A stretch of DNA of 45,786 nt from a virus. Where the stretch lies: positions 1 to 45,786 of the IMG/VR virus record IMGVR_UViG_3300004279_000001. The stretch is one strand, 5' to 3'. The position numbers were made by a program, and so were the translations under genes. The notes beneath the pieces were generated by a model. It saw only the letters and a list, made by a program, of their open reading frames with translations, made no database searches and was not told the DNA's origin. Shown here one piece after another: positions 1 to 45,786 of this stretch (positions are counted from its first letter, which is position 1; each line of letters starts with the position of its first letter).

Positions 1-590
1 GCATTTCCAAGATAGTGTATTTTACCTTGCTTTTGTCTTTTATGGAAGTGTCCTGAGAATACATACTCTTGATTTTTAAAATGTTCACTTTTAAGTTCAC
101 CATGATCAGGCATTTGCACCATTGCGTTCATATAAAACGAAGGAAGTTCAAAGTGTCCAAACATGTACTTAGATTTAATCTTCTCAATCTTCTTCCATTC
201 GTCGCCTACTAACCACGGGACTAATGTTACATCGTCGATAGTTGTAATTTCGTCAATAAATGTTATACCTGGAATAAACTTACTGAATGCTGTACTATTA
301 ACATCACGCTTATCTTTATAATATAAGTCGTGATTACCATCGAAAAAGAAGAACTGCTCAAATGCTTGTCCAAGTTTTTCGAGGCATCTTATAGTTGCAT
401 CCATTGTAGTAAGATTAAGACTATTTCTATTATGATGCCAGTCACCACAGAAGATACCAGTCTCGCAATTATTAGCCTTAGCTTGCTCAATAAACCAATC
501 AATAAAGTTTTCACCATCTTGATTATGTTGTTTAGAGTTGCCTTTTAGACCAAAATGGATGTCAGTGAATACTGCTGCCTTTTTAAACAA
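1..590 (-). CDS. 47: gp47-like recombination nuclease subunit (Mre11/SbcD family), C-terminus off left edge
   Basis: Calcineurin-like metallophosphoesterase, read on the minus strand without a stop from 590 to the window edge (196 codons visible). The family's metal-binding motifs appear in order: TDIHFG (D10, H12), GDWHHN (residues 49-54), GNHD (85-88) and GHFH (180-183). In T4, gp47 pairs with the gp46 ATPase as a DNA end-processing nuclease for recombination-dependent replication; that role is inferred from family and from the neighbouring gene 55. No ATG lies in frame between the upstream in-frame TAA and the first motif. The likely start is TTG at 590-588, preceded by GAGG with about 8 nt spacing. 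It lies 61 nt downstream of gene 55 on the same strand and is probably cotranscribed with it. The C-terminal capping part is not visible. Confidence 0.85.
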   Translation of the reverse strand, partial: MFKKAAVFTDIHFGLKGNSKQHNQDGENFIDWFIEQAKANNCETGIFCGDWHHNRNSLNLTTMDATIRCLEKLGQAFEQFFFFDGNHDLYYKDKRDVNSTAFSKFIPGITFIDEITTIDDVTLVPWLVGDEWKKIEKIKSKYMFGHFELPSFYMNAMVQMPDHGELKSEHFKNQEYVFSGHFHKRQKQGKIHYLGN

Positions 591-651
591 AATTAGATCC
601 TCGCTTTTTTATTAGCATAACACAAAAAGTTATTAATGTCAATAGAAATGG

Positions 652-1470
652 TTACTTTCCGGCTTCTCTTTTAAGAGCAGCTTCCCATTCTCCAGCATGT
701 AGTCTTGTATGCGAAGGATTTAAGTCGTTCATTTCGAGAATATCGTCTCTAATGTTCTGCGCTCGTTTTTCAATGTTAATAATTCGTACAAATGAGTTTG
801 TAACGGCGGCTGTATAATACGCAAATGGATTGTTGGACTTTGATTCATCAAACTGTAGACCAATTTGTGCCAATTGTAAGATTGCCTGTCCTCGCATTTC
901 GTCGTTGTATGTATATCCACGTACATTTCCTCTTGTTGCGTACCTATCACATAACTTCATCCACATCATAGCAAGTTTATTAGTTGCTTTTCCGCCTGTT
1001 AACGTAAAGCAACCGTTTTCCATGCCTCCTGCCCAGTGACTTTTACCAACACATACTAATTCTCCATCAGATGTAAATTTATAATGCTGAAATGGAGGAA
1101 AATTAAGTTTAACTCTGGTATCTGCAACTGTCTTTGGGTTCTTTTTGCGCCCAGGCTCTTCAGGAATATGGTCAAAAGTGTAAATTCTAAAAATTATCTC
1201 TTCTTTTGTAACTTTTTTATAGTCATGTTCACATTCTGCCATCTTTACTTTTCGACCAGCTGCTTTAGCATCGTCGTATGCTTGGACACTAAGGCGTTTT
1301 GCTTTGTTACGTTTAGCTTCTGCAATAGTCCTGATATTAATTTTTTCAATAGTTGGTAGGATAATATCAAATTGATGATAATCCTTATCAACAAAGCTAC
1401 AAAATGTAGATTTTGATTTATGTATCTCTTTAAGGATATCTTTGTTGTTTAAATAATTTACTCTTTTCAT
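652..1470 (-). CDS. 55: gp55-like late-transcription sigma factor
   Basis: The C-terminal half (about residues 165-250) reads as the T4 gp55 sigma region 2-like core: LAMMWMKLCDRYATRGN, DEMRGQAILQLAQIGLQFD, then NNPFAYYT (213-220) and SFVRIINIEKRAQNIRDDILE-type helices. gp55 binds host core RNA polymerase and recognises the TATAAATA late -10 box. Matching boxes lie upstream of several genes here, which supports the call. At 272 aa the protein is longer than T4 gp55 (185 aa). The extra ~125 N-terminal residues are Lys/Arg-rich and of unknown role. The ATG at 1470 is preceded by a TAGGAA-type ribosome binding site and a consensus sigma70 promoter. Its stop lies 61 nt before the gp47 start on the same strand. 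Confidence 0.85.
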   Translation of the reverse strand: MKRVNYLNNKDILKEIHKSKSTFCSFVDKDYHQFDIILPTIEKINIRTIAEAKRNKAKRLSVQAYDDAKAAGRKVKMAECEHDYKKVTKEEIIFRIYTFDHIPEEPGRKKNPKTVADTRVKLNFPPFQHYKFTSDGELVCVGKSHWAGGMENGCFTLTGGKATNKLAMMWMKLCDRYATRGNVRGYTYNDEMRGQAILQLAQIGLQFDESKSNNPFAYYTAAVTNSFVRIINIEKRAQNIRDDILEMNDLNPSHTRLHAGEWEAALKREAGK

Positions 1471-1500
1471 ATAATTTCCTATAGTTTAAGTATTTCTTAT

Positions 1501-1529
1501 ATTATACACGTAAATTTACTAAAAGTCAA
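1501..1529 (-). promoter_or_regulatory. Host sigma70-type promoter for gene 55
   Basis: On the minus strand, TTGACT (forward 1524-1529) and TATAAT (forward 1501-1506) are separated by exactly 17 nt. This is a near-perfect host-type promoter 31 nt upstream of the gene 55 ATG. It would let gene 55 and gene 47 be transcribed by unmodified host polymerase before gp55 exists. Confidence 0.8.
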
Positions 1530-1561
1530 GTATATTCATTAAAAAAATTAAATGCGTAGTT

Positions 1562-1569
1562 TATTTATA
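1562..1569 (-). promoter_or_regulatory. Possible leftward T4-type late promoter box
   Basis: The minus strand reads TATAAATA, the exact T4 late -10 consensus, about 92 nt upstream of gene 55. It forms one arm of an inverted repeat with the rightward box at 1572-1579. It could boost gene 55/47 late in infection, but in A+T-rich DNA an eight-base match may be chance. Confidence 0.45.
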
Positions 1570-1571
1570 GT

Positions 1572-1579
1572 GATAAATA
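1572..1579 (+). promoter_or_regulatory. Late promoter box (GATAAATA) for the baseplate operon
   Basis: GATAAATA differs at one base from the T4 late consensus TATAAATA. It is placed 18 nt before the first plus-strand ATG, with an AGGAG ribosome binding site at 1586-1590. It is the only promoter-like element seen before the rightward operon, which lies next to gene 55, whose product reads such boxes. Confidence 0.6.
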
Positions 1580-1596
1580 CACTATAGGAGTAATCT

Positions 1597-2490
1597 ATGT
1601 CAGGATTTTTTAACGCAGCAAATAGAGTTGCAAATCAATTTCAAAGTTTGCAACAGAGTATAGGATCTGAGTTTGTAAATATTGTAGAAAACAGCAAATT
1701 TGGAAATGTATTACAAGGTGCAAGGTCACTACAAGGAATTGCACAAGGTGTTGCAGATTTTGCAAACGGACTTGCAGATCCATCAAAATTGCTTTCGCAG
1801 TTTAGATCGAGAAATATATTTCCCGGAGCAGAACCTGAACAAAGTTCACGAGTTAGTGCAGAAATTGCTGGCGGAGTAGAAAGAGATTGGAGAGTACGTC
1901 TAAGTATTCCTGGATCGATGAAAGGTAGTAAAATGTTTACTCCGTTAAGTCGAACTGCTGGTTTTGTATTTCCATATACTCCTACAATTTATGTACAACA
2001 CAGTGCAGATTATAATAGTTTACAGCCTGTACACACAAATTATCCGTTTCCTGTTTATGAAAATAGCAGAACTGATCAATTTACAGTGAGTGGAGACTTT
2101 TTAGTTGAAACATCTTTTGAAGCAGAATACTGGGTAGCAGCAGTCCACTTCTTAAGAACGATAACAAAAATGGATTATGGTGGAACAGGCGCACCGCCAC
2201 CAATTTGTAGACTAAACGGATACGGAGATTTTGTTTTTAACAACGTTCCTGTTGTTATAACAAACTTTCAAATAGATTTACCTGCAGAAGTTGACTACAT
2301 ATCTACGAGTTTAGAAAGTCAAGGCGTTAGTACAAATAGCGCAAATGGTAAAGCTATAAGTTGGGTACCGTCACAAAGTTTGATCAGTGTTACATTACAG
2401 CCGATTTATAGTAGACGAAAGGTTGAAAAGTTCAATCTTAATAGTTTTATGAATGGATCATATATTAAAGATGGGGATGGATTTATCTAA
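1597..2490 (+). CDS. Baseplate tail-tube cap/initiator-like protein (gp48/gp54 group)
   Basis: A 297-aa virion protein. The N-terminus (residues 1-70) is helical and Gln/Ala-rich. The C-terminal two thirds form a beta-rich, tube-like domain with conserved blocks such as GFVFPYTPTIYVQHSADY, HTNYPFPVYENS, FTVSGDF, EAEYWVAAVHFLRT and GYGDFVFNNVPVVI. This domain recurs in marine T4-like phages beside gp53, where the neighbour is usually annotated as the gp48 tube cap. I infer the same here from context, but gp54 or another tube-like hub protein is possible. It is the first gene of the late operon, with AGGAG six nt before ATG. Its TAA shares one base with the next ATG (TAATG), suggesting translational coupling. 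Confidence 0.5.
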   Translation: MSGFFNAANRVANQFQSLQQSIGSEFVNIVENSKFGNVLQGARSLQGIAQGVADFANGLADPSKLLSQFRSRNIFPGAEPEQSSRVSAEIAGGVERDWRVRLSIPGSMKGSKMFTPLSRTAGFVFPYTPTIYVQHSADYNSLQPVHTNYPFPVYENSRTDQFTVSGDFLVETSFEAEYWVAAVHFLRTITKMDYGGTGAPPPICRLNGYGDFVFNNVPVVITNFQIDLPAEVDYISTSLESQGVSTNSANGKAISWVPSQSLISVTLQPIYSRRKVEKFNLNSFMNGSYIKDGDGFI

Positions 2491-2786
2491 TGTCAAGTGT
2501 TACAAGCCCTTATTATAAAACAAAAAAAGCAAACGGAAATTATTTAGATTTACTTACTATTAGGCCTGTCCCTGCAGACCCAGATGATATACAATACACT
2601 ATTGAACCTCAATATAACTTTAGACCAGATCTGTTAGCATTTGACCTATACGGTAGTTCAAAATTATGGTGGATTTTTGCACAGCGTAATTTAGATATTA
2701 TCTACGATCCTATATTTGATTTTAAAGTTTCAACTACAATTTATCTACCTAAGAATAGTAGATTAAAAGCAGTATTAGGTCTATAA
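2490..2786 (+). CDS. 53: Baseplate wedge subunit gp53, short form
   Basis: A 98-aa protein matching the gp53 wedge core: SPYYKTKKANG near the N-terminus, the YGSSKLWWIFAQRN motif (about residues 55-68) and a DPIFDF...IYLP ending typical of the LysM-like fold of this family. T4 gp53 (196 aa) bolts neighbouring baseplate wedges together. Here only the conserved half remains, so it is a minimal version rather than a truncation: start, stop and both neighbours are tightly fitted. It overlaps the upstream stop by one base, and the next gene begins 1 nt after its own stop. Confidence 0.85.
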   Translation: MSSVTSPYYKTKKANGNYLDLLTIRPVPADPDDIQYTIEPQYNFRPDLLAFDLYGSSKLWWIFAQRNLDIIYDPIFDFKVSTTIYLPKNSRLKAVLGL

Positions 2787-2787
2787 T

Positions 2788-5493
2788 ATGTCAACAGAAT
2801 ACGAAAACGCAGCATTTGGAACAAGTCGAAGGAACCTTGCTAATAAAGTAAACAATACTGTTAGATCGGGAATTGGTAGTTTAGATGCAGCAGCAGCTTC
2901 TGCACAATCAGCAACAGCTCGTATTGCAACAGTAGGGTTTGGACCCGGCCAAGTTGATCCTGCCTTAGCAAGAGCTCAAGCTGCAATTGAAGGAGTAACA
3001 AATCCGGATACATGGGTTGAAGGTATAGGATGGGGTACAACTCCTGCTAATACTAATATCTCTGTAGGAGAACAAGTATCAAATGCAGCTACTATTGTGC
3101 CATCGGCAACTCCACAATCTGAATCACCTACTCAGTTTAACTATTCAACATCGACACCTATACAACCTAATGCTTTAGAAGAATTTGCATCCTTTAATAA
3201 TATTTTTACATTAGGTGTACTTACCGCAGAAGAAACAAATTTTCCAAATAGAACATATAGACAAAATGGACCATCTATTACAATATTAAGGTCCGGCGGC
3301 GGATTAGGTAATAGTAAAGTAACAACAGCATTTGAAACCCAGGGCAAGGTAGAATATTTTATTGATAACCTTGATATTGATAGTATAATTTCTCCAGGGA
3401 ACCGTGTAGGCACAACTAATGCAACTACAATAAATTTTCAAGTTACTGAACCTTATAGTATGGGATTGTTTATGCAATCCTTAATGGAAGGCGCACTAAA
3501 CGCCGGCTTTGCAAATTATATACAAGCACCGTATGTTTTACAAATAGACTTTGTTGGTTGGGACGATAACGGTAATGCAAAAGTTATAGAAAATACTACA
3601 AGGTATTTTCCATTAAGATTTATAGATATTAAATTTAATGTTACTGCTGGCGGATGCGTCTACGATGTAACAGCAATTCCTTATAACGAAGTAGCACTAA
3701 GTGATACAGTACAGCGTATAAAGACAGACATTGCTCCGACTGGCGCTACACTACAAGAAATATTTCAAACCGGACAAAACAGTTTAACAAATATTATTAA
3801 TAGAAGATATAGAGAACAAGCCAGTGCTGGCGAAATAAGTACACCAGATGAAATAGCAATTATTTTTCCAAATCCTAATTTAGATTTATCAGCAGCAATA
3901 ACTTCAGATACGCCGCAATCGGCTACAGTTACTTTGGAAGAAGCAGCAAGAAGTTTAGGTCAAGTTGGATTAGCAGGTGCTGCAAATATAGATAGAATAG
4001 AAGAATTACAAGCTAATACTGTTGGTTCAATTGGTAGAGATAATATAACTGATAGGATAGTAGGTTTATCAAGCAGAAGGCCAAACGTAATCGGTGGCGC
4101 AACGATTGTACAAAGCATATTAGAAAAAGGTATTTCACCAATGGCTATTGATGCATTTGTACTTGACGAAAACACAGGAAATTATTCAAGAGGAAAAATT
4201 AGTATTTCGTCAGACTTAAGAACATTTAGTTTTGGCCAAGGAATGAAAATACAAAATATTATTGAAAGTATTATACTTACCAGTAGTTATGCAAGAAGTA
4301 TTGCGGATTACACAGTAGACTTTGTTGGCATGGTTGATTGGTTTAGAATAGAAACAGATGTGTATATTAATGAAGATTTAAACAATGAATCTCAAAATGG
4401 TAGACCTGGTCTTGTTTATATTTTTAAAGTTGTACCGTACAAAGTACATAGTAGTATTTTTAGTAGAGGTAGTACTGGCGGCGCAAATTATGCCAATTTA
4501 TCTAAAAACGTTGCAAAAGAATACAATTATATCTATACAGGAAAAAATAAAGATATATTAGATTTTGATATTCAAATGAATTTTGCATTTTTTACAGGGC
4601 TACAAGAAGATAGAGGACAAGGATCTGCTGATATTGTAAATAATGGATCTGATTCTGGGTTGCAAAGCGACCCTACAATTTACGGTCAATCTGAAGGTAC
4701 TGGAGATTTTCAACCTGATGGACAGACTCCGATAGAATCAGTAACCGACGTCTCAGGAGATTTAACTCCGGGTACAGAGATAGATGATCAAAAAATTAGA
4801 ATAGCAAGACAATTTCATGATGCTATTATTAATAGTGATGTAGACTTAGTTCAATTAAAATTAGATATTATGGGAGATCCTTATTATATATCAGATAGCG
4901 GTTTAGGAAACTATAATAGTCCTAATGTTGGAGTTCTAAATATTAACGGTGACGGCGCTATGGCATATCAGAATAGCGAAGTTGATATACTGATTAACTT
5001 TAAAACTCCTATTGATTATAAAGACGATGATAGCGGTACTATGTTATTTCCTGAACAAACTACTAAACTAACACCATTTAGTGGATTATATAGAGTTATT
5101 TTTGTTAGAAATGCTTGGCAAAATAATAAATTTGTGCAAACACTAACATTAATACGCAGACCAAATCAAGAAGTAGAAGGTACAGTTACAGATCAAAGAA
5201 TGTTTACAGACGCCAGATCGCCAATTGGACAAGTAGATGCATCATTGCCAGCAAACCAACTCCAACAAGAAGCTGACAGAGTTTTAGCTGGGCTAAGTAC
5301 ATCAGTAGGTGACGTAGTTTCGGGATTAGCTTCCGGACAAGCTGGAGCACTTGCTGCTGCAAGACAATTACAAGCAGATGCTACACGAATTAGTGGGTTA
5401 ATTAGTGATTCAACAGGCCAAGCACAAGCGGCAATTAATGACGTTAGAAATAGTGTCAATTCAGCATTATCAAATGTAATAGGACCGAGGTAA
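2788..5493 (+). CDS. Large virion protein, putative baseplate hub component
   Basis: A 901-aa protein between gp53 and gp5. Residues 1-130 are Ala/Gln/Thr-rich and probably flexible. About 140-330 contain beta-rich blocks (FFIDNLDIDS-like, QAPYVLQIDFVGWDDNG, TRYFPLRFIDIKFNV, VYDVTAIPYNE). About 480-760 contain another ordered region with FKVVPYKVHSS and FRIETDVY. The last 100 residues are again Ala/Gln-rich and coiled-coil-like. The repeated hub/tube-like beta blocks and the position directly before gp5 suggest a role like the central hub gp27, which holds gp5. That is inference from context; no clear sequence match to T4 gp27 is visible. The start ATG is 1 nt after the gp53 stop. Confidence 0.5.
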   Translation: MSTEYENAAFGTSRRNLANKVNNTVRSGIGSLDAAAASAQSATARIATVGFGPGQVDPALARAQAAIEGVTNPDTWVEGIGWGTTPANTNISVGEQVSNAATIVPSATPQSESPTQFNYSTSTPIQPNALEEFASFNNIFTLGVLTAEETNFPNRTYRQNGPSITILRSGGGLGNSKVTTAFETQGKVEYFIDNLDIDSIISPGNRVGTTNATTINFQVTEPYSMGLFMQSLMEGALNAGFANYIQAPYVLQIDFVGWDDNGNAKVIENTTRYFPLRFIDIKFNVTAGGCVYDVTAIPYNEVALSDTVQRIKTDIAPTGATLQEIFQTGQNSLTNIINRRYREQASAGEISTPDEIAIIFPNPNLDLSAAITSDTPQSATVTLEEAARSLGQVGLAGAANIDRIEELQANTVGSIGRDNITDRIVGLSSRRPNVIGGATIVQSILEKGISPMAIDAFVLDENTGNYSRGKISISSDLRTFSFGQGMKIQNIIESIILTSSYARSIADYTVDFVGMVDWFRIETDVYINEDLNNESQNGRPGLVYIFKVVPYKVHSSIFSRGSTGGANYANLSKNVAKEYNYIYTGKNKDILDFDIQMNFAFFTGLQEDRGQGSADIVNNGSDSGLQSDPTIYGQSEGTGDFQPDGQTPIESVTDVSGDLTPGTEIDDQKIRIARQFHDAIINSDVDLVQLKLDIMGDPYYISDSGLGNYNSPNVGVLNINGDGAMAYQNSEVDILINFKTPIDYKDDDSGTMLFPEQTTKLTPFSGLYRVIFVRNAWQNNKFVQTLTLIRRPNQEVEGTVTDQRMFTDARSPIGQVDASLPANQLQQEADRVLAGLSTSVGDVVSGLASGQAGALAAARQLQADATRISGLISDSTGQAQAAINDVRNSVNSALSNVIGPR

Positions 5494-5502
5494 AAAATTT
5501 AA

Positions 5503-7869
5503 ATGGCAACACATACAAGAACACTTAATGATGGCAAAGTACGCAATCCTGGACCGTTTTTGGCAAAAGTTATAAGTCATCTTGATCCTTCATACATGGG
5601 AAATTTGCAAGTACAATTGCTTAAAATTGCTTCAAGTGGAAATACATATGAAGCATACGGTGAAAGTTTAACTGTTAGATACTTGTCTCCATTTTACGGA
5701 GTTACTCCACTAAGTGCGTCTTTACCAAATGATAATTATCCGTCAACGCAACAGTCGTATGGCTGGTGGGCAGTGCCTCCAGATGTAGGACAACGAGTAT
5801 TATGTTTCTTTGTAGAAGGAGATAAATCTCGAGGTTATTGGGCAGGATGTGTGCAAGATGAACACATGAATATGATGGTGCCGGGCGGCACGCCAGCCTC
5901 TGCATTTAATGCTACTGGAGATAAAGTACCAGTAGGAGAATATAATAAGAAAATTAATAGACCAGCACAAACAGATGCAACTCGATATTCAAAGGCTGTG
6001 AATACATACGCATTAGGATCTTTAATACAGCAAGGTTTAGACTTGGATGAAATTAGAGGACTAACGAGCTCCAGCGCAAGACGAGAAGTGCCCAGTATGG
6101 TATTTGGCGTTAGTACTCCGGGACCGATAGATAAAAACGGACCACGTGGTAGAATAGGCACCAGTGACGTTAAAGCCCTTAAACACACCAGCAGATTAGG
6201 TGGTAGTAGTTTTGTAATGGATGACGGAGATCCTTCATTAATAAGAAAAACACCAGCAGGTGGAGCTAATCAAGGGCCGTCAGAGTATGTAAATGTTGAA
6301 GGTGGTGAAACAGGAGGAGATCCATCTTTACCGCATAACGAACTTATGAGATTTAAAACACGCACCGGTCATCAGATATTAATGCATAATACTGAAGACT
6401 TAATATACATCGGTAATGCTCGAGGAACTACTTGGATAGAAATGACCAGTAATGGTAAGATAGATATCTATGCTCAAGATAGTATAAGTGTACATTCTAA
6501 TCAAGACTTAAATTTTACAGCGGATCGAGATATAAATTTTACAGCCGGTCAAAATGTAAATTGGGTTGTTGGTAAAGAATGGAAGCAAGATGTTGGAAGT
6601 AATATTAATGTTACTTCGGGAGATTATATATCACAAAATGCTGCCGAAGCTATTACAAACAATGCAGGAAGTTTTATTAATAATTATGCAGGAGATAGTA
6701 TTACTTGTACAGCCCAAGGAAAAATTGCAATATTAGCAGCAGATAATTTAAATTTAGGATCTACAGCAGAAATTGGCATTGAATCATGCGGCGATTTAAA
6801 ATTAAGTACAGACGGTAATTTCCATAATAAAGCTCTTGGCAATATGAATACACAAGCTGATTTAGAAATAAATTCGTTATCTGGATTAGCAACAAAAATA
6901 ACAAGTGGTCAAGTTATGGGAATAAAAAGCACAGGAGCAAATGTGCTTTTAACTGGTAGTAGCGACATACATTTAAATGGTCCTGTAGCACCATCAGCAA
7001 CAGCAGCAGTTCTGCCATCGATTGCAGATCCTACAGATCCAGTTGCTCCATTACGTGCTGCACAAACAGCAAGAGTTCCGCAGCATGAACCTTGGCCACA
7101 ACACGAAAATACTGATCCAAGTTTGTTTACACCTGATAAAACAAGAGCAGGACTTGAGCAATCTACAGCATATCCGCCAGAAGTTTATGATACATTTAAT
7201 AAAAACGTAGGACGAACCCCCGGACAGCAGAACGTTTCAAGAGGAACTAATCCAGATCCAGGATCTAATTATGATGCAACACAAAATGTTCCACAAGGTG
7301 AAAGCAACAACAGAACATCAACAAGTGGTAACGCATCTCAACCGTTAACTTCTGCTCCAGCAGGAGTAATAACAGGATTAACAAACGCTCAAACTGTTGC
7401 GTATCTTAATGCTATTGGACAACGAGAAAGTAATCTTGCATACGATGCTGTAAACACTTTAGGGTTTAGCGGAAAATATCAATTTGGTAAATTAGCATTA
7501 TATGACGAAGGTTATTTAAAAAGTTACAGCGGAACAAATAAACAAGCAATTCAAAATGCATCTAATTGGACAGGCACAGACGGAATGACCAGTCAACAAG
7601 CCTGGCTTGATTCGGTTAGTGTTCAAGAAGCAGCAATGATATCATATACAAATAAAAATCTTAGAGCTCTTAAAAGAAACGGCGGATTAAGCGACAGCGA
7701 TAGTGTTGCTCAAATTATGGGTATGCTGGCAGGCTCACACTTATTAGGTGCCGGCGGGATGAATAGATGGCGTCGAGGTGAAGGCGGCAGAGATGCATAC
7801 GGAACAACCGGCGATGAGTATTTTGCATTAGGCGCTAATGCAGCAGGAGGAGCAACAAGTAATGCTTAG
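5503..7869 (+). CDS. 5: gp5-like baseplate hub/spike with C-terminal lytic transglycosylase-like domain
   Basis: A 788-aa central spike protein. Residues 15-130 are a gp5N/VgrG-type OB fold (NPGPFLAKVISHLDPSYMG, GWWAVPPDVGQRVLCFFVEG, GYWAGCVQDEHMN). Residues 300-495 are a repetitive valine/asparagine beta-helix (units such as DLNFTADRDINFTAGQNVNW), the membrane-piercing needle. After a Pro/Thr/Ser linker, residues 630-780 resemble a goose-lysozyme/SLT transglycosylase: AIGQRESN with putative catalytic E642, then GFSGKYQFG. In T4 the lysozyme domain sits between OB fold and needle, so the domain order differs. The start has only a distant GAGG (12 nt) inside the preceding stop region. Its product likely cuts peptidoglycan during injection together with the next gene's product. 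Confidence 0.85.
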   Translation: MATHTRTLNDGKVRNPGPFLAKVISHLDPSYMGNLQVQLLKIASSGNTYEAYGESLTVRYLSPFYGVTPLSASLPNDNYPSTQQSYGWWAVPPDVGQRVLCFFVEGDKSRGYWAGCVQDEHMNMMVPGGTPASAFNATGDKVPVGEYNKKINRPAQTDATRYSKAVNTYALGSLIQQGLDLDEIRGLTSSSARREVPSMVFGVSTPGPIDKNGPRGRIGTSDVKALKHTSRLGGSSFVMDDGDPSLIRKTPAGGANQGPSEYVNVEGGETGGDPSLPHNELMRFKTRTGHQILMHNTEDLIYIGNARGTTWIEMTSNGKIDIYAQDSISVHSNQDLNFTADRDINFTAGQNVNWVVGKEWKQDVGSNINVTSGDYISQNAAEAITNNAGSFINNYAGDSITCTAQGKIAILAADNLNLGSTAEIGIESCGDLKLSTDGNFHNKALGNMNTQADLEINSLSGLATKITSGQVMGIKSTGANVLLTGSSDIHLNGPVAPSATAAVLPSIADPTDPVAPLRAAQTARVPQHEPWPQHENTDPSLFTPDKTRAGLEQSTAYPPEVYDTFNKNVGRTPGQQNVSRGTNPDPGSNYDATQNVPQGESNNRTSTSGNASQPLTSAPAGVITGLTNAQTVAYLNAIGQRESNLAYDAVNTLGFSGKYQFGKLALYDEGYLKSYSGTNKQAIQNASNWTGTDGMTSQQAWLDSVSVQEAAMISYTNKNLRALKRNGGLSDSDSVAQIMGMLAGSHLLGAGGMNRWRRGEGGRDAYGTTGDEYFALGANAAGGATSNA

Positions 7870-7878
7870 GAGAAAAAT

Positions 7879-8652
7879 ATGTGTCAAGTAGTTATACCGA
7901 GTACTCCGGTAGTTAATCCTAACATAGTAATCACAGAACAAGATACTGCTGGCTTCGCACAATCTTTAAGAGCAAGCAGAAATACTGGTGAAGGTTGGGG
8001 CGACCTTGCAGGCAACGGTGATTTTTCTACAGGGTATTATGGTGCTTCCGGCGGCGCTGGCGCACAAGGTAATTACGCTCAATCAATACCTCCTGCAGAA
8101 ACTGTGCCTGAAGGAGAAGGGTTTGACGCTATTAACAGTGTCTTAGAACAAAACTTAAATCAAAATTGGCAAGAAATAGGAACTCCAGGAAATCCTAATA
8201 TTCTTGGGTGTTACGAAGTTGCTGGTCAAAGCTATAGCGGAGACGGAACTCCGTGGTGTGCAGGGTATGTGAGTTATGTTTTAAATACAGCAGGGATTGA
8301 ATGTTTACGAACTCTAAGTAGCCAAGGTTATAAACAATATGGTTCAGAAATTGATTGGAGGACATTTGAAAATGTTCGCACTAATGACATAGTAATTTTA
8401 ACAAGAAATTCTGACCCGCGCTTCGGACATGTTGGATTTTTTAGAGGTTACAATCCGTCAACAAGGCGTGTACAGATGTTAGGCGGAAATCAAAGCAATA
8501 CTGTAAAGTTAAGTAATTTTTTAGTAAGGGGCGATAAAATGACATTAACATCAATAAAAAGAAATTGGACTGTTCCGGAGAAATATAATTTTCCAGTTAT
8601 TGGAACAGATTTAGCTTCAGGTAACCTTGATAGTTATGCAAGTACGAGGTAA
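7879..8652 (+). CDS. TIGR02594-type (NlpC/P60-CHAP fold) peptidoglycan hydrolase
   Basis: A 257-aa protein. Residues 1-95 are a Gly/Ala-rich, probably virion-anchoring tail. About 95-225 form a papain-like peptidase domain with GTPWCAGYV (putative nucleophile C127), RTNDIVIL, FGHVGFFRG (putative catalytic H184) and MLGGNQSN, the hallmark blocks of TIGR02594 endopeptidases. It would cleave peptide cross-links while the gp5 transglycosylase-like domain cleaves glycan strands. No signal peptide or holin is adjacent, so a tail-associated lysin is more likely than an endolysin. AGGAG lies 6 nt before the ATG. Confidence 0.75.
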   Translation: MCQVVIPSTPVVNPNIVITEQDTAGFAQSLRASRNTGEGWGDLAGNGDFSTGYYGASGGAGAQGNYAQSIPPAETVPEGEGFDAINSVLEQNLNQNWQEIGTPGNPNILGCYEVAGQSYSGDGTPWCAGYVSYVLNTAGIECLRTLSSQGYKQYGSEIDWRTFENVRTNDIVILTRNSDPRFGHVGFFRGYNPSTRRVQMLGGNQSNTVKLSNFLVRGDKMTLTSIKRNWTVPEKYNFPVIGTDLASGNLDSYASTR

Positions 8653-8655
8653 AAA

Positions 8656-9090
8656 ATGGAACAAGATTTATATAAAAATATTAAAGTTGTAGGGTACGAA
8701 GATAAAACATCTCAAATATCAAAGAGGTATAGAGGTATTAGTACAGTTAACAACAAAAATGAAAGTAAGGTATTATACGATGTTTCTATTATCAAACAAG
8801 ATATAATAAATCACTTTCATATACGACAAGGCGAAAAGTTAGAAAATCCTACATTTGGAACTATAATTTGGGACGTTATATTTGAGCCGTTAACTGACGA
8901 TCTTAGAGAAGCAGTATTAGAAAATGTAACAGATATTATTAACTCAGACCCACGTGTTCAAGTTGATAGTGTTTTTGTAGAACAGCAAGAAAGTGGTATT
9001 TCGATAGAATGTACACTACGATATTTGTCGTACAATATATCTGAAAAAATGCGTTTAGATTTTGATCAAGCAAATGGACTCATTAGTTAA
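8656..9090 (+). CDS. 25: Baseplate wedge subunit gp25
   Basis: A 144-aa member of the gp25/GpW-like wedge family: IIKQDIINHFHIRQGEKL, NPTFGTIIWDVIFEPLTDD and ISIECTLRYL are typical. gp25 sits in the wedge core and primes sheath assembly; the ExR-type core motif of sheath initiators is represented here by FEPLTDDLREAV. Length is close to T4 gp25 (132 aa). The ATG follows the previous stop by 3 nt, with a GAGG overlapping the previous gene's end. It is the last gene before the late promoter box at 9111. Confidence 0.88.
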   Translation: MEQDLYKNIKVVGYEDKTSQISKRYRGISTVNNKNESKVLYDVSIIKQDIINHFHIRQGEKLENPTFGTIIWDVIFEPLTDDLREAVLENVTDIINSDPRVQVDSVFVEQQESGISIECTLRYLSYNISEKMRLDFDQANGLIS

Positions 9091-9110
9091 GTGCGTATAT
9101 ATTTCAAGCA

Positions 9111-9118
9111 AATAAATA
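9111..9118 (+). promoter_or_regulatory. Late promoter box (AATAAATA) before gp6
   Basis: AATAAATA, one base off the T4 late consensus, lies in the 45-nt gap between the gp25 stop and the gp6 ATG, followed by AGGAG at 9125-9129. It is one of the few real gaps in the operon, which supports a regulatory role. Confidence 0.55.
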
Positions 9119-9135
9119 CATTGTAGGAGAAACGA

Positions 9136-12100
9136 ATGTCAGTAACTGATAGGCAAAATAAGTTAATTGTTGCAGAAGATTGGAAAAGAATTTATCAATC
9201 GTATAGGAATGCGGACTTTCAAAGTTACGACTTTGATAGTTTAAGACGCACAATGATCAATTATCTAAGGGAAAATTATCCCGAGGATTTTAACGATTAT
9301 ATTGAAAGTTCAGAGTACCTTGCACTTATTGATTTGATTGCATATCTTGGACAAAATTTAAGTTTCCGTATAGATTTAAATGCAAGAGAAAACTTTCTCG
9401 AAACAGCAGAGCGTAGAGAAAGTATCTTACGTTTAGCAAGACTTATTAATTACAATCCAAAAAGAAATTCAGCAGGTAACGGATTTCTAAAAATACAAAG
9501 TATACAAACAAGTGAAGATATTATTGATAGTAATAATATTAATCTTAACAATCAAAATATTGTTTGGAATGATAGTGCCAATTTAGATTGGTATGAACAG
9601 TTTATTAAAATTTTAAATAGTTCTTTAACAACAAGTAACAAGTTTGGCAATCCAATTGCATCAGATACAGTTAGTGGGATTAATTCGGAACAATATAGAG
9701 TTGCAGGTGTATCGTCAGATGTACCAGTTTTTAGTTTTTCTAAAGCCATTAACGGATCAAATTTACCTTTTGAAATTACAAGTTGTCAAATACAAAATGG
9801 AAAAATTACAGAAGAAGCACCTTATCCTGGCAATAGTTTAAGTTTTGTTTATAAAGATGACGGCAAAGGCGCAGCAAGTTCTAATAACGGATTCTTCTTA
9901 CATTTTAGACAGGGTACGTTACAAAACGGAAACTTTAATATTAGTAACCCAAGTTCTAACCAAGTTGTAAATATAGAATCTACAAATATAAACGACTCAG
10001 ATGTGTGGCTTTATAAATTAGATGACTCGGGTAATGAAATTGAACTATGGAACAAAGTAGATAGTTTAACAGGAAATAACATTATATACAACACACTTAC
10101 ATCTGGATCTAAAAATATTTATAATGTATTAACTAAAGCACAAGATAAAATTAACGTTATATTTTCAGATGGAATATTTGGTAAATTACCTAAAGGTAAT
10201 TTTAAAATTTATTATAGAACAAGTGCAAATTCAAGTTATCAAATTGTTCCAAACGAAATTAGAAATATTTCAATTAAAGTTCCTTATATAAATGCTAACG
10301 GAAACTTGCATAATTTAACAATTACAGGAAGTTTAGAATATACTGTTACTAACGCATCAACTACAGAAACAAATGAAAGTATTAAGCGTAATGCACCTGC
10401 AACATATTATACACAAAATAGGCTTATAACAGCTGAGGACTATAACATTGGTCCTTTAAGTACCAGTCAAGATATTATTAAAGTAAAGAGTGTTAATAGG
10501 AATGCAAGCGGCATAAGCAGATATTTTGATCTTAAAGATAGTACAGGAAAGTATTCTAACACTAACGTATTTGCTGATGATGCTATTATATACAAGCAGG
10601 AAATAGTAGAAAAGACTGCATTTAATTTTGAAACAAAAACAGATATCGAAAATGTATTAATTAATACAATACAACCTATTATAAAAGAAAATAATACAAG
10701 AAATTATTACTTTGAAAAATACAACGAAATTCTTCTTACAGAAAATAACGTAGTATGGACACAAACTACAACAGATACAAATAGAGATACAGGGTACTTT
10801 AAAGATTTAAGTGACAATGTGTATAATCTTGGTAGCTTTACAAGTGGCAATTTACAGTATGTAGAACCAAGTGCATTAGTTAAATTTTCTGCTCCTACTG
10901 GTTATCATTTTATGACAACAGATAATAATAAACTTATGCTCGGAGATGCAGATCATCCTGGAGCAGTTTCTTATATATGGACAAAAATCATTAATGTTGT
11001 AAATGACGGAACAGCAAATTCAACTGGAATTTTAGACAACGGCGATAGTCCTGTAGTTATTACTGATAAAATCCCATCAGGCGCAATACTTACTGCTATA
11101 AGACAAAAATATACAAAAGAGTTTGGTACAGATATTTTAAGTAAAGCAATTGATTTAATTTTTGCACTTAAAACTTTTGGATTACGTTATGATGCAATAT
11201 TGCGTCAATGGAAAATAATACTAAATGAAGATTTAGATATTATAAATCCTTTTAGTTTAGGTAAGTCTGGTGACACAACAAAGACAAATCAAGATAGTAG
11301 TTGGATAGTATTGCTTGAAACAAATGGCATTAGTTACACAATTACTAATAGAAAATTAGAATACGTTGCTGAAAGTAAAGATCAAGTTAGATTTTTGTTT
11401 GAAAAAGATAACACAGTATTTGATACAAAAACAGGACAGTATGTTTCCGATACAGTTAAAATTTTAAGTATAAACAAGCAGCCTAATAGTCTTATACCTT
11501 TTACAAAAGATTACACTTGGCAAATTATTGATGTGTTTAATAATGTCGAAGGATATGTCGATAGTAGAAAAGTTAAAGTAGACTTTTTTGATAGTGATTT
11601 TGATAATACTGTTGACGATCCTGATATTTTTAATACATTAGTTGATCAAACAGCAAGTAACCTTAATAGGTTTGTATTTCAAAAGCAATATATTACTTCA
11701 GAAAACTTAGAAGATTTTAAGTACGTATCACAAGCTGACGAAGGTATTATTATTGTTAATAATGAAGGACAAATTGGACCATTAACTAATGCATACCCTG
11801 ATGGACAAATATTCTATCTTGTAGAATCTGATTTATTTAAAAAATATACAGAATCGGCATCTTCGCTATCGATTGTTAGTAATTACAAAGCATTTGTTGG
11901 CAGAGACGGATTAAAAGTACAATATACTCATAGTGCTGATCAAACAACAAGAATTGATCCAAGTGTGAGTAATATAATTGATACATATGTTTTAACTAAA
12001 TCTTATGATATAGATTTTAGAAAGTACCTTTCTGGTGCAACAACAGTAAAACCTAATCCGCCAAGTAGTGATGAATTATTTTTAAATTATGCTGAAAAAA

Positions 12101-12606
12101 TTAATGCAATTAAAAGCATAAGTGACGAAGTTATTATGCAGCCGGCAAAGTATAAGGTTTTATTTGGTAATAAGTCTAATACTAATTTACAAGCAACTAT
12201 AAAAGTTGTAAAAAATCCTGCAATTACTATAAATGATAATTTGATAAAGAGTCAAATAATTGATTATATGAATGTTTATTTTGCATTAGACAATTGGGAT
12301 TTTGGTGATACATTTTATTTCCAAGAAATGGCGACTTATATTATGAACAAAATGTCGCCTATAATTGTTAGTATGTTAATTGTACCAAACGACCCGGCAC
12401 TATCGTTCGGCGGCCTTTTTGAAATAACAAGTGAAGATAATGAAATTTTAATAAGCGGAGCAACAGTTGAAAATATTGATATTATATCAAGTAATACAGA
12501 ATCGCAATTAAGAAGTTTAGGATCACAAGTAATATCTTATTCTGAAGCAGGATCCACAAGCGGGTCTTTAGCAGTTAATAATAGTAATAGAGGAAGTAGT
12601 TACTAA
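9136..12606 (+). CDS. 6: Baseplate wedge subunit gp6 (baseplate J-like)
   Basis: A 1,156-aa protein whose N-terminus is clearly gp6-like: SYDFDSLRRTMINYLRENYP, DYIESSEYLALIDLIAYLGQNL, then FRIDLNARENFLETAERRES and LARLINYNPKR (residues 28-118). The middle (about 345-450) holds the J-like region, IYYRTSAN and APATYYTQNRLITAEDYN. The C-terminus (about 985-1130) has VLFGNKSNTNLQATIKVVKN and MSPIIVSMLIVPNDP. gp6 dimers form the inner ring of the baseplate. T4 gp6 is 660 aa, so this version carries roughly 500 extra residues, mainly beta-rich insertions in the middle. Its TAA overlaps the next ATG by one base. Confidence 0.88.
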   Translation: MSVTDRQNKLIVAEDWKRIYQSYRNADFQSYDFDSLRRTMINYLRENYPEDFNDYIESSEYLALIDLIAYLGQNLSFRIDLNARENFLETAERRESILRLARLINYNPKRNSAGNGFLKIQSIQTSEDIIDSNNINLNNQNIVWNDSANLDWYEQFIKILNSSLTTSNKFGNPIASDTVSGINSEQYRVAGVSSDVPVFSFSKAINGSNLPFEITSCQIQNGKITEEAPYPGNSLSFVYKDDGKGAASSNNGFFLHFRQGTLQNGNFNISNPSSNQVVNIESTNINDSDVWLYKLDDSGNEIELWNKVDSLTGNNIIYNTLTSGSKNIYNVLTKAQDKINVIFSDGIFGKLPKGNFKIYYRTSANSSYQIVPNEIRNISIKVPYINANGNLHNLTITGSLEYTVTNASTTETNESIKRNAPATYYTQNRLITAEDYNIGPLSTSQDIIKVKSVNRNASGISRYFDLKDSTGKYSNTNVFADDAIIYKQEIVEKTAFNFETKTDIENVLINTIQPIIKENNTRNYYFEKYNEILLTENNVVWTQTTTDTNRDTGYFKDLSDNVYNLGSFTSGNLQYVEPSALVKFSAPTGYHFMTTDNNKLMLGDADHPGAVSYIWTKIINVVNDGTANSTGILDNGDSPVVITDKIPSGAILTAIRQKYTKEFGTDILSKAIDLIFALKTFGLRYDAILRQWKIILNEDLDIINPFSLGKSGDTTKTNQDSSWIVLLETNGISYTITNRKLEYVAESKDQVRFLFEKDNTVFDTKTGQYVSDTVKILSINKQPNSLIPFTKDYTWQIIDVFNNVEGYVDSRKVKVDFFDSDFDNTVDDPDIFNTLVDQTASNLNRFVFQKQYITSENLEDFKYVSQADEGIIIVNNEGQIGPLTNAYPDGQIFYLVESDLFKKYTESASSLSIVSNYKAFVGRDGLKVQYTHSADQTTRIDPSVSNIIDTYVLTKSYDIDFRKYLSGATTVKPNPPSSDELFLNYAEKINAIKSISDEVIMQPAKYKVLFGNKSNTNLQATIKVVKNPAITINDNLIKSQIIDYMNVYFALDNWDFGDTFYFQEMATYIMNKMSPIIVSMLIVPNDPALSFGGLFEITSEDNEILISGATVENIDIISSNTESQLRSLGSQVISYSEAGSTSGSLAVNNSNRGSSY

Positions 12607-15600
12607 TGGCTTATAATGATAACCAAAATGAAAATGAGTTGCCTACAGGAAACGTTAAAAAAACGTCAAGCCAGTTTCTTCCAAGATATTTTAGAAGTGA
12701 TTTTAACAAAAAGTTTTTACAATCTACAGTAGATCAATTTATTAGTAATGGTAACATTGAAAAAATAAACGATTATGTAGGTAAGCGCAGCGCTCGAAGT
12801 GTAATAGAACAAGATACGTTTCTTCCTGATGTTTCAAAAGAACGTGAAGATTATCAACTTGAACCTGCCTTAGTTAATTTTGACGAAGTTAACAATGTTA
12901 CCTTTTTCAAAGATTATAACGATTTTCTAAACCAGTTAAAAATATTTGGCGCTGACACTACTAACCACAATAGATTGAACCAGCAAGAATTTTATAGTTG
13001 GGACCCAAAGATTGACTTTGATAAATTTACTAACTTCCGTGAATACTATTGGTTACCAAATGGTCCTTCGGCTATTACAGTAGTTGGTCAAGAAGAAATT
13101 ATTGAAAGTACGTATACTGTAAAATTAGGTGACGACCTTGATAATACACCTTATATATTTGATCCAAACGGATTAACAAGAAACCCTACACTAACTTTGT
13201 ACAAAGGAAGAACTTATAGATTTGAAGTAGACTGTAAAGATGCTCCGTTATTCTTTAGAACGTCAAACATTAATGATGACGATTATAATTTTGGTATGGC
13301 TGTTAATAATGGTGCTGAAGAAGGCATTATTGAAATTAATTTATTAGACACTGCACCTGATACATTATATTATATAAACGGAAATGATCAAAATCAGTCC
13401 GGCATAATAAATGTTTTGAAAGCAGAGGACGCATCTTCTTTAGATGTTGAGTTAGAAATTTTAGGTAAAAAGAATTTTAAACTTTCAAACAACGTTGAAA
13501 TATCAAACGGAATGAAACTAAACTTTGCTGGAAAAACAAATCCATCAAAGTACGAAGAGGGTAATTGGTATGTTGAAGGTGTTGGTAACAGCATAGTTCT
13601 TGTCTCAGATAAAGATTTAGAAATACCAGCAAAATATTCAGATGCGACTCAAGTTGAATTTGATAATGTACCGTTTGATAGCATACCTTTTTCTGATCAA
13701 GCAACCTTTGCTGGAACTAAAGATTATATTGTTATAAACAGATCTTCACCAGAAAAATCGCAATGGAGTAGATATAATAGATGGTATCATAAAGATATAA
13801 TAGAAACAAGTGCAAAAGTTACTAATACTACAGCAGAACTTAATCAAGACAATAGAGCATTTAAGCCTATCATTGAATTTAATTCAGGCTTAAAACTATA
13901 TAATTATGGTACTCGAAATATTACTAATGTAGATCTTATTGATACATTTACAAATGATGTTTTTAGTATTATTGAAGGTCAACAAGGTTATAACATTGAC
14001 GGTGTTAACTTAGTTGATGGCATGAAAATTATTTTTAATGCCGATACAGATACCAGAGTACTTGGAAAAATTTATCAAGTTAAATTTATTAAATTTAAAA
14101 ATAATAATCAATTAACATTAGTTGAACTCGAAAGTCCACAGCCAGTATTAAATGACACAGTATTAGTTCAGCAAGGAACTAATAATTCAGGTACAGTTTA
14201 TTGGTTTAATGGATCTAAATGGATTAAAGCTCAAGAAAAGACAGCAGTAAACCAGTGTCCGTTATTTGATCTATTTGACGAAGACGGTAATAGTTTTGCT
14301 GACGAAACTGTTTATAATGCAACTTCATTCAAAGGAAACAAAATCTTTAGTTATAGTGAAGGCACTGGAACTAACGATGATGATTTAGGATTTCCTCTAT
14401 CGTATAGAACTATTGAAAATACAGGTGACTTATTATTTAATTTTAATTTTATTAAAGAAACATACAATTATACAACGTCTAATTTGTTGTTAACTGAGAA
14501 AATTTCTTCAAACTCTTATGTAAGAGTGTATGATAGAATAGGAAATTATACAACTGAAAATGCTTGGAAAAAGTCTAAAGTTACAAATACACAGCGTATT
14601 GTATTACAATATTTTGCTAATATTGACAATCAAAATAATTTTGAAATCAATTGTTTTGATACAATTCCATTAGATGTAACTGCACAAGTGTATGTTAACA
14701 ATGACTTAAAATTTGAAAATACTGACTATAACTTAGTTAATGAAAATAATAAACTGTATGTAAGATTTTTACAAAATCAATTAGATAAATCGATAACTAT
14801 TAAAGTTTCTTCTAAACAGGATAAAAATTCTAACGGAACTTATGAAATTCCTATAAACTTAGAAAGAAATCCTAAAAACGAAGAACTACCAGAATTTACA
14901 TTTGGTGAAGTAGCAGATCACGTATTATCAATTGTTGAAGAGCATCCAAAGTTTTCAGGAATATTTCCAGGAACAGGCAATTTAAGAGATTTACCTGATA
15001 ATTGTTTATATGGTAAAAAGGTAGTTAGGCACAGTAGTCCATTTATGTTATCTGGATATCATATCTTAAATAAAGATGCAAACATTATAAAATCTTTAAG
15101 ATATGCAAAAAGAGAATATTCTAAATTTAAAAGATTACTTTTGCAAACAGCAATGACTTTAGGATATGAAGGTAGTGCTGGCAACCATCTTAATATAATA
15201 TTAGGCGAAATTACTAAAAATAAAACTAACACAATGCCTTTCTATTTTAGTGATATGATTGCATATAAAGGATTTGTTACTGTTGAACATCTTGTAAAGG
15301 ATAGTAGAATATTAAATTATCCAATGAATCAACAATTTAGTTTAACTAACTTAACTGACAAATCTGTATTAGTTTATAAAAATAATATATTACTTACATA
15401 TGGTAAAGATTACACATTTAATCAAGACTTTGTAAAATTAACTGAAGTGTCACGTAATGACACTATCAAGATACAAGAATATGAAACTACCAATGGTAGT
15501 TTTGTACCACCTACTCCTACTAAATTAGGTCTTTATCCGGCAACCGAACCTTTAATATTTGTAGACAATACTTATCAAACTCCTACAAAGATGATACAGG

Positions 15601-18600
15601 GGCACGACGGCAGCCTTATAAGGGCATATGATGATTTTAGAGATGACATAATACTTGAATTTGAAACAAGAATATACAATAATTTAAAAGTTTCGTATAA
15701 TACAAGATTTTTTGATTATGATAAATTATATGTTAGTGCAGAAAGAAAAGACGGTCTTAGTTTAGAGTCACTAAACACATCGTTGTCAATTGATTTTGGT
15801 CAATGGTTAACATTTACTGGCGGAGTTGATTACCAAAAGAATTCTTATCTAAATTTAGATAATGCATTTACATATAACTATAACAATTTTGCATTATTCA
15901 ATAATGACCCAGCTCCTGGGTTCTGGCGTGGAGTGTTTAATTATGTTTATGATACTGATAGGCCGCACACACATCCTTGGGAAATGTTAGGATTTAGTGT
16001 TAAACCTAACTGGTGGGAAGAACAGTATGGTCCGGCACCGTATACTGACGGTAATATGGTTCTATGGAGCGATATTGCACAAGGTAAAATTAAAAAACCA
16101 GGCGTACCTGTAACTACTATTAAAACAAAAATAAGACCTTGGCTATTAACACATATTCCTGTTACTGAATTTGGAACTCTCAAAACACCATTAGAAGCAG
16201 GCTTAATAAAACAATACAGTAATGCTTTGGCAACAGGAGATTTTAGATTTGGCGATATGTCTCCTGTCGAAAATGCTTGGCGTAAAAGTAGTGAGTACCC
16301 GTTTGCATTACTTGCAGCAACAATTGTAAATTATCCGCACTTAGTGTTTGCAACAGGATTTGACAAGTCCAGACAAGTAGTATCTTCACAGGATCAAATA
16401 GTTTATAATCCTACAAATAATCAGATTACAATGCAAGATATTGTATTTCCAAACATTGCAACAGATACATCAAAGTCGAACACTATAGGGTTAATAAATT
16501 ACATACAAAATTATTTAACAAGTAAAAGTCAAATTCCAATAAGTGTTTATCAAAATGAATTAACAAATATAGATATACGTATTTGTAGTAAGTTAGGCGG
16601 ATTTACAAATAAAGATAATTTTAAATTAATACTTGATAGTAGAACACCATTAAATGAAGGTAATGTGTTTGTTCCTTCAGAAAATTATGACATATTTTTA
16701 AATACAAGTTCTCCTATAGATCAAGTAATTTATAGCGGTGTTATAATTGAAAAACTTGAGAATGGTTATTCAGTAAAAGGCTATGACAAAGAAAAAAGTT
16801 TATTTTATATTAATGAGCATTTAGAATCAGCTAACGATTCTACTTTTGTTACCGGCGGCGTGTCTGATACATATAGTGATTGGCGAGCAACTACTTGGGG
16901 CAAAGGACAAATAGTTTTATACAATGGCAATTATTATAGAGCATTAGATAATATTGAATTAGGTGAGTTTAATCCAGACGAATGGCAAAAATTATTAAGT
17001 CTTCCTGTAGTTGGAGGAGTTAGGGCTACTGTAAGAAAGCGTTTTACAAATAATGTAGTTACTGTGCCCTATGGAACAGTATACGAGACTGTACAAGACG
17101 TAGTTGATTTTCTATTAAGTTACGAAAAATATTTACAGACTTCTGGGTTTGAATTTAATACCTTTAACAAAGAATTAGAATTAGTTGCTAATTGGTTAAC
17201 AAGTGCAAAAGAATTTATGTTTTGGACAACACAAAACTGGGAATTAGGAAGTGTAATTACTTTATCGCCGTCGGCGGACAGATTGGTTTATAATAATAAA
17301 AATGCTGTTATAGATAATATATTTGATCCGTTTTACGGAAATGAAATATTTAAAGCAGACGGTACAAAATTAGACAGAAGCACACTTTCTACATACAGAC
17401 AAAATAGTGAATTTGTCATTGAAACAAAAACTAATGACGGATTGTATTTCTGTAAATTGTATCCAATACAAAAAGAACATGTATTAGTATTAGACAATCG
17501 AACAAAATTTAAAGATTATATTTACGATCCAGCAATGGGCTATAGACAAGATAGAGTTAAAATATTAGGTTATAGAACAAGTGACTGGAATGGCGGTTTT
17601 GATATACCTGGTTTTGTTTACGATAATATTAAAGTTACATCTTGGGAAAGTTACAAAGATTATAAAATTGGCGACACAATTAAATTTAAAGAGTACTATT
17701 ATGTTGCAGATAAAAATATAACAGGTACAGAAACGTTTGACGCAAGTGTTTGGGTACAATTATCCGAAGCACCAACACCTAAACTAAAACCTAATTGGGA
17801 TTATCGATCAGCACAATTTGCAGACTTTTATGATCTGGATACTGATAATTTTGATACTGAACAACAAAAGTTAGCACAGCATTTGATAGGCTATCAGCCA
17901 AGAAAGTATCTTGAAAATATTATTAATGATGAAGTTTCTCAGTATAAATTTTATCAAGGTATGATAAGAGAAAAGGGTACTAAGAATAGTTTAACAAAAT
18001 TATTTGATAGTTTAGGAAAATCTGATAAAGATAGTCTAAAGTTTTACGAAGAATGGGCAGTACGTACAGGTCAATACGGAGCAGTTGATAATTTTAGAGA
18101 AGTAGAATACTTAATTGACGAGCAAAAATATATTTTACAACCACAACCTGTAAAATTAACTAATTTAATTAGTGCGTCAGACACATCTTTAGTATACAAA
18201 ATACCAGAAGCTGATGTTTATACTAAACCGTTAGACTATAATCATAGCAATTCTTTTGTTAGTAAAACTGATTACTCACAATTTTTAAAAGATGCAGGTT
18301 ATGTTGCTGAGGAAGATGTCGCTTTTGTAATAAAAGAAATAGACGAAATTTTAAATTTAGATTTTTCACAAGTAACAAGATCATCATATATTTGGGTATC
18401 TAATAATAATGGTGACTGGGACATACTAAAGCCAACGAAAACAGAACTTGTAATAGAAAGTATTACAAGTGAAGCTCGAGAAATAACTTTTGATACTAAT
18501 ATACAAGTTACTGATATAAAAGTAAATGATTATATTGGCGTTTATGGTATTGTAGAAGATGCAGGTCTTATTAATGACGATAAAATAGGAAGATGTTTTA

Positions 18601-21600
18601 AAGTTAAGAAAATACAAGGAAGTGCAATTACAGTAGATAGTATTGCGCAGGCTCCTGAATCAATTACTACAGGAAGTGCATTTATATACAAATTTGTGTC
18701 ATATAGAACAAAAGATATAGAAACATTTAACAATAATCTTAATTCAAATTATCTAACAACTAATGATAAAGTTTGGATCGACAGTGTTGACAACAGTAAG
18801 TGGAATGTAGTTTCTAATACTAATCCGTACTATCAACATCAAGAAATAACTACTGAGCTTACATTTAAAGATGCTTGGGTAGCAGATACTCGATATAAGA
18901 GAAATGACATTGTGTTGTTTAGCGGAGATCGTTATGTTGCTATTAACGAAGTTACCAGTGCAGTTGATCCAAGTGCGGATACAACAAACTGGCAATTAAC
19001 AGAGTTTGTTGCAGACGGATTTGGTAGTAAAGTAGTAAGTGGTAAAAAGAATCAAAATGTATTTGTACTTGCGCAAGATTCGTACAACGGATTAGGCACT
19101 ATTTTCTATTATCAAAGAAACAGCGAAACTTTAAATTTAGCATATATGAATAAGTTTGAGTCATTAGAAGAATATGCTACTAACTTTAAATATGATAACA
19201 TTGCAGTCAGCGACGACGAAGAAATCGTTGTTGTGTCGTCAAGCCAAGCATCAAATGTAAAAACAAATTATAAAGGTCTGTTTAATGATGCTGCACCTGG
19301 CGGAACTTATGTAGAAGGCGATATTGTAGAATATCAAGATACATTGTGGAAGTTTAATGCAGATTATATAGACGATGCAAGTACATTGTTTACTGAAGTT
19401 CAAGATGTAGTACCAGTCAACAACATACCTGTAGAAAGTTTAGGATCTACAAGTTACGGAACTTATAACGAACAGGGTGTAATTTTTGTTTATAAAAAAT
19501 CCGGACCAAGATCATACGCTTTAGTTAATAGTACAATTAGTAGACGTCCGCAACTTTCTGAATTTTTTGGTAAAGAAGTAGTTATAACACAAAAAGACGG
19601 AACATACGAATTATTTGTAAGTGCTCCAGGTACAAATACAAATAGAATATACTTTTTAAAATATGACGGCGAAAACAATATTTTAAGTTATAATGAAGAC
19701 AGAAGATACAAAGGTCAATTTGACGAAAATAAAAGTTATAGAAAAGGTGACATTGTTCAATTACTTGTAGAAGGCCAGTCAGCACAACAAGGGCAGCAAC
19801 TATTTGTAGCAAACAATACATTACCTGCACAGACATTTTCATCTGATAATTGGAAATTACAAGACCCAGATATAAACTACTTAGAGTATGTTCCTAATAC
19901 GTTATTTCCTGTTTTAAATGACGATAGTACTGTTCTATCTGATGAAGAAAAAGAAAACTTCGGAGATTCATTTGCTGTATCAAGTAACGGAGAAGTATTA
20001 GCAGTAGGTATATCAAATTATGCAAAATACGATAACGAAGCAACTTATTTAACTGGTGACATTGTAAGTAATAATGGAAAAACTTACGAAGCAGTTTCGT
20101 CTGTGCCTCCTGTAGTTGAACGAATAATATATTTAGATAGTGATGGAATTAGCACAAAAGTTGATATTGCTCCAGGAAGTATTCTTACTCAAGCAAATAC
20201 TAACGCAACTGGCGTTGTAAAAAACTTAGTTGTTGATAGTAATAGAATTTTGCTTACTGAAGTTTCTGGAGTATTTGATACTCAATCCGGTAATGAAGTT
20301 ACAGTTACAACAACAGACAGTTCTCAATTAGAAGATACCCCATCTGGTAGATTTATCGGAGAGGTTGTAAATGTTCCTAATGCAGACACTACAAATACAA
20401 GTGCTTGGAGAGAAATTGCCGCAGAAAAAGTTGCAATTTACAGAAAAAATAATACAAGATTTGCATTAGCACAAGTAATTAATGGCACAGTTGAAAATCA
20501 AGGCTTTGGCTCAAAGATTGAAATATCAGATGACGGAAATACTTTATTGATAGGTGCACCGTTAGCTGATGTAAACAATTACGACGATAGCGGAAAGATT
20601 TATGTTTACAAATGGCAGTTACAAAACTGGACATTAACACAGACAATTGAAGCACCGCAAGATTTAAGAAATCAAAAGTTTGGTGATAAGTTTTCGTTTA
20701 ATGAAGACACTCTTTTTGTAATAACAGAAGGTACTTATAAGTTTGATAACGAAGTTACAGACATAACACTTGATGGTAACTTTACAAGATTTGGAGAAAA
20801 AAGCAATAACTCAACTAATCTACATGTTTATGATAATTTACAAGGCGGCTTACTTTATGCTGGTAAAATTATTTTAGATAAAGTTACTAACTTTGTTGAT
20901 TATAGTGTATATGCAAAAAATAATCATGTTTATATTGGACTTCCGTATGCAGGACCTGTTAATGATTATGGTAAAGTATTTGATATCCGACGCCAGGTAA
21001 ACACAACAAGCTGGAAAGTAGATAAACAACAAACAGATATTATAGATACTACAAAATTAAAAACAGTATTTGCATACAATAAAGATACTAAAAAACTAAT
21101 AAGTGATATAGATTATATTGATGTATTGCAAGGTAAAATTGCTGCTCCGTTAGAACAGGAAATTAACTTTAAAACACATTATGATCCTGCAATTTATGAT
21201 ATAGGAAATGATAGCGTTGTTGTAGATAGCAATCAAAGTTGGGCTGAAAGATACATAGGAACAGTTTGGTGGAACTTATCAACAAGTAAATTTTATAATC
21301 CTTATCAAGGCGATGTATTATATAAAACAAATTATTGGAACAAAATATTTCCAGGTTATAACGTAGAAGTATGTGAATGGGTCGAAAGTAATTATATACC
21401 GAGTCAGTGGGATAGTTTATCCGGAACATCTGAAGGATTTGCGCAAGGTATAACAGGTGATACAAAATACGGTGATGATGTTTATGCTACTGGAAGAAAA
21501 TATGATCCAGAGGCACAATCATTTACAACAAAATATTATTATTGGGTTGCTCAGAAGAAAACATTACCTAACAATAATTCATATAGAAAACTAACAGCGC

Positions 21601-24600
21601 AAGAAATTGCGTTAATGATCGAAGATCCTGCAGGACAAGGATATCGCTTTGTAGCATTATTAGACAATGACGAATTTGCAATGTTTAATCTTAAAGGACT
21701 AATTAGTGGTAAAACTACAGCACTTAATTTTAGTTACTATGTAAAAGACAATATTAATACAAATATTCATACACAGTATAAAATATTTACAGACGGGCTT
21801 GCAACAAGTGTGCCATCAAACGACTTACAAGAAAAATGGTTTGATAGTTTAATTGGGTATGACAAGTTTTTTAGAGATGTGCCTAACAAAGATCTATCAG
21901 AAAAGCAAAAATACGGAACATTAAACACACCTCGACAGTCGATGTTTAAGAATAAATTTGAAGCTCGTAAACAATTTTTTGAAAGAGTAAATTATGAATT
22001 AAACAAACGGATAATATTAGATGATTACGATTTATCTAATTTACTGTTAAGCGATATCGAGCCTGACTTTAAAGAAAATAAGTATGATGTAGCTATTGAT
22101 AATAATTTGCAATTAGAAACTATTAGTTTAGATAATAAAACTACAGCTGAGATATCAATAGAATTAGTTGATGGTAAAATTAATAAAGTAAAAATTACAA
22201 ATCCTGGTATTGGGTATGTAACAGCACCAAGTGTAACTATCGGAGGTGACGGACAACAGGCTGTTTTAGAAACTGAAATTACAGATGGTAAAGTAACTAA
22301 TGTTATAATCAAAAACAAAGGCAAAAACTATAATACTATTAGTGCAGTAGTTAGACCGTATACAGTTTTAATTCGAGCAGATAATACAGTAGAAAACAAA
22401 TGGTCGTTGTATAGTTATGATTATGTTGAATTTACGTGGAAAAGAATAACAGGACAGCAATATGATAATACATTATACTGGTCTTATAAAGATTGGTATG
22501 CAGCAACCGTAAGTGAATTAACATCTATTGATTACGTTGTAGAAAATAATTATGAATTAGAATTACTAAGTGATAAAATTGGTGATATTATCAAGATTCA
22601 AACTATCGGAACTGGCGGCTGGCTGTTATTAAGAAAGGTTGATAATACTAATACTGACACAAGTATTGATTATGAAACTATAGGTAGACAAAACGGCACA
22701 ATAGAATTTAATAAAAGTTTATGGGACTATAATCAGCAACAAATTGGTTTTGACTTAGAAAGTTTTGACACTCAGTTATATGATAACGAACCTGTTAGAG
22801 AATTAAGAAATATTTTAAATGCTTTGGCAAATAATATATTTGTAGATGATTTACGTCTTGAATGGAATCAATTATTCTTAGCAGGTATTCGTTATGTATT
22901 TACAGAACAGCGATATGTAGACTGGGCGTTTAAAACAAGTTTTGTAAAAGCAGAACATAGACTTGGAGAATTTGAGCAAAAAATTACATTCCAAAATGAT
23001 AATTTATCCAGCTACGAAGATTATGTACGTGAAGTAAAACCTTATAAAACTAAAATTAGAGAATATTTAAGTACATATGAAAAGGTAACTAATACAAATA
23101 CATTAGTAACAGACTTTGATCTTATGCCGTTGTTTAATCCTATTAGTGGTAAAATTGAACCTTTAAATATTAAATTACAACAAGGACAGATATTTGTACA
23201 AGAAGGAAAAGCCGACAGCGTTAATAGGAACTGGGCAAATAATGTAGGGTTTCAAGTTGAAGAAATCAACGTTTATGATGGCGGAAGAGGATATACTTAC
23301 ACACCTAAAGTTACAATAGAAAGCGTTTCGGGTACAGGCGCCGAGGCAAGAGCAATAATGCGTAACGGCGAAATTCTTAAAATTGAAGTACTAAAATCTG
23401 GCACAGGATATTTGACACAGCCACAAGTAGTTATTGAACAACCGACTGGTGAAGATGCAATTAATCCTGTAATTGTTGCACGTATTGGAACAGGACTTCC
23501 TCGAGCATTTACAAATAAAATTAAATTTGATAGAATATCAGCATTGTCAGATTACGATAGTATATCTGTTGTTGATGAAACATTTACAGGAGTTTCAAAT
23601 TCACAAATTTATAATCTTGAAAATTCTATGGATTTAAATAAAGCAAATGTTTTAGTAAAAATTGACGGTATTGAATTGTTATCAAGTGAATATACTTTTG
23701 GCAATACTACAGAAGTTGGTACTACAACATTAAGAGATACTTATGATCTTACAACTGGCAACAATTATTATAATAACTTTAATAGCTTAATAACAAGCGG
23801 TACAGATGTTGAACATGGATTTATTAACTTAACAAATACTCCTGCACAAGATAGTGTAATAACAGTTTCATATAAGAGATCAGTTGATTCGTTAAATGTA
23901 GCAGATAGAATTAGTAATTACTATAAGCCGGCTGTTGGAATGTATGGCAATGAGTTAACTCAATTAATGGAAGGTGTTGACTACGGAGGCGTAGAAGTTA
24001 CGTCATTTAACTTTGAAACAGAAAATATTGTAGGATGGGACCAAGGTGCATGGGATACAGTTGCATGGTCAACTTATACTGAAACTGGCGATGAATTTAC
24101 ATTTTTAAGTGACGGTATTACAACATCGTTTACACTACCGGAAGGATCAACACTTGAACAGGATGTAGAATATAATGTTTATATTAATAGTGTGAGAATT
24201 GACGCACCTGATTTTGTAGCAGGCACAGATGAAATTCCTGGCACAGATGAAATTCCTGGTAGTCCGGCAGATGCAGAATACAACAACGGAGCAATTAGTA
24301 ATGTTACTGGTGCCGGTAGTGATTTCTTCAAACGTGAAGTTACAACCAACGGCGTAAGAATTATGGGTGCTGGCACAGTAGGTGGGCAAACAGCAGTTCC
24401 AGATGCGTGGTTAGAAAAGGTAGCACGTATGTTTGAATTGTTTTTAGATCCAACCGGCGCAGGTATTAACGAAGCATTCCAAAGAAACTTAATTAAAACA
24501 TTAAGTGGTGATGCAGGAACTTGGCACGAAGGATTACCGACACTACAACGAGTGGCAAGAGGCGCAGGAGCAGATTATACTCCAAACTTCCTAACTGACG

Positions 24601-27600
24601 CAGGTGTTATTAGTTGGAACTTAACTCCATTGTTTGATACTCACGTTGCTAACGATATGGTTTGGTACCTGAACTCAACCGGTGACGGATACGGCGTTGG
24701 TGAGATCGACGCACAAGAAGTTATTGAACACGTATTCCACACACTACATATGCACGGTCTAACAGACGATATAAAACTGTATTCATACATTAGTGCAGAT
24801 TGGGCAACTGGTCCATTATATGCAGCAATGGAAGAAGCATTTGACGCAGGCAAGTGGGATCCATCAGGTTACCAAGCAAATCCAGATGATTGGAAAACAG
24901 ATGCAGATGCATTTGAAGTGGCAGCAAAAGAATATATGTTCTTGTTAAACTTTGCTATGTTTGATTATACTGGGCTATGGGACGGTGACAGTCTTGCTCC
25001 TGAGTGGGCAGATGATGTACGTACCCCTGCACAAATCCAAACAACACTTCCAGTAAGTTATGCGTTCTTTAATACATACATTGCTCCGGTTATTAGTAAG
25101 CCTTCATTAGCAACTATTAATAGCATATTTGGAGACGGCAATACACCAGCACAAGACGATCCAAGTTTATCAGGAGCATCAGGTTATGTTGTTGATGCGC
25201 TTGTAGGAGGAACTGACGCAGTTGCAGCTATTCCTGGTGTACCCGGAACATCGGCTACTAATGAAGATGCATTTATGCTTACGATTACAGGTAACGGTAC
25301 TAATGTATTTGAATTCCCAGATGCAGCAGAATTCCAAGCATATGTGAGTGATAAGCCTGATGCAGAAATTACTTTACGAAAAGAAACATTTGACGGAGGA
25401 ACACTACCGGATGAAACATCGTATGACACTTTATTAACGGGTGGCGATTTAGCATATGCTTCAGCAACTGGTGTTGCATCAGAAGATATTGTAATTGACG
25501 GTGACGGATTTGTTACAATAGCTACAAGTGCAGGACCTGAAGAAGTTGTTCCTGGACATGTTGCAGATACTCTTGATATAAGAGTTTACAATAGGCCTGA
25601 TGATGGCGGCAATGTAATTACTACAAGGACATATACATATACTGATACTTCTACTTTTGATATTGGGTTAAATCCGTCATCAACTGAAGGATTCATTGTA
25701 AAAATTAATAAAATTATTGTTGATAGTACAAATTATACTCTTGACTTTGCACAACGTCAAGTTACTATTACAATGCCACTTTCGGCTAACGACGAAGTAA
25801 CAATATATTCAATAAGCGGCGGCGCAAGTAATATATTAGATGTTGATAATTTTATTGCAGATGGTAGTACAAGTGAATATATTACAAATGTATTATATAG
25901 AGAAGATGCAAATGCATTAGTAACAGTAAATGGTACTGAAGTTATATTTGAAATATTTAAAACTGACAGCAGTTATGGCAGTGAAGCTAATTTAATTGGT
26001 ATTAGATTTGGTGAAGCACCAGTTGCAAATGATTATATTTATTTTGCAATAGTAGCAGGAACAACTATTCCACACTCACAAGTTAAGATACAAAACTTTA
26101 CTGGCGACGGATCATCTACACAATTTTTGTTAGAACAATTACCGTATACACTAACTACACCAGTTTACACAAATACTATTATTAATGTAGGCGATGTATT
26201 CTTAAATCAAGGATATAATAAAAAGTTTACAGTCAACAATGCATTAAACCAATATCAACTTGATGTATGGCAAATACCTACAGGAAGTTTTGATATACAA
26301 TCTGCAAAAGTGTTTGTAAATAATACATTGTTAGCTTATGAAACTGAGTTTTTATGGGACGAGACGACTAATATATTCTCACTTGTGGCAGGTACTGCCC
26401 AAGATGGCGATGATTTAAAAATCTTTATTTTAGGTGAAGAAGAATTTAGTATAGACACTACAAATAATCTAACAACATTAGTATTAGGAAGTGCAGCAGC
26501 ACTTGATACAAATATTGTAGTGTATTCATTAGGCGACGATAGAACTCAATTATTTGAAAGATTCCATTACGATATTGCAATTGATCAAAGTGTATCAACT
26601 GAATCGGCTCAATTTAAATTATATCAAAGACTAAAGTCAGGAAAGATCAAATTAAGAAATAAAGCAGCAAGTCCTGATTTTGTTTGGGTATTTGTTAATG
26701 GCATATTACAAACACCAAATCTTGATTATGTATTATCTGAAGAAATGAACGAAGTAATATATAAAGAATCATTACAATTAAATGACAAAATAGAAGTATT
26801 AGAATTTACTACTGGAGGAATTGGCCGTAGATTTGGTTATAGAGTATTCAAAGATGTCACAAATAAAACTATTTACAAACGTCTTACAGATGACAGAATA
26901 TATAAAGTAGCAAAAGATTTTAATTTTTATGATAAAACACTTGAGCTTAATACAACTGCTGGTTTACCTACACCGAGTAAAGATGAGAACATTCCTGGAG
27001 TTGTGTTTATTGAAGGCGAAAGAATAGAATACTTTATTAAGTTAGGCAACACTTTACGTCAATTACGTAGAGGAACACGAGGTACTGGTGTAGGAGAATT
27101 ATACACAGCTGATACACCAGTTACGGACCAGAGTTTCATCCATACTATTCCATATAATGATAATATAGAAGTAGTGAATGAAACAGGAGATGCTACATCG
27201 TATGAATATAACTTGCCATATGTACCTAATGTAGTATCTAATACATTGAACACATCAGCGTGGAATAGAAGTACTATACCATTAACATTTGGACAGTGTA
27301 ACGAAATAGAAGTATTTGTAGGAGGCAAAAGGTTGCATAAAGAGCCATATACAGTTTATGATGTAGTTACAAATACAAATATTACTTATGAAGCAGAATT
27401 TTCTGTTAATGGGTATAACTATGGAACACAAGGTAACCCAATGGGAAGAGTTAGATTAACTAACCCTGCAGGCGACAATACAAATGTAAAAATAGTTAGA
27501 AAAATAGGCAAAACTTGGATCAAAGATGGCGAAAAACTTTCAGATGCAAATAATTTAATAGCAAGATTTATAAGATCTACAACACAGGGACTACCCGAAT

Positions 27601-27602
27601 AA
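12606..27602 (+). CDS. Giant baseplate/virion protein (gp7-region, 4,998 aa)
   Basis: A single uninterrupted 15-kb ORF, about a third of the window, placed where T4 has gp7 and gp8 (T4 gp7 is 1,032 aa). The N-terminus (FLPRYFRSDFNKKFLQSTVDQ, then EFYSWDPKIDFDKFTNFREYYWLP) is of the kind found in giant structural proteins of marine T4-like phages. About residues 1420-2510 hold at least six W..Y..GDIV..nG..Y.A segments like chitin-binding CBM5/12 modules. About 2130-2720 hold FG-GAP-like propeller blades (GFGSKIEISDDGNTLLIGAP). About 3185-3620 hold paired G-I/V-x-N-x-G-x-GY...P repeats. Near 3886-4318 lies a more G+C-rich, His-containing domain. The C-terminus has GVVFIEGERIEYF and LRRGTRGTG. 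It probably builds the outer wedge and surface-binding decoration. Coupled to gp6 by TAATG. Confidence 0.75.
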   Translation: MAYNDNQNENELPTGNVKKTSSQFLPRYFRSDFNKKFLQSTVDQFISNGNIEKINDYVGKRSARSVIEQDTFLPDVSKEREDYQLEPALVNFDEVNNVTFFKDYNDFLNQLKIFGADTTNHNRLNQQEFYSWDPKIDFDKFTNFREYYWLPNGPSAITVVGQEEIIESTYTVKLGDDLDNTPYIFDPNGLTRNPTLTLYKGRTYRFEVDCKDAPLFFRTSNINDDDYNFGMAVNNGAEEGIIEINLLDTAPDTLYYINGNDQNQSGIINVLKAEDASSLDVELEILGKKNFKLSNNVEISNGMKLNFAGKTNPSKYEEGNWYVEGVGNSIVLVSDKDLEIPAKYSDATQVEFDNVPFDSIPFSDQATFAGTKDYIVINRSSPEKSQWSRYNRWYHKDIIETSAKVTNTTAELNQDNRAFKPIIEFNSGLKLYNYGTRNITNVDLIDTFTNDVFSIIEGQQGYNIDGVNLVDGMKIIFNADTDTRVLGKIYQVKFIKFKNNNQLTLVELESPQPVLNDTVLVQQGTNNSGTVYWFNGSKWIKAQEKTAVNQCPLFDLFDEDGNSFADETVYNATSFKGNKIFSYSEGTGTNDDDLGFPLSYRTIENTGDLLFNFNFIKETYNYTTSNLLLTEKISSNSYVRVYDRIGNYTTENAWKKSKVTNTQRIVLQYFANIDNQNNFEINCFDTIPLDVTAQVYVNNDLKFENTDYNLVNENNKLYVRFLQNQLDKSITIKVSSKQDKNSNGTYEIPINLERNPKNEELPEFTFGEVADHVLSIVEEHPKFSGIFPGTGNLRDLPDNCLYGKKVVRHSSPFMLSGYHILNKDANIIKSLRYAKREYSKFKRLLLQTAMTLGYEGSAGNHLNIILGEITKNKTNTMPFYFSDMIAYKGFVTVEHLVKDSRILNYPMNQQFSLTNLTDKSVLVYKNNILLTYGKDYTFNQDFVKLTEVSRNDTIKIQEYETTNGSFVPPTPTKLGLYPATEPLIFVDNTYQTPTKMIQGHDGSLIRAYDDFRDDIILEFETRIYNNLKVSYNTRFFDYDKLYVSAERKDGLSLESLNTSLSIDFGQWLTFTGGVDYQKNSYLNLDNAFTYNYNNFALFNNDPAPGFWRGVFNYVYDTDRPHTHPWEMLGFSVKPNWWEEQYGPAPYTDGNMVLWSDIAQGKIKKPGVPVTTIKTKIRPWLLTHIPVTEFGTLKTPLEAGLIKQYSNALATGDFRFGDMSPVENAWRKSSEYPFALLAATIVNYPHLVFATGFDKSRQVVSSQDQIVYNPTNNQITMQDIVFPNIATDTSKSNTIGLINYIQNYLTSKSQIPISVYQNELTNIDIRICSKLGGFTNKDNFKLILDSRTPLNEGNVFVPSENYDIFLNTSSPIDQVIYSGVIIEKLENGYSVKGYDKEKSLFYINEHLESANDSTFVTGGVSDTYSDWRATTWGKGQIVLYNGNYYRALDNIELGEFNPDEWQKLLSLPVVGGVRATVRKRFTNNVVTVPYGTVYETVQDVVDFLLSYEKYLQTSGFEFNTFNKELELVANWLTSAKEFMFWTTQNWELGSVITLSPSADRLVYNNKNAVIDNIFDPFYGNEIFKADGTKLDRSTLSTYRQNSEFVIETKTNDGLYFCKLYPIQKEHVLVLDNRTKFKDYIYDPAMGYRQDRVKILGYRTSDWNGGFDIPGFVYDNIKVTSWESYKDYKIGDTIKFKEYYYVADKNITGTETFDASVWVQLSEAPTPKLKPNWDYRSAQFADFYDLDTDNFDTEQQKLAQHLIGYQPRKYLENIINDEVSQYKFYQGMIREKGTKNSLTKLFDSLGKSDKDSLKFYEEWAVRTGQYGAVDNFREVEYLIDEQKYILQPQPVKLTNLISASDTSLVYKIPEADVYTKPLDYNHSNSFVSKTDYSQFLKDAGYVAEEDVAFVIKEIDEILNLDFSQVTRSSYIWVSNNNGDWDILKPTKTELVIESITSEAREITFDTNIQVTDIKVNDYIGVYGIVEDAGLINDDKIGRCFKVKKIQGSAITVDSIAQAPESITTGSAFIYKFVSYRTKDIETFNNNLNSNYLTTNDKVWIDSVDNSKWNVVSNTNPYYQHQEITTELTFKDAWVADTRYKRNDIVLFSGDRYVAINEVTSAVDPSADTTNWQLTEFVADGFGSKVVSGKKNQNVFVLAQDSYNGLGTIFYYQRNSETLNLAYMNKFESLEEYATNFKYDNIAVSDDEEIVVVSSSQASNVKTNYKGLFNDAAPGGTYVEGDIVEYQDTLWKFNADYIDDASTLFTEVQDVVPVNNIPVESLGSTSYGTYNEQGVIFVYKKSGPRSYALVNSTISRRPQLSEFFGKEVVITQKDGTYELFVSAPGTNTNRIYFLKYDGENNILSYNEDRRYKGQFDENKSYRKGDIVQLLVEGQSAQQGQQLFVANNTLPAQTFSSDNWKLQDPDINYLEYVPNTLFPVLNDDSTVLSDEEKENFGDSFAVSSNGEVLAVGISNYAKYDNEATYLTGDIVSNNGKTYEAVSSVPPVVERIIYLDSDGISTKVDIAPGSILTQANTNATGVVKNLVVDSNRILLTEVSGVFDTQSGNEVTVTTTDSSQLEDTPSGRFIGEVVNVPNADTTNTSAWREIAAEKVAIYRKNNTRFALAQVINGTVENQGFGSKIEISDDGNTLLIGAPLADVNNYDDSGKIYVYKWQLQNWTLTQTIEAPQDLRNQKFGDKFSFNEDTLFVITEGTYKFDNEVTDITLDGNFTRFGEKSNNSTNLHVYDNLQGGLLYAGKIILDKVTNFVDYSVYAKNNHVYIGLPYAGPVNDYGKVFDIRRQVNTTSWKVDKQQTDIIDTTKLKTVFAYNKDTKKLISDIDYIDVLQGKIAAPLEQEINFKTHYDPAIYDIGNDSVVVDSNQSWAERYIGTVWWNLSTSKFYNPYQGDVLYKTNYWNKIFPGYNVEVCEWVESNYIPSQWDSLSGTSEGFAQGITGDTKYGDDVYATGRKYDPEAQSFTTKYYYWVAQKKTLPNNNSYRKLTAQEIALMIEDPAGQGYRFVALLDNDEFAMFNLKGLISGKTTALNFSYYVKDNINTNIHTQYKIFTDGLATSVPSNDLQEKWFDSLIGYDKFFRDVPNKDLSEKQKYGTLNTPRQSMFKNKFEARKQFFERVNYELNKRIILDDYDLSNLLLSDIEPDFKENKYDVAIDNNLQLETISLDNKTTAEISIELVDGKINKVKITNPGIGYVTAPSVTIGGDGQQAVLETEITDGKVTNVIIKNKGKNYNTISAVVRPYTVLIRADNTVENKWSLYSYDYVEFTWKRITGQQYDNTLYWSYKDWYAATVSELTSIDYVVENNYELELLSDKIGDIIKIQTIGTGGWLLLRKVDNTNTDTSIDYETIGRQNGTIEFNKSLWDYNQQQIGFDLESFDTQLYDNEPVRELRNILNALANNIFVDDLRLEWNQLFLAGIRYVFTEQRYVDWAFKTSFVKAEHRLGEFEQKITFQNDNLSSYEDYVREVKPYKTKIREYLSTYEKVTNTNTLVTDFDLMPLFNPISGKIEPLNIKLQQGQIFVQEGKADSVNRNWANNVGFQVEEINVYDGGRGYTYTPKVTIESVSGTGAEARAIMRNGEILKIEVLKSGTGYLTQPQVVIEQPTGEDAINPVIVARIGTGLPRAFTNKIKFDRISALSDYDSISVVDETFTGVSNSQIYNLENSMDLNKANVLVKIDGIELLSSEYTFGNTTEVGTTTLRDTYDLTTGNNYYNNFNSLITSGTDVEHGFINLTNTPAQDSVITVSYKRSVDSLNVADRISNYYKPAVGMYGNELTQLMEGVDYGGVEVTSFNFETENIVGWDQGAWDTVAWSTYTETGDEFTFLSDGITTSFTLPEGSTLEQDVEYNVYINSVRIDAPDFVAGTDEIPGTDEIPGSPADAEYNNGAISNVTGAGSDFFKREVTTNGVRIMGAGTVGGQTAVPDAWLEKVARMFELFLDPTGAGINEAFQRNLIKTLSGDAGTWHEGLPTLQRVARGAGADYTPNFLTDAGVISWNLTPLFDTHVANDMVWYLNSTGDGYGVGEIDAQEVIEHVFHTLHMHGLTDDIKLYSYISADWATGPLYAAMEEAFDAGKWDPSGYQANPDDWKTDADAFEVAAKEYMFLLNFAMFDYTGLWDGDSLAPEWADDVRTPAQIQTTLPVSYAFFNTYIAPVISKPSLATINSIFGDGNTPAQDDPSLSGASGYVVDALVGGTDAVAAIPGVPGTSATNEDAFMLTITGNGTNVFEFPDAAEFQAYVSDKPDAEITLRKETFDGGTLPDETSYDTLLTGGDLAYASATGVASEDIVIDGDGFVTIATSAGPEEVVPGHVADTLDIRVYNRPDDGGNVITTRTYTYTDTSTFDIGLNPSSTEGFIVKINKIIVDSTNYTLDFAQRQVTITMPLSANDEVTIYSISGGASNILDVDNFIADGSTSEYITNVLYREDANALVTVNGTEVIFEIFKTDSSYGSEANLIGIRFGEAPVANDYIYFAIVAGTTIPHSQVKIQNFTGDGSSTQFLLEQLPYTLTTPVYTNTIINVGDVFLNQGYNKKFTVNNALNQYQLDVWQIPTGSFDIQSAKVFVNNTLLAYETEFLWDETTNIFSLVAGTAQDGDDLKIFILGEEEFSIDTTNNLTTLVLGSAAALDTNIVVYSLGDDRTQLFERFHYDIAIDQSVSTESAQFKLYQRLKSGKIKLRNKAASPDFVWVFVNGILQTPNLDYVLSEEMNEVIYKESLQLNDKIEVLEFTTGGIGRRFGYRVFKDVTNKTIYKRLTDDRIYKVAKDFNFYDKTLELNTTAGLPTPSKDENIPGVVFIEGERIEYFIKLGNTLRQLRRGTRGTGVGELYTADTPVTDQSFIHTIPYNDNIEVVNETGDATSYEYNLPYVPNVVSNTLNTSAWNRSTIPLTFGQCNEIEVFVGGKRLHKEPYTVYDVVTNTNITYEAEFSVNGYNYGTQGNPMGRVRLTNPAGDNTNVKIVRKIGKTWIKDGEKLSDANNLIARFIRSTTQGLPE
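16866..17010 (+). other. CBM5/12-like module 1 in the giant protein
   Basis: Residues about 1421-1469 contain DWRATTWGKGQIVLYNGNYY followed by an ending in DEWQKL. The spacing of Trp, Gly, Val, Tyr and the closing Trp is that of small chitin/carbohydrate-binding CBM5/12 domains. Further copies lie near 17632-17775, 18855-19010, 19260-19400, 19703-19870 and 20011-20410. Sugar specificity cannot be told from sequence. Confidence 0.5.
18855..20740 (+). other. Mixed CBM-like and FG-GAP propeller-like region in the giant protein
   Basis: CBM-like segments alternate here with blades of the form FG..(v/i)s.dG..l.iG, for example near 19018, 19950, 20495 and 20670. FG-GAP blades build beta-propellers used for adhesion. 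Two fold types interleaved in one polypeptide suggest a propeller with sugar-binding insertions between blades; this is inference. Confidence 0.45.
24222..24257 (+). repeat. 18-bp tandem duplication inside the giant gene
   Basis: The 18-mer GGCACAGATGAAATTCCT occurs twice head to tail, encoding GTDEIP twice at about residues 3873-3884. It lies exactly at the upstream edge of the foreign-looking domain, and IPG/VPG motifs recur at the far side (near 25236 and 25550), so it may mark an insertion or slippage point. Confidence 0.8.
24258..25560 (+). other. Compositionally distinct His-rich domain in the giant protein
   Basis: Residues about 3886-4318. The stretch reads as a compact helical globular domain (LEKVARMFELFLD, NDMVWYLNSTGDG, AAKEYMFLLNFAMFDYTG), unlike the beta-repeats around it. 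It has a His cluster EHVFHTLHMHG (E4041, H4042, H4045, H4048, H4050) that could bind metal. Local G+C is markedly higher: 32 of 60 bases at 24661-24720 against 12 of 60 at 22081-22140. It is flanked by IPG-type loops. No family is recognised; an adhesin or enzymatic insertion acquired from a bacterium is the working idea. Confidence 0.5.
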
Positions 27603-27605
27603 ATA
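27598..27605 (+). promoter_or_regulatory. Late promoter box (AATAAATA) at the end of the giant gene
   Basis: AATAAATA overlaps the TAA stop of the giant gene and sits about 18 nt before the next ATG, followed by AGGTGAAGGA. It has the same box and spacing as at 1572 and 9111, so it probably starts a transcript for the fibre genes. Confidence 0.55.
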
Positions 27606-27622
27606 CATATAGGTGAAGGACT

Positions 27623-28237
27623 ATGATGAAACAAACAGATGAACACAGCGGCATTTACGTAAAAGGACACATCAAAATTAGTGATCCAGATTCGGGTGAA
27701 GTTTATATTGATAAACCAAATGCTATACACTATGAGAACATGAGTATTGCACTTGCTGAAAGTATCGGCAATGCAGGTCAAGGATTTATATTTGAAATGG
27801 CATTCGGCAACGGTGGCACAAATGTAGATCCAACAGGTATTATTACATACCTTACTCCAAACAGTACAGGAACAAATGCAAGTTTATATAAACAAACATT
27901 TTCGAAAGTTGTAGACGATAGGAGTGTTAATAATACAGATCCTATAAGAAATAAGATCGAAACAAGACACCTTAGCGGAACTAATTACACCGATATTGTA
28001 ATAAGTTGTTTATTAGATTACGGCGAGCCAGATGGTCAAGATGCATTTGACACAGCAACTAATACAGAAAGTTTATATGTATTTGATGAATTAGGACTTA
28101 AAAGTTATTCACCTACTGGCGAAGGAAGATTACTTACACATGTTATTTTCCATCCTGTACAAAAGTCACTTAACAGACTTATACAAATTGACTATACTGT
28201 AAGAGTACAAAGTTTAACAGGGTTTAACGAGGAGTAA
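27623..28237 (+). CDS. Conserved virion structural protein, 204 aa, function unknown
   Basis: Not recognised beyond being a likely tail or baseplate protein by position between the giant wedge protein and the fibres. The N-terminus has HSGIYVKGHIKISDPDSGEV and NAIHYENMSIALAESIGN; the middle has FEMAFGNGGTNVDPTG; the C-terminus has HVIFHPVQKSLNRLIQIDYTVRV. The pattern is beta-rich and soluble, without membrane segments. It could be a fibre-attachment or gp9/gp10-like connector, but that is only positional inference. Two adjacent ATGs (27623 and 27626) are possible starts; the second is better spaced from AAGGA. Its end GAGGAG serves as the ribosome binding site of the next gene. Confidence 0.6.
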   Translation: MMKQTDEHSGIYVKGHIKISDPDSGEVYIDKPNAIHYENMSIALAESIGNAGQGFIFEMAFGNGGTNVDPTGIITYLTPNSTGTNASLYKQTFSKVVDDRSVNNTDPIRNKIETRHLSGTNYTDIVISCLLDYGEPDGQDAFDTATNTESLYVFDELGLKSYSPTGEGRLLTHVIFHPVQKSLNRLIQIDYTVRVQSLTGFNEE

Positions 28238-28239
28238 TA

Positions 28240-30258
28240 ATGGCAATAATAATTTATCATACTGACGGTACAAGATCGTTAACCATTACTGACAATACTG
28301 TTAATAATGAAACAAGTTTAGATTTACCCGGCAGAGGGTATACTGGTTATGGCACCAAGGTTAATGAAAACTTATTACACTTATTAGAAAACTTTGCTAA
28401 TACTTCTGAGCCCAGCGGTCCGGTTATAGGACAACTTTGGTACGACACAGGCGCAGCAGGCGGCTTAAAAGTGTTTAACGGTTCGTCATTTTTAGATGCT
28501 GGCGGATTAAAGTCTGGAGCAATTAGACCTGCTGATGCTAAAAGTGCTCCTGGAGATTTATGGGTTGATACAACTAATGCACAATTATATTTGTGGAACG
28601 GAACTAAATGGATATTAATTGGTCCTGAATATTCCGATGGATTAATTACTGGAGCAAAGCCAGATACAATTACTGATATTAGTAATTTAGAAAAAACAGT
28701 TTTATTTTTATATGTAGCTGGACAACCGCTTGCTGTATTATCAACTGAAGATTTTACTCCAAAAACAGCGTTATCTGGTTATACTCAAATAAAATCAGGA
28801 TTAAATATTTCATCTAACGTAGTAATGAACGGAATTGCTGAAAAGGCAAATAGTTTATTAGTTGACGGAACAAGTGTTGCTGGTAATCAGTTTTTAAGAA
28901 AAGATACTGCTAATATAACAAACGAATCACTAACAGTTCGAAATAACCAAGGTATTTCTGTAGGACTTGATAGTTCTATGAGATTAGAAGTTGGCGGAGT
29001 TACAGGTACAATCAAACACCCTTCGGCTAATAGTAATATTAACCTTTCAGTTACTACATCACAAGGTTTGGCAAAAAATGTTTTAAGAGTTAGCGGAAGC
29101 GAAAAAGTTGGTATTAATAGAAACCCTGATGTTGCATTACATGTAGCGGGTAACATACAGACTAATTTAGGTAATGCTGGTGAAAACGGCGATTTAATTA
29201 TTGCTGGAGATGCTAACATAGGAGAAAACTTAGATGTTTCTGGAACATCGTTATTTGACGGTCTTGCTACATTTGGTACAGCAACAGCTACTAACTCTTT
29301 TTCAACTAACACATTATTACCAATATCAGAAGATTCAAATATTGGTGCAGCAAATAATAGATGGAATACAGTATATGCACAAACAGTAAGAGCTGATACT
29401 ATTGAAGGACAGTTTTCTGGTTCGGCAAGTACAGCAGGTAGATGGTCAAGTCCTATATCATTACAGTTTGGTGGCGGCAATAGTGACATTACAAGCTCCC
29501 CTATTGAAATTGATGGATCTGATAATGTTGTAATTAGTGCAAGTGTTTCAAGTAGTTTTATTGTAAACAAAAGTACAGTTAGTGATGCGGCTGTAGACGA
29601 TTTATTATTAATACAGCGAGGCGGTCAATTATTTAAATTAGCATATAGATCGATACAAGATGCATTACCTACTATTCCGGTCGGCACTATTATGCCGTAT
29701 GGTGGCCCGACAGCACCTGTTGGATACCATTTATGTGACGGAAGTCAAAAAATTATATCAGAATTTGAAGATTTATACGAAGTTATAGGTTATAATTATG
29801 GATCTATTAATAGTGTTTCAGCAGGTAGTTTTAAACTACCCGACCTTAGAGGTAGAGTACCGTTAGGAGTTGATAACATGGGCGGATCAAGCGCAAATAG
29901 AACACTTGACACTTCAGCAGACACACTTGGATTATCAAACGACGGTAAATCAAGTGAATTACTAATTCAACAAAGAAATTTACCTGAACACCAGCATACT
30001 TTTGAATCTTTTCCTGAAGGTAGCAATGTTGCAGTAGATACATTTTATGCACTAAACGATAGTGTATCTGATACTACTGCTGTAGGTGTTAGTAATGACT
30101 TAGGCGTACAAAAAGACCCAGGAGGTACTACGTCTGCTATAGATAGAACAGGTAAAATTTATAGACAAAATATTAACGAACCAGTAAATGAAGCAGTCAA
30201 TATTATGCCTCCGTATCAAACATTTAATTATATTATCTATCACGGAGTGCTATCATGA
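28240..30258 (+). CDS. Tail fibre with C-terminal collar domain (fibre paralog 1)
   Basis: A 672-aa protein. Residues 1-190 form a module shared with the two following genes: GYTGYGTKVNENLLHLLENFAN, GQLWYDT, GDLWVDT, LEKTVLFLYVAG. The middle (about 200-470) is Asn/Ser/Gly-rich and fibrous. Residues about 480-560 are a phage tail-collar domain (GTIMPYGGPTAPVGYHLCDG, then FKLPDLRGRVPLGVD), ending with a HQH-containing tip region. It is probably a receptor-binding or short tail fibre, anchored by the shared N-terminal module. It starts 3 nt after the previous stop and ends in an ATGA overlap with the next fibre gene. Confidence 0.8.
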   Translation: MAIIIYHTDGTRSLTITDNTVNNETSLDLPGRGYTGYGTKVNENLLHLLENFANTSEPSGPVIGQLWYDTGAAGGLKVFNGSSFLDAGGLKSGAIRPADAKSAPGDLWVDTTNAQLYLWNGTKWILIGPEYSDGLITGAKPDTITDISNLEKTVLFLYVAGQPLAVLSTEDFTPKTALSGYTQIKSGLNISSNVVMNGIAEKANSLLVDGTSVAGNQFLRKDTANITNESLTVRNNQGISVGLDSSMRLEVGGVTGTIKHPSANSNINLSVTTSQGLAKNVLRVSGSEKVGINRNPDVALHVAGNIQTNLGNAGENGDLIIAGDANIGENLDVSGTSLFDGLATFGTATATNSFSTNTLLPISEDSNIGAANNRWNTVYAQTVRADTIEGQFSGSASTAGRWSSPISLQFGGGNSDITSSPIEIDGSDNVVISASVSSSFIVNKSTVSDAAVDDLLLIQRGGQLFKLAYRSIQDALPTIPVGTIMPYGGPTAPVGYHLCDGSQKIISEFEDLYEVIGYNYGSINSVSAGSFKLPDLRGRVPLGVDNMGGSSANRTLDTSADTLGLSNDGKSSELLIQQRNLPEHQHTFESFPEGSNVAVDTFYALNDSVSDTTAVGVSNDLGVQKDPGGTTSAIDRTGKIYRQNINEPVNEAVNIMPPYQTFNYIIYHGVLS

Positions 30259-31976
30259 GCTATATTATTAACACTACAAACGGTTCTATTTTAACTACAT
30301 TGGTAGACGGTACACGGGACATATCTACTACAAGTATAAGTTTAATAGGAAAAAATTATACAGGTTTTGGAGAAAGCATAAATGAAAATTTTGTTAATAT
30401 ACTCGAAAACTTTGCTAACACATCGGCACCGAGTGCTCCATTAGCTGGACAACTTTGGTGGGACACAAGTGAATCTCGATTAAAAGTTTACGACGGAACA
30501 ACAAAAAGTTGGAGAACAAGTGGTGGACCTATATTATCTTCAGAAGAACCAATTATGGTTGCTGGCGATTTATGGATAGATACTTTCAATAGACAAATTT
30601 ATTTTAAAGACTCTGCTGGATTAGATCCAGTATTAGTTGGACCAAGTTATAAAAACAGCCAAGGCAAAACTGGATTATTTTCAGAAGATATAATCAACGA
30701 TGCTGGCTTAGAAAAAACAGTAAGTTCGTTATATGTAGCTGGATTAAAAATTGCAATTGTTTCAAAAGAAACAATTACTCCAAATGGTGTAATTGTAGGA
30801 CTTACTGGAGATATTAAACCTGGTATAAATTATTTAAATGTAACTGGAGAAACTAATCCTAAACTAATCGGTACAGCAACAAATGCAGAAAGTATAGGCG
30901 GCGTTAATATAAGTAATTTATTAAGAGGCGACTCTAATGACCAAACAGTTGGTACTTTGCGTATAAAAAATGATGGAGGGTTATCGATAGGTAATGCTCA
31001 ACCATATCATCAAATACTTATAAATGGTACACGAGATACAATTTTTAAAAATAGTAGTAGTGGTTCAAAGATATCATTTGAACTACGTAATGCACAAGCA
31101 CAAAGTGAAACAGCTATTGATATTAACCCTTCAGCAAGACAGATTAAATTTTATCCTGTTACAGGAGATGCAGATGTAAATGTAAATGGTGATCTTACAG
31201 TAGAAGGCGATCTTACAGTTAACGGTTCAACTACAACAGTAAACTCAACAGAGCTATCAGTAGACGACAAAAATATCGAGTTAGCAGCTACCGATAGTCC
31301 GTCAGATGCTATAGCAGCAGGCGGCGGTATTATACTTAAAGGTAGTTCAGACCATAGCATTATTTGGAACTTAGATATTCCAAACGGTGATTACTGGACA
31401 GTTAACGATCATTTAAATCTTACAACAGGAAAGGCATTTAAAATTAACAATACAAGTATTTTAGATGCAGTTAGATTACATAACTCTGTTACAGAGAGTA
31501 ATTTACAAACACTGGGAGATTTAAATAATCTTCAAATTAATAACGGTCCGTTTATGAGCGGAAACAATATTAGTACAACAGCGTCACTTACATTTGACGT
31601 AGACGGTATTGTTACGTTTACAAATAATACAGCTGATATTAATATTAGAGGTATAGCAAACCCTGCGGCTAATAATGACGTTGCAAACAAAGCATATGTT
31701 GATCTTAAAACACGAGATACAAAGGTATCATTATCCTTTGATGCAACAAACTATAACGTAGGGCCTTACGCAAAATACGATCAATCAATTACACAAACTT
31801 GGTTACAACAGATTGCACCAGCATCTGACAGAAACGCAACAACTACAGCGGCACTTCATTGCATCTTTTACTTACCTGGCGGTATAGAAAGAGAAGTAAG
31901 AAGATATGTAGTATCAATCATTAACAATGCAAAAACGTGGGATTTTCAAGGTGTTGAAAATATATCACAGCCATAA
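30255..31976 (+). CDS. Tail fibre (fibre paralog 2)
   Basis: A 573-aa protein. The N-terminal ~200 residues repeat the module of the previous gene (NYTGFGESINENFVNILENF, AGQLWWDT, GDLWIDT, LEKTVSSLYVAGLKIAI). About 300-345 is a short beta-helix-like stretch with two GDLTV repeats and STTTVNSTELSVDDKNIELA, common in phage fibres. About 465-485 is ANPAANNDVANKAYVDLKTR, a fibre shaft/trimerisation-type motif. The C-terminus (to about 573) is a unique beta-rich tip that probably sets binding specificity. It overlaps the preceding stop by 4 nt and is followed by a gap with two late boxes. Confidence 0.75.
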   Translation: MSYIINTTNGSILTTLVDGTRDISTTSISLIGKNYTGFGESINENFVNILENFANTSAPSAPLAGQLWWDTSESRLKVYDGTTKSWRTSGGPILSSEEPIMVAGDLWIDTFNRQIYFKDSAGLDPVLVGPSYKNSQGKTGLFSEDIINDAGLEKTVSSLYVAGLKIAIVSKETITPNGVIVGLTGDIKPGINYLNVTGETNPKLIGTATNAESIGGVNISNLLRGDSNDQTVGTLRIKNDGGLSIGNAQPYHQILINGTRDTIFKNSSSGSKISFELRNAQAQSETAIDINPSARQIKFYPVTGDADVNVNGDLTVEGDLTVNGSTTTVNSTELSVDDKNIELAATDSPSDAIAAGGGIILKGSSDHSIIWNLDIPNGDYWTVNDHLNLTTGKAFKINNTSILDAVRLHNSVTESNLQTLGDLNNLQINNGPFMSGNNISTTASLTFDVDGIVTFTNNTADINIRGIANPAANNDVANKAYVDLKTRDTKVSLSFDATNYNVGPYAKYDQSITQTWLQQIAPASDRNATTTAALHCIFYLPGGIEREVRRYVVSIINNAKTWDFQGVENISQP

Positions 31977-31979
31977 ATA
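31972..31979 (+). promoter_or_regulatory. Possible late promoter box (CATAAATA), upstream copy
   Basis: CATAAATA overlaps the TAA stop of fibre paralog 2, seventeen bases before a second identical octamer at 31989. It may be a second start site or a decayed copy. Confidence 0.35.
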
Positions 31980-31988
31980 TTATATTGG

Positions 31989-31996
31989 CATAAATA
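31989..31996 (+). promoter_or_regulatory. Late promoter box (CATAAATA) before fibre paralog 3
   Basis: CATAAATA lies 21 nt before the ATG at 32018, with AGGGG at 32007-32011 as ribosome binding site. Box-to-ATG spacing matches the other late boxes in this window (about 17-22 nt). Confidence 0.55.
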
Positions 31997-32017
31997 CGTT
32001 ATACATAGGGGTCAACA

Positions 32018-33571
32018 ATGGCATATAGCATACAAAAAACAAGTGGTCAAACGTTATCTACAATTGCTGACGGCACAGTAGATAATACAACTGACTTAAA
32101 ACTAATAGGTAAAAACTTTGCAGGGTACGGCGAAATACAAAACGAAAACTTTGTATTTTTATTAGAAAACTTTGCAAGTGCGCAACAACCACCACGTCCG
32201 ATAGCAGGGCAAGTTTGGTTTGATAGCGGAGAGAATAAACTTAAATTTTACGACGGAAGTGCGTGGAAAACTACTGGTGGAACCACAAGTACTACTTCAC
32301 AACCTGTAAATTTATCAGAAGGTGATCTTTGGTTTGATAACGTAAATCAAAAATTATACATTTATAACGGCGCTGACTTTTCATTCATTGGACCCCAGGA
32401 TGCAGGTGACGGCTTAACACAAATGCAAAGTAGAGAAATAATTGCTACAGATAATACATCTAAGGCAGTTGTTGTTGCTACTATAGAAGATGAAGAAATT
32501 GCAATTTTTAGTAATTCTAATTTTACTATTAAAGATACAGGAACACAATTTGCTGATTTTGCAGGATTTGTTGACAATAACAGAACAATCAAAAAAGGTA
32601 TTACATTAAAAGGTAATGACGAAAATGGTGTTAACACTGAAACATTCTTTTACGGCACAGCTACTAATGCAACTAAGTTAGGTGGATTTAGTGCAGCTAA
32701 TTATGTAAGATCAGATCAAGCAAACTTTTCCGGCACAGTAGTTAACTTTGATGATAACGGTATTAATATTGGTAATGATCAAGATATGTCTATTGTTATA
32801 GATGGTAGCGGCGGCAATGAAGGTCATCTAAAAATGAACCAACAGTTGTTAAAGTTTAGTACTTATAACGGTGCATCATATGATGAAGTATTTAAAATTA
32901 ACGGCTCGCAAATATTGCCAGGCGGCACACCAGTAAACCAAGTTAGTGCAAGATCAATCGGCGATGCAACAAATCAGTTTAACGAAGTTCATGCACAATC
33001 ATTTAAAGGTACATCGGATAGAACAAACGAAATGCGTGTAGGTCTACCTGCAAATAATGAATATATTACAGCAAGCTATACATATGCTGGAGCAGCGGAT
33101 GCTAATACAGTTGTAGCAAGAGACGACAACGGTAATATTGCTGCTAATGAACTTTACGGCGTATCGAGTCGTGCAAAGTATGCTGACTTAGCAGAAATAT
33201 ATAAATCAGAAAACAACGATATTCCTAATGGAACAATTGTTGGTATTACAGGCGGCGCCGGCGATACAGAAATAGGTCCGGCATTTATAAACGGTGCAAA
33301 CGCAACTGCTATCGGTGTAATTAGTACAGCGCCAGCATATTTAATGAATGCCGATGCTTCCGGACAAGCAGTTGGATTAATAGGTAGAGTTCCAACACTT
33401 GTAAAAGGTCCAGCAAAAATGGGAGCTCCGGTGTATGTAAGTAATGATCCAGGTATAGGTACAACAGAACCAGACCCGGATGGGCCATTATGTCTTGTAG
33501 GATACATATTAGAAGAAGACGCCGGCGTTAGTGAAGCCGCACGATTAGTTGAATGTTTTATTAAGTGCTAA
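32018..33571 (+). CDS. Tail fibre (fibre paralog 3) with autocleavage-like C-terminal domain
   Basis: A 517-aa protein. The N-terminal ~190 residues are the third copy of the shared module (NFAGYGEIQNENFVFLLENF, GQVWFDS, GDLWFDN). The C-terminal ~140 residues read RAKYADLAEIY, PNGTIVGITGG, AIGVISTAPAYLMN, AVGLIGRVPTLVKG and PVYVSNDPG. That layout resembles the C-terminal chaperone/peptidase G2-type domains of phage fibres, which trim themselves after trimer folding; the family match is by pattern only. It ends ...ECFIKC. It is flanked by candidate late boxes on both sides, so it may be transcribed as its own unit. Confidence 0.72.
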   Translation: MAYSIQKTSGQTLSTIADGTVDNTTDLKLIGKNFAGYGEIQNENFVFLLENFASAQQPPRPIAGQVWFDSGENKLKFYDGSAWKTTGGTTSTTSQPVNLSEGDLWFDNVNQKLYIYNGADFSFIGPQDAGDGLTQMQSREIIATDNTSKAVVVATIEDEEIAIFSNSNFTIKDTGTQFADFAGFVDNNRTIKKGITLKGNDENGVNTETFFYGTATNATKLGGFSAANYVRSDQANFSGTVVNFDDNGINIGNDQDMSIVIDGSGGNEGHLKMNQQLLKFSTYNGASYDEVFKINGSQILPGGTPVNQVSARSIGDATNQFNEVHAQSFKGTSDRTNEMRVGLPANNEYITASYTYAGAADANTVVARDDNGNIAANELYGVSSRAKYADLAEIYKSENNDIPNGTIVGITGGAGDTEIGPAFINGANATAIGVISTAPAYLMNADASGQAVGLIGRVPTLVKGPAKMGAPVYVSNDPGIGTTEPDPDGPLCLVGYILEEDAGVSEAARLVECFIKC

Positions 33572-33574
33572 ATA
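33567..33574 (+). promoter_or_regulatory. Weak late promoter box (GCTAAATA)
   Basis: GCTAAATA overlaps the stop of fibre paralog 3 and precedes the next ATG by 22 nt, with GAGGA at 33586-33590. It differs from TATAAATA at two bases, so the call is weaker than for the other boxes; its location and spacing are the main support. Confidence 0.35.
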
Positions 33575-33596
33575 GTACGTATAACGAGGAAAAGCA

Positions 33597-34649
33597 ATGG
33601 CAGTAAATGTTGGAGATTTAATCACTGATACGGATTATAATAATATGCGTACAACAGTAGAATCAGTTTTAGGAGCACCGGTAGGGACACATGGAAGTCC
33701 AACTACTAACTTAGGTTATGGTCAACCTTTAGAAAGTTCAACAGTAGCCAACGGTGCAACTGTTACTGCTGATGATTTAAATAAACTTTATCTTGATATA
33801 TATGCATGTAAATTACACCAAGTAGGTGGCACAGGGTTTACAGTACAAGAAGTTTCTGTTGGTAACATTATTGGTGCAGACGCAAGTGGCACTTCGGTAT
33901 CAAATCTTAATCTAACACAACAGGGCGTTAATGATTTTATAAGCGAGTCTGATCAAGTTTTTACTGATCGTGAAGATAAAGATACAGGATATATGCAAGC
34001 ATTAGCAGCTAATACACGATCACGTACTACAGCTTGGGGATATGGCGGGTTAACAACAATAACACATATTTTTAGTGTAAGTTTTGGCGGACAAACAAAG
34101 TCAGCTGACTCGGGCAATACTCAAGTACTTACAGCAGCCGATCATTATCGAGCATTTTTTAATACTGGCGGAGAAATTCGCTGGTACGGTAGTCGTTCAG
34201 GCGGCGCCGCTCATACTAAAAACACTGACTGGACAAATATGTTTGCTGACTTAGGAACAGTGAAAATAGATCGTGATAGTGTTACAGTTACTGGTAATAC
34301 TACAAATACAACAGTATTATCAAAAGGCGGATTTGAATTATCTACAACATATCAAGATATAATAGTTCGAACTGGTGCTAATTATTCTGTTAACAATTTA
34401 ACATTATCAGCCAAAGTTGATAGTAATACTAATCCGACAGTAGTTACACTGCGCTTACAATTAACTGATACAGATGATGACTACGGTGGCGCAACTTTTG
34501 ACGACGGCTATGTAGAACCAGCAGTTGATCCAAGTGTTGACGGTACATTATCAAGTAATACTCAAATATATCTTGCTCAAGATAGTAATAATATTATTGA
34601 AATAACAGCGCCAACAGTTAATATGAATGTATCTGGAACTGATCTTTAA
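33597..34649 (+). CDS. Virion structural protein, putative fibre tip/adhesin
   Basis: A 350-aa protein, not recognised as a named family. Residues 1-60 (GDLITDTDYNNMRTTVESVLG, then TNLGYGQPLES) look like the attachment end of small marine-phage structural proteins. About 65-170 is helical with a conserved LNKLYLDIYACKLHQVG. About 180-350 is a Thr/Asn/Gly-rich beta domain (HIFSVSFGG, EIRWYGSRSGGA, TVVTLRLQLTDTDDDYGG). No enzyme motif or signal peptide is visible. Position after the fibres and the late box suggests a late virion protein, perhaps an accessory adhesin. It is the last gene before the enzyme operon. Confidence 0.55.
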   Translation: MAVNVGDLITDTDYNNMRTTVESVLGAPVGTHGSPTTNLGYGQPLESSTVANGATVTADDLNKLYLDIYACKLHQVGGTGFTVQEVSVGNIIGADASGTSVSNLNLTQQGVNDFISESDQVFTDREDKDTGYMQALAANTRSRTTAWGYGGLTTITHIFSVSFGGQTKSADSGNTQVLTAADHYRAFFNTGGEIRWYGSRSGGAAHTKNTDWTNMFADLGTVKIDRDSVTVTGNTTNTTVLSKGGFELSTTYQDIIVRTGANYSVNNLTLSAKVDSNTNPTVVTLRLQLTDTDDDYGGATFDDGYVEPAVDPSVDGTLSSNTQIYLAQDSNNIIEITAPTVNMNVSGTDL

Positions 34650-34656
34650 ATTTTAA

Positions 34657-34685
34657 TTGACAAACTGTATTTAAGACTGTATACT
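34657..34685 (+). promoter_or_regulatory. Sigma70-type promoter of the enzyme operon
   Basis: TTGACA (34657-34662) and TATACT (34680-34685) are separated by exactly 17 nt, a near-ideal host promoter, in the only gap between the virion genes and the enzyme cluster. An inverted repeat ACTGT-N6-ACAGT (34676-34691) spans the -10, and GTATAC occurs twice 18 bp apart (34679 and 34697), which could be operator sites. No late box is present here. Confidence 0.8.
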
Positions 34686-34704
34686 AACAGTATGGAGTAT
34701 ACGT

Positions 34705-35058
34705 ATGGATAAAAAACTTGAAGCAGCATTAGACTTTACTAATTATTCGCTTACATTAGAAAAACAAAAACTTATAGCAAAAAACCACTTCAAAAAATCT
34801 ATTATTTTGAATTACGAAGGCGGTATGTTTACAGTATCGATGGAGTTATTGTCTTATTGTAAATTAATGGAAAAAGATAGCAACTACGAACAATACATTA
34901 TTATTGACGATAATGATATCCCAATTGAAATAACAAACTTAGAAGAATTTTATACACAGGCTCGTAGGTTGTATTACAAACACTGTAAACAATATCTAAA
35001 TGAGTATAAACGTTTAATTGGCAAAAGAGACGTAAAGGGTATTGTATTTGATGAGTAG
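34705..35058 (+). CDS. Conserved phage hypothetical protein, 117 aa
   Basis: Small acidic/lysine-rich protein, first gene of the enzyme operon. It reads as a short beta-hairpin (KSIILNYEGGMFTVSMELL) followed by helices, with YIIIDDNDIPIEITNLEEFY and a final helix AYYKHCKQYLNEYKRLIGKR-like region. Proteins of this shape are common in marine T4-like phages, without a known role. No catalytic motif is visible. GGAG at 34694-34697 sits 7 nt before the ATG, and its stop overlaps the next gene's preferred start by 8 nt. Confidence 0.7.
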   Translation: MDKKLEAALDFTNYSLTLEKQKLIAKNHFKKSIILNYEGGMFTVSMELLSYCKLMEKDSNYEQYIIIDDNDIPIEITNLEEFYTQARRLYYKHCKQYLNEYKRLIGKRDVKGIVFDE

Positions 35059-35869
35059 CGGAGTATTGTTATTTGCAAGTAATAATAAATCAGTTGATTA
35101 TGTAAAGCAAGCTATTTTCCTTGCTAAACGCATACGCAAGTATATGGACTTGCCCACTTCGATTGTTACGACTGACAAAGACTATAACATCGAACCCAGT
35201 GTGTTTGATAAGATCGTTTATGTTGATGATACAAAAAAGATTAATAATCGAATATATAATGATGCAGCTAAATCTATTACATTAAATTTTAAAAATAATT
35301 TACGTCCGTTGGCGTACGATCTTTCACCGTATGATAATACTTTTTTAATGGATACTGATTATATAGTTTCCAGTAATTATTTAAAAGGTTTTTTGCAACA
35401 GTATGAGGATTTTTTAATTTTTAAAGATAGCATTAATATAGGATATGAAGATAATGCTGATACGTTTAAGTACATAGGTAAAAATAGTATTGACTTTTAT
35501 TGGGCTACAGTAGTTTATTTTACTAAATCAAATAAGAATAAAGTATTTTTTGACTTATTAAAACATATACAAGAAAATTATTATAATTATGCAGTAAATT
35601 ATAACTTACAAAATACAATGTATAGGAACGATCATGCATTTAGTATTGCAATTCATATAATGAATAATTTTGGACAGTCTAATCTTTTCAAAACTTTTCC
35701 AACTCCTATAATTTATACTTTAGACAAAGAAGAATTATTAGAAATTAACGATACAGAATTAACATTATTATCTCGAAACTCAGATAAAATTAATACTGTA
35801 TTACATAAAACAAAAGACATAGATGTTCATGTAATGAATAAGTTTAGTTTAGAAAAGTTAATATCATGA
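35051..35869 (+). CDS. GT-A-like glycosyltransferase, paralog A
   Basis: A 272-aa protein. The ATG at 35051 is chosen over an in-frame TTG at 35042, because it aligns with the start of the next, paralogous gene. The fold pattern is nucleotide-sugar transferase-like: SSGVLLFASNNKSVDYVKQA at the N-terminus, then YDLSPYDNTFLMDTDYIV with a DxD motif at about residues 101-103, the metal/UDP-sugar site of GT-A enzymes. The layout resembles GT8-like phage proteins. The C-terminus has a HDHAFSIAIH-type stretch. Donor and acceptor are unknown. It overlaps the next gene by ATGA. Confidence 0.6.
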   Translation: MSSGVLLFASNNKSVDYVKQAIFLAKRIRKYMDLPTSIVTTDKDYNIEPSVFDKIVYVDDTKKINNRIYNDAAKSITLNFKNNLRPLAYDLSPYDNTFLMDTDYIVSSNYLKGFLQQYEDFLIFKDSINIGYEDNADTFKYIGKNSIDFYWATVVYFTKSNKNKVFFDLLKHIQENYYNYAVNYNLQNTMYRNDHAFSIAIHIMNNFGQSNLFKTFPTPIIYTLDKEELLEINDTELTLLSRNSDKINTVLHKTKDIDVHVMNKFSLEKLIS

Positions 35870-36720
35870 GTAAGGGTTTTCTGTTATTTGCTCAAAATAA
35901 CTCAACAACAGATTATGTGCGACAAGCATATGCATTAGCATGTAGTATAAAAGCTACACAAAAAACTCACTCTAATGTTTGTTTAATTACTGATAAAAAT
36001 GTTAGTGACAATTATTCAAAAGTTTTTGATCAAGTTATAGTAATACAGTCTGACGATGCATTAAACAGTGAATGGAAGATTGAAAATAGATATAAAATTT
36101 ATGATCTTAGTCCGTATGAAGAAACTATTGTGTTAGATACTGATATGTTAGTATTATCAGATTTGTTAGACTACTGGCATGACTTTTCAACACACGATAT
36201 TTGCTTTACTACTGATGTAAGAACATTTAGAAATAAACCTATAACAACTGGACTATGGTATTATAGAAAAGCATTTGTAAGATTTGAGCTACCTAATACA
36301 TATGTTGCACTACATTATTTTAAAAAGACAACTCTAACAAAGATGTTTGCAAAATATTTAGAAATTATTAATAAAAATTGGGAAGTAATATATGGTACAT
36401 TTACAGGTGGCAATGCTTTTCAAAAATGGGCAAGTATTGATGTTAGTGCTGCATTAGCAATTCGAGTTTTAGATATTGAAAAGGAAGTTACTCCAAAGAA
36501 TTCTGTAATTAATTTTACTCATATGAAAGTATACCATCAAGAGTTTGATAATTTGCAAAATAATTGGCAAGATTATATTACTGCTTATATGACAGACGAA
36601 TTAGAACTTTTTATTGGCAACTATAAACAAGGTGGAGTTTTTCATTATATTGAAGATTCGTTCTTAAGCGATAAAATTATAAAAAAATATGAAAAGTATT
36701 TGAATTATGCAGAATTATAA
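35866..36720 (+). CDS. GT-A-like glycosyltransferase, paralog B
   Basis: A 284-aa paralog of the preceding protein: SKGFLLFAQNNSTTDYVRQA at the start, then IYDLSPYEETIVLDTDMLVL with DxD at residues 91-93, and a conserved INFTHMKVYHQEF near the C-terminus that may supply the His ligand seen in GT-A enzymes. Two adjacent diverged copies suggest two successive sugar additions or two acceptors. It starts in an ATGA overlap with paralog A and ends 14 nt inside the next gene, so all three are probably translated together. Confidence 0.6.
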   Translation: MSKGFLLFAQNNSTTDYVRQAYALACSIKATQKTHSNVCLITDKNVSDNYSKVFDQVIVIQSDDALNSEWKIENRYKIYDLSPYEETIVLDTDMLVLSDLLDYWHDFSTHDICFTTDVRTFRNKPITTGLWYYRKAFVRFELPNTYVALHYFKKTTLTKMFAKYLEIINKNWEVIYGTFTGGNAFQKWASIDVSAALAIRVLDIEKEVTPKNSVINFTHMKVYHQEFDNLQNNWQDYITAYMTDELELFIGNYKQGGVFHYIEDSFLSDKIIKKYEKYLNYAEL

Positions 36721-37282
36721 AAAGAGAATTTCCTATCTAAATAAAATTAATAATAAAGTACCTATCTGGTATTGCGAATATGATAGCAAGTCTAACGATA
36801 TTATATGTTTTACAACAATTGATAATAAAACATCTACACGAATTGAAGTTTCACATGACACTGCAATGAAGTTTAATAGTGGAGAAAAACATTTATATCA
36901 ATATTTTGTCAATGTTGACAGTAATGCTGTTGAAATTAAACAACAGTTTTTAAAGCCTAAAACAACAAACTTTTTTGAAGTAATACAACAAACAGATATA
37001 TGTGATATTATAATACAAAAGGACTACAAAAACAACAAGTGGAAATTTAGTTGTAATAATGTTGAGAACAACATTGACGGATCATTACATTTCAGCATTA
37101 CTCAGAAAGACAACCCAAATTTGCTATATAGAAGTATAACCATTTCTGTAAATGAGATAACTGATAATACTGTAGAAGTTGACTTTACAGAACACGATAA
37201 AAACACTAAAGACTATAGTGTGTTCACAGTTAAAAAGTTTCAATCGTATACATTAGAGGAAAAACATGCATCAAACACTTAA
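36707..37282 (+). CDS. Hypothetical protein, 191 aa
   Basis: Not recognised. Lys/Asn-rich, with alternating beta-strand pattern (VPIWYCEYDSKSNDIICFTT, TRIEVSHDTAMKF, GSLHFSITQKD, VEVDFTEHD). No membrane segment, Cys cluster or catalytic signature stands out. It is sandwiched, with overlaps of 14 nt upstream and 17 nt downstream, between the GT-like genes, so it probably serves the same process, perhaps as a partner or binding protein. Confidence 0.55.
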   Translation: MQNYKKRISYLNKINNKVPIWYCEYDSKSNDIICFTTIDNKTSTRIEVSHDTAMKFNSGEKHLYQYFVNVDSNAVEIKQQFLKPKTTNFFEVIQQTDICDIIIQKDYKNNKWKFSCNNVENNIDGSLHFSITQKDNPNLLYRSITISVNEITDNTVEVDFTEHDKNTKDYSVFTVKKFQSYTLEEKHASNT

Positions 37283-38882
37283 AGTAAAAGATTTAGATAT
37301 AATATATCTATCTTACGATGAACCAAACGCAGAAAAAAATTATGAAGACTTACTTACAAAAGTGCCTTGGGCAAAGCGTGTACACGGAGTAGAAGGCAGC
37401 GATGCCGCACACAAAGCATGTGCTAAACTTAGTAATACAGATCGATTTATTACTATAGACGGTGACAACATAATTAATCCTAAGTTTCTGCAAGAAGAAA
37501 TATATTTCTATGATGGTGCAGATATCGACAAGGCTGTTATTAGTTGGACTGCTAAAAATTCAATTAACAATTTAATGTATGGTAATGGCGGCATTAAGTG
37601 TTGGCCAAAATCTCATGTTTTAAATATGCAAACACATGAAAATGCTGAACCAGATAATGTCAAAGCACAAGTCGATTTCTGCTGGGACATGGAGTACATA
37701 CAACAAGATACTTGTTATTCGATGATAATGAATAATTATACTCCTCATCAAGCGTGGCGTGCTGGGTTTCGTGAAGGGGTTAAGATGGCACTCAACGAAG
37801 GAACACAACTATCTAAAGACGGATTGTTATCTCAACATTGGAAAAATCTAAATAGACTCTATATTTGGACAATGGTCGGCTGCGATACTATAAACGGCGA
37901 CTGGGGAATACTTGGGGCAAGAGCAGGTTTGTATATGGCTATGTGTACAGATTGGGATTTTATACAAGTAAGAGATTTTGAACATTTAAACGACTTATGG
38001 AAACAGTCCTTTGAATCGATTGAAAACGTTGAAGATGAAATTGTTGAATACGGTATCAAACTCATTAATGCACTTGATCTTCCAATTGCTGAAAATCCGT
38101 TATCAGCTCAACAGAGTAAATTCTTCAAAACAGTGTATCGAAACCCTCCAAGATTAATATCGCCTAAAGTTGTCAAAGCATCTCCAGTAGCAAAAACAGA
38201 ATACGATATTGTAATGATAACATATAACGAAGAATATATGAATCAAAACTACAAGAGATTATTAGAAAGATTTCCTTATGCAAAGCGTATACACGGAGTA
38301 GATGGAATTCATAATGCACATATAAAAGCAGCAGAGCTATGCACAACTGATATGATTTGGATAGTTGACGGTGATGCTGTTATTGACGACGATTTTAATT
38401 TTAACTATGCAGTTCCTAAATGGGATTTAGACACAGTGCATGTATGCAATAGTAAAAATCCTATTAATGATTTAATTTACGGTTATGGTGCTATTAAACT
38501 ATTTCCGAGAGAACTTACTCTTAATATGGATAAGTCTAAGCCGGATATGACTACAAGTATAAGTAATAAATTTAAAAAAGTATACGAAATAAGTAATATT
38601 ACTGAATTTAATACAAGTCCGCTAAACACTTGGAAAAGTGCATTTAGAGAATGTTGTAAACTTTCAAGCAAAGTAATAGACAGACAAAAAGACGACGAAA
38701 CAAACGAACGATTAAATATTTGGTGTACAGTTGGCAACGACAGACAATACGGAGAATATGCAATCGATGGTGCCAACGAAGGCAGAAAATACGGAGAATA
38801 CTATCGTGATTCACTGCAAGATCTGCGTAGAATAAATGATTTTATGTGGTTAGAGGAGAGATTTAATGAGCATTACAAATAA
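37266..38882 (+). CDS. Tandem-duplicated GT-A-like glycosyltransferase
   Basis: A 538-aa protein made of two homologous halves. Half 1 (residues 10-290) has IIYLSYDEPNAEKNYEDLL, WAKRVHGVEG and FITIDGDNII (DxD-type motif 65-67). Half 2 (about 312-538) has IVMITYNEEYMNQNYKRLL, YAKRIHGVDG and IWIVDGDAVIDD (368-370). Both halves keep NSINNLMYG/NPINDLIYG and a later WxxxFRE segment, so both may be active or one may bind acceptor. The overall look is of a GT2-like transferase. GAGGAAAA precedes the ATG, which overlaps the previous gene by 17 nt. Confidence 0.6.
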   Translation: MHQTLKVKDLDIIYLSYDEPNAEKNYEDLLTKVPWAKRVHGVEGSDAAHKACAKLSNTDRFITIDGDNIINPKFLQEEIYFYDGADIDKAVISWTAKNSINNLMYGNGGIKCWPKSHVLNMQTHENAEPDNVKAQVDFCWDMEYIQQDTCYSMIMNNYTPHQAWRAGFREGVKMALNEGTQLSKDGLLSQHWKNLNRLYIWTMVGCDTINGDWGILGARAGLYMAMCTDWDFIQVRDFEHLNDLWKQSFESIENVEDEIVEYGIKLINALDLPIAENPLSAQQSKFFKTVYRNPPRLISPKVVKASPVAKTEYDIVMITYNEEYMNQNYKRLLERFPYAKRIHGVDGIHNAHIKAAELCTTDMIWIVDGDAVIDDDFNFNYAVPKWDLDTVHVCNSKNPINDLIYGYGAIKLFPRELTLNMDKSKPDMTTSISNKFKKVYEISNITEFNTSPLNTWKSAFRECCKLSSKVIDRQKDDETNERLNIWCTVGNDRQYGEYAIDGANEGRKYGEYYRDSLQDLRRINDFMWLEERFNEHYK

Positions 38883-39765
38883 AGAATTTTTACATGGATT
38901 ACAAGAATATAGTGAATTTAAGACAGAAGGTTCGGTTGCACGAAATGTAAAATCTTTCTTAGATATCCTATATGCAGAGGATCAAAAGTCTGCTTTTGTT
39001 AATCATTTCTTACCAAAAGATCTTGCAAATATTTACGGATCTGATAATTTTGAGCAAGACCTTATTGTATATCTTTTAAATAATTATGAAGGCAACGATA
39101 CTCGTTATTTTAGATTTATTAAGGACTTTATCAAAAAAGATAAAGACATGAATATACTCTCAGATGCATTAAGTAGAAGCCAAATCAAGAGTAAGATATG
39201 GTTAGTAAATGAGCTTGAAAAAATATCTAATCATTATGGCAATGTTGTACTATTAGCTGGTTGGTACGGACAGTTAGTTGAGTTGTTTGGAGATAGTGTA
39301 GACAAGATTACATTTAAAAAATTTAGAAACGTTGAAATTGATATAGATGCATGTAATGAAAGTGACTATAATTTTAACTTACGTCGAATAGATGATTACA
39401 AAGTAAAATCTATACACGGCGATATTAATAATCTTAATCTGCACGGAAGCGGATATCAGTGGGACGTAGAAAATTTTAAAACTGAAGAAAAATATAATGA
39501 GCAATTTTACCCAGACCTAATTATAAACACAAGTGCTGAACATATGACAACTGAATGGTTTAATCAAATTAGATTTAACCCTTGGAAAGATCATAAACCT
39601 ATTGTTGCTATACAAAGTAATAATTATTTTGACTTAGAAGAACACGTAAATTGCGTACATAGTATTAATCATATGAAAAAACTATTTCCTATGAGTAAAA
39701 TATTATATGAAGGTGAATTACAACTTAAAGGTTATAAGAGAGTTATGTTGATCGGTGAAGCATAA
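38866..39765 (+). CDS. SAM-dependent methyltransferase-like protein
   Basis: A 299-aa protein. Residues 1-120 are a helical N-terminal part. Residues 125-137 read YGNVVLLAGWYGQ, resembling the glycine-rich motif I of class I methyltransferases, followed by VEIDIDAC (about 156-163) where the acidic ribose-binding residue is expected. Then come HGDINNL (about 184-190) and DLIINTSAEHM (near 218-228) as motif IV-like. Substrate unknown; a sugar or peptide is plausible from the neighbours. The match is by motif layout only. GAGGAG precedes the ATG; the TAA shares a base with the next ATG. Confidence 0.5.
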   Translation: MSITNKEFLHGLQEYSEFKTEGSVARNVKSFLDILYAEDQKSAFVNHFLPKDLANIYGSDNFEQDLIVYLLNNYEGNDTRYFRFIKDFIKKDKDMNILSDALSRSQIKSKIWLVNELEKISNHYGNVVLLAGWYGQLVELFGDSVDKITFKKFRNVEIDIDACNESDYNFNLRRIDDYKVKSIHGDINNLNLHGSGYQWDVENFKTEEKYNEQFYPDLIINTSAEHMTTEWFNQIRFNPWKDHKPIVAIQSNNYFDLEEHVNCVHSINHMKKLFPMSKILYEGELQLKGYKRVMLIGEA

Positions 39766-40439
39766 TGAAACGAATACTATGTATCGGCGACAGTCATACT
39801 GCTGGACATAATAGACGCACTAACGTATCTGGCCCTGACGATATTGTAACTCCTAAGAATTGGTCAGCCTATTTACAAAAAACATTTCGTAATTCAGAAG
39901 TTTGGAATTTATCATTATCAGGTTCAAACAACTTTTTCTCTGGTATAATACTTGATAGTTTTTTAGAAACTTATACTCCTGATGTAGTAATTTATCAGAT
40001 ATCTGATCATAGAAGATTTATAAAAATAAAACGTACAACTAAATTAAATTTATTAGAAAGTACAAATTGTGTTGCTCCTAATTATTATGCATTACAAAGA
40101 CGACCTTTCCCCTTTGGAATGATGGTTAGTCCACAGAGCTTTTCATCTGCATCACGTAAAGAGATAATTCGGCTGTATACAGCGTTATCTGATGACGACA
40201 TTGTATATTTAAATAGTATTGCAGTAGAAAGGAATCTTCTAAAATTACAGAATATTCCACATTACGCATTTTATTGGCGCAAAGAAGATGCTGTTATTAC
40301 AGGCTACGACAGTGTAGATGATATATTAGGATCACAATTTCATAGTTTTGTTGAAGACAACGGATGTCACTTAAATACTACAGGACACGGACTTGTTTAC
40401 AATAACATTATTCATACAAAGGTAGTAAACTTACTATGA
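39765..40439 (+). CDS. SGNH/GDSL hydrolase-like protein 1
   Basis: A 224-aa protein. Block I is ILCIGDSHTAGHN with putative nucleophile S10. The block II/III-like segment is NLSLSGSNNFF. Near the C-terminus comes NGCHLNTTGHGLVYNNI with the block V His. SGNH enzymes act as esterases or acyltransferases on sugars, lipids or peptidoglycan. The Asp three residues before the His in classical DxxH is not in that place (an Asn is), so the triad may be modified. No signal peptide is seen, so it likely acts in the cytoplasm. It overlaps the next gene by ATGA. Confidence 0.65.
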   Translation: MKRILCIGDSHTAGHNRRTNVSGPDDIVTPKNWSAYLQKTFRNSEVWNLSLSGSNNFFSGIILDSFLETYTPDVVIYQISDHRRFIKIKRTTKLNLLESTNCVAPNYYALQRRPFPFGMMVSPQSFSSASRKEIIRLYTALSDDDIVYLNSIAVERNLLKLQNIPHYAFYWRKEDAVITGYDSVDDILGSQFHSFVEDNGCHLNTTGHGLVYNNIIHTKVVNLL

Positions 40440-40663
40440 TAGATTTAAAAGATCTCCCTGTTAGGGAATTACAAAAAGAAAGTGCAAGAGCTCTAAGTAC
40501 AATACAAGCAACTAACAATAATATTTGGCAGTTTAATAAAAAAGCTCATCACAATAGTCATAATTGGTATTGTGCTGTAATAGACTGGTATATTGATCAA
40601 TATGGAGATTTGCCCAGTAAAGCAGGCCCTGGTAAAGATGTAAAATTGGTGTTAGATGTATGA
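40436..40663 (+). CDS. Small hypothetical protein, 75 aa
   Basis: Not recognised. It is real judging from ATGA overlaps at both ends and tight fit. The N-terminal half is a charged helix (LKDLPVRELQKESARAL); the middle has KKAHHNSHNWYCAVIDWY; the end is DLPSKAGPGKDVKLVLDV. It contains one Cys and several aromatic/His residues. It could be a structural or regulatory partner. It is also the only small protein inside the radical SAM/SGNH stretch and therefore the only obvious candidate substrate peptide encoded here; that is speculative. Confidence 0.55.
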   Translation: MIDLKDLPVRELQKESARALSTIQATNNNIWQFNKKAHHNSHNWYCAVIDWYIDQYGDLPSKAGPGKDVKLVLDV

Positions 40664-41292
40664 GAAAAAATGTATTCTGTTTTGGATGCAGCTTTACTAA
40701 CGGTATCCATTTTGCCCAAAAAGACTGGAGAGCTTCATATCCGTATCAGCTATCTCTACTCATGCCGGACGTAGATGTTTATAATCTTGGGGTATCTGGT
40801 GGAAATAATATACTGAATGATATGATAATAAAAAAAGCACTTGAGGAGTATTCCGTAGATTTTTCTATTGTACAGTTTACATTTCCAAATAGATTTTATA
40901 TTTCGTTATCTGATAGTTCTGAAAAAATAGGTATTAGGTACGGGGTTAAGCAGCTAAGTGATAATTATTACTTGTTATCCAAAGAGTACATAGCAGAATA
41001 TTTTAATATTTTTACGCCAAGCTACTTGAAAAGCAATGTTCAAAGGATTAAGCAACTGTATAAATTACTACCAAAAAGACAAATAGCTCATATAAATGAA
41101 ACAGCTTATTTGTCAACATTATATAGATTAAAAGACTTGCATCATTATACTTGGTCTTGGAACGAAGACACGTTAGGCACTAATGTAGTACCTAATAGCC
41201 TAAAATTAGAAAAATTTGATGACGGTACTGGACATTTGACTCAAAAAGGTAATCGGGTACTTGCAGGCTATTTAAAAGGTGAAATAGCATAA
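40660..41292 (+). CDS. SGNH hydrolase-like protein 2
   Basis: A 210-aa protein. Block I is VFCFGCSFTNG (Ser in GCSF in place of GDS), the Gly block is NLGVSGGNNIL, and the C-terminal block is DDGTGHLTQKGNRVLAGYL with the putative catalytic His. The Cys replacing Asp before Ser is common in divergent phage SGNH proteins. As in its paralogs, no standard DxxH is present. Start ATGA overlaps the 75-aa gene and the stop abuts the radical SAM ATG with no gap. Confidence 0.65.
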   Translation: MRKNVFCFGCSFTNGIHFAQKDWRASYPYQLSLLMPDVDVYNLGVSGGNNILNDMIIKKALEEYSVDFSIVQFTFPNRFYISLSDSSEKIGIRYGVKQLSDNYYLLSKEYIAEYFNIFTPSYLKSNVQRIKQLYKLLPKRQIAHINETAYLSTLYRLKDLHHYTWSWNEDTLGTNVVPNSLKLEKFDDGTGHLTQKGNRVLAGYLKGEIA

Positions 41293-42375
41293 ATGTATAG
41301 ATACGAAGACATCAAAGAAGTACACTTAGAAATTACGCAAAAGTGTCAAGCGGCCTGTCCTATGTGCGATCGTAACATGAATGGCGGAGATGATAATCCT
41401 CATATTACAAATGCAGAACTTAGTTTAGAAGATGCAAAAAGAATGTTTAGTCCTGCTTTTATAAAGCAATTAAATGTTATGTATATGTGCGGCAACTTAG
41501 GAGATCCTATTGTTGCTAAAGATACGCTTGAAGTATTCAAATATTTCCGCGAACATAACGATAAGATATGGTTGAGCATGAATACTAATGCTGGAGCCAA
41601 GAGTGCTGAATGGTGGACAGAACTTGCAGGAGTTATTGGTCGCAAAGGAGCAGTAATTTTTAGTGTAGACGGTTTAAAGGATACAAATCATTTATATCGA
41701 CAGAACGTTGTTTGGAATAATGTTGAACGTAACATGCGAGCATTTATTAATGCTGGAGGCAGAGCCCGTTGGGACTTCTTAATTTTTGCACACAATGAAC
41801 ATCAAGTAGATGAAGCAGAAGCACTTGCTACTCAGTGGGGATGTGAAAAGTTTATCAAGAAAAAATCAGGTAGATTTATTACAAGTGATATTAAACCTAA
41901 AACATCTCATCAAGCAATAAATCGTAAAGGGGCTGAAACACAAAACTTAGCACAGCCTAAAGATGAAAAGAATAAAAACATAGCACTACTAAAACAAAAA
42001 GAAATTGAAAAGTCTTATGGTAGTATGAAAGAGTATTTAGATAAGTGCAGTATTACTTGTAAAGTTGCAAACCAAGGAAGTATTTTTGTAACAGCAGAAG
42101 GACTTTTAATGCCGTGTTGTTGGACTGCTGGACGTATGTACAAATGGTGGCATGCAGATCCCCGTGTAGAACAGGTATGGGATCATATAGATAATGCTGG
42201 CGGAAAACAAGGCATAAGTATTATAGACAATGACATTAAACACGTGGTTAATGGAAAATTAATAGATAGTATCACTGCAAGTTGGCAAAAAAATAGTATT
42301 GCTGACGGAAAACTTGGCGTTTGCGCTCAAAAATGCGGTAGTGAATTTGACCCGTATAAGGAGCAATTTGTATGA
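41293..42375 (+). CDS. Radical SAM protein with SPASM-like C-terminal domain
   Basis: A 360-aa protein. CQAACPMC near the N-terminus (C18, C22, C25) binds the 4Fe-4S cluster and SAM. CGNLGDP and FSVDGLKD mark the partial TIM barrel. The C-terminal part holds further Cys: CSITC near 252-256, PCCW near 274-277 and CAQKC near 344-348, a SPASM-like auxiliary cluster site. SPASM enzymes modify peptides (RiPPs), proteins or sugars by radical chemistry; which applies here cannot be told. It abuts SGNH 2 upstream and overlaps SGNH 3 by ATGA downstream. It is a fused counterpart of the split pair at 43081-44101. Confidence 0.8.
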   Translation: MYRYEDIKEVHLEITQKCQAACPMCDRNMNGGDDNPHITNAELSLEDAKRMFSPAFIKQLNVMYMCGNLGDPIVAKDTLEVFKYFREHNDKIWLSMNTNAGAKSAEWWTELAGVIGRKGAVIFSVDGLKDTNHLYRQNVVWNNVERNMRAFINAGGRARWDFLIFAHNEHQVDEAEALATQWGCEKFIKKKSGRFITSDIKPKTSHQAINRKGAETQNLAQPKDEKNKNIALLKQKEIEKSYGSMKEYLDKCSITCKVANQGSIFVTAEGLLMPCCWTAGRMYKWWHADPRVEQVWDHIDNAGGKQGISIIDNDIKHVVNGKLIDSITASWQKNSIADGKLGVCAQKCGSEFDPYKEQFV

Positions 42376-43088
42376 TATACGTAGGCGGCGACAGCTATGC
42401 ATATGGATCAGAATTATTAGATATATCAAATCGTTTTGGTGATATTGTATCAGATGCTATGGGAACAACAAATCAAAACGATGCAATAGGCGGCGCAAGT
42501 AATCAAAGAATTTACCGTAAATTTTTTGAAGCGTTTGATCCTAATAAATTTTCACATGTAATTTTAGGATGGACTGGCCTAAACAGATTTGAACATTATT
42601 CTGTCTTTGATCAAGATTATGACGGTTATAGAAGAATAACTGCACATCGATTACTTCCTTCTAACAAACATGAAGATTACATAGATGAAAAACTTAGAAA
42701 AAGAATCGCAAAATTGCGAGATGATGTAAAGGTATCTAAAGAAAATAAAGTATTATTGCAGTACATGGCTAATGTACGTACTGACAGAGTTATACATGCT
42801 GAAATTTTAAATATGATACTGCAAGTACAAAGGATGTGTAAATATACTGACACAAAATTATGCATGTTTTTTGGAGTACAGAATAATATCATAAAATTCA
42901 ATGAATTAATAACAGATCATTTAATGTACAATAGTGTAGACTGGAATGATACATGGCTTTATCAACCAGATTATTCTTTACAGGAATGTATGAATGATTT
43001 AAAATTACCAATAGGCCCAGGGAAACACTTTTTAGAAGAAGGCCATCAAGTTGCTGCTGACAAAATATTGGAGCATTTTAGTGTCTGA
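42372..43088 (+). CDS. SGNH hydrolase-like protein 3
   Basis: A 238-aa protein. It starts MIYVGGDSYAYG (putative nucleophile S8), continues with AIGGASNQRI as the Gly/Asn block, and ends with PIGPGKHFLEEGHQVAADKI, where the His of block V is kept but the Asp of DxxH is not. It is closely related to SGNH 4 at 44103, even at DNA level over the first 36 nt, so the two are paralogs from a local duplication. The stop overlaps the preferred GTG start of the next radical SAM gene by 8 nt. Confidence 0.65.
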   Translation: MIYVGGDSYAYGSELLDISNRFGDIVSDAMGTTNQNDAIGGASNQRIYRKFFEAFDPNKFSHVILGWTGLNRFEHYSVFDQDYDGYRRITAHRLLPSNKHEDYIDEKLRKRIAKLRDDVKVSKENKVLLQYMANVRTDRVIHAEILNMILQVQRMCKYTDTKLCMFFGVQNNIIKFNELITDHLMYNSVDWNDTWLYQPDYSLQECMNDLKLPIGPGKHFLEEGHQVAADKILEHFSV

Positions 43089-43716
43089 TAAATGTTTTCA
43101 ACTTTCAATCTCAACGTATTGTCAAGCTAAATGTCGTAGTTGCTTACGTACCAATAGCGAAACAGGTGAGCCGGAAGATTGGCTTACGCCTACACATATG
43201 AGCGTAGAAGCAGTACAAAATTTAGTATCTGGCGATTATTTTAAAAAGAACAAACTGGGATATTTACTTCTTTGCGGAGAATTAGGTGATCCAATGATGC
43301 ATCCTAATATAGATAAAATTTTAGATATTACTCTTGCTGTTGTTCCTCGAGTAGAACTTTCGACAAACGGCGGCCTGCGTCAACCAGAATGGTATGCAAA
43401 GACAGCGCAAAAATATGGAAGTCGTATTCATATTAAATGGGCAATAGACGGCACTGACCATGAGACAAATTGGAAATATAGAGAAGGTGTTGACTATTAT
43501 CGAGCAATGGATAATATGAAAGCATGGATTGAAAACGGTGGTAACGGTGATTGGCATTATTTAATTTTTGAGTGGAACTGGAAACAAGTAAAAACAGCTA
43601 AACAAATAGCTAAAGATATAGGGATTGAAATACTATTTAAAATAAACAACAGGCCGTTTGGGTTAATTGATCCACTTCATAAACGTAAAGTAATGGAGGA
43701 ATTGACCAATGGCTAA
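43081..43716 (+). CDS. Radical SAM core protein (SPASM part encoded separately)
   Basis: Starts with GTG at 43081 (211 codons), favoured over an in-frame TTG at 43051 because GGAG at 43070-43073 is spaced 7 nt from it and the overlap with SGNH 3 is then short. CQAKCRSC (C14, C18, C21) is the SAM-cluster motif. CGELGDP and the AIDGTD segment match the barrel of the radical SAM protein at 41293, so the two are paralogs. The protein stops at 43716, just where the paralog continues into its SPASM-like part. The next ORF supplies that part in another frame, overlapping by 8 nt. Confidence 0.75.
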   Translation: MSDKCFQLSISTYCQAKCRSCLRTNSETGEPEDWLTPTHMSVEAVQNLVSGDYFKKNKLGYLLLCGELGDPMMHPNIDKILDITLAVVPRVELSTNGGLRQPEWYAKTAQKYGSRIHIKWAIDGTDHETNWKYREGVDYYRAMDNMKAWIENGGNGDWHYLIFEWNWKQVKTAKQIAKDIGIEILFKINNRPFGLIDPLHKRKVMEELTNG

Positions 43717-44101
43717 ACAGCAAAAGATTATGTGTATGTTTCATGATGGCGCTCGAAGTGAATACGATATAACTGTTGACGGTAGAGTGTGGCCGTGTTG
43801 TAAATTTGTAAATGTAATAACAAAGATCGAAGCCGGATTGCAAAAAAAAGGTGCTCTTGACGGAGACGACTATTTTTTTAAATTACAAAAAGATGACCCT
43901 AATTGGAATAGTTTAGAACATCATTCATTAGACGAAATATTAGATCATGATTATTTTTCTACATATGTAAACAATGAAGGATGGGAAAGTGGAAACACCA
44001 GCGTATTGTGTAAAAAACGATGTACGGCAAATATGCACCAAGACGGAACTTATACATATGTAGCAGATACAAGTAACAAAATACATAAGAGGATAAAATA
44101 A
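43709..44101 (+). CDS. Stand-alone SPASM-like domain protein
   Basis: A 130-aa protein with Cys pattern C9, C30-C31 (VWPCCKF) and C101/C105 (LCKKRC), matching the C-terminal half of the radical SAM protein at 41293 (PCCW, CAQKC). It therefore looks like the auxiliary-cluster domain of the preceding gene, separated by a frame change. It has its own ATG and a GGAGG about 9 nt upstream, which argues for true gene fission and a two-part enzyme; a single-base sequencing error or programmed frameshift is the alternative. It is followed 1 nt later by SGNH 4. Confidence 0.65.
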   Translation: MAKQQKIMCMFHDGARSEYDITVDGRVWPCCKFVNVITKIEAGLQKKGALDGDDYFFKLQKDDPNWNSLEHHSLDEILDHDYFSTYVNNEGWESGNTSVLCKKRCTANMHQDGTYTYVADTSNKIHKRIK

Positions 44102-44102
44102 A

Positions 44103-44852
44103 ATGATATATGTAGGCGGGGACAGTTATACATACGGAATTGAATTAAATAATCCTCTGAAAGGTCGATATTCTTTTTTGATGCAACAAAAATTAAAAAT
44201 GTCTGTAGTAAATGATTCTTGGGGCGGAGCAAGTAATGACAGGATAGCCAGAAAATTTTTAGAGTTTATGAGCGGTCATAAAGTAAAACCTGACTTGGTG
44301 TTTATTATGTGGGCTCCTATTACAAGATCAGAGCAGTATGCTCCTGAGGAGGATATGTGGGAGGAAAGAGACGGATTTAGACAAGTAAGATCGCCTGATA
44401 TTTTTTTACCTGCCAAAGGTAAGCCGACAAAAAAACAACTACACTGGCGCCGATCTCTTAGTCAGTTAAGTGCTACGCAAAAATGGTGGCTTAATATATT
44501 TGACCAAAAAGGAGCAATTGATAGTTATATTAGAAATATAATGATAGTTCAAACTGTTTGTCGTGCAGGAAATATACCGTTTATTATGACTAATTGTAAT
44601 TCTTCAATGACACTCAAACAACTTGATGATTTTGTAAGTCGTAATAGAAAAGTAGAAAACTACACACAACAACGAGTAAATCTCATTGATAGTAGTAACT
44701 GGTTATTTGATAAAACATGGTCTTTTGCTGAATGGGCAAAAGATAACGAATATCCAATAGGTCCACAACATCATCCGTTAGAGGAAGCACATATAAACTT
44801 TGCTAATATATTAACAGACAAAGTTAAGGAGAGATTAAATGCCTCCGATTAA
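44103..44852 (+). CDS. SGNH hydrolase-like protein 4
   Basis: A 249-aa paralog of SGNH 3: MIYVGGDSYTYG at the start (putative nucleophile S8), SWGGASNDRI as Gly/Asn block, FIMWAPITRSEQY, and PIGPQHHPLEEAHINFANIL near the C-terminus carrying the putative catalytic His. No signal peptide. It lies between the SPASM-like ORF and the last radical SAM gene, overlapping the latter by 14 nt. The repeating rSAM-SGNH order suggests each SGNH protein works with a particular radical SAM partner. Confidence 0.65.
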   Translation: MIYVGGDSYTYGIELNNPLKGRYSFLMQQKLKMSVVNDSWGGASNDRIARKFLEFMSGHKVKPDLVFIMWAPITRSEQYAPEEDMWEERDGFRQVRSPDIFLPAKGKPTKKQLHWRRSLSQLSATQKWWLNIFDQKGAIDSYIRNIMIVQTVCRAGNIPFIMTNCNSSMTLKQLDDFVSRNRKVENYTQQRVNLIDSSNWLFDKTWSFAEWAKDNEYPIGPQHHPLEEAHINFANILTDKVKERLNASD

Positions 44853-45786
44853 ATGCTTCTTTGCAAAAAATGCAATTAATTACAAGCCCAATGATAGAAT
44901 AACTGCGTGTCCCAGAGGTCACGGATCTTTGGCTAAAATTAGTGACTCGGTAAAACCAAGTGATTTTTTAAATAACGAAGGATTTAGAAATCTTAGGAAA
45001 ACTTTACAAGATGGTGAATGGGATACATCGCATTGTGATACTTGTATGGAAAGAGAACAACGAAATATCACAAGTATGCGTCAAAACATTAATTCTGAAT
45101 TTAATCCTAACACTAAAATTAATGCAAACGGCAAAGTGCGTTATAGAGAATTAAAATTTATAGAGCTTAGATTCAGTAATACTTGTAACTTATGCTGTTT
45201 GCATTGTGGCCCCGATTACAGCAGTCAATGGGCATCACTTATAAAAAATAATCCCTTACAAAAAGATGACGTTGCTCATAATATTAGAGGATGGGTTAAT
45301 CCGAGTAAAAATACAAATTGGACAAGTAAGCAAGTAAGAGACTTTGTAGAAGACTTAAATAGAAACTTTCCAAATGTTGAAAGATTTGATATTGCCGGCG
45401 GCGAGCCATTGTATCAAAAACAATTTTGGCTATTTTTAGATTTAATAAAAGACCATCCTAACATAAAACGTATGACTATTAGTATTACTTCTAACTTTAA
45501 TGTTGACATTAATTATAAAGATTTTGCTAAAAAACTTAATAAATTTAAATGTGCAAATGTGCGAATAAGTTTAGATGCTGGAAAAAACTTGTACGATTAT
45601 TTTAGAGGCGGCAGCTGGGAAAAAGTAGAAGACAATATAAAACAGTTTAACAAAACCAGAAGGAATACACAATTAGAGGTTACAAATACAATCGGAGTTC
45701 ATCAAATTTTAGATCTTGAGGATGTAATTGTAAGTATGTTAGAACTTCCGGTTGACAAGTTACATCATAGTATTATACAATATCCT
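44839..45786 (+). CDS. Twitch-domain-type radical SAM protein, C-terminus off right edge
   Basis: ATG at 44839 with AAGGAG (44826-44831) seven nt upstream; the reading frame is open to the window edge (316 codons). Residues 20-70 have ITACPRGHG and HCDTCMERE (C66, C69), the N-terminal twitch-like Cys region of this subgroup. Then comes NTCNLCCLHCGPDYSSQW with CxxxCxxC at C116, C120, C123. Barrel motifs follow (FDIAGGEPLY, ISLDAGKN). It is a different radical SAM subgroup from the two upstream. The product chemistry is unknown. It is translationally coupled to SGNH 4 by a 14-nt overlap; the operon continues beyond the window. Confidence 0.78.
   Translation, partial: MPPIKCFFAKNAINYKPNDRITACPRGHGSLAKISDSVKPSDFLNNEGFRNLRKTLQDGEWDTSHCDTCMEREQRNITSMRQNINSEFNPNTKINANGKVRYRELKFIELRFSNTCNLCCLHCGPDYSSQWASLIKNNPLQKDDVAHNIRGWVNPSKNTNWTSKQVRDFVEDLNRNFPNVERFDIAGGEPLYQKQFWLFLDLIKDHPNIKRMTISITSNFNVDINYKDFAKKLNKFKCANVRISLDAGKNLYDYFRGGSWEKVEDNIKQFNKTRRNTQLEVTNTIGVHQILDLEDVIVSMLELPVDKLHHSIIQYP

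Follow-up and report, generated by a model that had tools for sequence, protein, structure and literature searches.

What does a virus do with a run of genes in which SGNH-like proteins alternate with radical SAM (rSAM) enzymes? We followed this question at positions 39765-45786 of a virus stretch of 45,786 nt (IMGVR_UViG_3300004279_000001; the whole stretch is hereafter the window). Our results suggest that the locus forms the left edge of a tailoring island of radical SAM enzymes, set in the tail-fibre/host-recognition region of a contractile-tailed marine phage. We infer that the island decorates a surface or virion glycoconjugate, and give this reading a probability of roughly 0.42.

The genes concerned all lie on the plus strand. 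The conserved cassette begins with GT538 (37266..38882), which contains two glycosyltransferase-2-like repeats (PF00535 E 7e-5, 23.2 bits, just below the cut-off of 23.3), followed by p299 (38866..39765), which is class-I methyltransferase-like by motif, lacks a Pfam match at E-values up to 1 and has a homologue annotated 'putative methyltransferase' in the cultured Pelagibacter phage Mosig EXVC030M. Next are SGNH1 (39765..40439), a fast-evolving candidate SGNH-like hydrolase/acyltransferase; p75 (40436..40663), a very conserved 75-aa protein with three predicted helices; SGNH2 (40660..41292), a paralogue of SGNH1; rSAM1 (41293..42375), a radical SAM protein with a fused C-terminal twitch/SPASM-like domain; SGNH3 (42372..43088), DUF6071/SGNH-like and a paralogue of SGNH4; rSAM2a (43081..43716), a radical SAM core without an auxiliary-cluster domain; rSAM2b (43709..44101), a separate twitch/SPASM-like auxiliary-cluster piece that overlaps rSAM2a by 8 nt; SGNH4 (44103..44852), also DUF6071/SGNH-like; and rSAM3 (44839..45786), an N-terminal-twitch radical SAM gene that is cut by the window end and encodes 404 aa in contig L001. 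All nine ORFs from SGNH1 to rSAM3 are present, in the order originally described. From GT538 to rSAM3 the junctions measure, in order, -17, -1, -4, -4, 0, -4, -8, -8, +1 and -14 nt (negative values are overlaps); the tight packing claimed for SGNH1 to rSAM3 thus holds, with junctions of -14 to +1 nt. We corrected the rSAM2a start to GTG 43081 (211 aa), which is more likely than TTG 43051 (221 aa); it leaves an 8-nt overlap with the SGNH3 stop, and the Mosig homologue is also 211 aa long.

The window truncates a larger island. A longer contig, 99.95-99.98% identical, contains 15 PF04055 matches, i.e. 12 beyond the window's three, and there rSAM3 is the first in a run of further rSAM genes. Among the 24 contigs searched, this one included, there are 3-20 such matches per contig. 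We found 234 stretches with rSAM1 and compared the best 80 of 234, which left 30 non-redundant islands once loci at least 90% alike at rSAM1 were dropped; the fetched stretches extend up to 8 kb per side, some less, and family searches covered 20 to 32 loci, mostly the longer contigs and sometimes a few other records. In the 30 islands, rSAM genes account for 152 of 393 genes (39%). The heavy viral investment in these enzymes noted at the outset is borne out, and is unusual.

Comparison of the islands shows a set of recurring posts, namely a GT538-like protein, p299, p75, rSAM1 and, outside the window, a 468-aa N-twitch rSAM; the genes that lie between these posts or follow them are exchangeable cargo. 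A homologue matching GT538 over half its length occurs in 15 of the 29 other islands (median 59%), and p299 is present in all 29 (median 36%). Conservation is highest in p75 and rSAM1, both fixed posts, and in the 468-aa enzyme (medians 73-83%), and the remaining tested rSAM genes reach medians of only 23-36% identity. The 59-90% identity of rSAM1 across the 29 other islands is biased upward, because the loci were themselves found by rSAM1 and the set was cut to the best 80 of 234. The slot between p75 and rSAM1, filled by SGNH2 in the window, varies in content: it is empty in 7 of 24 cases and holds a UDP-sugar dehydrogenase in L057 and L080. Most of the cargo consists of more rSAM enzymes; there are also some SGNH-like proteins, and enzymes such as nitroreductase, TauD, PP-loop-like and carbamoyltransferase proteins are scattered among them. 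One scan of cellular-genome contigs returned three loci, each from a metagenome-assembled genome that carries a phage-like island, so there is no cellular pathway from which to borrow a function.

With a PF04055 cut-off of 29.5, rSAM3 (48.6) and rSAM2a (33.5, obtained on the 221-aa reading) belong to the radical SAM superfamily by score; rSAM1, with CxxxCxxC at residue 18, scores 27.3, below the cut-off, and belongs by fold (Z as high as 16.6 against solved rSAM structures). rSAM1 and rSAM2a are paralogues (31%, 3e-23). Although truncated, rSAM3 scores 195.6 bits against the NF033640 N-twitch cut-off of 170, which many downstream enzymes also pass; this family name gives neither reaction nor pathway. 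The rSAM1 model matches SuiB, BlsE and SkfB (Z 16.6-15.6), and BlsE is top in one fold comparison and tied with peptide enzymes in another. As in BtrN, BlsE, DesII, SuiB and PqqE, an rSAM barrel is combined with an auxiliary Fe-S domain (identity is low, 11-17%). BtrN, BlsE and DesII carry out radical reactions on sugars, and the BlsE match makes sugar-type chemistry a possible activity of the modelled rSAM1 fold.

The genomic setting is consistent with a glycoconjugate substrate. Tail-collar and virion families lie just upstream of the island, and a relative of window positions 35866-36720 has a weak GT8 match, below cut-off. The original description of a split rSAM is right, and the locus does lie next to tail fibres and glycosyltransferase-like genes. 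The Mosig island sits between tail-fibre genes and VrlC; its rSAM genes have as neighbours an annotated sugar aminotransferase, a carbamoyltransferase and a p299-like methyltransferase, and Mosig also encodes proteins resembling glycosyltransferases by eye. In Vibrio phage K566, genes for N-twitch rSAMs and for proteins that resemble glycosyltransferases by eye are interleaved, with an annotated PagP nearby. On the preferred reading, glycosyltransferases would assemble a glycan or glycoconjugate, either on the virion (tail fibres) or on the host envelope. Its sugars or side chains would next be oxidised, dehydrated, epimerised or coupled by rSAM enzymes, and SGNH proteins, as optional cargo, might add or remove acyl groups. 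The core would make a common modification and the cargo would diversify it, which could help against superinfection, receptor loss or host defences. Against this reading stand glycosyltransferase matches that fall under curated cut-offs, the scarcity of nucleotide-sugar enzymes (epimerase and UDP-sugar dehydrogenase each occur in 3 of 22 records, and carbamoyltransferase in 4 of 20 phage contigs) and the rSAM1 fold, which matches the peptide-modifying SuiB, SkfB, AnSME and PqqE as well as sugar enzymes. A sugar-nucleotide pathway in every island was rejected because such enzymes are too sparse.

The peptide-like side of the rSAM1 fold, which resembles RiPP maturases, leads to a doubtful but serious alternative: p75 could be the ribosomal substrate or carrier of rSAM1 and the 468-aa enzyme, with the variable rSAMs acting on other phage proteins. 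p75 is found in 27 of the 32 records searched, is 64-80% identical to 19 aligned homologues and conserved along its whole length, has none of its five changes nonsynonymous and directly overlaps rSAM1 in several lineages. It also mostly co-occurs with the 468-aa enzyme: of the 49 loci whose flanks are long enough, 37 carry the two genes together, four neither, six p75 only and two the rSAM only; the three of the eight one-only loci that were rechecked (L001, L018 and L020) proved complete elsewhere in the record. On the other side, p75 appears from its model (pLDDT 84) to be a folded three-helix protein and shows no leader/core contrast, the rSAM1 model opens almost at the barrel without an N-terminal recognition domain, and five records that share a similar gene order (G024 and G030-G033) keep rSAM1 without p75, so the co-absence may reflect a single event. 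The p75 fold had no match with E below 0.001 among PDB and viral models. The glycan reading would fit p75 only as an adaptor.

Less probable is a multi-radical assembly line, in which p75 would be carrier or substrate, rSAM1 and the 468-aa rSAM would make a common product and some 15 or more exchangeable rSAMs would diversify it, several of them as obligate two-protein enzymes with the auxiliary Fe-S cluster on a separate subunit; we regard this as unlikely. It is also quite unlikely that unrelated pathways have simply piled up in a recombination hotspot without a common substrate. The divergent, exchangeable cargo would suit such a hotspot, and in one contig pair the dS of rSAM1 (0.31) lies above that of its neighbours (0.07-0.13), which suggests a mosaic history; the closely packed, mostly co-oriented gene run, the 39% share of one enzyme superfamily and the recurrence of core genes argue against it.

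We then considered the SGNH-like proteins, for which it had been proposed that each SGNH-rSAM pair performs linked steps on one substrate. Their assignment as SGNH proteins is putative and rests on motifs and paralogy. SGNH1 and SGNH2 are 25% identical (2e-15), and SGNH3 and SGNH4 27% (5e-22), with E-values that refer to a 12-sequence database. Against PF13472 (cut-off 32.9), SGNH1 (20.7 bits, E 6e-4) and SGNH4 (21.8 bits, E 3e-4) both score below the cut-off and SGNH2 and SGNH3 have no match in the Pfam search, so none of the window proteins belongs to SGNH/GDSL by this score; across 24 contigs, five have PF13472 matches and none above the cut-off. SGNH3 (E 0.006) and SGNH4 (E 1.4e-4) match PF19547, also below cut-off. 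In 59 SGNH relatives one His is 100% conserved and the block I Gly and Ser are 98% each; only the His counts as independent support, because the set was filtered for the GxS motif (carried by 157 of 162 before the filter). Ser and His align in each of the four window proteins, with Gly and Asn columns assigned by alignment alone, and an Asp near the His seems absent from the SGNH3/4 sequences. A profile comparison of SGNH1/2 with SGNH3/4 gave a probability of 53% (E 1e-4), which does not establish one family, and SGNH profiles found nothing useful among PDB sequences. dN/dS is 0.60 for SGNH1 (L001 against L002), 0.88 for SGNH2, 0.23 for SGNH3 and 0.32 for SGNH4.

The gene order in the window speaks for such pairs, as does local linkage elsewhere: the order rSAM2 - SGNH - N-twitch rSAM is kept in L018/L019, and core - piece - SGNH is common to Mosig and L153. 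Against this, label shuffling in the 30 non-redundant islands places adjacency at chance level, with 10 of 13 detected SGNH genes touching an rSAM gene against 8.6 +/- 1.7 expected (p = 0.31; variants of the test 0.16-0.88; 0.155 and 0.538 with two motif-based SGNH candidates added). An SGNH gene was detected in 9 of the 30 islands and none in 21, by phmmer closure, which may miss divergent members. With BLAST at E 1e-5, the other 29 islands contain no SGNH2 homologue and a single homologue each of SGNH3 and SGNH4 (24-28% identity). Elsewhere, only 1 of 38 SGNH3/4-like loci has an adjacent rSAM, and 13 of 38 have an adjacent second SGNH. Together these results largely amount to the outcome that the original prediction had named as evidence against itself. 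In a small SGNH1/2 scan, 4 of 7 loci outside the window lineage have SGNH beside an opposite-strand rSAM. Alternation as a conserved pattern was rejected for the 30 islands, and dedicated two-step pairs are very unlikely; what stands of the original prediction is the investment, the split and a probable surface or virion substrate.

Highly improbable is a role in host metabolism (heme, molybdenum cofactor or Fe-S metabolism), as database names imply. There are weak NirJ, AhbD and MoaA model matches, molybdenum cofactor annotations on some Mosig genes, a Baltic Sea study that counts 261 ahbD auxiliary metabolic genes (PMC9301287) and an Fe-S metabolism reading, tied to an A-type carrier gene, of the rSAMs in the T4-like environmental genome TARA_ERS488813_N000010 (PMC5332604). 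However, the NirJ, AhbD and MoaA scores lie far under curated cut-offs, the island adjoins tail fibres, and the carrier family gave no match in our records. Neither PF01521 nor PF01592 matches in the 21 rSAM1 contigs (PF01521 in 0 of 24 records; PF01592 in 1 of 24, Phage C48C1, outside those 21), so Fe-S supply by the phage through these two families was rejected and the enzyme set would rely on the host for clusters. If our reading is right, it calls into question surveys in which genes of this kind are named ahbD or moaA.

The rSAM2a/2b split was labelled a core and a 'SPASM piece'. The separate piece stands; the SPASM label does not, as rSAM2b scores 16.7 bits against PF13186 (cut-off 21.5) and has five Cys (C-x~20-CC...CxxxC). 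The canonical SPASM motif has seven Cys and two auxiliary clusters, and one-cluster twitch-like appears to be the better label for this Cys pattern. Unlike in BtrN, BlsE, DesII, SuiB and PqqE, the auxiliary domain of rSAM2 is a separate protein. Such enzymes come from adjacent, mostly overlapping genes, one for the core and one for the auxiliary-cluster protein, and the split recurs in several lineages, cultured Mosig among them; the Cys pattern and junction of rSAM2b are shared with pieces of other lineages. A Cys-rich piece follows 13 of 16 short rSAM cores (the 13 include some near copies); of the other three, L037 is a likely frameshift and two precede another rSAM. In one comparison, short cores lacking a recognised partner (28, or 5 after thinning) were set aside. 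Both halves look constrained (dN/dS 0.15 for rSAM2a and 0.05 for rSAM2b). A frameshift or assembly error within one gene, for which fused homologues (352 aa in L018) and the likely breakage of L037 beside intact L038/L039 could be cited, is barely credible given the identical split in L001-L003 (contigs with different sample numbers), its presence in Mosig, in L153 and, with a 44% identical rSAM2a relative, in L152, the start codons at the junction and the dN/dS values. If the split enzymes are real, they would allow the role of the auxiliary cluster to be tested by subunit mixing.

Phage genomes with multiple rSAM genes are already mentioned in passages of PMC5332604 and PMC7029224. The former reports 12 radical SAM genes in TARA_ERS488813_N000010, which likewise has many in one marine phage, and its section on this genome discusses no arrangement, core or substrate. 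The latter briefly mentions pelagimyophage rSAM cassettes in a host-recognition cluster, similar to ours in that they occupy a hypervariable region next to tail fibres, together with glycosyltransferases (candidates in our case); our own comparison with that cluster, a variable region downstream of VrlC, finds the tail-fibre neighbours and rSAM cassettes, and glycosyltransferase matches below cut-offs. Different from that brief account are the rSAM matches, as many as 20 in a contig, the recurring p75-rSAM1-468-aa core and the split enzymes. Passages on glycosyltransferases in PMC7824862 and PMC12619734 contain no 'radical SAM'. In the open-licence literature we found no earlier description of the fixed core or of the split enzymes, and our literature search recognised no stand-alone SPASM partners; a fixed gene core with two-protein enzymes is unusual. 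If confirmed, marine phages would hold a very dense natural radical SAM collection, with a fixed core and exchangeable cargo beside host-recognition genes, and phage surface or virion chemistry would be a new place to seek radical tailoring. Mosig shares the order rSAM core - separate piece - SGNH and the p299-like methyltransferase and, unlike the window island, is richer in annotated sugar-type genes; at the E-value limits used, searches of it found neither p75 nor the 468-aa rSAM. Structural proteins of pelagimyophages group with Pelagibacter/cyanobacterial myophages; the baseplate protein (gp6-like) here is nearest to those of jumbo myoviruses among the matches listed: these 15 of 76 records, the other 61 including some cyanophages, comprise Salicola, Sinorhizobium, Agrobacterium, Xanthomonas and enterobacterial jumbo phages at 33-35%.

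The island at the right end of the window (39765-45786) is truncated by the window end. Its gene positions agree with the original prediction in an open reading frame check. rSAM2a, a radical SAM (rSAM) core, more likely starts at GTG 43081 (43081..43716). Three pairs of paralogues are present: SGNH1/2 and SGNH3/4, all SGNH-like proteins, and rSAM1/rSAM2a. A longer contig (G001), 99.95-99.98% identical to the window, carries further rSAM genes beyond it, with 15 PF04055 matches in 84.6 kb. PF04055 matches occur in all 24 contigs selected among 80 rSAM1 loci (the best 80 of 234), at 3 to 20 per contig, and NF033640 scores above its cut-off in 20/20 contigs versus 0/14 control genomes. One island gene (L083:14036-15544) encodes a B12-type rSAM protein, whose best NCBIfam match is PhpK-like (60.5 bits versus a cut-off of 600). 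The window takes in the whole of its virus record (45,786 bases), which is classed as linear. Its matches to families of the late sigma factor, the baseplate, the tail lysozyme and the tail collar mark it as a contractile-tailed phage; the 15 matches listed for its gp6-like protein are jumbo myoviruses (33-35% identity; 61 further records matched). A single 4,998-aa open reading frame spans 12606-27602, upstream of the tail-fibre genes.

The island has a recurring core, measured here as the best homologue in each of 29 other islands. rSAM1 is found in 29/29 at a median of 73%, an identity biased by the use of rSAM1 itself as locus finder with the best loci kept, and p75, a 75-aa protein, in 23/29 (median 74%). 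The 468-aa N-twitch rSAM beyond the window (reference L083:3752-5158) has some rSAM homologue in 29/29 (median 83%), and one of at least 50% in 19 of them. The glycosyltransferase-2-like GT538 recurs in 15/29 (59%) and the methyltransferase-like p299 in 29/29 (36%), while the remaining rSAM genes tested have medians of 23-36%, a few of them with a single close relative. SGNH2 has no homologue in the 29 other islands, and SGNH3 and SGNH4 have one each. The slot between p75 and rSAM1 holds exchangeable cargo: it is empty in 7/24 islands, contains an SGNH gene in 5/24, and elsewhere contains PP-loop-like, nitroreductase-like, UDP-sugar dehydrogenase, rSAM or unknown genes (labels partly by eye). 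That the island is a hotspot without common purpose seems improbable.

p75 is present in 27/32 records searched; the five in which it was not found (G024 and G030-G033) are all alike in gene order. Among 49 loci with enough flank, 37 carry both p75 and the 468-aa rSAM, six p75 alone, two the rSAM alone and four neither, the status of single-marker loci L002, L003, L019, L021 and L047 being taken from the flank only. The 468-aa rSAM lies further along the contig in L001 and L018, and p75 of L020 was recovered by six-frame search. In p299, short N-terminal repeats (about 20 aa) vary in number (e.g. L004:4129-7797 and L074:6247-8001), and several loci, such as L004-L017, encode a p299-glycosyltransferase fusion of about 1,000-1,200 aa. 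Phage-like islands with p75 and rSAM1 also occur in the metagenome-assembled bacterial genomes MED685, CE-Jul18-66 and MED657 (L154, L155 and L156), probably as mis-binned phage contigs.

Some rSAM enzymes are split into two genes. A short core was defined as a complete rSAM with <230 aa beyond the motif; a cysteine-rich piece follows it in 13/16 rows, near copies among them. Core and piece overlap by 8 nt in 7/13 cases, or 9/13 if an inner ATG is used in L025 and L090, and the other junctions vary (a 13-nt gap in L152). A C...CC...CxxxC pattern is common to 10/13 pieces and differs in those of L010, L016 and L052. On a 52-row tree, the main split label takes three changes, or four when the second kind is included. 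A single clade of the seven split rows was rejected (p-AU 3e-9), although long branches and re-fusion may play a part. The rSAM gene of L037 is broken into 208 + 115 aa and is intact in the near twins L038 and L039; in contrast to the real splits, this break is likely a frameshift.

The original prediction held that SGNH and rSAM genes alternate, each pair performing linked steps on one substrate. This pairing is not borne out, and the alternation is at the level expected by chance. Across 30 islands <90% alike at rSAM1 (rSAM share 152/393 genes), 10 of the 13 detected SGNH genes, spread over 9/30 islands, touch an rSAM gene, versus 8.6 ± 1.7 when labels were shuffled within islands (p = 0.31); with motif candidates included, or with a narrower region, p ranged from 0.16 to 0.88. 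Outside the islands, 38 SGNH3/4 relatives have an adjacent rSAM gene in one case and an adjacent SGNH gene in 13, with any rSAM within the fetched flank in seven. Counter to chance, however, the order rSAM2-SGNH-N-twitch rSAM is preserved in L018/L019, and a core-piece-SGNH order is common to the cultured Pelagibacter phage Mosig and L153. An SGNH1/2 scan of loci outside the window's lineage found rSAM beside SGNH in 4/7, on the opposite strand.

Between L001 and L002, a single pair compared with our own Nei-Gojobori script and small counts, dN/dS is 0 for p75, 0.08 for both rSAM1 and rSAM3 (the N-twitch rSAM at the window end), and 0.15 and 0.05 for the split halves rSAM2a and rSAM2b (the auxiliary-cluster piece). 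Values are 0.23 for SGNH3 and 0.32 for SGNH4, and higher for SGNH1 (0.60) and SGNH2 (0.88). At rSAM1 (window 41293-42375 versus L002), dS is 0.31 compared with 0.07-0.13 in its neighbours, which is a sign of recombination there.

The island's place beside the tail-fibre genes is observed, as are its core, its exchangeable cargo and its split enzymes. We infer, with a probability of about 0.4, that the island encodes a tailoring line, which would act on a virion or envelope glycoconjugate. Classical sugar-nucleotide genes are sparse in the window's relatives, which speaks most strongly against a simple sugar pathway. The rSAM1 model (pLDDT 79) matches SuiB, BlsE, SkfB, AnSME, MoaA and PqqE all within Z 16.6-15.2, DesII at 14.5 and BtrN at 13.9; the fold thus favours neither sugar nor peptide. 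A less favoured possibility is that p75 is a peptide substrate. Its model (pLDDT 84) consists of three helices with no significant match in structure searches. No p75 match was found in Mosig or Vibrio phage K566.

Among earlier reports, one T4-like genome carries 12 rSAM genes (PMC5332604), and rSAM cassettes lie in the host-recognition cluster of pelagimyophages (PMC7029224). In two jumbo-phage papers the term 'radical SAM' is absent from the text; the fixed core, split enzymes and arrangement did not appear in the open-licence literature searched.

As regards the tailoring line, the Mosig island is flanked by tail-fibre genes and VrlC, and runs from rSAM core, piece and SGNH to an aminotransferase, a further rSAM-motif gene, a carbamoyltransferase and a p299-like methyltransferase. 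K566 has the N-twitch rSAM layout in four genes, three of them annotated as rSAM, interleaved with putative glycosyltransferases (by eye) and with an annotated PagP near. Molybdenum cofactor annotations in Mosig (MT647606.1, 61562-66149) cover the rSAM1/rSAM2a relative Mosig_00084 as well as Mosig_00083, which by eye is not rSAM-like.
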